Origin: Bradyrhizobium ontarionense
Lineage (GTDB): Bacteria; Pseudomonadota; Alphaproteobacteria; Rhizobiales; Xanthobacteraceae
NCBI RefSeq assembly: GCF_021088345.1
Contig: NZ_CP088156.1
Coordinates: forward strand, 868,001-932,000
Length of the DNA stretch: 64,000 nucleotides
Direction: 5' to 3'
A program made the position numbers and the translations under genes. The notes under the pieces were generated by a model. That model worked only from the letters and a program-made list of their open reading frames with translations, had not been told where the DNA came from and ran no database searches. Below, piece by piece: positions 1 through 64,000 of the stretch. How positions within the stretch are numbered: position 1 is the stretch's first letter; each line of letters opens with the position of its first letter.

Positions 1-1
1 C

Positions 2-85
2 GAGGCGCTGATGGTCGGCGGCATCGGCGCCGGCCATTACGCCTTCATCAGCCAGGGCCGCCCGATCCGGTCGGCCGGGAGGTGA
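2..85 (+). CDS. C-terminal fragment of an unidentified protein
   Basis: An open frame enters from the left edge and stops at the TGA at 83-85. Its last 27 residues include EALMVGGIGAGHYAF and end SAGR. Codon use fits the high-GC host. Too little is visible to name the family. It converges with the chemotaxis receptor that ends at 98. Confidence 0.45.
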   Translation, partial: EALMVGGIGAGHYAFISQGRPIRSAGR

Positions 86-97
86 AAGGACCGCGGC

Positions 98-2248
98 TCA
101 CGCGCTCCGCACATTGCTGAGGAACCTGCCGACCTCGCTCCGCAGCCGGCTGCTCTCTTGCGACAGCGACTGTGCTGCCGACAACACGCTGCCCGAGGCG
201 GACCCGGTCGCGGCGGCGCCGCGCTGGACGTCGACGATGTTGGTGTTGACCTCCGACGTGCCGCGCGAGGCTTGCTGGATGTTGCGCGAGATCTCCTGGG
301 TGGCCGCGCCCTGCTGCTCCACGGCGGCGGCGATGGTCGAGGAAATCTCCGACAGCCGCTCGATCGTGGTGCTGATCTCCTGGATCGCGGTCACTGAATC
401 CTGGGTCGCCGACTGGATGCCGGAGATCTGCTGGGCGATCTCGCCGGTCGCCTTCGAGGTCTGCTCGGCGAGCGCCTTGACCTCGGACGCCACCACCGCG
501 AAGCCGCGGCCGGCGTCGCCGGCGCGCGCCGCCTCGATCGTCGCGTTCAGCGCCAGCAGATTGGTCTGGCCGGCGATCGAGTTGATGAGCTCGACGACGT
601 CGCCGATACGGGCGGCGGCCTTCGACAGCTGGTTGACGCGGTCGTTGGTGGTGCGCGCCTGGTCGACGGCGCCGGTGGCGATCCGCGCCGATTCCTGCAC
701 CTGGCGGCTGATCTCGGTCACCGACGAGGTCAGCTCTTCCGTGGCCGAGGCGACCGACTGGACGTTCGTCGAGGCCTCCTCGGAGGCTGCGGCCACGGTG
801 GTGGCCAGCTCCTGCGAGCGCGTCGCGTTCGACGTCAGCGTACCGGCGGAGCTCTCGAGTTCGGAGGAGGCGGCCGACACGGTCTGCACGATGCCGCCGA
901 TTGCGCCTTCGAACTCGCTGGCGAGCTTGTCCATCTCGGCCTTGCGCTTGACCTCCGCCGTGCGCTGGATCGACTTCACCTCTTCGCTGTTGAAGCGGAC
1001 GATGGCCTGCACGGTCTGCAGGTTGCGTAGCGCCTCGCCGATCTCGTCGTCGCGCTCGACCGGGATGCGGTTGTCGAGCTTGCCCGCGGTGATGTTCTGC
1101 ATGGCGTCGTTGAGCACCTTGAGCGGCCGCAGCACCGCGCGGATGCTCTGGATTCCGAGCAGGGCGCCAAATCCGACACCGGCGAGGATCAGGACGGAGA
1201 CGAGCAACAGCACGACGACATACTGGCGCTCGGCTTCCTCGTAGAGCGCCTTGGCTTCCTTGACCTGGATCGCCACGAGCTTGTCGAGCTCCTTCTTTCC
1301 CTCGACGAACAGATCGTGGCCCTTGGTGGCGATATGCTGGCTTGCCTCGTCGAACTTGTGCTGCTGGAGCAGGGCCAGCGCCGGCCTGATACCTTCCTCG
1401 AGATAGGCCTTGCGCCTGATCGCATAGGCGTCAGCCACGGCCCTCTCCTCCGGCGTCAGGTAGCTCGCCATGTAGTCGGTCCAGAGCTTCGAAATCCTGG
1501 CACTGTTCTCGTCCACCACCGCGCCGATGCCGTCGATGGATTTTCCGGCCTTGCCGTTCGCCGCCGCGGCCTGCTGCGACGACATGTTCTGCAGCGTGCG
1601 GTCGTTGATCTCGAACAGCTGCGAGAGGGGAATTGTGCGGTCCTCGTACATCGATTTCATGCCGACATTGCCGGTGTGCGTCGACAGGATGCCGGCCACG
1701 CCGATGATCAGCATGAACACGCCCAGCAGCGCCACCAGCGTGATCAGACGCGCCTTCAGCGTGCCGGTGAAGAACGACAGGCGGTCGAACACCGAGCGGC
1801 GGCGGATGACGCCGGCGCTGATCTCATAACCCTGCGCCTTGTTCTGGTTGAGCAGCGCATAGACCTTCTCAGCCTCGGCGCGCTGCTCGGCCGGCAGCTT
1901 GGTGCGGATCGAGGTGTAGCCGGTGACCTCGCCGTTCTCGCGGATTGCCGATGCGGAGGCCTGCACCCAGTAGAAGTCGCCGTTCTTGCGGCGGTTCTTG
2001 ACCGCGCCGGCCCATGGCTTGCCTTGCTTCAGCGTGTCCCAGAGATTGCCGAACGCCGCCGGCGGCATGTCGGGATGGCGGATGATGTTGTGCGGCTGGC
2101 CCATCAATTCGTCGGGGGTGAAGCCCGCGGCGGCGACGAACTGGTCGTTGAAATAGGTCAGCTTGCCCTTGAGGTCGGTGCGCGAGACGATCAGGGTCTC
2201 ATCGGTGATCGGGTATTCGGTGTTCGTGACGGGCAGGTTCTTGCGCAC
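98..2248 (-). CDS. PAS-domain methyl-accepting chemotaxis protein
   Basis: Membrane chemoreceptor that would signal to a CheA/CheW array. An N-terminal Aer-type PAS domain (about residues 15-120, with the typical NIIRHPDMP and [18 protein letters not shown] elements) precedes a first membrane helix (about 167-188). A four-helix-bundle-like periplasmic part follows, then a second helix (about 343-366), a HAMP domain (about 368-420) and a long cytoplasmic signalling domain (about 450-700). The signalling hairpin carries the canonical [20 protein letters not shown] core. The GTG start is supported by a GGAG about 9 bases upstream. The PAS is N-terminal to both membrane helices, so it is cytoplasmic; a redox or ligand role is an inference from Aer-like proteins. 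Length of 716 residues is normal for a receptor with this extra domain. Confidence 0.93.
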
Positions 2249-2690
2249 GGCGTGAGCTCCAGCTGTCCCGCTTGACTACGGATATCGAGTACGGCGAACG
2301 GGACCTGCTAACAGGGCCTGGAATGGTTAAAGGTTGCATAAAATCTAGGCACCGTAAGACTACGCGCTGTGCACCGCGGTCTTGATGCCGCCCGACGCTG
2401 CGCTGGCAGCTAAGCATCTGATTCAACATACAGAAATGCGCCCCGCGGCGCGCCTGCGCCCGAGCTTTCGGCAGCGAGCCCTCGAAACGAGGGCGCCGGG
2501 AATGCCGGGTGAAGGCCTCACCCATGGCCCGCCTGCAGACAAGAAAGCAGGCGGCAGTCACCACAGGTTAAGCCGATCAACCGGCATTCCCTGCGCGATG
2601 GCTTTACGGATTATACGCGATCTCCCCGGGGACCGGGCTTTCTTGCCCCCGTCATCCGCGCCGATTGCATCTGCACCGGCACGAACTTGG
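2249..2690. repeat. Host intergenic flank, left arm of a split interspersed repeat
   Basis: No convincing gene lies here. The segment carries complementary arms: CGGGAATGCCGGG near 2498 pairs with CCGGCATTCCCTGCG near 2581, with smaller hairpins around. Joined to the sequence right of the prophage (45856 onward) it resembles, from memory, a long interspersed intergenic repeat of Bradyrhizobium and Rhodopseudomonas. The promoter of the chemoreceptor should lie in its first 100 bases. Confidence 0.5.
2686..2690. repeat. Target-site duplication, left copy (CTTGG)
   Basis: CTTGG directly precedes the TG that starts the prophage and is repeated right after the CA that ends it (45851-45855). A 5-bp duplication is the known hallmark of Mu-family transposition. 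Confidence 0.9.
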
Positions 2691-2739
2691 TGTAGCGCGC
2701 AATTTCAAATGACACCCTGCGCAAGTTCAAATGTCACCC
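2691..2739. other. Prophage left end with two transposase-type binding sites
   Basis: Starts TGTAGCGCGC. Two direct copies of GCGCAAnTTCAAATGnCACC lie at 2697-2717 and 2719-2739, matching at 19 of 21 positions and spaced exactly 22 bp, two helical turns. Inverted copies sit at the right end. By analogy to Mu L1/L2 these are the likely sites bound by the MuA-like transposase. Confidence 0.88.
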
Positions 2740-2877
2740 CCTGTCCCCCCGGGGTATTGCCTCTAAACAACCGGCCCGGGCCGCCCTGGGGAACATCGAC
2801 ACCCCCTAGGTTGTGATGGTAATATCGATCGCCTTGCCGGCGACCGCCGGCTGGCCGGGGCTGGGGGGCCATCCGAG

Positions 2878-4926
2878 ATGCACGGAACCGACAGACACAG
2901 CGCGGTCGATGGCCGCATCGCGACCCATGTGGGAGATTATCGCCCCGATATTGACGGCCTGCGCGCAATCGCGGTGATGTCGGTGGTCATCTTTCACGCG
3001 TTCCCACAGACGCTGCGCAGCGGCTTTGTGGGGGTGGATGTCTTCTTCGTAATCTCTGGCTACCTGATCACGACCATCATCCTGACCGATCTCGCCGCTG
3101 AACGTTTCAGCCTTGCGAACTTCTATACGCGCCGCGTACGCCGCATCTTCCCAGCACTCATCGTCGTGCTGTCCTGTTGCCTGATCGCAGGCGCCTTCTT
3201 GCTTTGGGCGGATGACTTCGCCCGGCTCGGCAAGCACGCCGCCGCCGGAGCAGGGTTCATCGCAAACCTCGCACTGTGGCAGGAAGCGAGCTATTTCGAT
3301 GTCGCTTCGGACTCCAAGATCCTGCTGCACCTGTGGTCCCTCGGTATCGAAGAACAGTTTTACCTGGTCTGGCCCGCTCTCATGCTGCTGGCCTGGCGCG
3401 GCCGCCTCAATCGATTTGTGTTGATCGCAACCGTTCTTGCATCTTCCCTGACCTATGGCGTCAAGGCGACTGCTACAGATCCAGTCGCAGCGTTTTACTC
3501 GCCCGCCTCCCGGCTGTGGGAGCTTGCGGCTGGCGCAAGCCTGGCGAACCTGACGCTCTTTCCGCCCCGTGCCATGGCCTGGACCGAGCGCGCGATCGCT
3601 ACAGTTCTCGCGGCCATATTCTTCGAGCGCGATGTCGACGCCGATCGCGCCTACCGCCACGTGCTTTCGACCCTGGGCATGTCCTTGGTCCTGGCGTCGA
3701 CCGTTGTGGTCACCCGACGTCATGAGTTCCCGGGTTGGTGGGCTTTGCTGCCGGTGACCGGCGCCTATCTCGTTATCCTGGCTGGTCCCGAGGCCTGGCT
3801 CAACAGGTGGGTTCTGTCCAACAAGGTTATGGTGTGGTTCGGGCTCATCAGCTACCCGCTTTATCTCTGGCATTGGCCACTGCTGACATTCGCGAGGATA
3901 CACTTCGGCAATATTTCGCCCCCGCCGCAGCTTTTGGCCGTCCTGGTCGCGCTCTCCGTCGTGCTCGCCTGGCTCACCTATCAGTTCATAGAAAAGCCCA
4001 TCCGGTTTGGGCAACGAACGAGGAGGGTCTCTATCCCCGCCTTGATGACCGCAATGGTCGCGATCGGTGTGTTTGGAATCGTGGATGTCGTCAGTAAGGG
4101 CTTTCCCGGCCGACTTGAGCAGGACAAGGCTGCCTATGCTGATTATTTCAACGTGGGTTCGCCAAGGCTGCAGGCCGAGTACATCAATTTTATCTCGCAG
4201 AACCAATGCAACTTCTACCCATGGGATGCCACGGTTCCATCGATCGCCCCTCGCAGCGCCATCGATCTGAGCTGCTACACTCGCCACTCCGAGCAAAGCG
4301 TGATGATCATTGGAGATTCCAACGCATCCGACCTCTACTATGGGCTCCACGAGGTTCTGCCGAAAGCCATTTCGCTGCTCTTGATCTGGAGCTCGGGATG
4401 TCAGGTCAGCGAAGTGATCGAGCGCATCATCGACACCAATCACTGCCACATGGCGAACTACTTTGCGTTGCAGCGCATCAAGGCCGACCCGCCTACGGTC
4501 CTGTTGTTGTCGTCCAATAACTCCTTCGACATTGCCTACATCCGCCGGTTCGCAAAGATGGTGAAGAGTTTCGGCGTGAAACATGTGCTTGTCCTTGGGC
4601 AGCGGCCACACTGGAAGCCGTTCCTCTATAAGGTTGTCCTCGACAATTATTGGCCTTCCGTCCCGCGCTACATCCAGGGCCATCTGGACGATGATCTGAT
4701 GGCTTTCACGAAGACGTTCCAGTCGCAACTGCAGCCCGATGAGCCATTCGAATTTGTCGACGAGCTGAAGCAGTTCTGCAACGCGGAAGGCTGCCTGAGC
4801 TATCTTGGAACCGATCCCAAGGAGGGGCTTATCACCGCAGACACAGTCCATCTGCGGCCGTTGGCGTCCGTCTGGTTAGCGCGTCAGCAGCTTGCTCCCT
4901 TGATCACGGAGCGGCTTGGCGAGTGA
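2878..4926 (+). CDS. OafA-type membrane acyltransferase with C-terminal SGNH domain (phage cargo)
   Basis: Likely transfers an acyl group, often acetyl, to a surface polysaccharide. Residues about 20-375 are an acyltransferase-3 domain of about ten membrane helices, with the family's RPDIDGLRAIAV opening and a GVDVFFVISGYLI helix. A linker helix leads to an SGNH hydrolase-like domain: the nucleophile block reads GDSN near residue 479 and the His block reads DTVH near residue 654. It lies inside the prophage, right at the left end and convergent with the tail fibre gene only 6 bp away. O-antigen-modifying acyltransferases are well-known lysogenic conversion genes, so changing the phage receptor is the likely role. 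Its GC content is lower than the phage backbone. The ATG has a G-rich stretch upstream but no perfect ribosome site. Confidence 0.9.
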   Translation: MHGTDRHSAVDGRIATHVGDYRPDIDGLRAIAVMSVVIFHAFPQTLRSGFVGVDVFFVISGYLITTIILTDLAAERFSLANFYTRRVRRIFPALIVVLSCCLIAGAFLLWADDFARLGKHAAAGAGFIANLALWQEASYFDVASDSKILLHLWSLGIEEQFYLVWPALMLLAWRGRLNRFVLIATVLASSLTYGVKATATDPVAAFYSPASRLWELAAGASLANLTLFPPRAMAWTERAIATVLAAIFFERDVDADRAYRHVLSTLGMSLVLASTVVVTRRHEFPGWWALLPVTGAYLVILAGPEAWLNRWVLSNKVMVWFGLISYPLYLWHWPLLTFARIHFGNISPPPQLLAVLVALSVVLAWLTYQFIEKPIRFGQRTRRVSIPALMTAMVAIGVFGIVDVVSKGFPGRLEQDKAAYADYFNVGSPRLQAEYINFISQNQCNFYPWDATVPSIAPRSAIDLSCYTRHSEQSVMIIGDSNASDLYYGLHEVLPKAISLLLIWSSGCQVSEVIERIIDTNHCHMANYFALQRIKADPPTVLLLSSNNSFDIAYIRRFAKMVKSFGVKHVLVLGQRPHWKPFLYKVVLDNYWPSVPRYIQGHLDDDLMAFTKTFQSQLQPDEPFEFVDELKQFCNAEGCLSYLGTDPKEGLITADTVHLRPLASVWLARQQLAPLITERLGE

Positions 4927-4932
4927 GCCGCG

Positions 4933-6366
4933 CTAATAGGCATATGCGCCTCTGGCGCTGCTGACTGTGAGGCCGGCAGGTAGCGCCGCGGCGTTATACT
5001 TGAAGGTATGACCGTCATCGACAATAATGTTTCCTGGCGTACCCCAAGCCGCAGCGTTGCCCGTGATCGCCGTTCCGGCTGTTGTGAAGCCAGGGCCATA
5101 CAGCTCCATGAAGTTCGTGATGGCGAGGGCGCCGGTCGGCTGCATGCCGGGACCAAGCGATATTTGTCCACCGCGATCAGTCCGGATGATGTTCTTGAAC
5201 GTGTTGGTGAACGTCAGGATGTTGAAGATGGCGAAGATGCAGGCGCCGTTGTCGAGGTAAACGCCGACGTCGTTCGCGCCACCGCCCTGAATCGTTACCC
5301 CCGAGAAGGTGTCGATGAGTCCATTGCCGTGCATCTTGAGAACAGCTTTCCCAAAAGTGTTATTTTGGGACTGCAAGTACATGTCCTGAATAATAAGCTC
5401 GGCGTTATCGCCAACTGACACCAGATCAGTACCGTTTGAGCCGAGCATGGTCGCTTGGCCGCCGTTTCCCTTGAGATAGACGACGTTCGAACCGACCGGC
5501 TGTCCACCCAAGCTGAGGGACTGAACGAATGTTTGGCCGGCTGTCGGGTAGATCGTTGCACTACTACCGGCCTGATCGACGCCGTACCAGATGAAGGATG
5601 CCGCATCTTGAAGCTGCGAGAACGCGCCTGCGCCGGTCGCTAAGCCGTCCACCGTCCCCAGAGCGCCGCCGCCACTATCGACACAGGCAAAGACAGTTCC
5701 TTGCACCCATCGCTGTTTTTTGGGGGTCCAATCCCAAACAGGTCCAGATCCATCATCAGCGCTGAAGACCTGCACATTCTGACCGGGGTAAAGTATCGAC
5801 TTCGTGCCGTTCAGATTGATCCGCCTACCGCGGCCCGTGCCGATTCCGGAATATGAGTCGGTGTTGCGGACCATGACCGCGAAATCCGAGGGATAGCTCG
5901 ACGCGGGGCCGAACGTCAGTTCGAAAAAGGTGTTGGTGCCGAGGCTCAGGGTCGACCCAGCATCGTTGGCGACAACGGGGTATGTGGCGGTCTTTGCTGC
6001 GGACTGCTTGTTGCGCCACCCGGCGACCGGGCTAAGCGCGGCAACGTCAATAGAGATAACCCGCCACGCTCCGTCGCCAAGCGGCAGCGCCCAGCAAGAA
6101 TCCCCCGGCGAGAACGTGTAGTTCTGCCCGCCCGGCATCAGAAGTTTTGATGAGCTCAAAAAGGTCGGTCGCCCGACGAGATAGAGATGGATCGGCGGCC
6201 CCTTGGGCCAGCCCGGCAGGCCGCGGACGGTGCCGGTGCCCTCGACCCAATAGGCGTCGCCGAGCGCATGGATGGCGAGCTCGGGCGTAGACGCCAGCAC
6301 GCCACCATAGCGATGCAGCGGAGGGATCTGCGGCGTCGCCGGGAACGAGGATGCGCGGTTCGACAT
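4933..6366 (-). CDS. Probable tail fibre or spike protein
   Basis: Last gene of the leftward structural operon, 477 residues. The start at 6366 (MSNRASSFP) has GGAGA seven bases upstream and overlaps the end of the preceding gene. Residues about 220-440 alternate short hydrophobic and Gly/Asn-rich stretches, including TIQGGGANDVGVYLDNGA, typical of a right-handed beta-helix. The C-terminus is small and hydrophobic (SSARGAYAY). A receptor-binding role is inferred from position and fold pattern only. The GC content is below that of the tail genes upstream, as is common for exchangeable fibres. Confidence 0.6.
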   Translation of the reverse strand: MSNRASSFPATPQIPPLHRYGGVLASTPELAIHALGDAYWVEGTGTVRGLPGWPKGPPIHLYLVGRPTFLSSSKLLMPGGQNYTFSPGDSCWALPLGDGAWRVISIDVAALSPVAGWRNKQSAAKTATYPVVANDAGSTLSLGTNTFFELTFGPASSYPSDFAVMVRNTDSYSGIGTGRGRRINLNGTKSILYPGQNVQVFSADDGSGPVWDWTPKKQRWVQGTVFACVDSGGGALGTVDGLATGAGAFSQLQDAASFIWYGVDQAGSSATIYPTAGQTFVQSLSLGGQPVGSNVVYLKGNGGQATMLGSNGTDLVSVGDNAELIIQDMYLQSQNNTFGKAVLKMHGNGLIDTFSGVTIQGGGANDVGVYLDNGACIFAIFNILTFTNTFKNIIRTDRGGQISLGPGMQPTGALAITNFMELYGPGFTTAGTAITGNAAAWGTPGNIIVDDGHTFKYNAAALPAGLTVSSARGAYAY

Positions 6367-6367
6367 G

Positions 6368-6751
6368 TCAGAGGTCTCCGCCCTGCGCGAACACTTTGAA
6401 CGCCTCCGCATTGTGAGTGGCAGCCATCAGCGACCAGCCGGACGGCAGCACCAGACCATTGGAGAAGTTGACCTCATCCTCGAACACCGAGATTGCCGTC
6501 GACGGAGTGATCGCGGACACCAGGCGCTCCTTGCGCAAATACTTGTTGGTGCCGTCATTCAGAAAGAACCGGATGGCGCCGGCGGTGGTTATGCCCGATG
6601 CGATGATGGCGAGACTGTCGACCCGCGACCCCGATGCGCCGGCACTGACCAGCGTCACCAGCAAGCCGGTGCCGTCGCGATTGGTGTTTGCGGCCGAGAG
6701 CGCGGCCTGCCAGGTCTTGGGTACTCCGACGAAGACGGGTGCCGATGCCAT
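6368..6751 (-). CDS. Small virion-associated protein of the fibre module
   Basis: 127 residues, opening ASAPVFVGVPKTWQAALSAANT and continuing with a TLVSAGASGSRVDSLAI strand pattern. It appears to be a single compact beta domain. It sits between two fibre genes and its stop overlaps the ribosome site of the next gene. I place it as a tail-tip or fibre-attachment protein by context; no family motif is decisive. Confidence 0.6.
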   Translation of the reverse strand: MASAPVFVGVPKTWQAALSAANTNRDGTGLLVTLVSAGASGSRVDSLAIIASGITTAGAIRFFLNDGTNKYLRKERLVSAITPSTAISVFEDEVNFSNGLVLPSGWSLMAATHNAEAFKVFAQGGDL

Positions 6752-6795
6752 AAATCATATCCCTTTCAAGAGCAGATGTTGGTGGGGAGAGACCG

Positions 6796-7026
6796 TCAGC
6801 TACAGCTCGACCACTGCAGAAAAGCGTTCGCGCCGGCACTGACTCCGGCGATGGCCGCGTCGAGATCAGCCTTGGAGGCCTGCGCGAAGCCGCCGACCGT
6901 GGTACCGTCGTGCAGATAGAGCCGCTTATTAGTCATGTCTGGAGTGACCTCTCCAGGCGCCCCGGTGAATGCTGCGATACCCGCCGCGTTATTGCGGCGA
7001 AGCTGGAGCTGTGTTGCCGTCGTCAT
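6796..7026 (-). CDS. Small tail protein resembling the Mtd N-terminal domain
   Basis: 76 residues. The pattern QLQLRRNNAAGIAAF followed by GEVTPDMTNKRLYLHDGTT resembles the short N-terminal beta domain shared by phage receptor-binding proteins such as Mtd and phage hyaluronidases. Its ATG overlaps the stop of the upstream fibre gene (ATGA), which implies coupled translation. It may join or trimerise fibre parts; that is inference. Confidence 0.6.
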   Translation of the reverse strand: MTTATQLQLRRNNAAGIAAFTGAPGEVTPDMTNKRLYLHDGTTVGGFAQASKADLDAAIAGVSAGANAFLQWSSCS

Positions 7027-8054
7027 GCTGCTACTCCCAAGTCAACGATCTGAAGGACGGGATCTGAGGTCGAACCGAGGTCGCCGACTGCGGCCGTACC
7101 TCCGATGAAGTGTGGTCCGGCCCAGTCGGCCGACGTGTTCGAAGCCTTCACCCAGAGTCGGAACGGCAAGACGTCGGTCTGGAGATACTTGAATCCTTGC
7201 GCCTGACCGTCATAGATCGAGCGCTGGGCCAGCGTGCCCGATGCGTCGGGCTCGATGCCCACACCCTGAATGCCCTGGATACCCTGCGGCCCCTGAGCGC
7301 CTTGCGGAATCCCGAACGCCAGGCTGGCGGCTCCACTGGTGCCGAGATTGGTGACCGTCGCGCTTGACCCGGCCGGCAGCGTCGTGACCGCATTGATCGC
7401 GATCGTTGCCGCCGTGCCGGGCGCGCCCGGGTCGCCCTTGTTGCCCGGGTCGCCCTTGATGCCGGCTGCCGCGACCAAATCCCAGAACGCCGGGTTGGAC
7501 TCCGGTGGCTTGTTGGTGCTCGGCGCCTTGGCAAGGTAGCTCGACCCAAGGCGCGAGACCGTGTCGCTGATGACGTAGGCAATCGCGCTATCCCATGTGC
7601 CACGATTGGTGCTCGTGCCGGCCGGATTGCCCTGTGGAACCCACACGCCACCGGTCTTGAACCACAATTGCCAAAGTCCGGTGTTGGTCTTTAGCGCATA
7701 TTGTCCATCGTCGCCGATCGCTGGATCAGGCGTTAATCCGGCGACGAAATAAAAGGTACCCATTCCGTTGAGAAGCGCGACCAGCCGTTCGACGTCTTCG
7801 TTGGCCTGCGTCGTGTTGCGCGAGCCAGGCAGTTTCCAGATCTTGTAGGCCGCGGCACTGATCGCGCCACCGCCCCACTGCGGAATCGCAACATGCGTGT
7901 CGTCGACAACGTCGATGATGACCGACTGATATTGTCCGACCTGCAGCACGTCTCCCGGTAGGACATTGGTGAACCAAAGCGTGGTTGTGCCAATCGCCGC
8001 AGTGCCATTCGCTGCAATCGAAATTGTGCCGGTGCCGTAGTTCGAAAGCGTCAT
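7023..8054 (-). CDS. Tail fibre with collagen-like repeats
   Basis: 343 residues. A beta-rich N-terminal domain (about 1-80) is followed by a linker, a carbohydrate-binding-like segment (RGTWDSAIAYVISDTVSRLG), and two collagen-like triplet runs, GDPGNKGDPGAPG and GAQGPQGIQGIQG. Gly-X-Y triplets are common in trimeric phage fibres. The start overlaps the stop of the tail-tip gene upstream by four bases. The C-terminal ~80 residues form the likely tip. Confidence 0.8.
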   Translation of the reverse strand: MTLSNYGTGTISIAANGTAAIGTTTLWFTNVLPGDVLQVGQYQSVIIDVVDDTHVAIPQWGGGAISAAAYKIWKLPGSRNTTQANEDVERLVALLNGMGTFYFVAGLTPDPAIGDDGQYALKTNTGLWQLWFKTGGVWVPQGNPAGTSTNRGTWDSAIAYVISDTVSRLGSSYLAKAPSTNKPPESNPAFWDLVAAAGIKGDPGNKGDPGAPGTAATIAINAVTTLPAGSSATVTNLGTSGAASLAFGIPQGAQGPQGIQGIQGVGIEPDASGTLAQRSIYDGQAQGFKYLQTDVLPFRLWVKASNTSADWAGPHFIGGTAAVGDLGSTSDPVLQIVDLGVAA

Positions 8055-10999
8055 CGTCTGAAGTCCGTGATGTAGAGCTGGCCGGCCAGCAGGCTATAGT
8101 TGGCGCCGTAATTCACGATCCTGACTTGAAAGTTATGAACGCCGTCCGACAGGTTCTTTTGCGTGTGATGCACGGAGAACGGTGTATACAGCTCATGGAG
8201 ACCCGAGGTCCCATAGAGCGTATACGACCAAGTAAATTGCCGAACCAAACTGCCATCCACGTAGAATGCGATCGCGGAGGCCGGACGCGAGCCGGCATAA
8301 TTTGCAGGCGGGCTCGCCCACTCCGCCGAGAGCATCATCGTCGCCTTGCCCGACTTGATCGCAACGTTCTGACTCAACAACGTCGTTCCGATCGAAGATG
8401 AAGCTGGCGGCGTATCGAACAGTTGTGTGTTGCTCACCGCGCCATTGATGATGTTAGGCAGATCGACGCCGTTCACAGCGAGCTGAAGCGTCGAGATCGA
8501 GCCGGCCTGGATCACCCGCGCATTGAGCGTCCCGTCGAGGAACATGTTGGCGGCGATGCCGATTGCGGGCGATCCATTGAGCGTCCCGATCGTGAAGACG
8601 GGCAGCGGACTATTGCCATTGTAGCCGGGAAACTGCACTTCGAACTTGTCAGCGCGGAACGTGCAGGAGGTAAAGCCCGCGCCGCCGTTGAACAGATCGA
8701 AGCCGGTCGCGACGCCGTCGACCGTCAGCGCCAGTGAATATCTTGCATTGGCCCAGCCCTCGATCGTCGCCACGGCCTGCGCCGTCTCGGTGATCGAGGC
8801 GTCGACGTCGCCGAACCGGGCGGTCACCGTGGTCTCAAGTGAGGCAACGGCCGTGTGAGCATCGACGGCGACCGTGTCGACACGCCCGATCTCCGCATAG
8901 GCGGCGCCGAACTGCGCGAAAATCTGCGAGCGGATCTCATGCTTGTCGATCCATCCACGCGACATCGCCTCCGAAAGCCGGGCCTCAATCTGCTGCAGCC
9001 GGTCCGTAATCCGATCTTCCATCTGCCGCTGAAGCGCGGTCACCTGCGCCGCGACCGCTGCGTCGAACTCTGCGAGTGAGAGCCGGATGTCCTCCGTCGT
9101 CACCCCGATCCACGACGACCACAACATATCCCGCGGCGTCGACGGGATGAACTGGCCACGCACCTGATAGGTGGTCGCCGGCAGGATGCCTTGTGTGATG
9201 ATCAGGCTGCCGGCGGTCACACGCTCGGTGCGGCCGCGCGTTACATGCGATCCGTCGGAAGCGAGCCGCACCTCGAACTGCACAGCGGACACCCCGAGCG
9301 TATCGCCGGCCCAGCTGATCAGAATCGCCGGGCGTCGCGCCAAGCCGGTATCGTCGAGCAGCGCGTAGGGCTGCGCGCTCCAGTCTGCGATCCCCTGTGC
9401 GGGGGGCGGAATCGATCCGACGACACCGCCGATGACGGGAACGAATTCGGTCCCGGTATGCCAGTCGTAATCGGCCGGATCGACCTCGGTGAGATTGAGC
9501 GTAACGTCGAGGTTGTCCTGGTCGATCGCCGAGTCGACCCGAAACAGCTTGGCGTCATAGCCGTTGCGCACGCTCGTCCAGGCGCCGACGTCGCCGGGCT
9601 CGACGATCCAGAATGCAGGCGGCAGCACGAGCGTGTGGGTGCGCGCGCGCTGCGCCTCCTCGATCGCGGACTTCTGCAGCCGCTGTACCTGCTCGGCGTA
9701 CGGCACGAAGTCGAACTGCGGCGACGCCATCAGGCGCCGGTTGCCGTCGCGCATTTCGAGATCGGTGCGATAGTAGGCCGGCGCGGTGTCGTAGTTCCAG
9801 CCCTGTGCCGGCGACGGATAGCGCGCCTGGATGCCGTTCACGCTCTCGGACAACGAGAAGAACGGCTTGTAGAGCTGCGCCTCCGTCGACAGGATGTCGT
9901 CGTCGGAGAACGCGAAGGTCGGTGTATCCGGTTCGCCGACGTGGACCTTGTAGAAGCCGCCGATCTCCGACAGACGCCCCTGGCACGAGGTCAGGATGGT
10001 CTCCAGCGCATTCGCTGCCTGTGTGTCGACGTTGATCTGCCCGCCACAGCGATAGACAGGCTCCGCGCCGCCGGCCGCGGCAATCGTCGCGCGGCATTTG
10101 GCGACCTGTGTGATCCAGTTCGTTGCCGGCAGCCGCGCCGGCGCCATGTTCTGCAGCCCGTAGAGCCACACGCCGTTGTAGTGGAAGCCGCGCAGGATAT
10201 TGAAGGCATGTACCACGGGATAGTCGTCGCCGTCGCCGCCCCAGGTATTCTCGTCGTTGTATCGATGCGAGCCGGAGCCGCCGACCGTCGAATCCTTCGA
10301 CGGATCGTAGAGCGGCACCCCGGACAGCTCCCATTTGAACTCGGGAAAGCCGTTCCAGAGATTCTCGTCGGCAAGGTAGGTGACGACGGCGTAGCAGATG
10401 CCGCGGCCGATACGATTGACGCCGTAGGGGCGGTCGGCGGAGGACGCCGCATTGATCACATAGGCATCGGCCGCCGTCTGTGTGCCGCCATAGTACTTGA
10501 TCCAGAGATGCGGTGTGGCCCCACCCTCGCCGTTGTGCGGGCGGATAAACTCCGGCACCGGATATCCGATCGAGCTTGATCCCCAGGTGCCGGCATCCGC
10601 GCCGCCAGCGGCCAGCGTAATGCGTTGCCCGTTGACCCACACGCCAACCAGGCGCTCGCGCGGCAGGTCAGACAGAGCGATGACCTGCGTCACATAGGCG
10701 TTGGGCGTGTCGCCGAAATTGCCGTGATGGTTCGCATAGGTCAGCGATCCGGCCGTCATGTGATAGCCGAGCCCGAACGAGCGCGGCACGGCGCCGCCGC
10801 CGGTGAGCTTGCCCTGGACACCGAAATTGTCGGTGTTCTTTTGCTCCTTCTGGCCCGAGATCGCCTTCGCCGCATAGGATAGGCCGAACGACGCCGCGGC
10901 GTACACGGCAGCGTTGAGCGCAAAAGCGACCGCGGTGGCGATGAAGCCCTGCGAGATGCCGATTGCGGCGGCGATTGCGGCTGCTGTGAAGATCGCCAT
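8051..10999 (-). CDS. Tail tip / host-specificity protein (lambda J-like)
   Basis: 982 residues, the size expected for a siphovirus tail-tip protein. It starts with a hydrophobic Ala-rich segment (about 1-50), typical of phage tip proteins made after the tape measure. Hub-like beta domains follow, then fibronectin-like repeats (about 540-640), a coiled coil (about 650-740, QRQMEDRITDRLQQIEARL) and a C-terminal beta-rich receptor-binding part. It follows two hub genes and precedes the fibres, the standard order in B3- and lambda-like tails. No start problem: the ATG lies one base from the previous stop. Confidence 0.8.
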   Translation of the reverse strand: MAIFTAAAIAAAIGISQGFIATAVAFALNAAVYAAASFGLSYAAKAISGQKEQKNTDNFGVQGKLTGGGAVPRSFGLGYHMTAGSLTYANHHGNFGDTPNAYVTQVIALSDLPRERLVGVWVNGQRITLAAGGADAGTWGSSSIGYPVPEFIRPHNGEGGATPHLWIKYYGGTQTAADAYVINAASSADRPYGVNRIGRGICYAVVTYLADENLWNGFPEFKWELSGVPLYDPSKDSTVGGSGSHRYNDENTWGGDGDDYPVVHAFNILRGFHYNGVWLYGLQNMAPARLPATNWITQVAKCRATIAAAGGAEPVYRCGGQINVDTQAANALETILTSCQGRLSEIGGFYKVHVGEPDTPTFAFSDDDILSTEAQLYKPFFSLSESVNGIQARYPSPAQGWNYDTAPAYYRTDLEMRDGNRRLMASPQFDFVPYAEQVQRLQKSAIEEAQRARTHTLVLPPAFWIVEPGDVGAWTSVRNGYDAKLFRVDSAIDQDNLDVTLNLTEVDPADYDWHTGTEFVPVIGGVVGSIPPPAQGIADWSAQPYALLDDTGLARRPAILISWAGDTLGVSAVQFEVRLASDGSHVTRGRTERVTAGSLIITQGILPATTYQVRGQFIPSTPRDMLWSSWIGVTTEDIRLSLAEFDAAVAAQVTALQRQMEDRITDRLQQIEARLSEAMSRGWIDKHEIRSQIFAQFGAAYAEIGRVDTVAVDAHTAVASLETTVTARFGDVDASITETAQAVATIEGWANARYSLALTVDGVATGFDLFNGGAGFTSCTFRADKFEVQFPGYNGNSPLPVFTIGTLNGSPAIGIAANMFLDGTLNARVIQAGSISTLQLAVNGVDLPNIINGAVSNTQLFDTPPASSSIGTTLLSQNVAIKSGKATMMLSAEWASPPANYAGSRPASAIAFYVDGSLVRQFTWSYTLYGTSGLHELYTPFSVHHTQKNLSDGVHNFQVRIVNYGANYSLLAGQLYITDFRR

Positions 11000-11000
11000 G

Positions 11001-11480
11001 TCAAAGCGCCTTCAAATAGTGGGTCTCGGCGCCCAGATAGCCGCGACGGCGATAGAGCGCGGCAACGTCCGGATCGTCGCCCATGCCGGCCATGCCCGCG
11101 AAGATACAGCCTCGGCCGCGCGCCCACGCCTCATAGGCATCGAGCATCGCGAGCGCCGATCGGCCGCGGTGGTCCGGCTCGATCCACCACGCCGTCTCCT
11201 TCGCCATCCAGATCGGAGCGAAACCGTGCTCGAACGCGGCGGCTAACAGCAGCCCCTGCGCAATGCCTGCGATGTCGAGCACGAGGGCACAAGCGAAGCC
11301 GCCGCGCAGATGGGCCTGGAACAGGCGCTCGGCGTAGTCCGGCCGGAATGACAAATCTCCGTCGCGCGCTCCGGAGATCCGAATTCCGACGTTCGTCTTC
11401 CAGACGCGGTGAAAAGAACGGAGCATCTCGACAGAGCGCGCAGTGTCCGAAGCCGTTGCCTGACGAACGATTCCACGCAT
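11001..11480 (-). CDS. GNAT-family N-acetyltransferase within the tail module
   Basis: 159 residues with the GNAT layout: an N-terminal strand-helix (IVRQATASDTARSVEMLRSF), a WIEPDHRGRSALAMLDAYEAWA segment matching the acetyl-CoA-binding motif A region, and a late ALYRRRGYLGAETHYLK strand. The basic residues around HRGRSA would hold the CoA pyrophosphate. Its ATG overlaps the stop of the hub gene, so it belongs to the operon. The substrate is unknown; a virion or host-surface protein is conceivable. Confidence 0.7.
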   Translation of the reverse strand: MRGIVRQATASDTARSVEMLRSFHRVWKTNVGIRISGARDGDLSFRPDYAERLFQAHLRGGFACALVLDIAGIAQGLLLAAAFEHGFAPIWMAKETAWWIEPDHRGRSALAMLDAYEAWARGRGCIFAGMAGMGDDPDVAALYRRRGYLGAETHYLKAL

Positions 11481-12151
11481 CAGAACGGCTGCCCGATGAG
11501 TTCACGGGATGCGCCGACGATGTCGATCGTCCCACTCTTCTTCCCCCAGTAGATCTGCCACTCGATCACGGTCGCCGTGTCGCGGTAGAACTCGTCGATC
11601 GAATCGCGCAGCCGCTGCGAGGCGTCCGACCGCGTGTCGGGATTGGAGCGCATCAGCTCCTGTGTGTTGCCGGTGCAGGTCAACGTGACGTCGCCGATCT
11701 CGCCCTCCGGCGGCGTCTTGATCGGCGCCGTGTCGATCGTGCCGGCAAAGCGCGGGATCGCCGGTGCCACCATCGCGCGTGTCGTGGGATCGAACATGCC
11801 GCGGAAGACCTGGACCTTGCCCTGCTTGCAGTCGTAGCCGCGGATCAGATCATTGACGCGATCCGACACCTGCGAGAGCTTCACGGTGACCGTCTGCACT
11901 GTCAGGTTGGAGACCAGCGGAATCGCCGATACCGAGACCAGGCCGGCGCCACTCGCGAAGGTGCGCGTCACGATGCTGCCGGTATCGGGGTCGATCACGT
12001 CGGCACTGATCGAGCCGAGGTCCGACCAGTAGCCATCCGTCACCGGCGCGCCGGTCGAGCGGTCGCGTACCACAAACCAGATGAAGTCGCGGGCGATCAG
12101 CACTCGGTTCTGGAGAGACGTGTAGTTGGCAGAGGAGATGGACCGCGTCAC
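11480..12151 (-). CDS. Tail hub / distal tail component
   Basis: 223 residues, GTG start overlapping the preceding stop (GTGA). It contains a beta-rich hub-like pattern and a conserved-looking DCKQGKVQVFRGMFD segment followed by FAGTIDTAPI, as in DUF2163-like tail proteins that link the distal tail to the tip. It lies between the DUF2460-like gene and the GNAT/tip genes. Assigned mainly from gene order, with family-level similarity by eye. Confidence 0.6.
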   Translation of the reverse strand: MTRSISSANYTSLQNRVLIARDFIWFVVRDRSTGAPVTDGYWSDLGSISADVIDPDTGSIVTRTFASGAGLVSVSAIPLVSNLTVQTVTVKLSQVSDRVNDLIRGYDCKQGKVQVFRGMFDPTTRAMVAPAIPRFAGTIDTAPIKTPPEGEIGDVTLTCTGNTQELMRSNPDTRSDASQRLRDSIDEFYRDTATVIEWQIYWGKKSGTIDIVGASRELIGQPF

Positions 12152-12780
12152 GATAGCGCCTCCACCACCTGGAACGTGACCCTGCCGAATGCGCCACGGG
12201 TCTGCGTCGGCTGCACAGATCCGGGCACGAGCGCGAACACGCCGCGCGGCGCCTTGAGATTGACGACCGCGCCCGCGCTCCAGCCAGCGCGGATGTACGG
12301 CCTCACCTCGAACTGCGGGGCCGCGCCTGACCCATTGGCCGTCGCTGTTTCCATCGCCTGATGCAGCGCGCGCTTGCCGCCATAGTCGAACGAGAGATAA
12401 TCACCGCGCGAGACGACCTGGCCGGCGTTGAGGCCGACGAGCGCCAGCGCCTTGTTGTTCGAATTGACGGAAGCGATGGTGCCGTTGGCCGCCGCGCCGG
12501 TGCGATAGAGCCGCGGCCATGGCCGCCTTATGTCCCAGGCTTCGAACGTCCCGATCGCGCCGTCGAGCGAGGCCAGCATCGCCTGGTAGTCGACAACAGC
12601 GTCGTTGATCAGCTCCTCCGTCGTGTACGTGGCCGTCCACAGTGCCGGCCCGAGATCCTTGACGAAGGTCTTGCCGAGCGCCACGCGGCTCTGCTCCTGG
12701 CGCTGCATCGGCTCGAACGCGAACGGCGGCGAGAAGCCCACCGCGGTTAGGATGTCCGTGCGTGGATATGTGATGGACAT
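12148..12780 (-). CDS. Distal tail protein (DUF2460-like)
   Basis: 210 residues, translated directly after the tape measure with ATGA overlap. Features include an N-terminal FEPMQRQEQSRVALGKTF strand region and a FEAWDIRRPWPRLYR element, and the protein is all-beta in appearance. In siphovirus-type transposable phages the gene after the tape measure encodes the distal tail ring; that assignment is by position and pattern. Confidence 0.6.
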   Translation of the reverse strand: MSITYPRTDILTAVGFSPPFAFEPMQRQEQSRVALGKTFVKDLGPALWTATYTTEELINDAVVDYQAMLASLDGAIGTFEAWDIRRPWPRLYRTGAAANGTIASVNSNNKALALVGLNAGQVVSRGDYLSFDYGGKRALHQAMETATANGSGAAPQFEVRPYIRAGWSAGAVVNLKAPRGVFALVPGSVQPTQTRGAFGRVTFQVVEALS

Positions 12781-15110
12781 CAGAGCTTCCTATAGCTCTG
12801 CGCCGTGCGCGACGCGGTGGCGACGTGGTCGACGAATTGCGGACTCGACGCGAAGCCGGCGACCGAATCGTTGGCGGCCTGCGTCGACACCTTCTTGACG
12901 AAGGCATTGAGCTTGCCGTCGTCGTCGACGCTGACGCCGATGTCGATCTTCATGGCGCCGCCACCCGCGGTGCCGGCGCCAGTCGTGCCCGCCGTGACGC
13001 CATCCTGGCCGACCAGGCCGCCGCCGGCATAGCCGCGCCGTAGCCGGCTCAGATTGTGCAGCCCGATCCGTCCGACCGCCTCCTTTTCGAACACGAACTC
13101 ATCCTTGTGGACGATGCCAGCCGGCTCGTACTTACCACCAGGACCGGTATAGCCGCCGACGTCGTAGAGAGCGCCGGTGACGCCGAACGTCGAGCCGCCG
13201 GCCGATGCGGTGCTGCCGCCGGAGCCGATGCCGAGCAGCGACAAGAGCCCGCCGCCCGAGCTGCCGCCGAAGGCAGACGCCCAGAGCTGGTCCGCCACCA
13301 TGCTCATCAGCTTGTCCGATATCTTGCCGAGCGCATTCAGACCTGCCTTGGCGAGGCTTTCGAAGCCGGTCGCGCCGTTGCGGAGGCCCTGGCCAAACTC
13401 CACCCACATGCTGCTGAACGTGCTCCGGCTCTCCAGCGCCAGCGAGTCGAGCTGCTTGTTGGCGTTACCGATGTCGTTCAACGCCGCTTGAACGCCGGGT
13501 AGGCTCGAGCCGGCGACCTTTGCCGCATCGGCGACGTCGCGCATGGCCTTGGCGAGCGCCGTCTGCGCCCCTGCCATCTGCTCGCTGTTCGTGGGATCGA
13601 CCAGCTTCTGATCGATCCAGCTCTGCAGCTGATCTTTCGCCGCCTGCGCCGCCTTGGCCTGGTCGTAGATGCCCATCGACGCCTGCTGGCTGACGCGCGA
13701 CATCTCGGCCTGCGCCCGCACGACGTTGAGGATCGCATCGCGCTGCTTCGCGCTGACGCCGACCCCTTGCAGTGCGGCTGCCTGCAGCTCAAGCTCCTTG
13801 GACTTGACCTGGTCCTCGACTGTCGCGAGCTGACCGAGCAGCCCGATGCGCTGCTGCGCCTGCTGGTTGTCGTTCATTGCCTTCTGGAGAGTGATCGGAT
13901 CCTTCTCGCCGCGCAGCTCGGCGGCCTTGCGGCCGTAGCCGGCCTGCAGCGCGCTATCGTTGGCCGCCTTCTGGAACGAGCCATAGCGGTCCGCGAAGTT
14001 CGGAGAGTCGCTGCTACTCACTGCACTGGCCGCGAGCCTGGCACCGGACACGACGGCACCGAGCACGGGGATGGTGGATGCCGCGGTCGCGGCACCGCCG
14101 CCGAGACGCATCAGCCAGTCCGGCACCTTCACGCTAGACATCGCGCCGACGATATCGATGACGGCCGATTTGAAGCCGTTGACCATCTTGGTCGTTGCCG
14201 TATTCCAGGCGTCATCGAACTCACGCGCCTTCCGGATCAGGTTGGCTTCAGCCGAATCGTTGAACTTGATCGTGCCGGCAACGGCGGCCTGGATGCCTGC
14301 GCTGCCTTGCTCCATGAAACGCACCCAGGCCATGTCGGCCGGCAGTCCGGCCTCGCGCAGGATCTTCTGCTTCTGAATGTCGCTGGTCGAGCGCGCCACG
14401 AGATCGGCGACCCCGCCGAGATAACCTGCGAAGTCCTTGGCGCTCTTGCCGTTGGCGATCATCAGCCCATTGAGCGACCCGGCGTTCTGCTTTGCCTGGT
14501 AGACCTGGTCGGCAAAGCCGGTGATGCCTTCGTTAAACGATTTGGTATCGATCCCTTTGAAAGACGCCGCTTGCTCCAGCCCGTGCAGCTTAGTGATCGT
14601 CTCGTCCGTTGAGCGCGAGAGATCGTCGAGCGCCAGGCTGCTCTTTGTGATGCTGAGTGCCGCGCCGGCGAACCCCGCGACGGCGATGCCGACCGCACCG
14701 CCGATCAGGCGCGCCGGCGTCAGCAGTCCCGTCACCGCGCCGGCGGCTTCCTTGAAGGCGCCCGTGATGCCGCCTGGTCCGGTGGCGGCGAACGACAGAT
14801 GATTGAGCTGCCCGGCCAGGATCTGCGTCGGCGGAGCGCCCATCACGAGCTGCTCGACCATGCTGCGGATCGAGTGCTGCGCGGACATTGCCTGAGCCGA
14901 CAGGCCGCCATGCGCGCTGGCAAGCGCGGTGGTGCCGTTGCGCGCCGCCACCATGCCGACGTTAACGTCCGCGACCGCGCGGTCGAGCTCCTTCTCCAGC
15001 GCGCCGAGCACGTCGACCTGCTTGCCAAGATCCGACAGCGCGGACTTGGCCTGCTGCGCCGCCTGCTTGGCGCCGGAGGCATCACCCGCGATGACCAGAG
15101 AGACACGCAT
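12780..15110 (-). CDS. Tail tape measure protein
   Basis: 776 residues, mostly helical, which sets tail length and is injected with DNA. N-terminal coiled coil (about 15-60) is followed by a hydrophobic Gly/Ala-rich segment with two probable membrane helices ([16 protein letters not shown] near 135-150 and a second around 335-360). A long helical region and a C-terminal [22 protein letters not shown] end follow. The ATG at 15110 overlaps the stop of the GT product (TGATG). At about 150 nm per 1000 residues the expected tail is a little over 110 nm, an estimate from the usual tape-measure ratio. Confidence 0.88.
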
Positions 15111-15879
15111 CAACGATCCTCGTTAAACGCCGCGCAGGCCGCGGCTTCCATGGTGCGCAGACCGCGCCACAGTTCCGGCGTGATCGCAAAACCCTCCGCA
15201 TCGAGACCGGCGCGCACGCCGGCATAGTCGAGCCCGATGACGACGGGCACGGTCGGTGCGATGGTGCCGCCCATCGGCGTGATCATTCCGCCGGCCGAGC
15301 GCGGCACGATCCGCCATTGCGAGGCGACCGCAAGGAAGGCGCGCACGATCGGAACGTTCTCCGGCCATAGCCCGTCGAACTCCTGATCCGCATCGGTCTC
15401 CGGCTCCTCGGTCGCCAGCGCCTGCCGCAGATGGTCGAGCGATTGCGCATCCATGCCGGCGCGCCGAGCATCCTCGATCAGCACACGCGTCTCTTCGGAA
15501 ACGTCCGCGGCTGCCGGTGCGCCGCGGACCCAGCGCCGGGCAGCCCATCTCAGTTTCCCTCCGGAGCTTTCGTCACGGCGCGGAAGTAGTGCGTCGACAG
15601 CGCCAGGCGGATGTTCGGGTCGCAGAGCAGCTTGGTGCGCAGCTCGGCAGTGCATTCGATCGGCTGCTCGTCGTCGTCGACGAGATCGTGGAACGTCTTG
15701 ACTGACGCTTCGAGAAACACGCTCGCGCCGCCCTCGGTCCTGAGGTCGTAATTCGCAAGCTGCTCTGACGGCAGACAGACGAACGTCGTCTTCAGCGTCT
15801 CCTCGACATGGCCGCCATCGGCGGGGATTTGCACCTTCACGTCGTGGGTGAAGGTGCGGTTGGTGACGACTTTGAACAT
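15110..15879 (-). CDS. Tail assembly chaperone GT, made by -1 frameshift
   Basis: The frame 15110-15655 has no plausible start of its own; its first usable ATG lies well inside the domain. It overlaps the end of the G gene exactly at a lambda-type slippery heptamer (15553-15559). A -1 slip there would join the G protein to the second frame, giving about 256 residues. In lambda and many long-tailed phages the same arrangement yields G and GT in a fixed ratio, and GT chaperones the tape measure. The extension ([11 protein letters not shown], later [15 protein letters not shown]) matches DUF1799-like T domains in size and position, directly before the tape measure. Confidence 0.82.
15550..15879 (-). 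CDS. Tail assembly chaperone G
   Basis: 109 residues, ATG with AGGAGG upstream. Follows the tail tube gene and precedes the tape measure, the standard place for the short chaperone. It ends at a TGA directly after the slippery heptamer, so the terminated form is G and the slipped form is GT. The sequence ([20 protein letters not shown]) suggests a small alpha/beta protein. Confidence 0.8.
   Translation of the reverse strand: MFKVVTNRTFTHDVKVQIPADGGHVEETLKTTFVCLPSEQLANYDLRTEGGASVFLEASVKTFHDLVDDDEQPIECTAELRTKLLCDPNIRLALSTHYFRAVTKAPEGN
15553..15559 (-). promoter_or_regulatory. Programmed -1 frameshift site GGGAAAC
   Basis: Read on the minus strand, the G frame is GAG GGA AAC TGA. GGGAAAC fits X-XXY-YYZ and differs from the lambda G/T site (GGGAAAG) only in the last base. 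Slipping back one base reads GGG AAA CTG and continues into the downstream frame; the zero-frame stop is the very next codon. Confidence 0.82.
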
Positions 15880-15916
15880 GGCTTCAAATCCTCCTGACAG
15901 ATGATCGTGGTCGAGA

Positions 15917-15942
15917 GGCGCCGCTCCGGTCGGAGCGACGCC
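15917..15942 (-). other. RNA hairpin between tail tube and chaperone genes
   Basis: GGCGCCGCTCC and GGAGCGACGCC form ten pairs with one mismatch and a four-base loop. There is no following U-run on the minus strand, so an mRNA processing or stabilising structure that keeps tail tube mRNA abundant is more likely than a strong terminator. Confidence 0.55.
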
Positions 15943-15943
15943 T

Positions 15944-16876
15944 TCAGGTCAATGCGAGCGAGAACTGGTCGTTGCCGGCATTCGGCAGCGCCAGCATAGA
16001 GAGCGGCCATTCGGCCACGCCCTGATTCTGCTGGTAGCCGGTCGGCCGCTTGAACTCCGACGTCGGCGCAGAAAGCGTGATGATGTTGCCGGCCGTGGTG
16101 CCGTGCACGAGCGAGACCGGAACGGTGGTCTGCGCATTGGCCAGACCGTAGGGATCGAGGGTGGTGACCGGAACGGACTCGCAGGTGAACTCGATCTGCT
16201 CGCGGTGGTCCGTGATCAGAACGGACTCTGTGCCGACCAGCATGCGCGGCTCGACCTGGTTGTTGAGGTCGAACGAGAAGTTGCGCATCACCAGCGACAC
16301 GGAGTTGACGTTGAAGGTAGGCGTATTGGTCTTATTGACCATGACCGGCTTCTTGAATGCTGTGAGCGTCGGCACGGCTGCTGCTGCCTCGGCCGGCGCC
16401 ACCCACAGTCCCATGAAGCTCCAGCTCATCATCGGAATGCCCTGGGCATTCGCCGTGAGCTTGACCGAGCCACGTACGCCCTTGATGGCGTGGAGCGTGC
16501 CGCCGACCCAGAACTTCAGGTAGGCGCTCTCGATGTTGTCCGTGATCGGCGTATAGGTCACCGATGTGCTGGCCGTGATCACCTCGGCGCAGCCACAGGC
16601 GCGCAACAGAACGCCCCAGGCCGGCACCGTTCCGGGCGTGCCGGAGCCTGCAAGCTCGGTGTCGAAGTTGATGGTGACGTGGAGCTCCGCCGGGATCGAC
16701 GGTTGGTTGCCGAAATAGGGCGTGACCAGGTCGCGCGAGACGTCGCTGCCGTCCATCGGCGAGATAGTGACATTCTTCGCGAGGATCGCGTTGAGCGCGC
16801 CGGTCAATGTCGGATCGGTGCCATAGGTGGTCTCGATCTTCGCGAGCAGGACCTGTTTGCGCCAAAAGATCGGCAT
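15944..16876 (-). CDS. Major tail tube protein
   Basis: 310 residues. The opening (FWRKQVLLAKIETTYGTDPTL) and SRDLVTPYFG pattern is typical of tail tube proteins of B3/D3112-type transposable phages and related siphoviruses. A beta-sandwich tube domain is followed by a likely Ig-like C-terminal part. It is encoded just before the G chaperone, as expected, and a hairpin separates the two. Confidence 0.82.
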   Translation of the reverse strand: MPIFWRKQVLLAKIETTYGTDPTLTGALNAILAKNVTISPMDGSDVSRDLVTPYFGNQPSIPAELHVTINFDTELAGSGTPGTVPAWGVLLRACGCAEVITASTSVTYTPITDNIESAYLKFWVGGTLHAIKGVRGSVKLTANAQGIPMMSWSFMGLWVAPAEAAAAVPTLTAFKKPVMVNKTNTPTFNVNSVSLVMRNFSFDLNNQVEPRMLVGTESVLITDHREQIEFTCESVPVTTLDPYGLANAQTTVPVSLVHGTTAGNIITLSAPTSEFKRPTGYQQNQGVAEWPLSMLALPNAGNDQFSLALT

Positions 16877-16879
16877 CGC

Positions 16880-17035
16880 TTACTTCCCCTTCTTGTTGGG
16901 CTTCGGCGCCTCGGCCGACTCGGCACTGGCGTCGACCGGCGGCACGTTCGGAACCAGCGAGCCGTCAGGCTTGCGGATCCAGCTGCCGCCGCCGGCCGGC
17001 TGCGGCAGCGTCTCGGGCGTTGTGTCGTTGCTCAT
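16880..17035 (-). CDS. Short Pro-rich tail-module protein
   Basis: 51 residues, MSNDTTPETLPQPAGGGSW to KPNKKGK. Its ATG overlaps the stop of the upstream gene (ATGA), and its stop lies 3 bp before the tail tube ATG, so coupled translation is very likely. Pro/Ala/Lys composition suggests a flexible peptide. Function unknown. Confidence 0.6.
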   Translation of the reverse strand: MSNDTTPETLPQPAGGGSWIRKPDGSLVPNVPPVDASAESAEAPKPNKKGK

Positions 17036-17475
17036 AAAACGATCCTCAACTGATCGAGCAGTGCGAAGTCGAGCTGATAGAGCACGAGGCCCTTCTCGGC
17101 CGAGAGCAGCCGCCCCCTGACGACACGGAAGACGCCGGCGACATCGTCTGGCGCCCACCCGGCAACGGCAGCGATGACGGCGCCGGTGAGCTGTTCGATG
17201 GTCGGCAGCGCGCGCCGCGCCTTGGCGTCGCCGAGCGCCTTCACGCAGAGAATCACGGCGATGGACTCTTCCAGCACCTGCGTATGTACCGACGTTGCCG
17301 ACTCGCCGCCGCGATCGTCGAAGCCGACCGGCACAACGAAGGCCGCGACCTCGCGCTGGGGCAGCGCGCCGGCGGCGATGAGCGCGGCGAGATCCGCGAT
17401 GCCCTCGATGCGGTCCTTGAGGGCCGGCACGACGGCGTCGATCCGCGTAGAGACGTTGTCGACCAGCGTGGTCAT
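17032..17475 (-). CDS. Mu gp37-like protein (DUF1834), probable tail terminator
   Basis: 147 residues with an N-terminal helix (VSTRIDAVVPALKDRIEGIADLAALIA) and a central strand region (AAFVVPVGFDDRGG, then a TQVLEESIAVILCV strand). This is the pattern of Mu gp37 and of minor tail proteins that cap the tail. It lies between the G-like morphogenesis gene and the tail tube, the normal order. Confidence 0.75.
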   Translation of the reverse strand: MTTLVDNVSTRIDAVVPALKDRIEGIADLAALIAAGALPQREVAAFVVPVGFDDRGGESATSVHTQVLEESIAVILCVKALGDAKARRALPTIEQLTGAVIAAVAGWAPDDVAGVFRVVRGRLLSAEKGLVLYQLDFALLDQLRIVL

Positions 17476-18029
17476 GACAGCTGCCCTCCGGCGGCGAGGA
17501 AGTTCTCGACGATCGTCGTGATTGTACGCGGATCATCCTGATCGAGGCCGAGGAACGGTCGCGCCGGCATGTGGATGGTGCGCGCACCGATCATGGCCTT
17601 GCGCGCGCGGTCGGCCTTCGACGGCTTGGCGAACCGCGATCGGCCGGTGCGCTTGTTGGTCTTGAAATGCAGCACGGCCTCGCGCGCCGCCTGGTCGATG
17701 TCGCCGCCGAACTGATGGATCGCCGCATAGATGACGTTGGTGCCGACCTCGACCTGTGCCGTCGAGGCCTGGAACGTGATCGAGCGATAGAGCCGCGACG
17801 ACAGGATCAGCGTCTTGCCGCCATGCTGCTTGACGCGCAGGCTCGGCGGCCAGGGCGAACCGTCCGGCGCACGCTGTTGATCGAACCGGTGATGCGTCGA
17901 GGTCACGAGCGCCAGGCCAATGTCCTCGAACATCGGCCTGGGATCGGACAGCCGGCCGATCGCCTCGGCAATGCGGCCGACGACCTTGTCCTGGCCCGCG
18001 AGGTCGATCCTGAGAAGCGCGCCGCTCAT
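17472..18029 (-). CDS. Mu G-like virion morphogenesis protein (gp31)
   Basis: 185 residues. The sequence (FEDIGLALVTSTHHRFDQQRAPDGSPW, then KTLILSSRLYRSI and GTNVIYAAIHQFGG) matches the phage virion morphogenesis family (Mu G, HK97 gp10-like head-tail connector). It overlaps both neighbours by one to four bases. In Mu this gene follows F; here it lies after gp36 in the separate head-tail operon. Confidence 0.82.
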   Translation of the reverse strand: MSGALLRIDLAGQDKVVGRIAEAIGRLSDPRPMFEDIGLALVTSTHHRFDQQRAPDGSPWPPSLRVKQHGGKTLILSSRLYRSITFQASTAQVEVGTNVIYAAIHQFGGDIDQAAREAVLHFKTNKRTGRSRFAKPSKADRARKAMIGARTIHMPARPFLGLDQDDPRTITTIVENFLAAGGQLS

Positions 18030-18457
18030 CAGATGAACCCTTTCAGGTTCTCGGGCGTCAGCGGGCGGACGCGATCGGTGGTCCGCACGCCGCTCGCGCC
18101 AGACGCCGCGGGCTCGATGCCGGCGACCGCCAACCGGACGGCGCCGCTCGCAATCTGTGAAAGCATCTTCAAGGCGTCGAGATAATCGAGCCTAACCTTC
18201 TCGGACACCGTGTCGCGATGAAGCTTGTAGACCGCGATCGGCACCGCGAGATCCTTGAGCAGCGGCGGCGTGGTCGACAGCGGCAGCGCGTAGCGTCCGA
18301 GCAGGTAGCCGTTGATCGCGGCGTCGGCATCGTTCAGCGCCTGCGTCACGACCGTGCCGTCGATCGCGCCGGCCGGCGGATCGGCGCGGTCTGTCAGCTC
18401 CAGCAACATCTCGTTGCCGTAGCGCGCGACCAGGTCGGACTGGGCGGCATAGCTCAT
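18029..18457 (-). CDS. Mu gp36-like head-tail connector (DUF1320)
   Basis: 142 residues from MSYAAQSDLVARYGNEML, the characteristic DUF1320 opening, followed by DGTVVTQALNDADAAINGYLLGRYALPL. The start at 18457 is favoured over the upstream extension because the family begins here and the ATG overlaps a mini-ORF stop. Confidence 0.85.
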   Translation of the reverse strand: MSYAAQSDLVARYGNEMLLELTDRADPPAGAIDGTVVTQALNDADAAINGYLLGRYALPLSTTPPLLKDLAVPIAVYKLHRDTVSEKVRLDYLDALKMLSQIASGAVRLAVAGIEPAASGASGVRTTDRVRPLTPENLKGFI

Positions 18458-18489
18458 GCGCGATGGTACCGCTTGCGCAGCTCGCTCAT
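18454..18489 (-). CDS. Possible 11-codon coupling ORF
   Basis: Encodes MSELRKRYHRA. Its ATG overlaps the stop of the small membrane protein upstream and its TGA overlaps the ATG of the gp36-like gene, both as ATGA. It may only relay ribosomes between genes. Short enough that chance cannot be excluded. Confidence 0.35.
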   Translation of the reverse strand: MSELRKRYHRA

Positions 18490-18611
18490 GCCGCGCCACC
18501 CACGATAATCGACGGCTTGACCATGCCGCTGTTCGACTGGCTCGGCAGCGCATGCCAGATCATCGCGGCTGCGGCGATGGCGGCGATGACCCTGATCACG
18601 ATCCTCTTCAT
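18486..18611 (-). CDS. Small single-helix membrane protein
   Basis: 41 residues, MKRIVIRVIAAIAAAAMIW then a polar tail. The N-terminal basic residues and one hydrophobic helix suggest a signal-anchored or secreted peptide. GAGG lies just before the ATG and overlaps the stop of the upstream cysteine-peptidase-like gene. Function unknown. Confidence 0.5.
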   Translation of the reverse strand: MKRIVIRVIAAIAAAAMIWHALPSQSNSGMVKPSIIVGGAA

Positions 18612-18618
18612 GGCCGCC

Positions 18619-19386
18619 TCACTTTCCCAGCGCGGCGAGGTCCGCCTGCAGCTGCGCGGCGTCGAACCCTTCCGGCGACTTGTTCTTGGTGAGCGCTTCG
18701 AGCGAGACGTAAGCGACGCTTTCATCATTGTATTTCTGGAAGAAGCGCGGGGTCATCGCCTGCAGGCGGCCCCAGGTCACGACGTCGAGCTGCTCACGCC
18801 GCGCGACCAGCGGGATGTAGTGGCAGCCCTCGATCGACGTGCGGCTCACCACATCCCACGGCTTGCCGGCGTTGAACTGATCCATCGCCGAGGCGGGAAA
18901 TGAAATACCGATGCCGACCGCGCCGAACAGATAGACTGCGGTCATGTGCTCGTTGATGTTGCCCGGCTCGATCGCAAGATAGGCCGCGACCGGGTGGCGC
19001 TTACCGCCGGCGTCGACAATGCCGGTCTTGCGGCGATACGACGCCGCGACCTGCATGTCGGTGCCGTTGTCGGTCGACGGCTTCCGCGGGTTGAAGCCGG
19101 TGACGGCCGAATAGTCGGACAGCACGCCCGCATCGGTGAAGGCGACCTTACGGCCGGCCTCGGCGTTCCACATCATGGTCTCGTGCGCCGCGCCAGCCCA
19201 CACGCAATCGCCGTAGCGATCATTGCCGAGCATGCCCCAGCTCGCCGGAACCAGGCCTTCGTGACCGAACTGCTTGGGCGGCTTCGGCAGCGCCTTCTTG
19301 TCGATGTAGTCCGAGAGCTTGAACGACATCGCACCGGCGCGCGCCGCGGTCTTTCCGAGTGGAAGCTGGATCGTCTTCTTCGCCAT
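18619..19386 (-). CDS. Papain-like cysteine peptidase-like protein in the head module
   Basis: 255 residues from MAKKTIQLPLGKTAA. It has the papain-fold signature: Gly-Asp-Cys at GNDRYGDCVWAGAAHE with Cys61 as the candidate nucleophile, and GCHYIPLVAR with His189 as the candidate base, followed by VVTWGRLQAMT. It lies between the head genes and the gp36 connector gene, transcribed with them. It could process a virion protein or be a packaged effector; it is additional to the Mu I-type protease at 21737. The start is supported by AAGGG upstream. Confidence 0.6.
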   Translation of the reverse strand: MAKKTIQLPLGKTAARAGAMSFKLSDYIDKKALPKPPKQFGHEGLVPASWGMLGNDRYGDCVWAGAAHETMMWNAEAGRKVAFTDAGVLSDYSAVTGFNPRKPSTDNGTDMQVAASYRRKTGIVDAGGKRHPVAAYLAIEPGNINEHMTAVYLFGAVGIGISFPASAMDQFNAGKPWDVVSRTSIEGCHYIPLVARREQLDVVTWGRLQAMTPRFFQKYNDESVAYVSLEALTKNKSPEGFDAAQLQADLAALGK

Positions 19387-19515
19387 CGTGCATTGCCCTT
19401 TGGTAGAAAGCCGAGGCCCTTGCCGCGGTGTGAGTCCGCGGCAAGGGCGAGATCCGCGCGCCGGTGTCAGGACCCTCATCGGGCCGGCGTGCGAATTCGA
19501 ACTCGAGTTGCCGCT

Positions 19516-19815
19516 CTAGGTCAGGGGTCGATGGTACGTGGCGGATGCCGAGATCGACCCCGATCGGAGCGGAATGTCCGCAACGTTGCTGCCGTCCTCG
19601 ATCCAGCTGACGGAGCCGTTGCAGCCGACATGGATCTCATGGCCGTCCGGAACGGCGTCGCCCAGCAGATCGATGACTGCCGCGGCATTGGCCAGGATGG
19701 CGCTCTTGTCTCGCGCGTGAATCGCCTGCGTCGCGATGACCTCATCGAGCTTTGCAGCCACGGCGGCTTTCGCCTCCGCCTTCGACTTAGCCCAAACGCC
19801 GAATGAATAGCTCAA
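19516..19815 (-). CDS. Hypothetical head-module protein
   Basis: 99 residues. A TTG start overlaps the stop of the upstream gene (TTGA), with GAGGAG eight bases before it. The N-terminal half is helical (AKSKAEAKAAVAAKLDEVI), then HEIHVGCNGSVSWIEDG suggests a small beta sheet. No family recognised. Confidence 0.6.
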   Translation of the reverse strand: MSYSFGVWAKSKAEAKAAVAAKLDEVIATQAIHARDKSAILANAAAVIDLLGDAVPDGHEIHVGCNGSVSWIEDGSNVADIPLRSGSISASATYHRPLT

Positions 19816-20297
19816 TTGCCGCTCTCCTCGTTCTCGCTCTCGTCCTTGATCGTGACGATGAGCTCCGCGTCGTCGTGCAACGCCTTCAGCTCATCGCCGG
19901 TGAGATCATCGACCTTGATCGTCACGGCCTCCGGGCCGAACGCGCGGCCCACGCGATAGCGCGTTTGCGTCCGGCCCTTGCGAGTGGCGACCTTGATCGA
20001 CCAGCCGTCCGGCGCGAGCGCGAGCGCGAACGTCGCAACGGCCGCTTCCGGTGACAGCATCACGGTTGGAGGCGACGACACGGTCACACCAGCGGCAGAC
20101 GCATCCGCGGCAGCGCGCTCCGCTTGCGCCTTCGCTGCGGCCGCCTCGGCGGCGAGACGTTCGGCATCGGCCTTTGCCGCGGCTTCCGCGGCCAGGCGCT
20201 CGGCGTCGGCCTTGGCCGTAATGGCCGCGACGGCCGCTTGATCCGCCGAGATCGTGATCTGCGGCGTCGCGTCAATTAACTTCGGCTTCCTGCTCAT
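19812..20297 (-). CDS. Mu gp35-like head-module protein with Ala-rich coiled coil
   Basis: 161 residues. Residues about 25-65 consist of near-repeats of AKADAERLAAEAA, a long Ala-rich helix. The C-terminal part (WSIKVATRKGRTQTRYRVGRAFG, TIKVDDLTGDELKALHDD) resembles the FluMu/HI1506 N-terminal domain found next to Mu-type major head genes. Role unknown; a scaffold or decoration function is possible. Confidence 0.6.
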   Translation of the reverse strand: MSRKPKLIDATPQITISADQAAVAAITAKADAERLAAEAAAKADAERLAAEAAAAKAQAERAAADASAAGVTVSSPPTVMLSPEAAVATFALALAPDGWSIKVATRKGRTQTRYRVGRAFGPEAVTIKVDDLTGDELKALHDDAELIVTIKDESENEESGN

Positions 20298-20308
20298 GGC
20301 TCACCCGA

Positions 20309-21214
20309 TCAGCCGAGCCAGGTGGAACAGAGCAGATCGGCGTCGTTGTAGTAGATGTTCGAAGCACCGGAGGAATCTTGCTGCGCGTTGATCAGCGCCT
20401 TGGCTGCGCCATCGAGCGATGAGGGATAGACCAGCAGAGGCTTGCCGGACTGGAAGATGCCGAGCGGGCGGCCGTGGTCGCCCTTCAAGCCCATCAACGA
20501 CTGCTTGGCGAGCGCGTAGTTCGCCTTGTTGAGCGTCTGCTTGGAGCCCCAGGCGAACTGCCACAGGCCATAGCCGGCGTTGCCGCGGCCGTCCCAGCCG
20601 TACTGGAATTCCTTCTTGTTGAAGACGTTCGGATCGTCGGGCCGGTCGAGCGCGATGAAATCACCCTTCTTGCGCAGCTGCCAGATGATCGGCTTGATCA
20701 CCCTGGAGACATCGAGCAGGAACCATGGCGTGCCGGAGCCGCCGTCGGTGTTGGCGACCTGGTTGACGGTCACGCCATCGGCCGCGATCACCGGATGGTC
20801 GGTGTCGAAGAAGAACTGACCGTCGTAGCAGTTGGTGGTGAAGCCGGCATTGAGCAGCGGCCAGACCAGCTGGTCCGGCCAGGCCGCGACGGACTCACCG
20901 AACGACTGGAAGATCGGCGTGTACATGCCGAGGATGTCATCCTCGATGTGCTCGCGATCGACGCCGATGGTCAGCTCGAACGTCTTGTTCTTGATCGCGT
21001 AGTTCCACTCCGACAGGTTCTGCACGACGCGCTCGCCGAGCCATTCGCGGACGCTCGGAATCTTTCCGAGCCAGCCGTAAGCCTCGCTCTGTGTGGTGGA
21101 CGGCACGACCGTCGAGACGCGCTGATACAGCGTCGCCGTCTGCTGCAACTGGTTCTGGAACGTGGTCTTGAAGCCGACGCGAAGCCCGTCGAGGTTCTGG
21201 CGATTGATGAGCAT
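20309..21214 (-). CDS. Major head (capsid) protein, Mu T-like
   Basis: 301 residues, the usual size. The opening (INRQNLDGLRVGFKTTFQNQ), the IPSVREWLGERVVQNLSEW segment and the DREHIEDDILGMYTPIFQ segment are hallmarks of the Mu gpT family, an HK97-fold capsid protein. Located downstream of the protease gene, as in Mu. Confidence 0.93.
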   Translation of the reverse strand: MLINRQNLDGLRVGFKTTFQNQLQQTATLYQRVSTVVPSTTQSEAYGWLGKIPSVREWLGERVVQNLSEWNYAIKNKTFELTIGVDREHIEDDILGMYTPIFQSFGESVAAWPDQLVWPLLNAGFTTNCYDGQFFFDTDHPVIAADGVTVNQVANTDGGSGTPWFLLDVSRVIKPIIWQLRKKGDFIALDRPDDPNVFNKKEFQYGWDGRGNAGYGLWQFAWGSKQTLNKANYALAKQSLMGLKGDHGRPLGIFQSGKPLLVYPSSLDGAAKALINAQQDSSGASNIYYNDADLLCSTWLG

Positions 21215-21273
21215 GGATGAACTACCTTTCGAAGGGCCGTGTGACCACGCCGCCCAAGATCAAAGAAGCTGGA

Positions 21274-21696
21274 TCAGAGGATGTTGCCGGGGCCGGTCGC
21301 GACCCAGACGCCGAGCGCATCGACGTCGACCACCTTGCCGGCGACCGATCGCGTCGAGGAGCCGTTGGTCTTGGCGACCGTGTTGTCGTCGACGATGTAG
21401 CAATCCGACCCGATCTCGGTGCGTGCGATCAGGTCGGTCGATGCGGAATTATTCCAGCGAAACACGCCTGACTGCACCGTCACCTGCAGGTCGCCGTTGG
21501 CGCCGCTCGAATTGTCGACGTACTTCTCGCAGCGGCCGACAGCGATAAGGCCGGTCGCCGTGACGCCGCCCTTGGCATAGCCCGAGGCCAGCACGACGAG
21601 CGCGCCCGCCCAGATCTTCGTCGAAGCCGCGACGTCGTAGGCGTGGATCGGCTTCTCGCGGCGCGGCGTGGCGCGGTCGGCGGTGAGAGCAGTCAT
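21274..21696 (-). CDS. Probable head decoration protein (DUF2190-like)
   Basis: 140 residues, all beta in appearance, with VAASTKIWAGALVVLASGYAKGG, the GLIAVGRCEKYVDN strand and a VQSGVFRWNN strand. The gene lies between protease and major capsid genes, the place of small capsid-stabilising proteins. Assigned from position and pattern. Confidence 0.65.
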   Translation of the reverse strand: MTALTADRATPRREKPIHAYDVAASTKIWAGALVVLASGYAKGGVTATGLIAVGRCEKYVDNSSGANGDLQVTVQSGVFRWNNSASTDLIARTEIGSDCYIVDDNTVAKTNGSSTRSVAGKVVDVDALGVWVATGPGNIL

Positions 21697-21736
21697 GTCG
21701 GTCTCCGTCTCGGATTACAGATCGAGGGATGAAGGA

Positions 21737-22819
21737 TCAGGAAGCTGCGGTGGCTTCAGCCGCGAGCGTCTTGGCGTAGGCGTCCTCGCTGAGGCCGAGC
21801 AACGCCGCGATGTTCTTCTGCTCGGCGTTGAGCGCGATCTTGCCGTCCTTGATCTGCGGCGGCAGCTCGCCAGTCGCGCCCGACGGACCGAGCTTCGGCA
21901 GCGCGCCGATCTCCTTCTCGACGTCGGCGGCGCCGGCAGCACTCGCGGCGTGGCGGCTGATGAAATGCTCGCGCAGCGCCTTGACGCCGACACGGCTCTC
22001 GCGGATCGCGTTGTCGACGAAGGCGGTCGCACGTTCGGTGGCGGCAAGCGCCGTCTGCGATGCGAGCCGCGTGCCGAGGTCGCGCACCTCACTCTGGAGG
22101 GCCGCAATCGTGGTTGCCGCATCGGGGGTGGGTGTCGCAAGCAAGGTCACGGCCTGGACGATCTGCTCCGCGCTCGCGCCGGCCTTGAGCCCCGCAGCCG
22201 TTGCGATCGCGTTCATGGAGGTGTCGGTGCCGCACATCGACTTGACCTTGGTGAGCGCGGACTCCGCGCCCGCATCAGCGGGCATGCCGAGTAGCTCCAG
22301 CAGCTTGGCGAGCAGATCCATCGGGTCGTTCTCCTGTGTCGCATTGAGCGCGGCCATTCCGCGCAGGTTGGGCGTGTTGGTGAGGGACGCGCGTGGCAGG
22401 TCGAGCACGGTGCCGGCCTTGTCATGGATCAGCACCGGCGAGATGAAGCGATAGGCGCGCTCTTCCATCAGCGCGGCGCCCGGCTTCGACCACTCGACGC
22501 GGCCATAGATGCCATCGGCGCGGACTTCGAGCTCGGTTGCCCAGCCGCGCGCCGGCGCCGGCCGCCCTTCGGGCGCGGCGAGATCGGTCGCATGGTTCTC
22601 GTCAATCGGAATACGGCCCGCATGCAGCGCGAGCGCATCGGCCGCGAGCTTGGCCGCATCGCGCACACGATAAGGGCCGCGGCCGTCGATCGTGGCCACG
22701 ACGCCGCCCTGGCCGATCGGCAACAACATGATCCATTCGGGTGCCGAGGCCTGCGCGTTGAAAGAGATTTCAACGCCGGCTCCGCTGACCGCAAAAGTTT
22801 TGCTTGTGTGTTTCCCCGA
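21737..22819 (-). CDS. Mu I-like prohead protease and scaffold
   Basis: About 360 residues from MSGKHTSKTF. The N-terminal half (PIDENHATDLA, then RAYRFISPVLIHD and ASLTNTPNL) matches Mu I, a phage protease that also supplies the scaffold from its C-terminal half. The helical second half fits that role. An upstream GTG at 22840 is possible. It is the first gene of the leftward operon and is divergent from 22932, with the dyad element between them. Confidence 0.88.
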   Translation of the reverse strand, partial: SGKHTSKTFAVSGAGVEISFNAQASAPEWIMLLPIGQGGVVATIDGRGPYRVRDAAKLAADALALHAGRIPIDENHATDLAAPEGRPAPARGWATELEVRADGIYGRVEWSKPGAALMEERAYRFISPVLIHDKAGTVLDLPRASLTNTPNLRGMAALNATQENDPMDLLAKLLELLGMPADAGAESALTKVKSMCGTDTSMNAIATAAGLKAGASAEQIVQAVTLLATPTPDAATTIAALQSEVRDLGTRLASQTALAATERATAFVDNAIRESRVGVKALREHFISRHAASAAGAADVEKEIGALPKLGPSGATGELPPQIKDGKIALNAEQKNIAALLGLSEDAYAKTLAAEATAAS

Positions 22820-22859
22820 CATGCGGCCACACTGGGCCACGCCACCGGGATCAGTAACT

Positions 22860-22873
22860 CTGACACCTGTCAG
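22860..22873. promoter_or_regulatory. Dyad element, candidate late-activator site A
   Basis: CTGACA-CC-TGTCAG followed by GGGT, in the 112-bp gap between divergent structural genes. The same element occurs at 36223. From dyad centre to start codon is about 65 bp for the rightward gene here and about 66 bp at the other site. The protease gene on the left starts about 47 bp away. Likely bound by the Mor-type activator encoded at 35742. Confidence 0.65.
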
Positions 22874-22931
22874 GGTGAGTGATCTGCCTCCGATGTCCTA
22901 CTGATGCGCCTTCATTGCGGGAGCGCGCGGC

Positions 22932-24227
22932 ATGGTGGACAGATTTCGGATGACGGACCGGGCGACGGTCAACACATCCCTCGACACGCTTTTCATCGAC
23001 GACTTCGGCGGCAGCGCCATCAACCCGCTGAATTGGGACGTGATCGACGGCGGTTTGCCTGCGATCGTCGCAAACACCAAGGTCGCGGCGCTGGCCGATT
23101 TGCCGGCTGCGAAGGTCAGCCAGGCCAAGATCGGCTCGGGCATCACGGGCATCACCGATGCCGTGGCAAGCTCCGCGCTCACGGTCAACATGGGGACGAT
23201 CGTCGGCGCCGAGCGCTGGTATCTGTCACGCGACACCTTCCTCGGCAAAGAGGATATCCTCGTCGTCCTGTCGAAGTCCCAGGCGCTCGCGGCGAACTCG
23301 ATCTTCGTTGGCCTCATCGAGGTCGATGCCGCGACGGGCATTCCGCTGCTCAATCCGAACTTCGCGGCAGACGGCAACGGCTCCATGGAGTTCACCAATC
23401 GCGGCGGCGTCGAATTCGGTCTGACAGCGACGAACACGGCATTTCAAGCCGAGGCCATTGGTGACGGCTCACCCAACAAGGCGGCCGGCGGCATCGGCAA
23501 CGCCGCGGTTGCCTGGACCACGGCGCAGGAGTGCCTGATCGAAATCGACAGCCGTGATATCACGACGCAGACGTCTGCCGTCGACACCGTGTCCGCGAAA
23601 GGATCTCAGGGGTCGCGCGTCTCGACGCAGTGCCCGAACGATAAAAAGCTCTACAAGCTCGTGATGCGCTTTCGGAACGTGACGGCGCCCGGTTCGGCCA
23701 CCACGGTGACCGTGCAGCGCGCACTGGTCGTCAACAATTTCGAGCAGCGCGTCCAGATCTCGACGGGAGAAGGCGATCAGCTCGCGAGCAAGGGCATACC
23801 AGTCATCCTCGTCGGTGCGAACGGGTCCGGGTCGGTGCTCGGAACCATCTATACGCTTTGGGGCACGGCCTACGGCTCTGGCGTGACCAACTACCACAAG
23901 GCGATTGCCGCGGCGACCACAAATCCGACGTCTGTTCGCAACGCCGCCGCCGTCGTCACTGGCGGACAGATCTTCAACGCCAGCGCCAGCGTCAAGTATT
24001 TCAAGTTGTACAACAAGGCTTCTGCGCCAACGGTCGGCACCGATGTTCCCATCGAGACGTGGGGGATTCCGGCGGGCGGATTCCTGCCGGTCGCAGAGTT
24101 GATTGGAACCGCCGGGCTGCGCCTCACAACGGGTCTCGCTTATGCGATCACGGGTGCGGCTGCAGACAGCGACACTACGGCTCTTGCGGCCGGGGACGTC
24201 ATCGTGAATCTCCATTACAACACCTGA
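22932..24227 (+). CDS. Probable virion surface protein, unknown family
   Basis: 431 residues, all-beta pattern. The N-terminal half (DTLFIDDFGGSAINPLNWDVIDGG, later KLYKLVMRFRNV) recalls concanavalin-like lectin folds. The last third (KYFKLYNKASAPTVGTDVPIETWGIPAGG) resembles small head-decoration or fibre modules. It lies at the junction of the two transcription halves, directly downstream of dyad site A, with GGGAG before the ATG, so late expression is likely. Head fibre or decoration protein is my best inference. Confidence 0.6.
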   Translation: MVDRFRMTDRATVNTSLDTLFIDDFGGSAINPLNWDVIDGGLPAIVANTKVAALADLPAAKVSQAKIGSGITGITDAVASSALTVNMGTIVGAERWYLSRDTFLGKEDILVVLSKSQALAANSIFVGLIEVDAATGIPLLNPNFAADGNGSMEFTNRGGVEFGLTATNTAFQAEAIGDGSPNKAAGGIGNAAVAWTTAQECLIEIDSRDITTQTSAVDTVSAKGSQGSRVSTQCPNDKKLYKLVMRFRNVTAPGSATTVTVQRALVVNNFEQRVQISTGEGDQLASKGIPVILVGANGSGSVLGTIYTLWGTAYGSGVTNYHKAIAAATTNPTSVRNAAAVVTGGQIFNASASVKYFKLYNKASAPTVGTDVPIETWGIPAGGFLPVAELIGTAGLRLTTGLAYAITGAAADSDTTALAAGDVIVNLHYNT

Positions 24228-24237
24228 TGAGGCAACA

Positions 24238-24450
24238 ATGGCTGTCTGGCAGATCATGAAGAAGGGCATTCGGCAGGTCGAGCCGAACTCGAACCCGCCG
24301 GCAACATGGTTCTATGACGACGGCAACTCCGCCTCTCCCGGCGAGGAGGACTTCTCGACGGATACCATCCGCGCCTACGTCGATGCGCAGGGCAAGGCGG
24401 CGGACGGCTTCAACTATGTCGGCCAGTCTCCCCAACCGCCGTCCGATTGA
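24238..24450 (+). CDS. Small companion of the 22932 gene
   Basis: 70 residues, MAVWQIMKKGIRQVEP then TWFYDDGNSASPGEEDFS. It follows the larger gene by 10 bp and precedes a strong hairpin, so the two form a short operon. Acidic, soluble, unknown family. Confidence 0.55.
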   Translation: MAVWQIMKKGIRQVEPNSNPPATWFYDDGNSASPGEEDFSTDTIRAYVDAQGKAADGFNYVGQSPQPPSD

Positions 24451-24523
24451 TCGCCGGCGGCCTGGCGATCCCCTGGTCCGGGTCACCATGGCGCTGAGCC
24501 CCGGACCGCAGGCCGGCCCGGAC

Positions 24524-24541
24524 CCGGGGTTAAAACCCCGG
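24524..24541. terminator. Bidirectional hairpin terminator between convergent genes
   Basis: CCGGGG-TTAAAA-CCCCGG forms a strong stem between the rightward 24238 gene and the leftward 24723 gene. There is no long T-run, so efficiency is uncertain. The rest of 24451-24722 holds no convincing gene. Confidence 0.5.
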
Positions 24542-24722
24542 AATCACCTCGAATTGCCTAGATCGGGCTCCCCGCCGCACTTCAGACCGGCGCAGCCGGC
24601 TTCGATGGCCCCGCGCCGGGCCACAACCGTTTCAATTTGAGTTTAAATGGCTTCGGGCGCGGGATGGACCGGCCAGCGCCCAAGACGCACGGGCGGGCTT
24701 CCCTGCGGGCGACCGGTTAAAG

Positions 24723-25202
24723 CTATGACCTGGTCCTGGTGCAGGGGATGCGATCGAGCGCCTTATCGACCCCTGCCAGGTCGAATTCATAGAACAGATT
24801 CGGGGATCGCGCCGGCTCCAGCTCGACCCGCAGCCGTCGCGCACCGCGCAGATCCTCCGGATCGGTCCATTGGGCCATGCCATTACCCTGCGCGTTGACC
24901 GGCATGAACCGCAGCTGCGCCTCGCTATCATCGACGCGAAACCTCAAGCCCATCCGCCCGCGGGTGAAGGTCGCGGCCGTCTCGATCGAGATGATCAGCC
25001 CTCCGACCAGCTCATGGTCGAGACAGTGCACCGTCAGCCGCGCGGCGATGCCGTGATCGGGCTGCCTGGCTGAAAGGCTTGCGGTCCTGGTCTCCTTGTC
25101 GGTGAGCCGGTCCTTGTGAGAGGCAATGGTCCAATCGGCCTGCGCCGGGATCGACAGCAGCAACAGGCAGACCAGGCCAGCCGGAATGCAGAGCCGCCTC
25201 AT
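24723..25202 (-). CDS. Secreted protein co-transcribed with the repressor (lysogenic cargo)
   Basis: 159 residues. A clear signal peptide (MRRLCIPAGLVCLLLLSIPAQA, cut before DW) leads to a small beta-rich domain with two cysteines. The ATG at 25202 overlaps the repressor stop (ATGA), so it should be made in lysogens along with the repressor. No family recognised. Position and export signal point to a moron that alters the lysogen envelope, for instance superinfection exclusion; that is inference. Confidence 0.7.
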   Translation of the reverse strand: MRRLCIPAGLVCLLLLSIPAQADWTIASHKDRLTDKETRTASLSARQPDHGIAARLTVHCLDHELVGGLIISIETAATFTRGRMGLRFRVDDSEAQLRFMPVNAQGNGMAQWTDPEDLRGARRLRVELEPARSPNLFYEFDLAGVDKALDRIPCTRTRS

Positions 25203-25846
25203 GATGATGACCTCCGGCCGGCCGACTTCAGTTTTGGCGGCGCCTCGATGCTCCTCACGTGACGCGGCTCGATGCTGGCGATGATCTCGCTCGCCCACAC
25301 GATGCCGACGCCGATGATTGGCCTGGTCGCGCCGTTGAAGCTCTCCAGATTGTAGAGGTCGGCCTTGCGGCCGGGCATGATGCGCTTCAGGTAGCGGTGG
25401 CCGTCGGACGTCCGAACCGCCGCGAATTCGCCGATAAGGTTTGAGGTCGCGCGGGTCTGGTTGCGGTACACCACGATCACGGCGCCGGGCTCGTATTTCG
25501 GCAGCATCGAGTCGCCCTTGACGCGGAAGCCGATGACGTCGCCGTTGAGCGTGAACGGCAGCTCGACCTGATCGAAGCCATCCGGCGGCGCCTGCTCGTA
25601 GTCCGGCTCGATCTTCGCGCCGGCGCCGATGTCGCCCATGATCCCGATGACGCTGCGGTCGCCGCGCGGCTCCTCGATCAGACCCGATTCGCGGGCGAGC
25701 TCCAGGAGGCGGTCACGCGTCTGCCCGCGCGGCTCGACACCGCCGATCCAGCGCGAGACGTTGTTCTGCTTGGTGCCCACCGCTTCGGCGAGGTCTTCCT
25801 GCGTCCAGGCCCGGACCCGCAGAAGTGCCTGAATCAGATCACTCAT
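25199..25846 (-). CDS. Prophage repressor, XRE DNA-binding plus S24 (LexA/CI) peptidase
   Basis: 215 residues from MSDLIQALLRV. Residues 1-45 are an XRE helix-turn-helix (WTQEDLAEAVGTKQNNVSRW). An Ala-Gly cleavage site lies at about residues 75-76 (GDIGAGAK). The catalytic Ser is S113 (GDSMLPKYEPG) and the Lys K154 (RYLKRI). This is a RecA-responsive CI type, unlike Mu's own c repressor. The start at 25846 has AGGA seven bases upstream. It faces a divergent early operon with two dyad operators between. The chosen start removes a long upstream extension with no domain. Confidence 0.88.
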   Translation of the reverse strand: MSDLIQALLRVRAWTQEDLAEAVGTKQNNVSRWIGGVEPRGQTRDRLLELARESGLIEEPRGDRSVIGIMGDIGAGAKIEPDYEQAPPDGFDQVELPFTLNGDVIGFRVKGDSMLPKYEPGAVIVVYRNQTRATSNLIGEFAAVRTSDGHRYLKRIMPGRKADLYNLESFNGATRPIIGVGIVWASEIIASIEPRHVRSIEAPPKLKSAGRRSSS

Positions 25847-25862
25847 TCTCATGTCCTGAATA

Positions 25863-25878
25863 TACATTTCTGTATAAA
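25863..25878. promoter_or_regulatory. Operator-like dyad 1 (near repressor start)
   Basis: TATACA-TTTC-TGTATA, perfect 6-bp arms with a 4-bp spacer, 17 bp upstream of the repressor start. It is a good candidate for repressor autoregulation or for the Ner-like protein. Confidence 0.6.
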
Positions 25879-25924
25879 CCGGATTCCAATCCATCGCGGG
25901 ATTTCGTTGTTGCTTTTTTATCCT

Positions 25925-25942
25925 TTTATGGATATCCATAAA
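25925..25942. promoter_or_regulatory. Operator-like dyad 2 (18-bp perfect palindrome)
   Basis: TTTATGGATATCCATAAA is a perfect palindrome ending 3 bp before the Ner-like ATG at 25946. It differs from dyad 1, so the repressor and the Ner-like protein may each own one site. An alternative ATG at 25928 lies within it. Confidence 0.6.
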
Positions 25943-25945
25943 TGG

Positions 25946-26164
25946 ATGAACGCTATCAAGCATATCCGCTGCAAGCTCTTCGGGGTCACCCAGGAAGAGA
26001 TGGCCAAGATCGCCGGCGTCCGCCAAGCGACGATCTCGCGGTGGGAAGCTGGCCTCACGGATCCGTCGCTGCGGCACATGCGCCGCATTCGCTCGGAAGC
26101 GCGCAAGCGCCGCCTCGCGTGGGATGACGCTCTGCTGCTGGCCGAGGGGAGTCGTGCGGCATGA
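25946..26164 (+). CDS. Small XRE/Cro-like regulator (Ner-like position)
   Basis: 72 residues. FGVTQEEMAKIAGVRQATISRWEAG is a canonical helix-turn-helix. First gene of the rightward early operon, divergent from the repressor, the place of ner in Mu. It probably turns down early and repressor promoters after induction. No clear ribosome site, and upstream ATGs at 25907 and 25928 are in frame, so the start is uncertain. Confidence 0.75.
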   Translation: MNAIKHIRCKLFGVTQEEMAKIAGVRQATISRWEAGLTDPSLRHMRRIRSEARKRRLAWDDALLLAEGSRAA

Positions 26165-26361
26165 CCCTGGCTCCCTCAACATCCGTTCGCTCCAGGCATC
26201 GTCGGCTCCTACGCAACTACCTTGCCGTCACTCTCCCGATCGGCGGCCGTGCCGTCGACTCAGAAACGTCCGTCAAATCTGAAGTCACCTTCAACCGGGC
26301 TCCTCACGGCCTTTCGTCTCGCGTTGCCGCAGCCCTGCAACCTGCGAGCACCGCCCCATGA
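26161..26361 (+). CDS. Small early hypothetical protein
   Basis: 66 residues, Arg/Ser/Ala-rich, no domain seen. Reported because it overlaps both neighbours as ATGA, continuing the coupled chain of early genes. It could still be spacer. Confidence 0.35.
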   Translation: MTLAPSTSVRSRHRRLLRNYLAVTLPIGGRAVDSETSVKSEVTFNRAPHGLSSRVAAALQPASTAP

Positions 26362-26567
26362 CCTGGTCGCCCTCAACCATTCGACTGACCGTCGATCTCG
26401 TCGACGTCGATCGCTTCTGCCTGACGGTGCGTGATCACACCGACGGCCGCAAGCACACCATTGCCTTTGGCGACGACATCCAGATCGGCGCCAGCGATGA
26501 GGGCTCCGGCTACACGCTGATCATGCCGCGCACGCTCGCCATCCTTCATGGTGTCGCCAATGCGTGA
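26358..26567 (+). CDS. Small early phage protein
   Basis: 69 residues, beta-rich (STIRLTVDLVDVDRFCLTV, KHTIAFGDDIQIG). ATGA overlaps the previous stop. Unknown family; a compact single-domain protein. Confidence 0.5.
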   Translation: MTWSPSTIRLTVDLVDVDRFCLTVRDHTDGRKHTIAFGDDIQIGASDEGSGYTLIMPRTLAILHGVANA

Positions 26568-26730
26568 GCGCCAGGCACTCACTCTCCGCACCTTCATCGC
26601 GGCGCTCTTGCTGAGCGCAGCTTCGGTCGCGGCTTTGATCGCGGGTCTCAGCTCAGTCAGTCACCAGGCACCTGGCCCGCGCATCGTGCGCGCCGCGTCG
26701 ACGACAGACGTCGCGAGGATCGCCCCGTGA
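26560..26730 (+). CDS. Small early membrane protein
   Basis: 56 residues. RTFIAALLLSAASVAALIAGLSSV is a single membrane helix after a basic start. The ATG at 26560 lies inside the previous gene's end. Unknown role; possibly a membrane-active early protein. Confidence 0.45.
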   Translation: MRERQALTLRTFIAALLLSAASVAALIAGLSSVSHQAPGPRIVRAASTTDVARIAP

Positions 26731-27170
26731 CCAGGCGCCGCGACACCGAGCCCTCCAGTCAGCCAGACGCGATCGTCGAGCGCTTCGCGGCCGAGCGCGT
26801 GCGCGCCACGCGCACCTCGATCCGCATCGCGCAGGCGATGACGGAGGCGATCAAGGATGACGGCCGCTCGCGCGAGGAGATCGCCGACGCGATGTCGCAG
26901 GTGCTCGGCGAGCGCGTCACAGTGGAGGTGCTCTATCAGTATTCGTCGCCGGCCAACGAGCGCAACAACATTCCGGCGCATCGCCTGATGGCGCTGGTCG
27001 CCGTCACCGGCGACGTCCGCATCCTCAACGCCGCTCTCCAGGACACCAGCTTCATCGCAATCGAGCAGCGCTTTGAGCCGCTGATCCGACGCGAGGTCGC
27101 GAAGGAGCGCCTGGAGCAGATCCGCCAGGAAATCGAATCCGCCGACGCGGAATGGAGGGCAGCGAAGTGA
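26727..27170 (+). CDS. Early phage protein, CII-like helical regulator candidate
   Basis: 147 residues, GTG start overlapping the previous stop. The segment REEIADAMSQVLGERVTVE followed by LYQYSSPANERNNIPAHRL resembles phage CII-type or Mu-like early regulators that read a HTH before a fixed loop. A C-terminal helix (RREVAKERLEQIRQEIESA) would oligomerise. Regulation of early or replication genes is inferred. Confidence 0.55.
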   Translation: MTRRRDTEPSSQPDAIVERFAAERVRATRTSIRIAQAMTEAIKDDGRSREEIADAMSQVLGERVTVEVLYQYSSPANERNNIPAHRLMALVAVTGDVRILNAALQDTSFIAIEQRFEPLIRREVAKERLEQIRQEIESADAEWRAAK

Positions 27171-27724
27171 CGATCAGAAAAGAGCTTCCAGATTGCACAA
27201 GGATGGACATCGGCGAACGCTTCCAATGGGCGCTGCGCCTGATCTCTCCGCGTGACCGCGCTCGCCTCGGCCGCAACGAGAAGACGCTGCGGCTGTGGCG
27301 CGAGGCCAGCGACATGCGCGTCGATGTGGTGCTCGCGGTTGCGGCACAGACTGGCGTGCCGGTGTCATGGATTATCGAGGGCAAGGCGGACACCACGCGC
27401 GTCGAGCTGACGCCCACGGCGCCGGGTCCAATGACCAGACCTCTCGATCTGTTCGAGCAGCTCGGGTCCTGGGAGCGCATGGCGCTGATCGACGTCGTCG
27501 CGCGCGGTGGCATCGAACGCTCGCTCAATGGGTGGGACGGCACGATCACGCATCGGCACACGGCGATCCGGTCGCTGTTTGATAGCGGGCTCTGCTCGGT
27601 CAGCCGCCCCGGGATTTGCGATGCAACGCAGCTGGGTCGCAGCGTCGTCGAGGCGAAGCTTGGCAAGGATGTCTACGGCGCCGGGATCGCCGCCATGGAC
27701 GCCATCCGCAATCAGCAGTGCTGA
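27167..27724 (+). CDS. Early phage protein with XRE-like N-terminus
   Basis: 185 residues from a GTG at 27167 that overlaps the preceding stop, with GGAGGG eight bases upstream. The N-terminal RLGRNEKTLRLWREASDMRVD followed by VAAQTGVPVSWIIEGK follows the pattern of phage helix-turn-helix proteins. The C-terminal part is unassigned. It directly precedes the transposase. Confidence 0.6.
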   Translation: MTIRKELPDCTRMDIGERFQWALRLISPRDRARLGRNEKTLRLWREASDMRVDVVLAVAAQTGVPVSWIIEGKADTTRVELTPTAPGPMTRPLDLFEQLGSWERMALIDVVARGGIERSLNGWDGTITHRHTAIRSLFDSGLCSVSRPGICDATQLGRSVVEAKLGKDVYGAGIAAMDAIRNQQC

Positions 27725-27742
27725 GCTAGGGGACCTCCGGAA

Positions 27743-29893
27743 GTGAAGACGTATCTGTCAGCCGCGGAGATCGCGAGCGAGCAACTGCCGGGCCTGCCGG
27801 CCGCGGAGCGCGCCATCAAGCGCGCCGCGGCCAAGGGCGGCTGGCAGGCCCGCTCGCGCCAGGGCCGCGGCGGCGGATTGGAGTATGCGCTCGACTCGCT
27901 GCCGGCGGAGGCGCGCGCCGCCTATGTCGGCCGCCACATCGACGCGGTCGAGATTCCCGCATCCATGGCGCGCGAGGCCGCAGCCGAGCCGGAAGCCGTC
28001 AACGTCACCGGCAGCGCGGCCGACGCCCGCGACGCGCGCCTGGCGCTGCTCGGCCAGGTCGAGCGCCTGGCCAAGGAGGCCGCGATCGGCCAGAAGCGCG
28101 CCGACCGCCACCTCTGTGATCTCTACAACGCAGGATCGCTCGACATCGCGCCGTGGATCCGCGGCGAGGTCAAGCATCTCACGCCGCGCACGCTGGCGCG
28201 CTGGCGCGCCGCCGCCAAGGCCGGCCAGAAGTCGAAGCTCGCCGTCGATCGCTCCGCTGCGCGCCGCGGCACCGGCGTGCTCGATCGTGCCAATGACGGC
28301 AAGATCCGCATCCACATCCTGGCGCTGGTCGCCAAGCAGCCGCAGCTCACCGCGCACCACATCCGCGCACTGGTCGCAGACGCATTCCCGCAGATCGACG
28401 TCGGCGGTCGGCCGATCGCACTGCCGCCGATCAGGACGTTTCAAGCGGCGTTGAAATCGTGGCGCGAGAGCTATCGCGTCGAGATCGAGTCGATCCGCAA
28501 TCCGGACCGTTTCAAATCGCGGATGCGGTTCGCGGCGCGCGTCGCAAATCCGGCTGCGCGCCTCAACGAGGTCTGGCAGATCGACGCCTCGCCGGCCGAC
28601 GTGCTCACCACCGACGGCCGCTACACCATCTACATCTGCGAGGACATCTACTCGCGCCGCATGGTCGGCACCGTGTCCAAGACGCCGCGCGCCTCGGCCG
28701 TCGGCCTGCTCATCCGCAAGGCCATCCTGACCTGGGGCGTGCCGGAACGCATCAAGACCGACAACGGTTCGGACTTCATCGCACACGCGACGCGCCGCCT
28801 GTTTGCGGCGCTCGGCATCGAGAACGAGACGTCGGCCGCGTTCAGCCCGGAGCAGAAGGGCCACATCGAACGCGGCATCGGCACGGTCCAGCGCGGCCTG
28901 ATGCGCACGCTGCCGGGCTTCGTCGGCCACAGTGTCGCCGACCGCAAGGAGATCGAGGGCCGCAAGGCGTTCGCCGCACGGCTCGGCGAGACGGCCGAGG
29001 ACATGTTCGAGGTCTCGATCTCCTCAGCCGAGCTGCAGCAGCGCCTCGACGACTGGTGCGCCGACGTCTACGGCAACAAGCCGCATTCCAGCCTCAAGGG
29101 CCAGACGCCGTTCGCGGTTGCTGCGATGGCACCGGGCGGCATCAGGCGCATCGAGGACGTCCGCGCACTCGACATGCTGCTGGCGCCTGTGCCCGGCAAG
29201 GATGGCCTGCGCACCGTCACCAAAACCGGCCTGCGCGTCGACGGCGCCCACTACATCGCAGGCTTCCTCACCGTCGGCGAGACCGTGCTCGTCCGCATGG
29301 ACGAAAGCGACATGGGCCGCGTCTTCGTGTACGCGGCCGACGGCGAGTCTTACCTCGGCGAAGCCATCGCGCCGGATCTCGCCGGCATCGATCCGGCCGA
29401 GGCGATTGCGCGCGCACGCGCCGAGCAGAAGCGCCTGATCAACGATCGCATGGCCGACGTCAAGCGCGAGGCCCGCCAGATCAAGGCGAAGGACTTCGCC
29501 GGCGCGATCCACCGCCAGGCGCTGGCCGACGCCGGCAAGCTGATCGAGTTTCCCAAGCCGGTCACGGCGCACGAGACACCGGCTCTCACCGCCGCACGCT
29601 CTGCGCATCAGAGCGACACCTCGACGCACTCCGCCGAGATCGCAGCGCTCGCCGAGCAGCTGCGCGCCGAGCCGAAGCCGGACTCGCGCGTGAAGCCGCT
29701 GCGCCAGGCCGAGACCGCGCATCAACGCTGGAACAGGGCGCGCGCGATCGACGCTGCGTTGCGCGCCGGACAATTCGTCGAGCCGGACGATCTCGTCTGG
29801 CTCGGTGGGTATCGCGAAGGTCACGAGTACCGCGGCTTCCTCGCCACCTATGGCGAGCCCGCTGACAAGGATGAGTCTCGCGTGAGCAGTTAG
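27743..29893 (+). CDS. MuA-type DDE transposase
   Basis: Catalyses strand transfer of the phage ends, both integration and replicative transposition. 716 residues, close to Mu A (663). The N-terminal Mu-type DNA-binding domain starts YLSAAEIASEQLPGLPA. The rve core carries D281 (VWQID), D340 (KTDNGSDF) and E376 (KGHIERG), giving the D-D-35-E spacing. The C-terminal domain would contact the AAA+ partner. GTG start with AGGGGA upstream. Its candidate targets are the end sites at 2697, 2719, 45707 and 45824. Confidence 0.95.
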   Translation: MKTYLSAAEIASEQLPGLPAAERAIKRAAAKGGWQARSRQGRGGGLEYALDSLPAEARAAYVGRHIDAVEIPASMAREAAAEPEAVNVTGSAADARDARLALLGQVERLAKEAAIGQKRADRHLCDLYNAGSLDIAPWIRGEVKHLTPRTLARWRAAAKAGQKSKLAVDRSAARRGTGVLDRANDGKIRIHILALVAKQPQLTAHHIRALVADAFPQIDVGGRPIALPPIRTFQAALKSWRESYRVEIESIRNPDRFKSRMRFAARVANPAARLNEVWQIDASPADVLTTDGRYTIYICEDIYSRRMVGTVSKTPRASAVGLLIRKAILTWGVPERIKTDNGSDFIAHATRRLFAALGIENETSAAFSPEQKGHIERGIGTVQRGLMRTLPGFVGHSVADRKEIEGRKAFAARLGETAEDMFEVSISSAELQQRLDDWCADVYGNKPHSSLKGQTPFAVAAMAPGGIRRIEDVRALDMLLAPVPGKDGLRTVTKTGLRVDGAHYIAGFLTVGETVLVRMDESDMGRVFVYAADGESYLGEAIAPDLAGIDPAEAIARARAEQKRLINDRMADVKREARQIKAKDFAGAIHRQALADAGKLIEFPKPVTAHETPALTAARSAHQSDTSTHSAEIAALAEQLRAEPKPDSRVKPLRQAETAHQRWNRARAIDAALRAGQFVEPDDLVWLGGYREGHEYRGFLATYGEPADKDESRVSS

Positions 29894-29929
29894 TTCGTCT
29901 TCCACTCAACGAAAGGTCAGGACCCTCTC

Positions 29930-30718
29930 ATGAGCAACCATCAGACAAACCAAATCCAAGGCCCGGTCGCGCTGAAGAACGTCGCCGCCTTCATGGCGAT
30001 GACGACGCGGCTGATCGAACGGTCGCCGCATTTGCCGGGCTTCGGCGTCTGCCACGGCCCGTCCGGCTTCGGCAAGACCTATGCGTCGATCTTCGCGCAG
30101 AACCGCGTCAAGGCCACGCGCATCGAGGTCGGCGATAGCTGGACGCGCCGCACGCTTCTGCATCGCGTGCTGCGCGAGTTCGGCGAGCGTCCGAAGGAGC
30201 GCACGCCGATCGCCGAGCTGGCGGAGATGGCGCGCGGCGCACTCGGCCAGGACTCCAGCCGGCCACTGATTGTCGATGAGGCCGACAAGCTGGTCGACAA
30301 GGGCATGATCGAGATCCTGCGCGAGCTGCAGGAGGAGAGCGGCGCGCCTGTCATCCTGATCGGCGAGGAGAAGCTGCCGACCAAGCTGCTCGCGGTCGAG
30401 CGCATGCACAACCGCGTGCTGCACTGGTTCTCGGCCGAGCCCTGCGACCTGGACGACACGCGCGTGCTGGCCGGCGCCTTCGCGCCGAAGGTCGAGATCA
30501 AGGACGATCTGCTCGACACCATCCGCATGCGCTCGGGCGGCCGAGCCCGGCGCATCGTCGTCAATCTCGACCATGCCGCGGTGGTCGCGCGCAACGCCGG
30601 CCTCAAGACGCTCGATCTCAAGCTTTGGGGAGCGGAGGACTTCTACACCGGCGAGCCGCCGGCGCCGCGTCACGTCGAGGCCTATCCGCGTCGCGCGGGC
30701 GGCAAGGCGGTGGCCTGA
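29930..30718 (+). CDS. MuB-type AAA+ ATPase, transposition target selector
   Basis: 262 residues. Walker A is GPSGFGKT (residues 43-50) and Walker B is PLIVDEADKL (about 112-121). MuB binds DNA and directs the transposase to distant targets (target immunity). It follows the transposase by 36 bp, the invariant order in transposable phages. It is shorter than Mu B (312), as in B3-like phages lacking the extra N-terminal HTH. Confidence 0.92.
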   Translation: MSNHQTNQIQGPVALKNVAAFMAMTTRLIERSPHLPGFGVCHGPSGFGKTYASIFAQNRVKATRIEVGDSWTRRTLLHRVLREFGERPKERTPIAELAEMARGALGQDSSRPLIVDEADKLVDKGMIEILRELQEESGAPVILIGEEKLPTKLLAVERMHNRVLHWFSAEPCDLDDTRVLAGAFAPKVEIKDDLLDTIRMRSGGRARRIVVNLDHAAVVARNAGLKTLDLKLWGAEDFYTGEPPAPRHVEAYPRRAGGKAVA

Positions 30719-30720
30719 CA

Positions 30721-31347
30721 ATGGCGATGTTCCACCAACAGGCCAAGCTAGACGTCCGCGTCCCCAAGGGCAACGAGGGCTTCTGGCTGATCATGAACCA
30801 CCTGCAGATCCTCAACGGCGAGTTCACCGTGGGCGATATCGACGAGCTGACGTGCTCGTGTGTTCAGAACGTCAGCAAGTATCTCACTGGCCTGCTCAAC
30901 GCCGGCATCGCCGAGCAGGTCGGCGAGCGGCCACCGAAGGCCAAGGGCCAGTTTGCCTCGCCGCTTTACAGGCTCGTGAAGACGCCCGTCCTCGCACCGC
31001 GCGTGCGGGATGACGGCAGCCTGATCCCGGCCACGGCGCAGGAATGCGTCTGGAACGCGATGCGCACGCTGAAGCAGTTCAACGTTCCGGAGCTGATCTT
31101 CGCCGCCACGACCGACCAGGTGAAGCCGAAGGAGCCGGCCACACGCCGCTACGTGATGCTGATCGAACGCGCCGGCTACCTGGTCCGCGTCGGGAAGTGC
31201 CAGCCGATCCGCTACCGCCTCAAGCCGGACATGAACACTGGGCCGCAGCCGCCGAGCTGCAAGCTGTTCGACGTTCGCGTGGTCTGGGATCCCAACCTGA
31301 AGCGCTTCTTCGGCGACGCGCCGGAAGCGAGAGAGGTCGCACCATGA
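30721..31347 (+). CDS. Winged-helix-like early phage protein
   Basis: 208 residues from MAMFHQQAKLDVRV, preferred over a longer extension since it begins right after the MuB stop. GEFTVGDIDELTCSCVQNVSKYLTGLLNAGI is a winged-helix pattern and a second copy-like region (ATRRYVMLIERAGYLVRVG) follows. Probably a DNA-binding protein of the transposition operon. Confidence 0.6.
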   Translation: MAMFHQQAKLDVRVPKGNEGFWLIMNHLQILNGEFTVGDIDELTCSCVQNVSKYLTGLLNAGIAEQVGERPPKAKGQFASPLYRLVKTPVLAPRVRDDGSLIPATAQECVWNAMRTLKQFNVPELIFAATTDQVKPKEPATRRYVMLIERAGYLVRVGKCQPIRYRLKPDMNTGPQPPSCKLFDVRVVWDPNLKRFFGDAPEAREVAP

Positions 31348-31736
31348 ACGGACAGAGTTACCACGCCAAGGCCAAGACGGCCTGGGGCGATGCGCTGCCG
31401 GACTGGGTCCAGGCGCTCGCCGAGGAGGCCGATCGCACCAACGCCCGCCGTGTCGCCGAACGCATCGGCTACTCCAACGCCGTCGTCAGCTACGTCATCG
31501 CCAACAAATATCCGGGCGATGTCGAGCGCGTCGCGGAGAAGGTCCGCGGTGCGCTGCTCGGCGCCAAGGTCATGTGTCCCGTCATGGGCGAGATGGACCG
31601 CGACTACTGCCTCGACCAGCAGAAGATCGGCGACACCGGCGCATCGTCGGTACGAGCGCGGCTCTATCGCCACTGCCGCGGCCTCGGCGGCGTCGAGAAG
31701 TGCCCGAACTCGCGCATCCCGGAGGGCCAGCGATGA
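31344..31736 (+). CDS. Regulator with HTH and cysteine cluster
   Basis: 130 residues; ATGA overlap with the previous gene. ARRVAERIGYSNAVVSYVIA is an XRE/LacI-like helix-turn-helix, followed by four spaced cysteines (CPVMGEMDRDYC, then HCRGLGGVEKC) that could bind zinc. This protein type is common in Mu-like early regions of proteobacteria. Confidence 0.65.
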   Translation: MNGQSYHAKAKTAWGDALPDWVQALAEEADRTNARRVAERIGYSNAVVSYVIANKYPGDVERVAEKVRGALLGAKVMCPVMGEMDRDYCLDQQKIGDTGASSVRARLYRHCRGLGGVEKCPNSRIPEGQR

Positions 31737-32008
31737 GCGATGTCTCTCACGAGCTGCTCCGGCTGTACGACCAGTATGACGCCTGGATCAACGGCCGCAT
31801 CCAGTTCACCGTCGCCGAGGCGCTGACCTTCAAGCGCGATTTACGCAAGGCCATCGCCCAGGTCGGCCTCCTGGAGATCGGCCTCAACAGCGCGACGATG
31901 GATGCGGTGGCCGCGGCCTGCGCGCCCGACAGCAATGTCGTGTTGCTGTCGATGCATCGTATCGAGCGCATCGTTCAACGCGCGGTGAACGAGGGAGAGC
32001 CGGCATGA
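31733..32008 (+). CDS. Small early phage protein
   Basis: 91 residues, helical (HELLRLYDQYDAWINGRIQF, FKRDLRKAIAQVGLLE). Overlaps both neighbours as ATGA. No family recognised. Confidence 0.55.
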   Translation: MSDVSHELLRLYDQYDAWINGRIQFTVAEALTFKRDLRKAIAQVGLLEIGLNSATMDAVAAACAPDSNVVLLSMHRIERIVQRAVNEGEPA

Positions 32009-32331
32009 CCGCGCACTCCCTGAAGCTGCCGAGCTTCGCCGACCAGGTGCTGTCGGCCGACCCGCTCGCCGCCGCGGCGCGCATCGAGAAGCAGGGCGCG
32101 CGCGCCGCCATCGCGGCCTCGACGGTCGAGATCGTGGCGATGGCGCTGCTGGTGATGAGGCTCAAGGCCATCACCGACCTCACCTACGACATGTTCAAGG
32201 CCGCCGACCGCCTGGACAGCGTGGCGCAGGACGAACTCCTGCGCGAGACCCGCCTGAAGATTTCCGTCGTCGGCGCTTCGCTCGAAGCGCTCGGCTACGG
32301 CGATGTCGCCCAGCAGCAAGAAGAGGAGTAG
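32005..32331 (+). CDS. Helical early phage protein
   Basis: 108 residues, strongly helical with an acidic Gln/Glu tail (VAQQQEEE). ATGA overlap with the gene before and 6 bp from gam. No membrane segment is certain. Unknown role. Confidence 0.55.
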   Translation: MTAHSLKLPSFADQVLSADPLAAAARIEKQGARAAIAASTVEIVAMALLVMRLKAITDLTYDMFKAADRLDSVAQDELLRETRLKISVVGASLEALGYGDVAQQQEEE

Positions 32332-32337
32332 TAGACC

Positions 32338-32907
32338 ATGGTGAAGCGTAAAGCCGCAGCCGCGAACGTGCGCGTGCCGCAGACGAAGGAAGAGGCCGCG
32401 GAGATGATCGCCGAGTACGGCGCCACAATCCGCGAGATCTCGGTGATCGAGCTGGCGATGCTCGAAAGCCTCGCCAAGATCAAGAAGCAGGCGGAGCTCG
32501 ACGCCGAGCCACACAGCAAGAAGGCGGTTGAGCTGTTCAAGGGCCTGCAGATCTACTGCGAGGCCAACCGCCAGGTGCTGCTCGGCAACAGCGGCCTCAA
32601 GACCGCCGACCTCGGCACCGGCAAGGTGTCGTGGCGGCACAAGCCAGCGAAGGTCTCCCTGAGCGGCGATGTCGAGGTGATCGTCGAGCGCATCTATGCC
32701 AAGGCGCAGGCCGCGCTGAACCGCGACGATGCGGTCGCGGCGTTGAGCTACAAGGCGTTCATCCGCGTCTCCTCGACTGTCGACAAGGAGAACATGCTGA
32801 AGAATGCCGACCTCGCGCGCACGATCGATGGCGTGACGATCGGCAGCGGCGGTGAGCAGTTCGAGATCGAGCCGTTCGGCGCCGAGATCTCGGAGGCGGC
32901 CGAATGA
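32338..32907 (+). CDS. Gam-like host-nuclease inhibitor
   Basis: 189 residues. Mu Gam binds DNA ends as a Ku-like dimer and shields them from exonuclease. The signature QIYCEANRQVLL followed by GTGKVSWRHKPAKVSL matches the family, with a long N-terminal helix (about 40-75). Same relative place as in Mu, between B and gemA. Confidence 0.88.
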   Translation: MVKRKAAAANVRVPQTKEEAAEMIAEYGATIREISVIELAMLESLAKIKKQAELDAEPHSKKAVELFKGLQIYCEANRQVLLGNSGLKTADLGTGKVSWRHKPAKVSLSGDVEVIVERIYAKAQAALNRDDAVAALSYKAFIRVSSTVDKENMLKNADLARTIDGVTIGSGGEQFEIEPFGAEISEAAE

Positions 32908-33278
32908 TCAGGCCAGCTCTCCGCGTCGGCCTGACCCGGCGCCAGCGCGACTGCTACGACGCAATCGTCGCGCACATTGCCCGCACCGGCGCCTCGCCGA
33001 GCTATCACCAGCTCGCCAACGCGCTGGCCATCCACTCCAAGACCGGCGTGATGCGCATGGTGCGGGCGCTGCGCGAGCGCGGCTACGTCCACTTCGTGGA
33101 GCATCGCGCCCGCTCGATCACGCTCGCCGCGCCGATCGGCGGCTACACGCTGTCTGCCGAGCTGGAGTCCCAGCTCCGCACCTATTGCGCGGAGCATGGC
33201 GAGCCCGATCCGGCGGCGATCGTTGCCGATGCGGTCAACCTCTTCCTCGACCAGGCCGGAGGCATCGTCGCGTCATGA
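32904..33278 (+). CDS. LexA-type winged-helix regulator
   Basis: 124 residues. GLTRRQRDCYDAIVAHIARTGASPSYHQLANAL is the LexA DNA-binding opening, and the wing ends in FVEHRARSITL. No S24 peptidase part follows, so it is a free DNA-binding domain with an unrelated short tail. It may act on SOS-type boxes; inference. Confidence 0.7.
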   Translation: MIRPALRVGLTRRQRDCYDAIVAHIARTGASPSYHQLANALAIHSKTGVMRMVRALRERGYVHFVEHRARSITLAAPIGGYTLSAELESQLRTYCAEHGEPDPAAIVADAVNLFLDQAGGIVAS

Positions 33279-33757
33279 CCGGGACGTCGGCAGGCTGGAC
33301 TCCGGAGCGCCGCGCCAGGCAGGCGGCGCTGATGACGTCTCAGAACAACGACGCGTCGTTCCAGGCCAAGCGAAACCGCGCGGCCTGGTCGGAGGACCGG
33401 AAGGCGCAGAAGCGCGCCCAGATGCGCAAGCAGAATGCCGACCCGACGTTCCGGGCGCGCAACCTGGACGGCATCAGCCGCCGCCGCCCGCGCGGCGATA
33501 TCGAAGTGCCCGCGCATGCTCATCCGATCGTGCGCGGGTTCTTCGCCGAGCTGCGGGCACACCAGGCTTCGATGCAGCGGGTCGCCCGGCAGGCCGGCAT
33601 CTCCGCCGACACCATCGCCGGCTGGCGCAAGCACATGCCGCTGCTCGACATCATCGAAGCTGCGCTCGGATCGCTGGATCTCGAGCTGGCGATCGTGCCG
33701 CGCGGCTCGCGCGACGCGAACGGATTTCTTCAACGACGACGGAAAGGACAGGACTGA
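33275..33757 (+). CDS. NUMOD/HTH-like early protein
   Basis: 160 residues. The basic N-terminal half (TPERRARQAALM, RAAWSEDRKAQKRAQMRKQN) resembles NUMOD DNA-binding repeats of homing nucleases. The C-terminal half (MQRVARQAGISADTIAGWRKHM) is an XRE-like HTH. No nuclease core is present, so it is probably a regulator. Confidence 0.55.
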   Translation: MTGTSAGWTPERRARQAALMTSQNNDASFQAKRNRAAWSEDRKAQKRAQMRKQNADPTFRARNLDGISRRRPRGDIEVPAHAHPIVRGFFAELRAHQASMQRVARQAGISADTIAGWRKHMPLLDIIEAALGSLDLELAIVPRGSRDANGFLQRRRKGQD

Positions 33758-34461
33758 TGAAGCTCTCAACCGAACGCGCGACCACGTCCATGATCTCGAC
33801 CATTCACGTCCTTAAGGCGAAGGCCGCGTTCGACGACGACACCTATCGCGATTTCCTGGTGCGCGAGACCGGCAAGCGCTCGGCCAAGGATCTGACCGTG
33901 CGCGAGGCTGGCCGCGTCATCGACCAGTTGCGCACCGCCGCGGGCGAGCCGGGCCCAGCGGGCGCCGTCTCCGGACTCGACGGCGCGATCGGCACTAAGT
34001 TGCGCGCGCTGTGGATCGCCGGCTGGAATCTCGGCATCGTCCGCGACCGGACCGACAAGGCGATGCTGTCCTATCTGCAGCGGCAGACCGGCGTCTCTCA
34101 CGTCCGCTTCCTTCAGGCGGCTGGCTCCGGCTCCGCGGCGATCGAGGGCCTCAAGACCTGGCTGTCGCGCGCCGGCGGGGTTGAGTGGCCGCTCCAGGGC
34201 GACGACGTCATCGACGCCAAGCGCGCCGTGCTCGACGCGCAATGGCGCAAGCTGATCGAGCTCGGCGCCGTCAAGCCGATCGGCCAGGCCGTCGATCCCA
34301 TGCTCGACCTCGAAGCCTACGCCACACGCGTCGCGCGCTGCAACCGCTGGGACTCGCTCCGGAGCGAGGACTACGACCAGGTCGCAAAGTCGCTCGGCAA
34401 CAAGCTGCGCGCCGCCCTCGCGAAGATCTCCTTAACCGACACCGTCAACCAGGAGCACTAG
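33757..34461 (+). CDS. GemA-like protein (Mu gp16 family, DUF1018)
   Basis: 234 residues from MKLSTERATTSM. The opening (TIHVLKAKAAFDDDTYRDFLVRETGKRSAKDLT) and the LRALWIAGWNLGIV segment are typical of gp16/GemA, which modulates host gene expression and DNA topology in Mu. The ATG overlaps the previous stop. Confidence 0.88.
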   Translation: MKLSTERATTSMISTIHVLKAKAAFDDDTYRDFLVRETGKRSAKDLTVREAGRVIDQLRTAAGEPGPAGAVSGLDGAIGTKLRALWIAGWNLGIVRDRTDKAMLSYLQRQTGVSHVRFLQAAGSGSAAIEGLKTWLSRAGGVEWPLQGDDVIDAKRAVLDAQWRKLIELGAVKPIGQAVDPMLDLEAYATRVARCNRWDSLRSEDYDQVAKSLGNKLRAALAKISLTDTVNQEH

Positions 34462-34463
34462 CA

Positions 34464-34868
34464 ATGCCCTTCGTCAAACATGTCGACCAGAAGTCGCTCT
34501 CCGGCCTGCCGGCAAAGGTTGCGCTAGTGAGCAACGGGGGCTCAAAGCTCCCCTGCCTGACGATCTCGTTCAGGGCCGCCTTCGCCGCCGAGGCTGAGAT
34601 CAAGAGCACCGATCGTTACGACCTTCTCGTTGGAACGGAGGAGGACAAGGGCGTCGTGTTGCTGAAGCGGAGCGAGGACGGTCTCTACACGCCGCGCCTC
34701 ACCGAGCATTTGGCTGTCTTCCGATTTCCCAGTTTCGATAAGTTCGGAATGACGCGCCACAAGCAGGAGAGGTGCGCGGCCGAGATCGTCAATCCGGAAG
34801 AGAACCTCGACCTGATCGAGGTCACGCTGCCCGCCTGGGCCGTCGAAGACGTCAAGAGCGAGGCGTAG
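34464..34868 (+). CDS. Hypothetical early-middle phage protein
   Basis: 134 residues, two short beta clusters (KVALVSNGGSK, RYDLLVGTEEDKGVVLLKR) and an FRFPSFDKFG motif. Two bases after gemA. Not recognised; looks like a small alpha/beta protein shared among phages of this type. Confidence 0.55.
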   Translation: MPFVKHVDQKSLSGLPAKVALVSNGGSKLPCLTISFRAAFAAEAEIKSTDRYDLLVGTEEDKGVVLLKRSEDGLYTPRLTEHLAVFRFPSFDKFGMTRHKQERCAAEIVNPEENLDLIEVTLPAWAVEDVKSEA

Positions 34869-34872
34869 CACC

Positions 34873-35469
34873 GTGGTCATCACCAGCACCATGACTGAAA
34901 GCAGCAGAGTGACCCAAGCCGATCTCGCGCGCGCAAGGTCCGAGGTCGGCTGGACCGATCACCGCACCCGGATCGCCTTCGCCCTCTACAACAGCGGCGA
35001 CTCGGCGGCGAAGGTGGCCTGCCTGATTGGTGGCGTCTCGCGCAATGCCGTCATCGGCAAGCTGCACCGCGATGCCGGCGCGCTGCCCGATCGCCAGCCT
35101 CCCGCGCGGAGCAGCACCCGTTTCGCTTCGCGGACCACGGCCGAAACCGTGATCAGACCTGCACCGAGGCTTCGCGCGCCAGAGCGTGCCAAGATCAAGG
35201 CGGATGTACCGCGGCCGATCGTGCCCGACCAGATCGTCGACCAGACCACTCCGAGCGAGCACCGCAAGACGCTGATGCAGCTGACCGATACCTGCTGCAA
35301 ATGGCCGGTCGGCAATCCCGGCGAGCCCGGCTTCTTCTTCTGCGGCACCCCGAAGCCCGATGACGGCCTCCCGTATTGCCCGGCGCACACCAGGCGAGCC
35401 ACGGCACCGGAGCGGCGCTCGCAGTGGCAGTCGCCGAACAAGAGCCACCGAGCTCTGTCCTTCAGCTGA
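34873..35469 (+). CDS. Phage-encoded GcrA-like cell-cycle regulator
   Basis: 198 residues. GcrA is the alphaproteobacterial factor that works with sigma-70 at methylated promoters. The N-terminal HTH (GWTDHRTRIAFALYNSG, then GVSRNAVIGKLHR) and the C-terminal Cys motif (CCKWPVGNPGEPGFFFCG, then PYCPAH) are both present. Starts at a GTG; an ATG at 34891 is an alternative. It lies just before the Mor-type activator, so it may bend host or phage transcription during lytic growth. Confidence 0.85.
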   Translation: MVITSTMTESSRVTQADLARARSEVGWTDHRTRIAFALYNSGDSAAKVACLIGGVSRNAVIGKLHRDAGALPDRQPPARSSTRFASRTTAETVIRPAPRLRAPERAKIKADVPRPIVPDQIVDQTTPSEHRKTLMQLTDTCCKWPVGNPGEPGFFFCGTPKPDDGLPYCPAHTRRATAPERRSQWQSPNKSHRALSFS

Positions 35470-35478
35470 GGAGCTCCC

Positions 35479-35745
35479 ATGTCCTCACGCCGCCTGCGGG
35501 TCTGCGATCACGCGCTGCTCCGCTTCGTGGAGCGGGTCGGCGGCCTCGACGTCGAGGCCCTGCGAAAGAGCCTTGAAGGCTCGTTGAATCGCTGCTGCGG
35601 CGTCGCCGCGGCGATCGGCGCCGCTGAGATGGTCATCGTTGCCGATGGCCTGAAATACATCGTCGTCAAGAACGTCGTCGTGACGGTGCTTTCGCCGGAG
35701 ATGAAGGCGAAGCGTCAGACGCGGCGGCCCGGGAAGTCCCGATGA
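35479..35745 (+). CDS. Small middle-operon phage protein
   Basis: 88 residues with GAGGAG upstream. VCDHALLRFVERVGGLDVEALR followed by ADGLKYIVVKNVVVTVL suggests a compact alpha/beta fold seen beside Mor genes in related prophages. Its end overlaps the mor ATG. Unknown function. Confidence 0.6.
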   Translation: MSSRRLRVCDHALLRFVERVGGLDVEALRKSLEGSLNRCCGVAAAIGAAEMVIVADGLKYIVVKNVVVTVLSPEMKAKRQTRRPGKSR

Positions 35746-36167
35746 AGCACCCGCTGCCAGCCGTGCTGCAGGAGATCGCCGACGTCGCGGGTGAAGCCGC
35801 GGCGCTGTCGATTGCCGCGCGGCATGGTGGCCGGCGCGTCTATTTTCCGTCGTCCGACCGCCTGCACGTCGACGGCCACGAGAACTATTGGCTGATCGCC
35901 TGCGTCGGCCTGGAGGCGGCGACGAAGATCTGCAAGCACTTCGAGGTCGACGGCCGCGGCCAGCGCATCGAGATCCCGCTGCATGTCGGCGGCACCTATC
36001 GCCAGTTCGTGCGCCAGATCGCGCAGCGCGTTCACGAGCTGGAGGATGAAGGCAAGTCTTCGACCGAGATCGCCCAGGCGCTCGGCCTGACCCAGCGCAC
36101 CGTGCATCGCCATCGCTCGCGGCATCGGGGCAGTGCCAGAGGCAACAAGCAGGGCAACCTGTTTTGA
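35742..36167 (+). CDS. Mor/C-type activator of late transcription
   Basis: 141 residues. Mor and C of Mu are dimeric activators of the middle and late promoters that bind dyad-symmetric DNA next to the promoter. The N-terminal dimer part (LPAVLQEIADVAGEAAALSIAARHGG) and the C-terminal HTH (SSTEIAQALGLTQRTVHRHR) match the family. Only one such gene is present, so it may serve both roles. The dyads at 36223 and 22860 are its likely sites; the first begins 56 bp after this gene. Confidence 0.87.
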   Translation: MKHPLPAVLQEIADVAGEAAALSIAARHGGRRVYFPSSDRLHVDGHENYWLIACVGLEAATKICKHFEVDGRGQRIEIPLHVGGTYRQFVRQIAQRVHELEDEGKSSTEIAQALGLTQRTVHRHRSRHRGSARGNKQGNLF

Positions 36168-36222
36168 CATTTGCGCCGGCTGTGCCAAAGTCACACTCAT
36201 CCGTTCATTCCTGATCCGCGCG

Positions 36223-36240
36223 CCCTGACATCTGTCAGGG
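36223..36240. promoter_or_regulatory. Dyad element, candidate late-activator site B
   Basis: CCCTGACATCTGTCAGGG, perfect 8-bp arms, in the gap between mor and the lysis genes. The core CTGACA-YC-TGTCAG-GGGT recurs at 22860. The next dyad-like stretch, CCTGAC-CTCGC-GTCAGG at 36272-36288, overlaps the ribosome site of the first lysis gene. Confidence 0.7.
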
Positions 36241-36297
36241 TCGGGAATTTCGAGCAATTACGGGATTGTCGCCTGACCTCGCGTCAGGAGCCTCCCG

Positions 36298-36459
36298 TTG
36301 CATCCCCTCGCCAAGCTCATCGTCGCCGTCCGCGCCTTCGCGATCATCGGGATCGCCGGCGCACTGCTGACCGCATGGGTTATCGGCCCGCGCGTCAATC
36401 ACACCAGGCCATTGAAGGCGCCCGCCGCGGTCGAGCAGGCCGGGAGCGTCATGCGATGA
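36298..36459 (+). CDS. Small membrane protein at the head of the lysis cassette
   Basis: 53 residues, TTG start with AGGAG seven bases upstream. LAKLIVAVRAFAIIGIAGALLTAWVIG gives one long membrane helix. Its TGA overlaps the endolysin ATG (ATGA). Size and position fit a holin-like or accessory lysis protein. Confidence 0.6.
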   Translation: MHPLAKLIVAVRAFAIIGIAGALLTAWVIGPRVNHTRPLKAPAAVEQAGSVMR

Positions 36460-37337
36460 AGACCGACTTCGCAAAGTGCATGCCGAGGATCCTCGCCTAC
36501 GAAGGCGGCTGGTCGAACCATCCGCGCGATCCCGGCGGCGTCACGCTCGAAGGCATCATCCAGCGCGTCTATGACGGATACCGTGATCGGCAGGGTAAGC
36601 CGCGCCGTCCGCTGAAGCCGGAGATGCGCAACACGGCGGAGTGGAAGCGCGAGCGCGACGAGATCTTCCGGGCTCAATACTGGAAGGCGATCCGCGGCGA
36701 TGAGCTGCCGGCCGGCATCGACCTGGTCGTGTTCGACGGCGCGGTCAACTCCGGACCCTATCAGTCGATCAAGTGGCTGCAGCGCGCGCTCGGGTTCAGC
36801 GGCGACGGCCATCTTGGCGAAACCACGCTGGCAGCCGTGCAGCACCATCCCGATCATGACAAGCTGATCGCCGATATCTGCGCGCGCCGTCTCGGCATGC
36901 TGCAGCAGCTGTCGACCTGGGACGCGTTCGGCAAGGGCTGGGCGAAGCGCGTGGCCAACGTCAAGGCTATCGGCCAGGCCTGGGCGACGGGCTCCGTTGG
37001 GCCGGCGCCGATTGCGGCGCACGAGGACCAGGGCGACGCCAAGGCCTATGCGAGCGACGTCGCGCAGCCGGCCGTCGATTCCGGCGACGCCATCAAGGGC
37101 GCGGTCGGCTCCGGCACCATCGGCGCGACGCTGAACAGCGTGAAGGAGCAGATCGAGCCGATCGCGCAGAGCGCCGACTGGATCATGCACGTCTACACCG
37201 CGATCACGGTGCTCTGCGTCGGCGCGGGCGTCGGCGCGGTGCTCTATTCGCTGTGGTCGAGCATGAAGGCCAAGAAGGCGCGCCGCGCGATCGATGGCGA
37301 CATCGTCGCAACCGTGCCCGAGGGCCAACCCGCATGA
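36456..37337 (+). CDS. Endolysin (GH108-type) with C-terminal membrane helix
   Basis: 293 residues. YEGGWSNHPRDPGGVT is the catalytic opening of glycoside hydrolase 108 lysozymes, with E16 as the expected catalytic Glu. A peptidoglycan-binding-3 domain follows (GIDLVVFDGAVNSGP). The C-terminus holds a membrane helix (VYTAITVLCVGAGVGAVLYSLW) and a basic tail, so the enzyme may be membrane-tethered until lysis. The start at 36456 is chosen because the family begins here. Confidence 0.88.
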   Translation: MKTDFAKCMPRILAYEGGWSNHPRDPGGVTLEGIIQRVYDGYRDRQGKPRRPLKPEMRNTAEWKRERDEIFRAQYWKAIRGDELPAGIDLVVFDGAVNSGPYQSIKWLQRALGFSGDGHLGETTLAAVQHHPDHDKLIADICARRLGMLQQLSTWDAFGKGWAKRVANVKAIGQAWATGSVGPAPIAAHEDQGDAKAYASDVAQPAVDSGDAIKGAVGSGTIGATLNSVKEQIEPIAQSADWIMHVYTAITVLCVGAGVGAVLYSLWSSMKAKKARRAIDGDIVATVPEGQPA

Positions 37338-37912
37338 GTTGGCTCGCACAAAAGCTGGTCGACCTGGTCGACGCCGTCAACGGCTTCACTGCCGATATCT
37401 TCTGGCAGGCAATCACCTCGACGCCGGTGCTCGTGATCATCGCCGCAGTCGCCGTCGTGAGCTTCGCGGTCGCGCATTTCCCGTTCGTCGACCGGCTCTA
37501 TCCGCCGCTCGCGGCGTTCGAGAAGGCGGCCTCGATCGTCGCCATCCTTGCCTTCGCCGCGCTGCTCTATCTGGTCGGCTACAAGGCATCCGATACACGC
37601 GCCGAGTTGAAGCGCGTCAAGAACGACCTGGTCTGGACGCAGTTTCAGCTGGGTGCACAGGAGCGCGCGGCTGAAGACGCCGAGACGCTGAAACGAGAGG
37701 CGGATGCGAGCGCGTCCGATGCGAGAGGCAAGCTCAGTGAGTATCAGGCGAAGTTCGGCGACGATCCGAACGCTGCTTTGTGTCGGCCTCGCGCTGGCGT
37801 GGTCGAGTGGGTGCACCAGCTCCAGCGTCGACCGCACGCCACTGGCGGCGCCTTCGGCGCGCGTCGTGGCGCTGCCGCGCGACTGCGAGCAACTGGCGAG
37901 GAACGTCGATGA
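37334..37912 (+). CDS. Rz-like inner-membrane spanin
   Basis: 192 residues. Two N-terminal membrane helices (around residues 30-48 and 65-85) are followed by a periplasmic coiled coil (ELKRVKNDLVWTQFQLGAQERAAEDAETLK). The ATGA start overlaps the endolysin stop. A second gene with a lipoprotein signal is nested in the +1 frame, the classic Rz/Rz1 layout used to fuse inner and outer membranes. Confidence 0.75.
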   Translation: MSWLAQKLVDLVDAVNGFTADIFWQAITSTPVLVIIAAVAVVSFAVAHFPFVDRLYPPLAAFEKAASIVAILAFAALLYLVGYKASDTRAELKRVKNDLVWTQFQLGAQERAAEDAETLKREADASASDARGKLSEYQAKFGDDPNAALCRPRAGVVEWVHQLQRRPHATGGAFGARRGAAARLRATGEERR

Positions 37913-38051
37913 TCCCACGGTCGGCGAGACCAGCGATCCCTGGCGCGCAATCGGCGAATACGCGGTCGCGCTCGGCGAGGCCAACGGCAACATCGACGCG
38001 ACCCGCGAATGCCAGCGACGGCAGCGCGAGCGTTTCGGCAAGGGGAAGTGA
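37704..38051 (+). CDS. Rz1-like outer-membrane lipoprotein spanin, embedded in Rz
   Basis: 115 residues in the +1 frame, starting inside the Rz gene (ATG at 37704 with AGAGGCGG upstream; 37719 is possible) and running 139 bp past its end. The basic N-terminus, hydrophobic stretch (LLCVGLALAWSSGC) and Cys37 form a lipoprotein signal. The length beyond the Rz stop is more than in lambda. Confidence 0.72.
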   Translation: MRARPMREASSVSIRRSSATIRTLLCVGLALAWSSGCTSSSVDRTPLAAPSARVVALPRDCEQLARNVDDPTVGETSDPWRAIGEYAVALGEANGNIDATRECQRRQRERFGKGK

Positions 38052-38054
38052 GCT

Positions 38055-38435
38055 GTGAACGTCAATCTCAGCGAGTTGGCCCCCTGGGTCGCCGTCGCCG
38101 TCTCCATCGGCTCCCTGGTCTATGCGATCCTCAACGGCCGCACGAAGAAGATCGATGAAGAGATCGCCGCGATCAATCGGGGCAACAAGGAAAGCTACGA
38201 CTCCGTCGCGATCAGGTTTGCCGGAGTGAAGGCCGAGGTCGACCAGGTCAAGGATCGGCTCACGCGCGTCGAGGCCGACATGGCGCATCTGCCGGACAAG
38301 GACGTCACGCATCGCCTCGAAATGGCGCTGGCGTCGATGCAGACGGAGATGCGCGGGCTGAACGAGAAGGTCAAGCCGATCGCCGCGATGGCCGATCGGA
38401 TTCAGGAAGCCATGCTCGAAAAGGTGATGAGCTGA
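38055..38435 (+). CDS. DUF2730-type phage protein with membrane anchor
   Basis: 126 residues, GTG start. One N-terminal helix (APWVAVAVSIGSLVYAIL) then a long coiled coil (KAEVDQVKDRLTRVEADM). DUF2730 genes sit between lysis and terminase genes in Mu-like phages. Function unknown; the topology suggests a membrane-tethered rod. Confidence 0.75.
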   Translation: MNVNLSELAPWVAVAVSIGSLVYAILNGRTKKIDEEIAAINRGNKESYDSVAIRFAGVKAEVDQVKDRLTRVEADMAHLPDKDVTHRLEMALASMQTEMRGLNEKVKPIAAMADRIQEAMLEKVMS

Positions 38436-38731
38436 TGGGGCGGGACATCATTCGGGAAGACGCGCGGCTGATCATCCTGCGCGAGCTGCACACCCAGACG
38501 AACTATGCGCTCAACGACAACCTGCTGCAGCAGACGCTGGAGCTGTTCGGCATCGCGAGGTCGCGTGATTGGGTGCGCGAGGAGCTGAACTATCTCAGCA
38601 ATGTCGGCGCGATCTCCAAGACGGCGATAGGCAGCGTCGTCGTTGCGACGCTGGAGCCGAAGGGCGTCGAGCACGTCGAGCGCCGGCTCGTGATCGAGGG
38701 CGTGAAGCGTCCGAGCCCGCCGGAGCGATGA
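38435..38731 (+). CDS. Mu gp26-like winged-helix protein
   Basis: 98 residues, TGATG overlap with the previous gene. DARLIILRELHTQTNYALNDNLLQQTLELFG and the EELNYLSNVGAI wing match the small ArsR-like protein preceding gp27 in Mu-like prophages. Confidence 0.75.
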   Translation: MGRDIIREDARLIILRELHTQTNYALNDNLLQQTLELFGIARSRDWVREELNYLSNVGAISKTAIGSVVVATLEPKGVEHVERRLVIEGVKRPSPPER

Positions 38732-38737
38732 TGCACC

Positions 38738-39355
38738 ATGGCGCATCATCCCAGGGCGCGGCGCGGACGACTGTCGGAAATCGACAAGCTTCCGGACTGG
38801 GCCGACGAAGCGAAGATATGGGCGTTCGGACAGCTCAAGGAGCGCAAGCTATCGCAGCTCGAAATCCTCGACGGCTTCAATGCGCGTTTGAAGGCCGCTT
38901 CATTGGCCGAGGACGCGGCAGCCGAGCCGCCGGAGATCTCGCGCTCGGCGTTCAACCGCACCGCGCTGAAGATCGCGCTGCTCGGACGCCGGCTCGAGGA
39001 GACGCGCGAGATCGCAGCTGTCATCGCGCCGAAGCTGAATGAGGCCGGAGACAACTCGCTGACCCTGATGGTCGCCGAGACGCTCAAGACGCTGATCGCC
39101 GAGATGCTCGGCAACGCCGGCGAGCTAGCCGCCGACGGCGACACCGCCGAGATGCTGATGCTGACCTCGCGCGCGTTGAAGCACGCCGAGGAGGCCAAGC
39201 GGATCTCGGCGGATGGCCGCCGCAAGATCGAGGCCGAGATGCAGAACAAGGCTACCAAGGCCGTCGACGCCGTCGCGAAGGCCTCCGGGCTCTCCGCCGA
39301 AACCGTCGATGCGATCAAGGCGCGAATTCTGGGAATCGAGAGCCGGGGAGCCTAA
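38738..39355 (+). CDS. Small terminase subunit (DUF3486, Mu gp27)
   Basis: 205 residues. RGRLSEIDKLPDWADEAKIWA and the SRSAFNRTALKI segment are the gp27/DUF3486 signature. The protein recognises the pac end for headful packaging. Its stop codon overlaps the stop of an opposite-strand gene at 39352, and the large subunit lies downstream of that insert. Confidence 0.87.
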   Translation: MAHHPRARRGRLSEIDKLPDWADEAKIWAFGQLKERKLSQLEILDGFNARLKAASLAEDAAAEPPEISRSAFNRTALKIALLGRRLEETREIAAVIAPKLNEAGDNSLTLMVAETLKTLIAEMLGNAGELAADGDTAEMLMLTSRALKHAEEAKRISADGRRKIEAEMQNKATKAVDAVAKASGLSAETVDAIKARILGIESRGA

Positions 39356-40050
39356 TCGTGCAGCCTGCTTACAATTTGTTCGATTTGATTGCGGCAGGCC
39401 GGAAGCAATCCGCTTGCGATCCGAATTTCGCGCGAGTTCAATTCCCACCGCATATTTGTAAGGTCTTGGTGTCTCTTAGCCATGTGAGCCAGAGTGCGCT
39501 CCTTCTTATCCTGGCTAGGCGGCGGACCGTAATGGAGATTCTGAGCCTCGACTACGCTGTCGTGGTAGGCACGCAAACATTCTGCAACGGGGTGAAGCAA
39601 GGTTGGGGGTACCTTGGTGCCAACCTTGCGTTGGATCGCAGAGGCGATGTCGGTCTCGTTGGAGGAAAGACCGAGTTCGTGCAACTTACCGGCCAGCACA
39701 TCGTGATGCTGCGGCTGGACGCCTGCCGCAAAAGCCTCCGCGATCAGCTCCATGCATACCCGGAGCCCAAGAAGCTCTTCCTCAAGGCGCTCTTGTTCTC
39801 GGCTAAGCACCTGCAACAGACTACCATCGCGTTGCGCCCTGATCTGCTCCTGGACCGAGCTATAGGCGATGTACGCGGCCCACAAAGTGACGCTGGGCGC
39901 GAGCACATTGACGATGGCCCCACCCCAATCCTTCATCTCCTGGGTGGTGTGCGAGGCCACATACGGAGCGCCGAGGGTGACCAGCACCGTCAAGCTGACA
40001 GCGAGACCGATCAGCCCAACTGCCCCGAGTCCCTGATCCCATTTCCCCAT
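39352..40050 (-). CDS. Opposite-strand two-helix membrane protein inserted between terminase genes
   Basis: 232 residues from ATG 40050. Two membrane helices (GLIGLAVSLTVLVTLG and IVNVLAPSVTLWAAYIAY) precede a long cytoplasmic helical region (REQERLEEELLGLRVCMELI). Its GC content is clearly lower than the flanking terminase genes. It lies on the minus strand while all neighbours are plus, and its stop overlaps gp27's stop, the layout of a moron expressed from its own promoter in lysogens. Function unknown; superinfection exclusion or antiphage defence fits the topology. Confidence 0.75.
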   Translation of the reverse strand: MGKWDQGLGAVGLIGLAVSLTVLVTLGAPYVASHTTQEMKDWGGAIVNVLAPSVTLWAAYIAYSSVQEQIRAQRDGSLLQVLSREQERLEEELLGLRVCMELIAEAFAAGVQPQHHDVLAGKLHELGLSSNETDIASAIQRKVGTKVPPTLLHPVAECLRAYHDSVVEAQNLHYGPPPSQDKKERTLAHMAKRHQDLTNMRWELNSREIRIASGLLPACRNQIEQIVSRLHD

Positions 40051-40132
40051 ACGAGAAGCATGGCCGAACCCGTCCAAGCTGTCGAGTCCGGCCTTAGGAA
40101 TCCGCCCTATATCTCAATGTCAGGAGACGGTC

Positions 40133-40516
40133 ATGAATGACGCAACGCCGACGGAAATACTGGAGGTCGATATCAGCTGGGAATGGGCGATCGTCGAAAT
40201 TTTCGGCCACCGCCGTCACGTGGGCAAGGCCCGCGAAGAGGAGCGCTTTGGGTCGAAGATGCTTCGGATTGACGTGCCGAAGCTGGGGCCAGGCACGGAT
40301 GAAATCAGCTGGTCGAGTCACTTCTACGGCGGCAGCTCCATCTTTTCTTACACGATCACCGATCAGGAGACGGTGATGAACTATGCGCAGCGAACCTACA
40401 CGCCCGCGCTGCCCTACCGCGATCACGGCACCTCGGACCCGGTCGACCATGGCGCAGACCGCGAGGGTGCCGAGGTCCTCGCCACGGATGACGACGAGGA
40501 TGAAGAGTACCGGTGA
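40133..40516 (+). CDS. Hypothetical protein preceding the large terminase
   Basis: 127 residues with AGGAG upstream. N-terminal mixed fold (ISWEWAIVEIFGHRRHVG), acidic C-terminus (ATDDDEDEEYR). Its stop overlaps the terminase GTG. May have come in with the adjacent membrane-protein insert. No family recognised. Confidence 0.6.
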   Translation: MNDATPTEILEVDISWEWAIVEIFGHRRHVGKAREEERFGSKMLRIDVPKLGPGTDEISWSSHFYGGSSIFSYTITDQETVMNYAQRTYTPALPYRDHGTSDPVDHGADREGAEVLATDDDEDEEYR

Positions 40517-42165
40517 CCGATCCCACTCGCCTGATTTCTGATGCCGAATGGGCCGCGACGCGGCGCGCTGGCCTGTTGGCCAGCGCGCAGCTCGCGCGCG
40601 ACGCCGGCGGCATCGAAGGCGTTCTGCTCGATTACCAGAAGGAGCTGCTCGCCTCGACGTCGCATCATGCAGTGACTCTCTGCGAGAAGTCCCGTCGTAT
40701 CGGTGCGACCTGGGGCATCGCATCGGACGCCGCGCTGACCGCCGCCGCAGTGAAATCCGCGGGCGGCATGGACGTGTTCTATATCGGCTACAACAAGGAG
40801 ATGGCGCGGGAATTCATCGACGTCTGCGCCATGTGGGCCAAGAGCTTCAGCGAGGCCGCCTCGGAAGTGCAGGAGTTCGTCTTTGACGATGGCGAGCCCG
40901 ACAGTAGCATTCAGGCGTTCCGCATCCGCTTCGCGTCCGGGTTCGAAATCATTGCGCTGCCATCGCGACCCCGGTCGCTCCGCGGCATGCAGGGCTTCGT
41001 CATCCTGGACGAAGCCGCCTTCCACGACGATCTCGACGCCATGATGAAGGCCGCGCTCGCGCTGCTGATGTGGGGCGGCAGGGTCCTCGTGATCTCAACC
41101 CATCTCGGCGTTGCCAACGCCTTCAATCGGCTGATCGAGGATGCCCGTGCCGGGCGGAAGCCGTACCACGTCGAGCGCTATACGTTCGACGACGCGCTGC
41201 GGGCCGGGTTGTATCAGCGCATCTGCCTGGTGACCGGCAAAGAGTGGTCGCCGGAGGCCGAAGCGACATGGCGCGCCGAGATCATCGCCTCATATGGCGA
41301 TGACGCTGACGAAGAGCTGTTCTGCATCCCGAGCCAGGGCGGCGGCGTCTACCTGGCGCGCGCGCTGATCGAAGCCCGCATGATCGTCGACGGCCCGGTG
41401 CTGCGGCTCTCGCGGCCGGCGGAGTTCACGTTCCAGACGAAGGAGTACCGCGAGGCCGACATCCTGGCTTGGTGCAAGAAGCAGCTTGATCCCGTCTTGA
41501 AGAAGCTCGACGGCGACCGGCAGCACGGCTTCGGCCAGGACTTCGCGCGCAACTGCGACCTGTCGGTGCTGGCGCCGATCGAGATCGGCAAGACCTTGAA
41601 GCGTACGGTGCCGTTCTGGATCGAGATGTCCAACATCCCGTTCGAACAGCAGCGTCAGGTGCTGTTCTACATGTGCGATCGGCTGCCACGCTTCATCGGC
41701 GGCAAGATGGACGCCTCCGGCAACGGTGCCTATCTCGCGGAAGTCGCCGCGCAGCGCTATGGGCCGATGCGGATCGAACAGGTCAAGATGAGCGCGGAGT
41801 GGTATCTCGAAAACTTCCCGCCGCTGAAATCGGCGTTCGAGGACGGGACCATCCTGCTGCCGATGGATGCCGACGGCGCCGATGATCTCGCGCTCGTGCA
41901 GACCATTCGCGGCATTCCGCGCGTGCCCGACATCCGCACCAAGGGTGCGGACGGAAAGAAGCGTCACGGCGACGTCGCGATCGCGCTCGTGCTCGCCTAT
42001 GCGCAAACGCGCGCGCAGCTGGTCGAGTTCGGCTACCGCTCGCCGAACAGCCGCGACGCGAACAATCCCGCTAAAGGCGGGCCGTCGCATGATGACGACG
42101 AAGATCGCGACCAGAGCCGGTGGTGGCGTCCGCCGCTCGGCGCCCGCATTCGTGGAGGACTTTGA
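40513..42165 (+). CDS. Large terminase subunit (Mu gp28)
   Basis: 550 residues, GTG start overlapping the previous stop. ATPase motifs: EKSRRIGATWG (58-68) as the deviant Walker A and FVILDEAAF (162-170) as Walker B with catalytic Glu. A nuclease domain follows, with acid GQDFARNCDLSVL. It pumps DNA into proheads. Confidence 0.92.
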   Translation: MTDPTRLISDAEWAATRRAGLLASAQLARDAGGIEGVLLDYQKELLASTSHHAVTLCEKSRRIGATWGIASDAALTAAAVKSAGGMDVFYIGYNKEMAREFIDVCAMWAKSFSEAASEVQEFVFDDGEPDSSIQAFRIRFASGFEIIALPSRPRSLRGMQGFVILDEAAFHDDLDAMMKAALALLMWGGRVLVISTHLGVANAFNRLIEDARAGRKPYHVERYTFDDALRAGLYQRICLVTGKEWSPEAEATWRAEIIASYGDDADEELFCIPSQGGGVYLARALIEARMIVDGPVLRLSRPAEFTFQTKEYREADILAWCKKQLDPVLKKLDGDRQHGFGQDFARNCDLSVLAPIEIGKTLKRTVPFWIEMSNIPFEQQRQVLFYMCDRLPRFIGGKMDASGNGAYLAEVAAQRYGPMRIEQVKMSAEWYLENFPPLKSAFEDGTILLPMDADGADDLALVQTIRGIPRVPDIRTKGADGKKRHGDVAIALVLAYAQTRAQLVEFGYRSPNSRDANNPAKGGPSHDDDEDRDQSRWWRPPLGARIRGGL

Positions 42166-43772
42166 TGGCGACCGCCGTTTCACCGATCGTCGATCAGTTC
42201 GGCCGGCCGATCCAACGCGAGCTGTTGACGCGCGAGGTCGCAGGCCCGCGCATCGGCGGCGTGCGCTCGCCCGTCTCGGGCTATCCGGCCGATGGTCTCG
42301 ATCCGATCCGGCTCGCGAACATCCTGCGCGCCGCCGATGCCGGAGATCCGCTGCGCTTTTTCGAGCTGGCCGAGCTGATCGAAGAGCGCGACCTGCACTA
42401 CGCAGGCGTGCTCGGCACACGCAAGCGCTCGGTATCGCAGCTCGATATCCAGGTCGATGCCGCAGAGGATACGCCCGAGGCCAAGGCGCATGCGGATTGG
42501 ATCGAGGCGGGCCTGAAGCGCGACACGCTGCAGGCCGAGCTGTTCGACATGCTCGATGCGATCGGCAAGGGCATCAGCTTCACCGAGATCGTGTGGGACA
42601 CGTCTGAGGGCGACTGGAACGTCGGTCAATTGGCCTGGCGAGATCCGCGCTGGTTTCGCTTCGATCGTTACGACGGCGCGACGCCGTTGCTGATCGGCGC
42701 CTACGACGCCGAGGGCGTCGGATCCGTCAACCTTCCTTCGACGCCGTCAGGCGAGTCGCCGCTGGCACCGTTCAAGTTCGTTGTCGCCGCCATCAAGGCC
42801 AAGTCGGGCCTGCCGGTGCGCGCCGGCGTCTCGCGCCTGGTCGCATGGGCATGGATGTTCAAGGCGTTCACCCAGCGCGACTGGGCGATCTTCAGCCAGA
42901 CGTTCGGGCAGCCGGTCCGTGTCGGCAAATACCCAGCAGGATCGACGGAGAGCGACAAGAGCACGCTGTTCAGCGCCGTGGCCAACATCGCCGGCGACTG
43001 CGCCGCGATCATCCCCGAGACGATGCTGATCGAGTTCATCGAATCGAAGAACGTCGGCCAGGGCGCCGACCTCTACGAGAAGCGATGCGACTGGCTCGAT
43101 CGACAGATCTCGAAGGCGGTGCTCGGACAGACCGCGACGACGGACGCCATCGCCGGCGGTCACGCCGTCGGCCAGGAGCACCGCCAGGTGCAGGAGGATA
43201 TCGAGCGCTCCGATGCGAAGGCGTTGTCGGCGGTGCTCAACCGCGACCTCGTGCGGCCGTGGATCGACCTGCAGTTCGGCAAGCAACTGCTGTATCCGCG
43301 GCTGCGCGTCGGCCGTCCCGAAGACAAGAACGTCCAGCTCACGGTCGAGAGCGCGGTGAAGCTCATTCCGATGGGCCTCAAGGTCGAGACCAGCTTCTTC
43401 AACGATCTACTCGGCATTCCCGTTCCGAAAACCGGCGCTGACGTGCTGATAGCACCGGCAACGCCGGCGCCGGCCGGATTCGGCAACACCGGGTCCGATT
43501 TTCCCGCATTGAACACGTCGCAGCGCATGCGCGAGGTCGATGATCCCATCGTGGCGCTCGCCGACCAGGCCGAGAAGCTCTGTGGGCCGGGGACGGACGC
43601 GTTGATCAACGAAGTCCGCGCCGTCGTCGAGCATGCGACGTCGCTGCAGCAGGTGCGTGACGAACTGTTGAAGCTCAAGCCAGGTATCGCCGAGCGAAAT
43701 CTCGCCGGACTGATGCGCATGGCGCGCGTCATGGCTAATCTCACCGGGCGGGCGAACATCCCCGATGCTTAA
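42165..43772 (+). CDS. Portal protein (DUF935, Mu gp29)
   Basis: 535 residues from ATG 42165, with GGAGG upstream and the start overlapping the terminase stop. The DUF935 pattern is clear: LANILRAADAGDPLRFFELAELIEERDLHY then GTRKRSVSQLDIQV. It forms the DNA portal ring. The gp30 gene follows with overlap. Confidence 0.92.
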   Translation: MATAVSPIVDQFGRPIQRELLTREVAGPRIGGVRSPVSGYPADGLDPIRLANILRAADAGDPLRFFELAELIEERDLHYAGVLGTRKRSVSQLDIQVDAAEDTPEAKAHADWIEAGLKRDTLQAELFDMLDAIGKGISFTEIVWDTSEGDWNVGQLAWRDPRWFRFDRYDGATPLLIGAYDAEGVGSVNLPSTPSGESPLAPFKFVVAAIKAKSGLPVRAGVSRLVAWAWMFKAFTQRDWAIFSQTFGQPVRVGKYPAGSTESDKSTLFSAVANIAGDCAAIIPETMLIEFIESKNVGQGADLYEKRCDWLDRQISKAVLGQTATTDAIAGGHAVGQEHRQVQEDIERSDAKALSAVLNRDLVRPWIDLQFGKQLLYPRLRVGRPEDKNVQLTVESAVKLIPMGLKVETSFFNDLLGIPVPKTGADVLIAPATPAPAGFGNTGSDFPALNTSQRMREVDDPIVALADQAEKLCGPGTDALINEVRAVVEHATSLQQVRDELLKLKPGIAERNLAGLMRMARVMANLTGRANIPDA

Positions 43773-44535
43773 AGCGCACGGCACGCCGGTTTTTCGAGGC
43801 TGCGGCTGCATCGGTGTAGCTCCGCAGGCCGAAATCCTGCCGTTTTCGGTCGCGCCGATCGAGGCGATCAACTTCCTCAAGAAGAAGACGGCCGTTCCAA
43901 CGGAAACGTGGACCGATCTGTGGCAGCAGGAGCACTCGCGCAGCTTCACTGTCGCCGGCGCGATGACCGATGACCTGGTCGCCGACTTCCACAAGGCCGT
44001 CGTCAAGGCGATCGAGCAAGGCGAGACGCTGGAGACGTTCCGAAAGGACTTCGACAGCATCGTCGACACCCATGGATGGAGCTACAACGGCACGCGCGGC
44101 TGGCGTAGCCGTGTCATCTTCGACACCAACATGAGCACGGCTTATGCCGCGGGCCGCTGGGACCAGATCCAGCGCGTCAAGCGCACGCGGCCGTATCTGA
44201 TGTATCGTCATCTCGAAGGCCAGCGCTTTCCGCGGCCGATTCATCAGTCTTGGGACGGCACGATTCTGCCCGTCGAGCATCCGTGGTGGAAGACGCACTA
44301 TCCGCCGAACGGTTGGGGCTGCCATTGCTGGGCCGAGAGCCTCTCCGACGACGATCTCAGGCGCTATGGCTATCGCGTATCCAAGGATGCGCCGCCATCG
44401 CCGCTGATCAAGCGCACGGTCGAGCTGTCGGACGGCACGCTGAAGACGGTCGAGGTACCGCAAGGGATCGACCCAGGCTTCGCCTATCGGCCCGGCGAGA
44501 TGCCGGCCTCGATCGACGACGCGCTGAAGGAATGA
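43765..44535 (+). CDS. Mu F-like minor head protein (gp30)
   Basis: 256 residues, shorter than Mu F (about 420). APIEAINFLKKKTAVPTETWTDLWQQEHSRSFTVAG and the FDTNMSTAYAAGRWDQ motif are the F / SPP1 gp7 family marks. A CHCW motif near residue 188 lies in a WGCHCWAESLSDDD segment typical of F. It is the last head gene of this half; protease I, next in Mu, is 22 kb away on the other strand. Confidence 0.88.
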   Translation: MLKAHGTPVFRGCGCIGVAPQAEILPFSVAPIEAINFLKKKTAVPTETWTDLWQQEHSRSFTVAGAMTDDLVADFHKAVVKAIEQGETLETFRKDFDSIVDTHGWSYNGTRGWRSRVIFDTNMSTAYAAGRWDQIQRVKRTRPYLMYRHLEGQRFPRPIHQSWDGTILPVEHPWWKTHYPPNGWGCHCWAESLSDDDLRRYGYRVSKDAPPSPLIKRTVELSDGTLKTVEVPQGIDPGFAYRPGEMPASIDDALKE

Positions 44536-44699
44536 GGAGTTCACCTCCGCCGCGATAGTGGCGGGGGCCGCAGCGCGCAAACGCTGCAACCGCGGGCCTA
44601 TCCTGGCAGACTGACCCGCACGACGAGTGATCTCGACCCGCCGACCCGCCGCTGCTGCGCAGCGTGGCGACCTTAGGCGGGCGGGGAGTGATTGAGGAG

Positions 44700-45518
44700 A
44701 TGGGTTCGAAGGTTGTCTACAGGCAGGTTCAACCGGTCTCACCGGCAGCAGGCTATATCGGCGGCAAGAAGCAGCTCGCGAGGACAATCGTCGCGAGCAT
44801 CGAGCGGATTCCGCACGAGACCTATGCAGAGGCGTTCGTCGGCATGGGCGGCGTCTTTCTGCGGCGGCGGCTCGCGGCGAAGGGCGAGATCATCAACGAC
44901 CGGTCGGGCGATGTCGCGACGTTCTTTCGTATCCTGCAACGGCACTACGTGCCTTTCATGGACATGCTGAAATGGCAGATCACCGGACGGCAGGAGTTCG
45001 AGAGGCTGAAGGCTGCGCATCCGTCGACGCTGACCGATCTGGAGCGCGCGGCGCGCTTCCTGTACCTGCAGCGGACGGCATTCGGCGGCAAGGTCGCGGG
45101 CCGCAACTTCGGTGTGAATCCGCTCGGCGCTCGCTTCAACGTCGCGAAGCTTGCGCCCATGCTGGACGAACTGCACGAGCGCCTGGCGGGCGTCACGATC
45201 GAGTGCCTGCCATGGGCCGAATTCATCGCCCGCTACGACCGGCCGGCCACACTGTTCTATCTCGACCCGCCATACTTCGGCGGCGAGAAGGACTACGGCG
45301 CCGGGATGTTCGAGCGCTCGGAATACGGGCTCATGGCGGACGTTTTAAGCCGCCTGAAAGGCCGTTTTATCTTGTCGCTGAACGACACGCCGGAGGTGCG
45401 GAAAACCTTCCACGGCTTCGCGCTGCGGCCCGTGCGGCTGACCTATTCGGTGGCGGCCAGCACCAACGCCAAGGCGGCCCGGGAGCTGATCATAACCGGC
45501 CCGAAAAGGCGTCGCTGA
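44700..45518 (+). CDS. D12-class DNA adenine methyltransferase (Dam-like)
   Basis: 272 residues. N6-adenine methylase of the Dam/D12 group: AAGYIGGKKQLA is the SAM-binding motif and DPPY (residues 189-192) the catalytic motif, with FVGMGGVFLRR between. It is the last gene before the right end. It probably protects phage DNA from restriction or times packaging or transposition; the recognition sequence cannot be read from the protein. GTGs at 44664 and 44688 are alternative starts. The gap 44536-44699 shows only hairpins. Confidence 0.88.
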   Translation: MGSKVVYRQVQPVSPAAGYIGGKKQLARTIVASIERIPHETYAEAFVGMGGVFLRRRLAAKGEIINDRSGDVATFFRILQRHYVPFMDMLKWQITGRQEFERLKAAHPSTLTDLERAARFLYLQRTAFGGKVAGRNFGVNPLGARFNVAKLAPMLDELHERLAGVTIECLPWAEFIARYDRPATLFYLDPPYFGGEKDYGAGMFERSEYGLMADVLSRLKGRFILSLNDTPEVRKTFHGFALRPVRLTYSVAASTNAKAARELIITGPKRRR

Positions 45519-45519
45519 A

Positions 45520-45657
45520 GAGTCCGAGTTCCGAGTCCGAGTTCGCCACGGTGGACGGCGTCGCCACGGGGACAACCCTCGGAAACTCAACACTTTATGC
45601 CGAAATCGCCGAACTCGGACTCCCGCCGCGTCACCCCCGGGAAAAGAGTCCGAGTTC
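45520..45657. repeat. 12-bp repeats GAGTCCGAGTTC near the right end
   Basis: Direct copies at 45520-45531, 45533-45544 and 45646-45657, and an inverted copy (GAACTCGGACTC) at 45611-45622. The inverted pair forms a 12-bp stem. They may serve as a terminator, a protein-binding array, or both. Confidence 0.7.
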
Positions 45658-45679
45658 GGGAGCTGCCCGCTTGTTTTTT
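45611..45679 (+). terminator. Possible terminator after the methylase gene
   Basis: A 12-bp stem from the inverted repeat pair (loop about 23 bases), then a short CGGG/CCCG hairpin and a T-rich run (TTGTTTTTTA, 45671-45680). It would end transcription of the right half before the phage end. Confidence 0.5.
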
Positions 45680-45706
45680 AGTGTTTCCGCGCACGGGCCG
45701 CCGCCC

Positions 45707-45850
45707 GGGTGTCATTTGAACTTGCGCGAGGGCCGCCGATCGCCAGGCCCGCCCAGTTGCGGCCAAGCCCATGGAAATCAAGCACTTCCCGCCGCGTCCC
45801 GGATATTCCCGGCCAATCCCGGGGAGTGCCATATGAAACTGCGCGTCACA
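45707..45850. other. Prophage right end with inverted transposase-type sites
   Basis: Ends GCGCGTCACA. Inverted copies of the left-end 21-bp site lie at 45707-45727 (20 of 21 match to each left copy) and 45824-45844 (terminal, more diverged), 117 bp apart. The reverse complement of the last 27 bases matches the left end at 22 positions. Confidence 0.88.
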
Positions 45851-45855
45851 CTTGG
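45851..45855. repeat. Target-site duplication, right copy (CTTGG)
   Basis: Identical to 2686-2690 and directly abuts the terminal CA of the prophage. Restoring one copy rejoins the host sequence as GAACTTGGCCTCAGC. Confidence 0.9.
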
Positions 45856-46151
45856 CCTCAGCATCGGGAGGTCAGGACCACGCGACTTCTCCGTTCGCGA
45901 GCCGCCATGCCCGTCGTGCATCGCCGCCCACGTCCACCGCATCCCGCCTCAACGTCCGTGACGACGCGTACGCCCCTCGCAACGAGGCGGGACGGGGAGG
46001 ATCATACATGAATTCTGGAAAAGCGAAATAGAAAAATCTATCGCAGTTCTGGACAAGGTGATGCTGTTGAGCGCGCGGGCCAAATCGCCTGGACGCAGCG
46101 ACTTGACGCGCTGGAACGTCGCGATGAGCTGTCCGCGCTTGTCAGATCCTT
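45856..46151. repeat. Host intergenic flank, right arm of the split repeat
   Basis: No convincing gene. It contains CCACCGCATCCCGCCTCAAC and a small hairpin (CCCCTCG-CAA-CGAGG), then an A-rich patch with GAAAAGCGAAATAG. This matches my memory of the end of a common Bradyrhizobium intergenic repeat. The kinase gene ends at its right edge. Confidence 0.5.
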
Positions 46152-47972
46152 CTACCCGCCCACGATCCCGGAGCCGCGAAACGCCGCGCCGGATGTCGGC
46201 GTCTTCGGCGCGGTTGGAGGTGGCGGAGCAAGAACCGTCGCAAACGAGCCGGCCGACAAGGCATAGTCAGGGGGGAATGCCGACCCGAGCGCGCGGATCG
46301 TTGTGCGCCGCACGTCATGCGCGGCCCGCAGGTGGGCAATGTGATCGCACAGGCCATCCACCGCCAGCCTGAAGCTGTCGGCCGAGCCGACGAGGCTCGC
46401 ATTGAGGCCAGGCAGCAATCGGAGCGCGGGCGGCAGGTCCTTCGGCCGCGGCATCGCGGCGCCGTCGAACAGCACGGGGAGGATGGGGAGACCAAGCTCG
46501 ATCGCCGCTGCAATCTCCTGCACGACATGGTCTTCGCGGCTCTCGCGTTGATACCAGCGCCGCCGGCGCGCGTGCAGCAACCGCGTCCATGCAGGTCCGA
46601 TCAGCACCAGCTGGATGGCGCAGTCGCCGAGAACGTCCTTGATGTGATCCCAGAAATCCGTGCCGGGCGGAATCGAATGGGCGTCGAGAAAGACCGCATC
46701 GGTGCCGAAGCGCATCTGCAGGGCGTCCAGCAGACGGCCGGCGAAATGCGGACTTTCGGCACGGCGATAGGACAGAAAAATTCTGGCGCCCCGTGGCTGC
46801 GGCGCATAGCCGGTCGCCGCGAGCGTGGTTTTGGGAACGAGATCGTCGAGCAGCCGCGCGACGCTGTCGTAGCGCTGCGATGGATCGAGGCTCAGCCCCT
46901 GGCCGATGACGCGATAGAGCCGGTCGCTGAAGCGGAACGCAGGGTCGATCGCCGCAGCGAGCGGCTGCAAATTGTCCGAGACCAGGCGCTGCGTGGCCTC
47001 GGGCGGCGCCTCGCCCGACAGCAGCCAATAAAAGCTGGCGCACAGCGCATACACGTCGGACCGAACATCGGGCAGCGCATCGGTGCGGTACTGCTCGGGT
47101 GGCGAGAAGCCCGGCGTTACCATCAGGCCTCCGTCATGCCCGGCGACGTCTCGCGCGGTGGCCGCGCCGAAGTCGATGAGCACGGGGAGACGGCGCGGAC
47201 CGACGACGAAGATGTTGCCCGGTTTCAAGTCGCGGTGCACGAAGCCCGAGGCATGGACATGGTCGAGCGCATCGCATGTCGCGCGCATCAGATCGAGCAC
47301 CTCGCCGTGGCCGAGGCTGCGGCGCGCAGCGTCTCCCCAGAGCCGCATGTCGGAGCCGTCGAGCAGCTCGTAGACGATGTAGGCGGTATTGTTGGTGCGG
47401 AAGAAATCGTGGATCCGAACGATGCCCTCGTGGCGCAGCGCAAAGGTGATGCGCGCCTCCTCCGAAAAATAGAACAGGCTCCACTGCATGATTCCGTCGT
47501 CGCCATCCGGGCAGCGCACGTCGTTCGCATGCGTGCGGTAGCTGCGTCCGCTCAGGAACAGTTCCTTCAGGGCGACGCGGCGGCGAATGACCGTATCCTC
47601 CGCCAGATAGGTAATCCCGAATCCGCCTTCTCCGATCACCTTGTTGATGCGGTAGCGGTGGACGATACAGCCGGGCGGCAGCGACTTGCGGACGAGCGGT
47701 CGATGATCGTCCGTGCTTCGGGTCTCCGATCGGCCGGCGACGATCGTGGCCAGGTCGGAAAATGCGGCCGGGCGCGGTGCATGGCGTGGTGCTCCCGCCG
47801 CGTCTGCTGCTGGTCCAGTCCGAGGACGGATGATCGTCGGCGCAGGCGCGGCGAGCACGGTGCGGTCCAGGATGACCGTATCCTCGACCCGGCGCCCGGC
47901 CAGGGTCCCCTTGAACACCGTGGCCAGACGGGTCTCGGGCCGAGCGAGAAAGGTGTAGCGGACGTCGGTCAC
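46152..47972 (-). CDS. Ser/Thr protein kinase with C-terminal TIR domain
   Basis: 606 residues, soluble. An unassigned N-terminal region (about 1-100) leads to a complete Hanks-type kinase: Gly loop GEGGFGITY (114-122), Lys in VALKE, HRDLKPGN (246-253) and IDFG (266-269). A TIR domain spans about residues 396-540 (ARIFLSYRRAESPHF, then FLDAHSIPPGTDFWDHI, then IQLVLIGPAW). No membrane helix is seen, unlike PASTA kinases. TIR domains of bacteria often act as NADases or signal generators in immunity, so the kinase may sense and the TIR respond; that link is inference. It is divergent from the LysM gene at 48166. Confidence 0.88.
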   Translation of the reverse strand: MTDVRYTFLARPETRLATVFKGTLAGRRVEDTVILDRTVLAAPAPTIIRPRTGPAADAAGAPRHAPRPAAFSDLATIVAGRSETRSTDDHRPLVRKSLPPGCIVHRYRINKVIGEGGFGITYLAEDTVIRRRVALKELFLSGRSYRTHANDVRCPDGDDGIMQWSLFYFSEEARITFALRHEGIVRIHDFFRTNNTAYIVYELLDGSDMRLWGDAARRSLGHGEVLDLMRATCDALDHVHASGFVHRDLKPGNIFVVGPRRLPVLIDFGAATARDVAGHDGGLMVTPGFSPPEQYRTDALPDVRSDVYALCASFYWLLSGEAPPEATQRLVSDNLQPLAAAIDPAFRFSDRLYRVIGQGLSLDPSQRYDSVARLLDDLVPKTTLAATGYAPQPRGARIFLSYRRAESPHFAGRLLDALQMRFGTDAVFLDAHSIPPGTDFWDHIKDVLGDCAIQLVLIGPAWTRLLHARRRRWYQRESREDHVVQEIAAAIELGLPILPVLFDGAAMPRPKDLPPALRLLPGLNASLVGSADSFRLAVDGLCDHIAHLRAAHDVRRTTIRALGSAFPPDYALSAGSFATVLAPPPPTAPKTPTSGAAFRGSGIVGG

Positions 47973-48165
47973 CGCAAACCTCCTGCGCAGCGGAACAGAC
48001 GTAAGGACTTGTGATCGAATCCAGGACGTCTGGTCCGACCGCTAGGAGTCCTCGCTTGCGCCGCGCGATGGCGTTTCGACGCGCTTGATGGTATCAGCGA
48101 TGCCAACCATCCTGCTGACGGAGCCGTCGTCTCCGTGTTCGCCACGACCAGGGACGAACCTTCGC

Positions 48166-49368
48166 ATGACCATCGTGAGCGGCAAAGGATTGTTTTGGGC
48201 GGGCGGCGCCTTCGCGGCGCTGGCGGCGGCTGTTCTCCTGATCGCCTTTGTGCCCGGCATCGATCTCGGCGGCTCGATCTTCAAGCGCGGGCAGCCCGCT
48301 GCCAGCCAGGAAGAGGCCGCGCGACCGGGCGCTGGGTCAGAGCAGGGGGCGGCAGACAAGGTTGGTTCGACGCAAGCCGCGGCCGCGCTCGCGACCGCAC
48401 AACAACAGGCCAGCAGTCTGGCCGCGCTGTTGGCGCCGGTCACGCCGCTGGCCGCGGACAGCGACAGCCCGTCGTTCGACGTGGTCAGCGTGGAGCCCTC
48501 GGGCGAGACCGTCGTCGCCGGCCGGGCTGCGCCCGGTGCGACCGTCGAGCTGCTGCGCAATGGCGAGCCGCATGATCGCGTGGTTGCGGATCAATCGGGA
48601 CAGTTCTCGATGGTGCCGCGCCGGTTGCCTGCCGGCGCCTCCGACCTGACGCTGCGAGCCCGGCAGCCGGACGGCCGCGAGGTGTCATCCAGGCAGAGCG
48701 TCGCCGTCGTGGTGGAGGCCGGCAAGCGGCCGCCGACGGTGGCGCTGCTGACGCCGGACCAGCCGACCCGCGTGCTGTCGAAGCCCGGTGCATCGTCGCC
48801 TCAGGCCGTTGCCGTGGACGCGGTCGACATCGAGCCGAACGGACTCCTGCGCGTCAGCGGCCGCGCGCGCCCCGGCGCGACCGTGCGGCTCTATCTCAAC
48901 GACCGCCTCGTCGGCTCCGCCGTCGCAGGGCCCGACGGACGTCTCACCGCGACCATCAAGGATGCCAAATGGTCCAGCAAGGACCGATTGCGGCTCGATG
49001 AGGTGGACGCTGCATCCGGAACCGTTCTGGCCCGCGCGGAGGTGCCCTTGAATGGTCCCGAGGATGCGACCACGGCATCCGTTGCGACACGCGTGGCGGC
49101 GGCTGGCCAGGGGACCGTCGCTGCCGTCCCGCGCACGCAGCTGGCGGCCGCGCCGGGCGCCGACCTGAAGGATATGGGCACGTCATCTGCCCGCGCCGGC
49201 GCCAAGACCTTCACCGTCTCGCGCGGCGACAGCCTGTGGCACATCAGCCGCCGTCTCCTCGGCGTCGGCACGCGCTATGCCGTCATCTACCAGGCCAACC
49301 GCGAGCAGATCCGCAGCCCGGACCTGATCTATCCGGGCCAGGTCTTCGTGCTTCCGGTCAAGCGGTAG
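48166..49368 (+). CDS. Envelope LysM protein with Ig-like repeats
   Basis: 400 residues from MTIVSGKGLFW; this start has GGGAC upstream and removes a long unlikely leader. One N-terminal membrane helix (FAALAAAVLLIAFVPG), then two similar beta domains (VSVEPSGETVVAGRAAPGA and VDIEPNGLLRVSGRARPGA), then a C-terminal LysM (FTVSRGDSLWHISRRLLG, RSPDLIYPGQVFVLP) that binds peptidoglycan. Probably anchored in the inner membrane with the LysM in the periplasm. Common in rhizobia. Confidence 0.85.
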   Translation: MTIVSGKGLFWAGGAFAALAAAVLLIAFVPGIDLGGSIFKRGQPAASQEEAARPGAGSEQGAADKVGSTQAAAALATAQQQASSLAALLAPVTPLAADSDSPSFDVVSVEPSGETVVAGRAAPGATVELLRNGEPHDRVVADQSGQFSMVPRRLPAGASDLTLRARQPDGREVSSRQSVAVVVEAGKRPPTVALLTPDQPTRVLSKPGASSPQAVAVDAVDIEPNGLLRVSGRARPGATVRLYLNDRLVGSAVAGPDGRLTATIKDAKWSSKDRLRLDEVDAASGTVLARAEVPLNGPEDATTASVATRVAAAGQGTVAAVPRTQLAAAPGADLKDMGTSSARAGAKTFTVSRGDSLWHISRRLLGVGTRYAVIYQANREQIRSPDLIYPGQVFVLPVKR

Positions 49369-49843
49369 GCGGCTTTAGCGGGTTTGATCGGGGGAGCTCC
49401 GTCGACTGTCCGGGCTTCAACACGAGGCGGGCTCTTTTCGGACGAGGGCGCGTGCTTATCGCATCGATCTTGATTGTACGGCGGTCGATGTCCGCATTGC
49501 ACCTGATAGCTATCGAGCTTTGCGTTGTAGAAGATTTTGCGATGGGCCGACAATACACCACTCATCAGAGTCCGGGGAGGGCGAGCTCTGGACCTGACGA
49601 GGCAGTTCGATCCAGTCGTGAATGTTGACCCTTTGCCGACTCAGCACCCCCCAAGCATTTGTGGCTTCCAAATGATATTGTCATTGAAGAATTTCTTTCA
49701 TAGGTTGCGTCGGTGATTGATGTTTATCGCACTCGCGTTGCCCGACAAAATGCTTGAATTTCTTTGCTATTCTCAAGCGAGGCCAAAAGTACTGACGTTG
49801 GGCGCGAAATGTACTATTTTACCCTTATTGGTCGGAGGCACTT
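49369..49843. other. AT-rich spacer before the STAND gene
   Basis: No convincing gene. GC content falls sharply after about 49600 and AT-rich stretches near 49660-49830 probably hold the promoter of the next gene. No insertion-sequence ends, tRNA or repeat was seen. Confidence 0.5.
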
Positions 49844-52800
49844 TTGGCCAATACTGACAAATTGCAGAACGAACTTGATCGTTACGTGCGCAGCTATGTC
49901 ACTCGCGAGATCGTTCAATCTTCGGCTGACGCGAGCGCCGATCCACAGCTTGCTACGATTATTGGCAAAATCGCAGAGCGTCTGTCTGATGACAGAGAGG
50001 GTGTGATCCTCGACGTTGGCTGCGGCCATGGAACGCTGCTCAGTAGAATGGCTGAATTACCGCAGTTTCGGGACCAGATGACTTGGACCTATGCCGCGAT
50101 CGACGAGGAGGATAAACTCGATGAGATAGCCCGTCTTACACGGCATCTCGGAATAAGTCGTCGGGTCGAGCCGATCTCACTCGCGAGGTTCTACGAGGCT
50201 TGGCCCAGACACGGCTCGCCTCAGCTGGTGGTCTGCAGAAACGTTCTGCATGAACTCACGATGCCTGAAACTGCCCGGCTCCTAAGACATGTTGCCAGCA
50301 ATCTCGATCCTAAAGATGAATTCATTATCCAGGATTTGCTCCGCTTTCCCGAGAGTGAACGGCACCATGCATGCTGGCTTACGGAAAAGTTATCCAGCTG
50401 CGTCAAAGGCCACGGCTTCGAGACGGTGAGTGCGGTGCAGCAGGGCTCTCGCAGCGGAAACGCCTGGGTGAACATAGTTGCAAAGAACCGTCTGCAAGAC
50501 GTGCCTACGCGCGTTGAGTCGGAGCAGATGGTCGTTTCAGCACGACAGCAGCAATGGGAATTGTGGTCTGCCCTTGATCAGGCCGATCAGCGGAGCCTTC
50601 CTGACCGCCCGGAATTAATAACAGCGCTCGATCTAGATCTTCAGCTAGTTTCTCTCACCCGGCAATTGCGGAACGCGGGGGCTCTTAGCCTCAGCCTCGA
50701 CAAAGATGTTGCTCGCCGCGTTCGGGCGGCTGAATTCACCAGTCGCGTGGATGCGTTCGTACGCGCGAATAATTTGGTGAAGCGGACACCCGAGGTGAGC
50801 GTGCACTTCCGCGAGCGCGGCGAACAGCTTAACACTATGGAAGCTTTCTTGCGGGGGCCAGAACGCTTAGCGCTTGTATTTGGCGGCCGCGGCACCGGGA
50901 AGACGACCTTCGTCAACCATCTGCTGAAAGAGCGGCTTTACGAGAAGACGTTTGTCATGATCGACGGACGAGCTTCGCGCGGATTTTGGCCCATCGTAGA
51001 ACAGTTGTTCGCTCAAGTTGGGCTGAACCTAGCCGCTGAAGCACTTAGTGTCCTCGGAGATATAAATTTTGATAGGATCAAAGCGGCTATCGGGCAGTTC
51101 TTCAATCAGTTCGCCGCGCGAATGGTGCTTGTAGTTGACAATTTTGATGAGTTTGTCGACTCGAACGGTGTCATTTTTGACCGAGATATTGAGGATCTGC
51201 TGGAATATATCGTATCGAAAGAGACAGTGAAGGTGATTCTAACCTCAAGAGGCGAATATTTGCCTCCTGCCCTTCAATACGCAGGAATTTCCGGTCTACT
51301 GCCTAAGGTAAAGCTCGGGCGATACGGGACCGATGAGACGGTCGTTAATGTGCTGGACGACCATTTCGATCGAGGAAAGGCGAATTTATCGGAATACCCA
51401 GAAAAACTCATTCAAGCGATTGATAGGCACCCTCTGATCGCGACTTTGGCTGGGCATGTCCTCAATCGAAACGGACAAGGGGTGCTATTAAACGACCACT
51501 TCATTTTTGAGGTCCGACAAAAGCTTCAGGCAGAACTAACGAGCCGTTTGATTGACGATCAATCCCTCCCCGCTGTCGAGATCGCATCAAAGCTGCGGGT
51601 GCCAGTCCCGGTTCCCATGCTTGAACGACTCGCCCCAAACGAAGCAATTTATCGAGCCAGGGCTGCTGAAGTCTTGTACACTATTCCAGATAGACGCTGG
51701 CAACAGCTGATCTCATCACTTGGTTTATTCAGGAGGCAGACCGTCGACGATATGACGCTCGCCTCGCTGAATGAGCAAGATGCAGCAGACAAATCCGAAA
51801 ACTCAAACATAGCTGATGCATACGACAGAATTTACCGCAGCGACGACGATCCGAAATGGATCAGAGAGAGCTATTTTCATAGGATGCTATCCGGATCGAT
51901 AAATTCGGAAGATTTGGTCGGTTTTGTCGGGCAATACTATTTTCCAGAACTAAAATCGTCGGCTGCATATTGCTTCAGGAAGCGCGATTATTTCACGGCT
52001 CTGGAGCTCTTTGAGGCTGCAATGTCATTATCTGATCTGGACGAAACGTCCCAGATGTGGCGCGCGTCCTGCATGATCCGGGCCGGTGATCGCGAAGGCG
52101 AAAAGGAATATAGGCGCCTAGCGCAGACCTACCCCAACAATAACGGCATTCGCACCTCACACGTGGACGCACTGCTGAGCGTTTGTGAGGATCAGGCCGC
52201 GATCGACACTCTGACTAGCTACGATCTATCTCCGGACAAAAGCGAGTGGGTGGCGCAGCAGTGGGGCAGAGCACATCTGGGCCTCCATCACTACGAGGAG
52301 GCTATCGCAATCTTCAGGAAATTGCTTTCCGGGAGTACTTCGAATCCGTATTGGTTTACTTATCTCGCCCGCGCGCTTCAGCAATTTGGCGATCTCGAGG
52401 GTGCAATCGAGATTCTCCGCAAAGCGCGCAAGCGTTATCCGGAAAACGTCTCTATCCTGACCTCCCTCGGGGCTGATTTGGAGCGGATGAAATTGGACGA
52501 GGAGGCAATCGAAATCCTACTTCCTCTCTTTGAGGCTACTCCCCAAAATACCCGAGCCGCGCTGGCACTAATCCGAGTGCGTATTCGGGAAGGAAATATC
52601 TCTGGCGCTGAGGCGGTGCTGAAGCGAGCCAGGACCGATGTGTCTGTAGCGATGAAGCCATTCTTGATTTCTGCCGAGGCGGAGGTTCTAATGGCCCAAG
52701 GCCGACCCAGATCAGCGATTGAACTCTTGCGGCCGGCGGCGGTACGCGACGAGCATCTCATTGGCCTGCTTATGGAAGCCCTTATCCAGGAAATATTCAA

Positions 52801-53032
52801 GTCACCCGACACAGAAGGGCGCCAACGAGCCGTCCGGGACGCGCTGGCAATTTCAATACCCGAGCGCTGGCGAAAGAATGTCCCGATACAAGTGACGAGA
52901 GCGCGCCTTGCGATAGCTGCTCGCAATGAAGCTATGTTCGATCTGACAATTCAGAACCTCAATTCAACACTTATAGCTAGACCTGAGATCGAAAGACTGC
53001 GGGCTCAGTGGAGAGAGTCGAACTCGAACTAG
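49844..53032 (+). CDS. Methyltransferase-STAND NTPase-TPR fusion, NLR-like defence candidate
   Basis: 1062 residues, TTG start with GGAGG five bases upstream; a stop at 49793 limits longer forms. Residues about 1-215 are a class I SAM methyltransferase fold: VILDVGCGHG (54-63) is the SAM-binding motif and NVLHEL (133-138) the later acidic/His motif. Residues about 320-600 are a STAND-type ATPase: GGRGTGKTT (347-355), MVLVVDNFDEF (427-437) as Walker B, and VILTSRG (464-470) as the sensor-like segment. A helical region follows, then TPR-like repeats from about 700 to 1030. This is the effector-NTPase-sensor order of STAND immune proteins, but with a methyltransferase as the N-terminal module. 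GC content is well below that of the neighbours, so it is likely acquired. Other readings: a regulatory ATPase or an RNA/protein methylation machine. Confidence 0.82.
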   Translation: MANTDKLQNELDRYVRSYVTREIVQSSADASADPQLATIIGKIAERLSDDREGVILDVGCGHGTLLSRMAELPQFRDQMTWTYAAIDEEDKLDEIARLTRHLGISRRVEPISLARFYEAWPRHGSPQLVVCRNVLHELTMPETARLLRHVASNLDPKDEFIIQDLLRFPESERHHACWLTEKLSSCVKGHGFETVSAVQQGSRSGNAWVNIVAKNRLQDVPTRVESEQMVVSARQQQWELWSALDQADQRSLPDRPELITALDLDLQLVSLTRQLRNAGALSLSLDKDVARRVRAAEFTSRVDAFVRANNLVKRTPEVSVHFRERGEQLNTMEAFLRGPERLALVFGGRGTGKTTFVNHLLKERLYEKTFVMIDGRASRGFWPIVEQLFAQVGLNLAAEALSVLGDINFDRIKAAIGQFFNQFAARMVLVVDNFDEFVDSNGVIFDRDIEDLLEYIVSKETVKVILTSRGEYLPPALQYAGISGLLPKVKLGRYGTDETVVNVLDDHFDRGKANLSEYPEKLIQAIDRHPLIATLAGHVLNRNGQGVLLNDHFIFEVRQKLQAELTSRLIDDQSLPAVEIASKLRVPVPVPMLERLAPNEAIYRARAAEVLYTIPDRRWQQLISSLGLFRRQTVDDMTLASLNEQDAADKSENSNIADAYDRIYRSDDDPKWIRESYFHRMLSGSINSEDLVGFVGQYYFPELKSSAAYCFRKRDYFTALELFEAAMSLSDLDETSQMWRASCMIRAGDREGEKEYRRLAQTYPNNNGIRTSHVDALLSVCEDQAAIDTLTSYDLSPDKSEWVAQQWGRAHLGLHHYEEAIAIFRKLLSGSTSNPYWFTYLARALQQFGDLEGAIEILRKARKRYPENVSILTSLGADLERMKLDEEAIEILLPLFEATPQNTRAALALIRVRIREGNISGAEAVLKRARTDVSVAMKPFLISAEAEVLMAQGRPRSAIELLRPAAVRDEHLIGLLMEALIQEIFKSPDTEGRQRAVRDALAISIPERWRKNVPIQVTRARLAIAARNEAMFDLTIQNLNSTLIARPEIERLRAQWRESNSN

Positions 53033-53383
53033 AATACTAGTCGGAAGTGCGAGCCATCGCCCAAAATGTTTGGAAGCCGAATAGCTACGAATTTGGTCCG
53101 CGCATCTACGATGTCTGTTGTGGCACGTAGCTGCTGATTTTGAATCCTTGAGGCCGGTCGAAGCGAGGATGTCGCATTGGCGCCTTAGGAACACGAGCCG
53201 AATGATTGTCGCTAGTGTAGCGTGGAAATTGACGTTGCGTCGCGATCTCGCGGCAAGGGGACTTGAACGTCAAATTGATTGCGCGGGGCAAGAGATCGCC
53301 GCGCTGCTCCCGTCCGGCAGCAAGGTGCACGACGCGCTGCTCGTTGTCGGACTGTCGAGCCCCGCAGGCTCCCTCCTGGAGGA
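53033..53383. other. Spacer at the island's right edge
   Basis: No supported gene. The first 150 bases keep the low GC of the island, then GC rises. A stretch near 53260-53280 resembles the T-arm of a tRNA on the minus strand, but no full tRNA can be drawn. Confidence 0.45.
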
Positions 53384-54829
53384 TTACTGGAGTAGCTCAT
53401 CCGCCAGCTCGCCCAGCCGCTCGACGCTGCGCTCGATCCGGGCGCTCCAGTCGTGGCTGCAGCTCAGGCGCAGGCAGTTGCGATAGCCGCCGCTGGCCGT
53501 GAACAGGCTGCCGGGGACGAAGCAGATGCGCTCGCGGATGGCGCGGGCATAGAGCGCGTCGGCGTCGAAGCCGTGCGGCAGCTCCAGCCACAGCACGAAG
53601 CCGCCCCTCGGGTCGGTCATGCGGGTATCCCGCGGGAAGCTGCGGTCGACGGTGCGGCGCATGCGGTCGATGTTGTCGGCGAACAGTTTTCGGATGCGCC
53701 GGAGGTGGGCGTCGTAGCCGCCTGATGTGAGGAAATCGGCCATCGCCTTCTGCGGCAGCGCCGCGCCGCTCAGCGACAGCGCGAATTTTGCCGCCAGGAT
53801 CTGGTCGTGGCGGCGGTTGGCGGCGAGCCAGCCGATCCGGTAGCCTGGCGCGATGGTCTTGGAGAACGAGCTGCACAGGATGATGTCGGCCTTCGGACTG
53901 ATCGCGGCGAACGGGCGCGGCCGGTCCGCGCCAAAGCTGATGTCGCCATAGATGTCGTCCTCGATCAGCGGCACGCCGTGGCGCGTCAGCACCTTCGTGA
54001 TCGCAGCCTTGCGCGCATCGTCGGTGCGGTAGCCCAGCGGATTGCTGAAGCTCGATGCGAGCAGGCAGGCGGCGACGCGGCGCGCGCCGAGCGCCTTGTC
54101 GAGCGCTGCGACGTCGATGCCGCTGGTCGGGTCGGTCGGCAGCTCCAGCGCGCGCAGGCCGTGGGCCTCGAGCACCTGCAGCAGGCCGAAATAGGTCGGG
54201 GATTCGATCGCGACGGTGTCGCCGGGCTTGGTGGTGACGCTGAGGGCGATGTTCAGCGCTTCCGTGCAGCCATTGCTGATCAGGACTCCATCGGGCGGCA
54301 CCGCGTGGCCGAGCCGCAAAGCGCGTTCGGAGATCTGGCCGCGCAGCTCGGCATCGCCATGCGGATCGGCATAGACGTTGTAGTTCCGGCCATGGACGCG
54401 CGCGCAGCGGGCGAGATGGCGGTCCAGCCGCTCGGCCGCGAGCAGGCCGGCGCTCGGGACCGCACAGCCCAGCGGCGCGTAGGACGGATCGGTGGCGTAG
54501 GCGAGCACGCTGAACACGGGATTGCTGACGGAGACCTGCGTGGCGCGCTGCGGCGGCTGCGAGGCCGCCGGCGGCGGCCGCCGCGTGTGGGTCCGGCTGG
54601 TGACATAGAAGCCGGATTTCGGCCGCGCCGCGAGCACGCCGCGGTCCTCCAGCAGCCGGTAGGCCTGCAGGGCCGTGGTCAGGCTGACGCCGTGCTGCGC
54701 GGCAAAGGCACGCACCGAGGGCGCGCGCATCCCGACGCGCAGAACGCCGTCGTCAACCAGCGCCACGACCCGGCCTGCGAGGGCTTCGTAGAGCGGCAGA
54801 TCTGGTGTGCGCTGGTCCATACAGGCCAT
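53384..54829 (-). CDS. MocR/PdxR-family transcription regulator
   Basis: About 481 residues from MACMDQRTPDL (MDQRT at 54820 is equally possible). A GntR winged helix (LYEALAGRVVALVDDGVLRVGMRAPSVRAFAAQHGVS) is fused to a fold-type I aminotransferase domain with the PLP Lys in SSFSKTIAPGYRIGW. Such proteins sense PLP-linked amines and control a divergent target. Here the target is probably the aminotransferase at 54932. The sequence before residue 45 of the longer frame is unlikely to be translated. Confidence 0.9.
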   Translation of the reverse strand: MACMDQRTPDLPLYEALAGRVVALVDDGVLRVGMRAPSVRAFAAQHGVSLTTALQAYRLLEDRGVLAARPKSGFYVTSRTHTRRPPPAASQPPQRATQVSVSNPVFSVLAYATDPSYAPLGCAVPSAGLLAAERLDRHLARCARVHGRNYNVYADPHGDAELRGQISERALRLGHAVPPDGVLISNGCTEALNIALSVTTKPGDTVAIESPTYFGLLQVLEAHGLRALELPTDPTSGIDVAALDKALGARRVAACLLASSFSNPLGYRTDDARKAAITKVLTRHGVPLIEDDIYGDISFGADRPRPFAAISPKADIILCSSFSKTIAPGYRIGWLAANRRHDQILAAKFALSLSGAALPQKAMADFLTSGGYDAHLRRIRKLFADNIDRMRRTVDRSFPRDTRMTDPRGGFVLWLELPHGFDADALYARAIRERICFVPGSLFTASGGYRNCLRLSCSHDWSARIERSVERLGELADELLQ

Positions 54830-54931
54830 CCAACACGAAATCTGTTCTGGTGACAATTCATCTCGTCTGTATCTGTCATCCTCTGGCCTTGCGGCCGTAG
54901 CGTAGGGCGCCTCTGCTCCGGAGTTTCGCCA
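54830..54931. promoter_or_regulatory. Divergent promoter region between MocR and aminotransferase
   Basis: The gap holds ATCTGTTCTGG and a later CGTCTGTATCTGTC, a TCTGT word repeated three times. MocR regulators typically bind direct repeats in such gaps. No box is certain. Confidence 0.4.
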
Positions 54932-56068
54932 ATGCCTCACGTGCCCAGCCGTTTCCCGCACAACGACATCATGACCTTGACGTCATCAGCGGTCCGTTTC
55001 GACCTCGCCGAAAGCCTCGGTCCGGATCTCAGGCTGGGCCAGATATTTGCTGATGGCTTCGGGGCCGAGCTGGAGGATCTCGCACTCGCCTACGGCCCGA
55101 CCGACGGCAGTGCGGCGTTGCGCCAGCTGATCGCCGCGCGCCACGGCGTCGACGCGGACGACGTGATCACCACCGTCGGCGCCATGCAGGCGCTGTTCCT
55201 GATCGCCTTCATCCTCGGCGAGCCCGGCGCCGGTGTCGTGATCGGACGTCCGGTGTTTCCCAATGCGCGTAGCGTGCTCGATGCGGTGCGCATGGATGTC
55301 GTCGAGCTGCCGATGCGCTTCGACGACGGCTACCGGCTCGACGTCGATCGTCTCAGATCGTTGCTGACGCCGCGGACCCGCCTGGTCAGCCTCGCCTCGC
55401 CGCAAAACCCCTCCGGTGTTGCGCTGACCGGGCAGGAGGTGCGCGGCGTGCTCGCTTGCATGCAGGAGATCTGCCCGGACGCGTTCCTGCTGGTCGACGA
55501 GACCTATCGCGAGGCCGTGCATGGCGACGGCGACGCACGCCCGAGCCTCGTCGGTCTGGATCGCCGCATCGTCAGCTGCGCGTCGTTCTCCAAATGCCAT
55601 GGCGCGCCCGGCATCCGCACCGGATGGGTGATCACGCAGGATCGGGCGCTGCGCGCGCAGCTCGAGTTCGCCAAGTTCAACACGACCATCTCCAATTCCG
55701 TCGTCGACGAGGCGATCGCGCTGCGCATCATGCAGACGCTGGATCCCATGATGCGCGACCGGCGTCGCCATCTCGCTGCGGGGCTGGCGCGAACGGCGGC
55801 CTTCGTCGAGGCGCACGCCGACATGATCGAATGGGTCCGGCCGGATGCCGGCGCGCTGTGCTGCGTCCGGCTGAGGCGCGACGTGTTCGATGACGCAGCC
55901 GTCGTGCGCTTTCACGGTGAGCTTGCGGCGCGCGAGACGCGCGTCGGGCCGGGATCGTGGTTCGGCGACGAGCCGCGCGTCTTCCGGCTCGGCTTCGGCC
56001 TGCTCACGCTGCCGGATCTCGACGAGGCGCTCGGCCGTATCGCGCAGGCGCTGCGGCAGGCGGCGTGA
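54932..56068 (+). CDS. PLP-dependent aminotransferase class I/II
   Basis: 378 residues with GGAG upstream. Fold-type I: YGPTDGSAALRQLIAARHG, SPQNPSG, VDETYRE (catalytic Asp region) and SFSKCHGAPGIRTGW (PLP Lys). Substrate unknown. Divergent from the MocR gene, so probably its target. The C-terminal FRLGFG is normal for the family. Confidence 0.88.
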   Translation: MPHVPSRFPHNDIMTLTSSAVRFDLAESLGPDLRLGQIFADGFGAELEDLALAYGPTDGSAALRQLIAARHGVDADDVITTVGAMQALFLIAFILGEPGAGVVIGRPVFPNARSVLDAVRMDVVELPMRFDDGYRLDVDRLRSLLTPRTRLVSLASPQNPSGVALTGQEVRGVLACMQEICPDAFLLVDETYREAVHGDGDARPSLVGLDRRIVSCASFSKCHGAPGIRTGWVITQDRALRAQLEFAKFNTTISNSVVDEAIALRIMQTLDPMMRDRRRHLAAGLARTAAFVEAHADMIEWVRPDAGALCCVRLRRDVFDDAAVVRFHGELAARETRVGPGSWFGDEPRVFRLGFGLLTLPDLDEALGRIAQALRQAA

Positions 56069-56192
56069 CGCCGCGGGCGCAGATCGCGACGTGCTGACCG
56101 CAACGTGAGCGCGCTGCAGTCATGCCGCGTGCAGCCTTTTCCGGCGATGGGATTGGGCTACGATGATCGCAGCGTTCCCATTGCGAGGTTCC

Positions 56193-57359
56193 ATGCACGA
56201 TCTCACCCGCTGCGTTCAGCATCCTGCCGTGTCCCACCAAGGTTTTTCGTCGCTGGCGGTTCCGACCTATCGCGCCTCGACCATCGTCTACGATGATCCC
56301 GCAGCGTTCGCGCAACGACACCAGCGCGGCCTCGATGACTACATCTACGGCCTGCAGGGCACGCCGACGACGCGGACGCTCGAGGCGCAACTGACGGCGC
56401 TGCATGGCGGCGAGCGCACCGTGCTCGTTCCCTCGGGACAGGCCGCGGTCGCGGTCACGATGCTCGCCGTGCTCAAGCCCGGCGACAAGGTGCTGATTCC
56501 GGATCACGTCTATCCGTCGGTGCGCAGCCTGTGCGCCGATTATCTCGCGTCCCGCGGCATCGCACATGCGGTCTATGATCCCCTGATCGGGGCCGGCATC
56601 GCCGACCTGATCGACGCCGGCACCAAGCTGATCTGGATGGAGTCGCCGGGGTCGGGAACGATGGAGGTGCAGGACGTTCCGGCGATTGCGCGCACCGCGC
56701 AGGCGCGGGGCGTGCTCACCGGCTGCGACAACACCTGGGCCAGTCCGCTGCTGTTCAAGCCGCTGGCCCACGGCGTCGACTTCGCGATCGAAGCGCTCAC
56801 CAAATATGTCGGCGGCCATTCCGACCTGCTGCTCGGCTCGATCACGGTCAGGGATCTCGCCTTGCGCAAGGCGATCAACGAGGTGCTCGGCGTGCTCGGC
56901 ATCGGCGTGTCGCCGGACGAGGCGGCGCTGGCGCTGCGCGGCATCGAGACCATGGGCGTCCGCATGGCGCATAGCGGCCGCGTCGCGCGCGACTTCGCCG
57001 AGCGGCTGCAAAGCGCGGCGGCCGTCGCGCGCGTGCTGCATCCGGCGCTGCCGTCGTGTCCGGGTCATGAGGTCTGGACGCGCGATTTCGCCGGTTCGAG
57101 CGCCGTCTTCAGTATCGTCATCAAGCCGGAGTTCAAGGAGCGAATTGATCCGGCGCTCGGACGGCTTCGCCTGTTTGCGATCGGCGCCTCCTGGGGCGGC
57201 ACCCACAGCCTGATCGCGCCGATGGATGTCGCGGCCGATCGCACGGTAAGTCCGTGGAATGCAGCGGAGGGATTGGTGCGGCTCAGCATCGGCCTCGAGG
57301 AGCCGGGCGAGCTGTGGCAGGATCTGTCGCGCTTTCTCGATGCGCTTGCCGCCGCGTAA
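56193..57359 (+). CDS. Cys/Met-metabolism PLP enzyme (MetC/cystathionine beta-lyase-like)
   Basis: 388 residues from MHDLTRCVQ (an ATG at 56163 is in frame). PLP Lys lies in EALTKYVGGHSDLLLGS, with YGLQGTPTTRTLEAQL and VPSGQAAVAVTMLAVL as family segments. MetC-type enzymes cleave cystathionine. It follows the aminotransferase by 124 bp, so a joint sulphur- or amino-acid role is possible. Confidence 0.87.
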   Translation: MHDLTRCVQHPAVSHQGFSSLAVPTYRASTIVYDDPAAFAQRHQRGLDDYIYGLQGTPTTRTLEAQLTALHGGERTVLVPSGQAAVAVTMLAVLKPGDKVLIPDHVYPSVRSLCADYLASRGIAHAVYDPLIGAGIADLIDAGTKLIWMESPGSGTMEVQDVPAIARTAQARGVLTGCDNTWASPLLFKPLAHGVDFAIEALTKYVGGHSDLLLGSITVRDLALRKAINEVLGVLGIGVSPDEAALALRGIETMGVRMAHSGRVARDFAERLQSAAAVARVLHPALPSCPGHEVWTRDFAGSSAVFSIVIKPEFKERIDPALGRLRLFAIGASWGGTHSLIAPMDVAADRTVSPWNAAEGLVRLSIGLEEPGELWQDLSRFLDALAAA

Positions 57360-57426
57360 CGTATGATCGGCGAAGCCAGTCGTGACGAGCCCGCGGCAAG
57401 CGGCCGCGAGCTCGTCGACGGCAACG

Positions 57427-59721
57427 TCAGAAGCTGACGCTCAGCCGCGCGTTCAGCGACCGGCCCGGGCCCTTGACGGAATAGCCGTAGGCGGCGGACG
57501 AGCCCATCATCGACACCACCTTGGTGTCGACCAGATCGGCGCCGCCCAGCGGCAGGTCATAGGTCCGGTTGAACAGGTTGTCGACGCCGAGATCGAGCCG
57601 CACGTGCTGCCATTCGTAGCCGGTCCGCAGGTTGACCAGCGCGTAGGACGGCGTGGTCAGCTCGTTGTGGACCTGACTGACCATGTGCTTCGATCCGACG
57701 AGCTGAAGCTCGACCGAGTTGGTCCAGCCGCCGAGGTGATGGTCGAGCGCGAGCTTCGCGTTGACCGGCATCATGTGATAGAGGTCGACGCCGTCGGTGC
57801 GGCGGCCTCGGACATAGCCGACCAGGCCGCGGATCTGGCCGTGGCCATAGGTCAGATCGTCCCACACCGTCAGGCGACCCTCGACGTTGACTCCGTATAG
57901 CGTCGCGTCATGGTTGGCGAAGCGCAGATAGACGAAGCCGGTGTTGGCGGTCAGGTTGGTCGGATTGCTGGCGAGGCAGGTCGCGGTGCCGCAGCGGTCG
58001 ACGTCGATGTAGTCCTGCACGTAGCTCGCATAGGGCGTCACCTTCACGTCCCATAGCTTCTGTGCGGCATCATGCCAGCCGGCCGTGAAGCTGACCGTGT
58101 GCGCCTTCTCCGGCTTCAGGTCGAGGTCGCCGACATAGCCGTTGCCGTCGCCGAACCAGCCGATCATGTTCATCGCCATCGCATTGGTCGACCAGGCGTA
58201 GCGCTCGTAGAGGTTCGGCGAGCGCGTCTTGCGGGCGAAGCCGAGCTCATACTGGCTGATCGCGTTCGGCTCGTAGCGGACGAGCGCAGAGCCGTCGAGA
58301 TGCACGTCGGTCCGCGCGTGATCGACGGCGTTGAACGCCGCGGCATCGGCACCGTACATCATCGCATTGTAGCCGGCGACATTGCCGGTGTTCATCCACA
58401 CCACATCGTTGCGCAGGCCGATGATCGACGTCCATTGCCGGTCCCAGTGCCGCTCCCATTCGACGAAGGTGCCGACGCGGTCGCGCCGTCCGCCATTGAT
58501 GTTGATGAAGGCGTTGGGGCCCATCATCATCGATCCCGCCACCGGATTCCACCAGTCGTCGAGCCGGTTGAGCGCGAGCTCGTTGCCGACGCGCAGCAGA
58601 TCCTGGCCCGACACCGGAAGCGTCGCCTTGATCGCATAGCCGCCGTCGAGGCCCTTGGTGTCCATCGGCATGGACGCGACCTTGTCGGGGGCGATGAAGC
58701 CCATCGTGTGCCGGATCTGGTGCACGAAGGCGGACGCTTCGAGCATGCCCCAGTCGAACGTGCCTTCGTAGCGGCCATTGGCGAACAGGCCGCGGTTGTA
58801 GACCATGTCCATGTACTGGTTCACGTAGCCCTGATAGGGGATGAACTGGCCGCCGAGCTGGAAGGTAAAGAGGTTGCCGAAGGTCCGGCTGGAGATGCTG
58901 ATGGCGTGGTTCTGGGTCTCGTACAACGTCGACTTCACGGTCGAGCCGTCGCCGGCCTTGTAGTCGCGGGCGCGCACCCAGCCGCCGCTATAGGTCACGC
59001 TGGTGTCGCGATTGGCGACGGTGGCGGTCGCATCGACGCCATAGGCGTTGCCGTTGCTGCGGAAGAAGCTGGAGACGCGCGTGCTGGCGATCCAGCCATC
59101 GCCCGGTGCAAAGGCCGGCGGCGCGGTCGTGACGTCGATGCGGCTGCCGATGTAGTCGCCGCCGACCGAGACCGGCCCGATGCCGAGATAGGCGCGCATC
59201 TTTGCGATCATCGCCGGATTGACGAAGGACAGCGGTGGATTCATCTCGTTCGGGCAGGCCGGGGAGATCAGCATCGAATTGATCGCGACCTGCAGCCGGT
59301 CGGCGCCGAAGCCGTTGACGGCGGGCAGGCTGGAGACGCCGCCGGCGCCCCAGGCCGCACCGCCCGGCAGATCGGTGACGAGGCTCGCCGAGTCGCTCGA
59401 CGAGAGCGCGCGATCGAAGCCGGCCTGTGGCGGCAGCGTGCGGACCGCGGCATTCGGAGCGGTGTCGTTGTGCTCGGCGGCGGGTCCGGTGGCGCGTTGT
59501 GCCGGAGCGCGGGTCTCCTGCTGTCCAGTGGGCCGAGGCCTCGGTTTGGCCGTGCGGGGACGCGGTGGATCGACGGTCACCGTCGGCAGCAACGGATTGG
59601 ATTGGGCGATGGCTTGGTCCGTGACGGGACCGAGCAGGGTTGCCGCGAGCAGGGCGGGTGGTGCCAGCCCGGAGATGACGGGTGAGATGCGCCGTCGTTG
59701 GCTTGGTGTGCGGTTCGACAT
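57427..59721 (-). CDS. TonB-dependent receptor, possibly for copper
   Basis: 764 residues from MSNRTPSQRR; the longer ATG at 59760 is less likely. A signal peptide ends near AIA before QSNPLLPTV. A plug domain follows (SSLPAVNGFGADRLQVAINS), then a beta-barrel ending in ...LNARLSVSF with C-terminal Phe. The exposed region carries Met-rich patches (GSMMMG, NAMAMNMIGWF). These patches and the DUF2946 gene next door suggest an OprC-like copper receptor; ligand unproven. Confidence 0.88.
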   Translation of the reverse strand: MSNRTPSQRRRISPVISGLAPPALLAATLLGPVTDQAIAQSNPLLPTVTVDPPRPRTAKPRPRPTGQQETRAPAQRATGPAAEHNDTAPNAAVRTLPPQAGFDRALSSSDSASLVTDLPGGAAWGAGGVSSLPAVNGFGADRLQVAINSMLISPACPNEMNPPLSFVNPAMIAKMRAYLGIGPVSVGGDYIGSRIDVTTAPPAFAPGDGWIASTRVSSFFRSNGNAYGVDATATVANRDTSVTYSGGWVRARDYKAGDGSTVKSTLYETQNHAISISSRTFGNLFTFQLGGQFIPYQGYVNQYMDMVYNRGLFANGRYEGTFDWGMLEASAFVHQIRHTMGFIAPDKVASMPMDTKGLDGGYAIKATLPVSGQDLLRVGNELALNRLDDWWNPVAGSMMMGPNAFININGGRRDRVGTFVEWERHWDRQWTSIIGLRNDVVWMNTGNVAGYNAMMYGADAAAFNAVDHARTDVHLDGSALVRYEPNAISQYELGFARKTRSPNLYERYAWSTNAMAMNMIGWFGDGNGYVGDLDLKPEKAHTVSFTAGWHDAAQKLWDVKVTPYASYVQDYIDVDRCGTATCLASNPTNLTANTGFVYLRFANHDATLYGVNVEGRLTVWDDLTYGHGQIRGLVGYVRGRRTDGVDLYHMMPVNAKLALDHHLGGWTNSVELQLVGSKHMVSQVHNELTTPSYALVNLRTGYEWQHVRLDLGVDNLFNRTYDLPLGGADLVDTKVVSMMGSSAAYGYSVKGPGRSLNARLSVSF

Positions 59722-59897
59722 GAATGAACTCTGAAGGATGGTTGCGCAGCTTCTGCGCATGAGACGGGAGCAGGGCGCGCGCGAACGGCGCCCGGCAGTG
59801 ATGCGAGGAACGGTGTGCGTGTCAGACCGACCGTGGCGCGGTCAGGCGCGGATCGTCAGGCAGCGAAAATCCGAGATGATGAAGCGAGCAACGTCGC

Positions 59898-60293
59898 TCA
59901 GGCGTGCACGGGCGGCGCGCGGGCGCGGTGCGCAAAATGGATATCGGCGACATCGATGCGCGGCGCGGCGATCGGTTCGAACTTGATCCCGAGCACGCGC
60001 CGGAGCGTGATCGCGGGCGCATCGGGCGGCGCCAGCAACGCGAAGCCGGGCGTCACGCACAGCGGACAATGAGCAGCAGATGCTGCTGCCGGTGTGCCTG
60101 GCAACGCGTCCTGGCGGTCCTGGGAGCCCACGCCCGCCTCTGCGTGACAGATCTCGCCGAAGCCGAACGCAAGACCCGGCGGCAGCAACGCATTCAGGCT
60201 CACCGCCAGCGTGAGCTGCAGCGCGATGACATAGGCCATCGCACAGGCGATCGTGCCCGTCAGATGCTGGCGATATGAGCGATTGCGACGCAC
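59898..60293 (-). CDS. DUF2946-type membrane protein
   Basis: 131 residues from a GTG at 60293 that follows GGGGG. It has one membrane helix (ACAMAYVIALQLTLAVSLNALL), then HCPLC, the DUF2946 motif, and a C-terminal domain rich in His and Arg. DUF2946 proteins often sit with copper-linked TonB receptors; the receptor is downstream here. The long frame upstream of the GTG is rejected because it overlaps the peptidase gene. Confidence 0.65.
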   Translation of the reverse strand: MRRNRSYRQHLTGTIACAMAYVIALQLTLAVSLNALLPPGLAFGFGEICHAEAGVGSQDRQDALPGTPAAASAAHCPLCVTPGFALLAPPDAPAITLRRVLGIKFEPIAAPRIDVADIHFAHRARAPPVHA

Positions 60294-60418
60294 GACCCGT
60301 GAACCCCCGCCGGCATGATTAACATGCCTTCGCGCGGCGGCAAGTTGCGATCGCTCAAGCCAGGGTGTCGTTCCTCGCGGAGCGCGATCGATCGTGTGGC
60401 GTGCGCGACCGCAGCCAG

Positions 60419-61783
60419 CTAGCCCGCGCTCAGCCGCACGCCGGCGCGCAGGAATTTCTGCGGGTCGACGGCTTCGCCATCGATGCGGGTCTCGTAGTGC
60501 AGATGCGGACCGGTCGAGCGGCCGGTCGAGCCGACTTCGCCGACGATGTCGCCGATCTTCACCTGCTGGCCGATCTTGACGTTGATCTCGGAGAGATGGC
60601 CGTAGCGCGTGGAGAGGCCGTTGCCGTGGTCGACCTCGACCATACGGCCATAGCCGCCGGCCCAACCTGCGTTCACCACCTTGCCATTGGCGGTGACGCG
60701 GACGGGGTCGCCGGTCGCGGCGCGGAAGTCGAGCCCGGTATGCATCGCGGGGCGGCCGAGGAACGGATCCGAGCGCACGCCGAAGCCGGAGGTGAACTCG
60801 ACCTCGCCGATGACGGGTTTGCGATAAGGCACGAGCGACAGCGTGCGGTTCAGCTTCTCGACCTGCGCGCGGGTGATGCTGATGCGGTAGAGCTGGCGTT
60901 CGAACGGCCCGGACTCGGCGCCGAGCTTCACCGGAACGAACGGTCCGCCCATCCCGCCCTTGGGCGCCGCGGCTTCGAGCTGGCCCATGTCGAGACCGAG
61001 ATCGGTGATCACGCCACGCATGCGGCGCAGCTTCGATTCCATGGTTTCTTCGGCTGACGACAGCATCGCGATCTGCCGCGCCTCGACCTGGTCGAGCGAG
61101 CGGGTCAGCCGCGTCAGCACGTTGTCGACGCCGGCGAGCTTGGCGAACTGGTTGGGTTGCGCGTTGGCCATGACGGGGCTGCGCGATTCGAGCCGGGCCT
61201 CGCGGTCGGGCGGTGCGGTGAAGATCACGGTGTCGCTGATCGGCGACGGTTTTGGCGTGGCCGGCGTCGCCGGCGCTTCGGTCGCGGCCGGTGCGCGTGC
61301 CGGCAGGCGAATCGAGCCGGTGACGTCGGGCATGCTGCCGAGCGCGGTGGCGCGGCCTTCGAGCGCTGTCTGGCGCTTCAGGATCTGGTCGAGCTTCTGA
61401 TCGAACTGCTCCTGGTCGAGCAGCTGCCGGCTGGCGGCGCGGTCGACCTTGGCGCGCAGCTCGGCGATGCGGTCCTCATAGGCGTATTGCATCTCGGCCT
61501 GGCGCGCGATCAGCCGGGTCAGGACGTCGTCGCGGAACGCGAAATAGGTGGCGGTCGCCGCCGACCACAGGCCAAGCAAGGAGACCGTGCCGACCACGAT
61601 CCAGAACACGATCGGGCCGATGCGAACCTGCTTGCCGGCATGCACCAGCGTGTAGTCGCTCTGCGAGGCCGCGGCAGTGGGCGCCGGATGGCTGACCGGA
61701 GCGCGCCTCTGATGCAAGGCGTGCCCGCGGTCATGAGCATGGTGCTGGGGATATTCGGCGTACTGGCCGGAACGATGCGACAT
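60419..61783 (-). CDS. M23 (LytM) peptidoglycan endopeptidase, membrane anchored
   Basis: 454 residues from MSHRSGQYA. A cytoplasmic lead is followed by one membrane helix (FWIVVGTVSLLGLWSAATAT), a long periplasmic coiled coil and a C-terminal LytM domain. The zinc ligands lie in HTGLD and HLHYE, with GYGRMVEVDHGNG between. It cuts peptide cross-links during growth or division. Typical of rhizobial wall enzymes. Confidence 0.9.
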   Translation of the reverse strand: MSHRSGQYAEYPQHHAHDRGHALHQRRAPVSHPAPTAAASQSDYTLVHAGKQVRIGPIVFWIVVGTVSLLGLWSAATATYFAFRDDVLTRLIARQAEMQYAYEDRIAELRAKVDRAASRQLLDQEQFDQKLDQILKRQTALEGRATALGSMPDVTGSIRLPARAPAATEAPATPATPKPSPISDTVIFTAPPDREARLESRSPVMANAQPNQFAKLAGVDNVLTRLTRSLDQVEARQIAMLSSAEETMESKLRRMRGVITDLGLDMGQLEAAAPKGGMGGPFVPVKLGAESGPFERQLYRISITRAQVEKLNRTLSLVPYRKPVIGEVEFTSGFGVRSDPFLGRPAMHTGLDFRAATGDPVRVTANGKVVNAGWAGGYGRMVEVDHGNGLSTRYGHLSEINVKIGQQVKIGDIVGEVGSTGRSTGPHLHYETRIDGEAVDPQKFLRAGVRLSAG

Positions 61784-61887
61784 CGGCACTCCCGCGCCGA
61801 TCGGAACATGCATTCCTCACGGCGTCATTTACGGGAGGGATTTGACCCGGGCATGGTTAATTTTTCCCCAACGTCATGCCGTGTGTT

Positions 61888-62634
61888 CTAGAGATCCCGG
61901 GCCGCCGCCAGCACCGCGTCGGCATGGCCGTCGACCTTGACGTTGCGCCAGATCTTGGCGACCCGGCCATCAGCGCCGATCAGCACGGTGCTCCTGATGA
62001 TGCCGAGGAATTTGCGGCCGTAGAGCGATTTCTCGCCCCAGGCGCCGTAGGCCTCCAGCATCTCGTGCGTCTCGTCGGAGATCAGCGGCACCGCGAGGCC
62101 GTGCTTGTCGCGGAAACTGTCCTGCGCCTTGACCGTATCCGCGGAGACGCCGAGCACCGCGGTGCCGGCGGCGGCGAAATCCTTCGACAGGCGGGTGAAG
62201 TCGATCGCCTCCTTGGTGCAGCCGGGCGTGTTGGCCTTGGGATAGAAGAACAGCACGAGCTTCCGGCCGGCATGGTCGGCCAGCGAAACGGTTCCGCCGC
62301 CGTCGCGCGGCAGCCGGAAGGCGGGGGCCTTGGCGCCCTCGGCGAGTCCGGTTCCACCGGTGGCGGGCGTGGCCGATTTGGCCGGTGCGACGGCTTTGGG
62401 CTTGCCGGTCACGGACTTTGCAGCCGCGGCTCCAGTCTTCGCGCTGGTCTTGGGCCTGATCTTGGGGCTGATCTTGGCATTCGTCTTGGCGGTGGTTTTC
62501 TTGGCGGCCATCGTCGCCTGTTTGGCCGATGTCTTGGTCGCGGTCGTCTTCTTGGCCGCGATAGCCGGCCGGTTCCCGACGGACACACCGTACGACGACG
62601 GGTTGGAGGATTTCTTTCGTGATTCCTTTGACAT
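61888..62634 (-). CDS. Bcp-type peroxiredoxin with Lys/Ala-rich N-terminal extension
   Basis: 248 residues from MSKESRKKS, with AGGAAGG upstream. The first ~90 residues are a low-complexity Lys/Thr/Ala tail (AAKKTTATKTSAKQATMAAK), like histone H1 tails. The rest is a BCP/PrxQ peroxiredoxin with peroxidatic Cys in YPKANTPGCTKEA. The usual resolving Cys five residues later is replaced (CTKEAI), so it may be 1-Cys or use an outside thiol. It detoxifies peroxides. Confidence 0.88.
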   Translation of the reverse strand: MSKESRKKSSNPSSYGVSVGNRPAIAAKKTTATKTSAKQATMAAKKTTAKTNAKISPKIRPKTSAKTGAAAAKSVTGKPKAVAPAKSATPATGGTGLAEGAKAPAFRLPRDGGGTVSLADHAGRKLVLFFYPKANTPGCTKEAIDFTRLSKDFAAAGTAVLGVSADTVKAQDSFRDKHGLAVPLISDETHEMLEAYGAWGEKSLYGRKFLGIIRSTVLIGADGRVAKIWRNVKVDGHADAVLAAARDL

Positions 62635-63156
62635 ACGCCTTCCTTTCGTCGCTTTCGGCGGCTCAATCATGACACTGTCTCGGTTCTTGTCCGGTGTCCC
62701 GGGATCGATCTGGCATCTGTGCTGCGATGCGCGCGGGGGCGACACCTCTTGCGACGTTCCGTAAATCGTGGGTACCAGCACTCGTGAGTACCATTGCAAT
62801 GACGATTCTCGTACCTTCTCCGGATCAGACGTCCTCCGGATCAGACGTCCCGGCCAGACATTCGATCGGTTCTGGGGAGACGCCGGTGCGCTGGCACGAG
62901 CAGGTGGGCAAACCTGGCGGCGGCAGGGTATAGTGGCAAGGATTGTACGCGTCGTCCGCCCCGCGCCGCAGAGGTGTCGGCGGGCGTGTCGACAGCGACC
63001 GTCGAAGCGGGGTGCGATCGACGGGGAGCGGCAGCGGGCCATGCCGGCCAGTAAGCGCCCGCGGCCGTGAACGGGCGGGGCCACACCGGAGACCGATCTG
63101 GCCGAAGCCAGGTTGGCACCAACGTATCGGACACCAGGGGCCAGCACCGAGAGGCA
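62635..63156. other. Divergent intergenic region
   Basis: No convincing gene on either strand. It should contain the promoters of the peroxiredoxin and of the AsmA-like gene. A perfect 16-bp tandem duplication lies at 62818-62849. Confidence 0.5.
62818..62849. repeat. 16-bp tandem duplication
   Basis: CTCCGGATCAGACGTC occurs twice head-to-tail (62818-62833 and 62834-62849) in the intergenic region. Confidence 0.85.
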
Positions 63157-64000
63157 ATGGCAAGACAGACATCACCCCACCGGCCCCATCTGCAAGCGGA
63201 CACCCAGGGCCAACAATGGGATGACGCCGACTTGGATTTGGCTGACCAGCATGAGGACGCTGCCGAGCACGACGAGGTCGCCGAACAGCGCGCCCGCCGT
63301 CTGCTGGAGCGCTCCGATTCCGGCTTGCGCGGAACGGCGGACGGCCTGCGTCCCCGCATGTCGGGCCGGCGCTGGGTGAAACGGGTCGCGATGGCGCTGA
63401 CGTTGCTGGCGCTGATCCTGTCCGTCGGTTTCGCCGGCCTGTGGCTGCGGCTCGGCGCCGGGCCGATCAGTCTCGATCTGGCGACGCCGTGGCTTGCGGC
63501 CGCGATCGAGGACAATATCGGTCACGGCAACACGGTCGAGGTCGGCGGCACCCAGATCGAGCGTGCGGGCCGAATCCACATTGCGGTGCGGGTCCGCGAT
63601 GTCGTCGTCCGCGATCAGGATCATGCGGTCGTCGCGAGCGCGCCGAAGGCCGAGGTGAGGCTGTCCGGCGTTGCACTGATGATGGGCCAGCTGCGGGCGG
63701 AGAGCCTCAAGCTGGTCGATGCCGAGCTCGCGATCCGGATCACGCCGGACGGCACCGTCACCGTCTCGACCGGTTCGAGCAACAAGCCGCTGGCCACCGG
63801 TGTGGCGTCCAAGCGCGACGCCGGCCTGCCGCCGACCTTTCCGCGTCCAGGTGCGGCCGCCGCACCGGCGCCCGCAGGGGCGCAAGGCAGCTCGCCGCAA
63901 GCCGCACCGGCCGCGACGGCCCCCGCCGGGACGGCCGTGCCGGTCAGCGCCCCGAACGGCCTGCTGGCCGGGCTCGATTGGCTCGACAGCCTCAGCCTGA
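63157..64000 (+). CDS. AsmA/DUF3971-like envelope protein, N-terminal part
   Basis: The frame runs from ATG 63157 (GTG 63067 possible, stop at 63052) past the window edge. A charged cytoplasmic stretch (about 65 residues) precedes one membrane helix (VAMALTLLALILSVGFAGLWL). An AsmA-like start follows: WLAAAIEDNIGHGNTVEVGGTQIE and RIHIAVRVRDVVVRD. Such proteins bridge or guide lipids or outer-membrane proteins in the periplasm. Then a Pro/Ala-rich stretch begins. Confidence 0.7.
   Translation, partial: MARQTSPHRPHLQADTQGQQWDDADLDLADQHEDAAEHDEVAEQRARRLLERSDSGLRGTADGLRPRMSGRRWVKRVAMALTLLALILSVGFAGLWLRLGAGPISLDLATPWLAAAIEDNIGHGNTVEVGGTQIERAGRIHIAVRVRDVVVRDQDHAVVASAPKAEVRLSGVALMMGQLRAESLKLVDAELAIRITPDGTVTVSTGSSNKPLATGVASKRDAGLPPTFPRPGAAAAPAPAGAQGSSPQAAPAATAPAGTAVPVSAPNGLLAGLDWLDSLSL

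Follow-up and report, generated by a model that had tools for sequence, protein, structure and literature searches.

The gene at 49844..53032 (+) of the window (the whole 64-kb stretch of DNA that was analysed) raises the question of what a single protein made of a methyltransferase, a STAND switch and a TPR region might do, and how its gene came to lie where it does. An earlier note on this DNA had read it as an acquired, defence-type gene, possibly with an undescribed class of effector.

Domain layout and predicted structure

The ORF list and the family alignment give a product of 1062 aa, and the ORF coordinates, with a TTG start, are exactly those in the earlier note. A likely ribosome-binding site, GGAGG (49834..49838, +), read by eye, is found 5 bases 5' of the TTG. 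The protein begins with a class I SAM methyltransferase domain (residues 30-217; 49931..50494, +), the proposed effector, followed by a helical linker with a poorly conserved end (residues 218-311; 50495..50776, +), a STAND switch with NBD, HD and winged-helix parts (residues 312-638; 50777..51757, +) and a TPR/helical-repeat region recognised from Pfam and from the helices of the model (residues 642-1062; 51767..53029, +), which is the proposed sensor. Among the best 25 of the 45 Pfam families matched by the 1062-aa protein are Methyltransf_23 at residues 42-171 (1.8e-11), AAA_16 at residues 322-437 (3e-8), the NTPase being NACHT-like, and several TPR models between residues ~707 and 892 (best 2.9e-16).

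Structure prediction, which the earlier note had proposed as a check, was run on residues 1-640 and on the whole chain. For the whole chain, the AlphaFold model (pLDDT 84.4) has three domains, and the methyltransferase and STAND domains reappear in the shorter model (pLDDT 84.2). A fold prediction without a methyltransferase, which the note had counted as evidence against its own reading, did not occur, i.e., the predicted fold is that of a methyltransferase. Pfam, a 35-row alignment of the family and the predicted folds agree in placing a methyltransferase, a STAND switch and TPRs in one chain, just as had been claimed. To judge from the models, the anatomy of the protein is that of an NLR-like sensor-switch-effector protein with an apparently active methyltransferase of small-molecule type as its effector.

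The methyltransferase domain

All 38/38 counts given here come from an alignment of part of the window protein with the corresponding parts of 37 relatives. In the methyltransferase domain, D57, G59, G61, R132, N133, H136, E137, Q163, D164, E172 and W178 are invariant (38/38 rows), and within the string CRNVLHE (residues 131-137; 50234..50254, +) V134 is invariant as well. The SAM loop, the RNV.HE string and the P-loop Lys are kept in all 38 aligned rows, at identities as low as 26%. The invariance of the methyltransferase residues fits the expectation for an enzyme under selection.

When residues 1-220 were compared with the sequences in the PDB, the best matches were MfnG (7.8e-5), Plim_1147 (8.8e-4) and MmcR (0.028), all of which are O-methyltransferases, and H136 aligned with the His of NIFHL, NVLHDW and HVLHDW, respectively. 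H136 thus occupies, in the sequence alignment, the position of the LHDW histidine of family-2 O-methyltransferases, where this His is the catalytic base. The class I catalytic domain with GxGxG and a catalytic-type His is present as in family-2 (plant-type) O-methyltransferases. These enzymes carry a separate N-terminal dimerisation module, whereas in both models of the window protein the dimerisation domain is absent and the catalytic domain is preceded by no more than residues 1-29, which form one helix and a low-confidence loop. As such, the protein differs from the family-2 small-molecule methyltransferases SgvM, Fur6, MmcR, DnrK and MfnG both in lacking this domain and in being fused to a STAND switch. 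Fold matches are mostly to family-2 enzymes, with METTL6 and a bacterial Hen1 domain, which we take to be RNA enzymes, among the 50 matches listed.

The possibility of a CheR-type chemoreceptor methylase, brought up by the CRNVL string and CheR motifs, was set aside as improbable because there is no CheR model among the best 25 of the 45 Pfam families and the fold matches are mostly family-2.

The STAND switch, linker and TPR region

Structure comparison of the predicted model identified the NBD-HD-winged-helix core fold. In the Walker A motif GGRGTGKTT (residues 347-355; 50882..50908, +), G352 and K353 are invariant in 38/38 rows, as are R325, G347 and P530. The Walker B acid at position 432 is Asp or Glu in 38/38 rows, and the residue that follows is Asn in 26 (the window protein among them), Asp in 8, His in 3 and Ser in 1. 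The earlier description of the Walker motifs as complete therefore holds for Walker A, with its Lys in every row, and for the Walker B acid, with a qualification as to the acid expected after it. In the GxP motif, the Pro is P530, and the Gly position is taken by Arg or Lys in 35/38 rows and by Asn, Cys and Gly once each; the glycine is kept only in the protein from a Fermentimonas MAG, which reads GLP, and the motif elsewhere is mostly RHP. Because the GxP glycine is mostly Arg or Lys and the Walker B acid is followed by Asn, the nucleotide cycle, described for STAND proteins in the excerpted text of PMC6468293, may differ here. As far as conserved residues can tell, ATP binding looks preserved and hydrolysis may be slow.

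The linker has its own invariant residues, R234, Q237, W241, Q267 and L271 (38/38 rows). Successive helices make up residues 642-1061 of the AlphaFold model, a repeat-type C-terminal region with a putative sensor role, and mean pairwise identity is 0.29-0.31 at residues 901-1062 compared to 0.43 for the methyltransferase and the NTPase. Since the end of the linker (residues 281-320, identity 0.26) is as variable as the TPR end, variability alone does not mark a sensor.

Distribution of the family

A search of 5.8 billion proteins returned 41 matches, 40 of which form one family at 38-68% identity; the remaining match, P0042, was dropped. Six of the 40 relatives are partial (P0004, P0005, P0015, P0028, P0040 and P0041) and were left out of the 35-row alignment, which holds the window protein and the other 34. 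The three-domain order is common to all 35 rows, and the 34 relatives align along nearly the whole length. The same order was found in a Desulfobacteraceae MAG (26%), a Fermentimonas MAG (27%) and the protein P0069 (32%), with identities taken to residues 1-640. The search for the same domain order that the earlier note had suggested thus showed the architecture to be a trait of a family of 40 relatives and, judged from these alignments, the fusion is real and old.

A profile-based protein search yielded 66 proteins, which were the same 40 members and 26 that were set aside, with no further member; those set aside match over 3-20% of the query and have TPR models (with AAA_16 in addition in P0047, and methyltransferase and glycosyltransferase models in P0067). 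In genome contigs, an alignment-based scan detected seven loci (L002 to L008), in Croceicoccus, Sphingomonas, a Desulfobacteraceae MAG, Uliginosibacterium, a Fermentimonas MAG, Trinickia soli (truncated) and Brocadiaceae. A scan of genome contigs with the single sequence found no relative, and plasmids, phages and a two-pattern scan of IMG/VR gave no match. Genomes sampled from the class, family and order of the window contained the gene in 1/385, 1/198 and 1/397 cases, each time the window's own genome, and samples around Uliginosibacterium and Sphingomonas contained it in 1/399 and 1/397, each time the genome at the centre; these five samples (198-399 genomes each) overlap in part. A structure search of BFVD produced no match that stood out among the 50 listed, which were dominated by ATPases and methyltransferases and included as minor matches a polymerase, a ligase and one phage protein labelled NLR-like. 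Overall, the family is rare, with a scattered distribution.

The Brocadiaceae protein (L008, 298-2388) matches residues 36-241, i.e., the methyltransferase and the start of the linker, and continues into a C-terminal part of another kind, for which Pfam gave no match. When it was used as a query, the protein search retrieved only itself and P0069, a more distant member with 31% identity over its length. With its other C-terminal part, the Brocadiaceae protein indicates that the methyltransferase unit, in the manner of effector modules, can be joined to a different partner.

Some copies depart from the full-length form. The Croceicoccus copy (L002, 652-3828) consists of two ORFs in the same frame and seems to be interrupted by an in-frame stop, and the truncated Trinickia soli copy (L007, 9872-10873) matches residues 11-176 only. 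P0041, an 838-aa relative on a 319-kb contig, begins in the linker; its methyltransferase may be lacking, lie in a separate ORF or have escaped gene calling.

Insertion site and base composition

Comparison to a same-genus genome, G643, identified an empty site. The G643 matches to window positions 48058-49373 and 53401-53465 lie 44 bp apart, versus 4027 bp in the window, so the 4027-bp segment at 49374..53400 is absent from G643, which has 44 bp in its place. The gene is a solitary, low-GC insert of ~4.0 kb between two convergent genes, one for a LysM/Ig-domain protein on the left (48085..49368, +), common to the window and G643, and one for a GntR-aminotransferase (MocR-type) regulator on the right (53384..54961, -), of which only pieces are left in G643. 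The empty site is known from this one genome, in which MocR itself is broken; the G643 regulator survives beside the site as two short pieces (L030, 4434-4818).

The GC content of the gene is 0.532 (GC3 0.572), compared to 0.64-0.71 (GC3 0.80-0.89) for nine other window genes; the flanking LysM and MocR genes have 0.706 and 0.693 (GC3 0.829 and 0.865). Relatives lie below their surroundings at L004 (0.331 vs 0.500), L006 (0.352 vs 0.485), L008 (0.370 vs 0.448) and the L007 remnant (0.534 vs 0.617), about level with them at L003 (0.631 vs 0.627) and L005 (0.518 vs 0.530), and above them at L002 (0.639 vs 0.575).

The gene was either gained by insertion or lost in G643, and we favour gain because of the low GC and the rarity of the family. 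The earlier note's claim of an acquired gene accords with the empty site in G643 and the low GC. Its picture of a low-GC island beside a TIR-kinase and a prophage is right as to low GC and proximity, but the island is this one gene, and both neighbours, whose GC is normal, are located outside the insert. On these same two grounds, the idea of one cassette common to the gene and the TIR-kinase was rejected. A repeat search listed only direct repeats in two copies (14-24 nt) and four inverted pairs; none of these marks both ends of the insert, and the 64-kb window contains no tRNA.

Gene neighbourhoods

Defence genes are neighbours at three of the seven readable places (the window and L003 to L008, L002 having no readable neighbour), an uncontrolled raw count. 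L005 contains a complete Gabija system in PADLOC (GajA 4.9e-269, GajB 1.5e-240), together with DUF2971, a TPR-CHAT protein and another TPR protein that is STAND-like from a reading of the ORFs. L007 contains a complete Wadjet system (JetA 1.1e-201, JetB 7e-91, JetC 0, JetD 5.7e-129), with the truncated copy directly downstream and, from a reading of the ORFs, a WYL-type regulator. At L006, the gene is preceded by a type IIG restriction-like gene (1.5e-14), which ends 71 bp upstream and is truncated by the end of the contig.

No recognised defence system was found in the window or at L003, L004 or L008. PADLOC identified no complete system among 26 neighbours from these places (six from the window, 10 from L003, five from L004 and five from L008; main ORFs, picked by eye), and what it did match there was of generic type: a response regulator, an ABC-type ATPase (mad3, 7.7e-31), the D12 methylase of the prophage (MTase_II, 4e-54) and a radical-SAM protein (pVip, 1.5e-13). 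The window protein itself matched eight PADLOC families with E-values of 2e-6 to 0.04, none strong. Its matches to the MADS families mad2 (1.9e-6) and mad8 (2.3e-6), weak and generic ones to the methyltransferase and the ATPase, mean little, given that the ABC-type ATPase at L003, an unrelated protein, matches mad8 better (4.7e-12). MADS is a multi-gene system.

The TIR-kinase in the window (46152-47972, -) has a Pkinase domain at residues 107-368 and a C-terminal TIR_2 domain at residues 398-510, per Pfam. It matches PADLOC kinase models, e.g., PD-T4-6 (5.7e-44), with the TIR protein ThcB4 below the cut-off; in the 12-kb region of G643, blastn found nothing like it next to LysM. The left half of a Mu-like prophage occupies 27743-45518, with genes for MuA, MuB, an endolysin, terminase subunits, a portal protein, a MuF head protein and a D12 DNA methyltransferase. 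Nine of the ten prophage proteins tested matched a PHROG; the prophage may be truncated, as no tail gene is among the ten.

The earlier note had held that a fixed metabolic or cell-wall operon would speak against its reading; from a reading of the ORFs, the readable relatives share none. The LysM neighbour in the window belongs to the flank and is present in G643 without the gene. Together, the neighbours at three of the seven places suggest a defence role.

Comparison to known STAND proteins

A Foldseek search with the whole model ranked PH0952 (PDB 6mfv) first and Avs3 (8dgc) fifth (E 1.6e-7). PH0952 is a STAND protein with a TPR sensor, as proposed for the window protein; a point of difference is the GxP motif, mostly RHP in the window family. 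MalT (8bob) is also among the closest known STAND proteins. The output of MalT is an HTH, and we know of no methyltransferase in either PH0952 or MalT. Avs3 and other antiviral STAND proteins have an N-terminal enzyme, a central STAND switch and C-terminal repeats, the same order as in the window protein, with an Avs3 chain of 2028 residues versus 1062 aa here. The NB-ARC proteins Apaf-1 and NRC1 differ in effector arm and sensor, at 13-14% identity in the matches listed. The protein likely works like an antiviral STAND protein, the one link to the Avs systems being the Foldseek match to Avs3.

Among antiviral STAND proteins the switch is common to all while the effectors are exchanged, and to our knowledge none of their characterised effectors is a methyltransferase. 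The earlier suggestion of an undescribed effector class agrees with the literature surveyed (subscription papers mostly fall outside it), in which no methyltransferase effector on a STAND protein is described. The characterised antiviral STAND effectors named in the excerpts of PMC10907252 are nucleases. The word methyltransferase is absent from the main text of PMC7159879 and PMC10907252; in PMC8195603 it refers to histone enzymes only, in the 12 occurrences (of 14) that were covered; in PMC12839542, to BREX DNA methylases and references, in the 12 covered (of 15). In the excerpts of PMC13092281 it occurs only in figure legends, one of which lists MTase and TPR among the domains of validated systems, where the two may sit in one chain or in different ones.

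Proposed mechanism and alternatives

On balance, we lean towards a horizontally acquired defence protein that stands alone, is built like an NLR and has an active methyltransferase as its effector. This reading is based on the domains, the predicted folds, the invariant catalytic-type residues, the single-gene insertion, the rarity of the family and the defence-gene neighbours of some relatives, and from these we infer the trigger, multimerisation, activity, substrate and anti-phage outcome. Defence would be the most likely function.

In the resting state, the protein would be kept closed by its ADP-bound STAND core and its TPR arm. The TPRs would bind a trigger, most probably a protein of a phage or another invader, ADP would be swapped for ATP, and the protein would multimerise and bring its N-terminal methyltransferase domains together; this STAND-driven assembly may stand in for the missing dimerisation module and complete the active site. 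With H136 as the likely base, the activated enzyme would then methylate a conserved, probably small-molecule target from SAM, and the spoiling of that metabolite and/or the draining of SAM would stop infection. SIR2 and TIR effectors consume NAD, and we tentatively propose, as one possible form of the defence reading, a methyl counterpart in which an invader sets off STAND assembly and thereby turns on a methyltransferase of small-molecule type, which alters a universal metabolite or uses up SAM.

It is somewhat doubtful that the methyltransferase of such a defence protein acts instead on a macromolecule (tRNA, rRNA, phage DNA, or a phage or host protein). Class I methyltransferase folds act on all types of substrate, and METTL6 and the bacterial Hen1 domain do appear among the 50 fold matches listed, but the best sequence and fold matches are small-molecule family-2 enzymes and the best 25 of the 45 Pfam families include no nucleic-acid-binding domain.

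We consider it unlikely that the protein is a STAND enzyme with a signalling or regulatory role unrelated to immunity, similar to MalT or AfsR, whose TPRs sense a metabolite or partner protein and gate a methyltransferase acting on a signalling or secondary metabolite. There is no HTH or other output domain among those best 25 families, the gene is solitary between convergent genes, the family is rare with a scattered, often low-GC pattern, and a reading of the ORFs at L003, L004 and L005 found no shared biosynthetic partner.

Some phages destroy SAM, and its loss could serve as a trigger if the methyltransferase domain were a pseudo-enzyme that senses SAM or a SAM analogue and controls the switch, with the output elsewhere. 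This is improbable, as the invariance extends past the SAM loop to H136, E137, Q163, D164, E172 and W178, residues for which a pure sensor would have no use, and no other effector domain is seen. Lastly, the idea that the ORF is misread or a functionless, accidental fusion, for which the low GC and TTG start might speak, has next to no chance of being correct given the same protein in Sphingomonas, Uliginosibacterium, the Desulfobacteraceae MAG, the Fermentimonas MAG and the database family, and chance fusion is excluded by the 40 family proteins and the near-full-length conservation of the 34 aligned.

Implications

A methyltransferase effector, if true, would extend the known outputs of STAND proteins to metabolite methylation or SAM drain and would tie phage defence to SAM, a cofactor attacked by some phages. 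With one 3.2-kb gene and invariant residues to mutate, the idea is directly testable. If its role is not in defence, the protein would still be a rare gated methyltransferase, in which assembly may replace the dimerisation domain.
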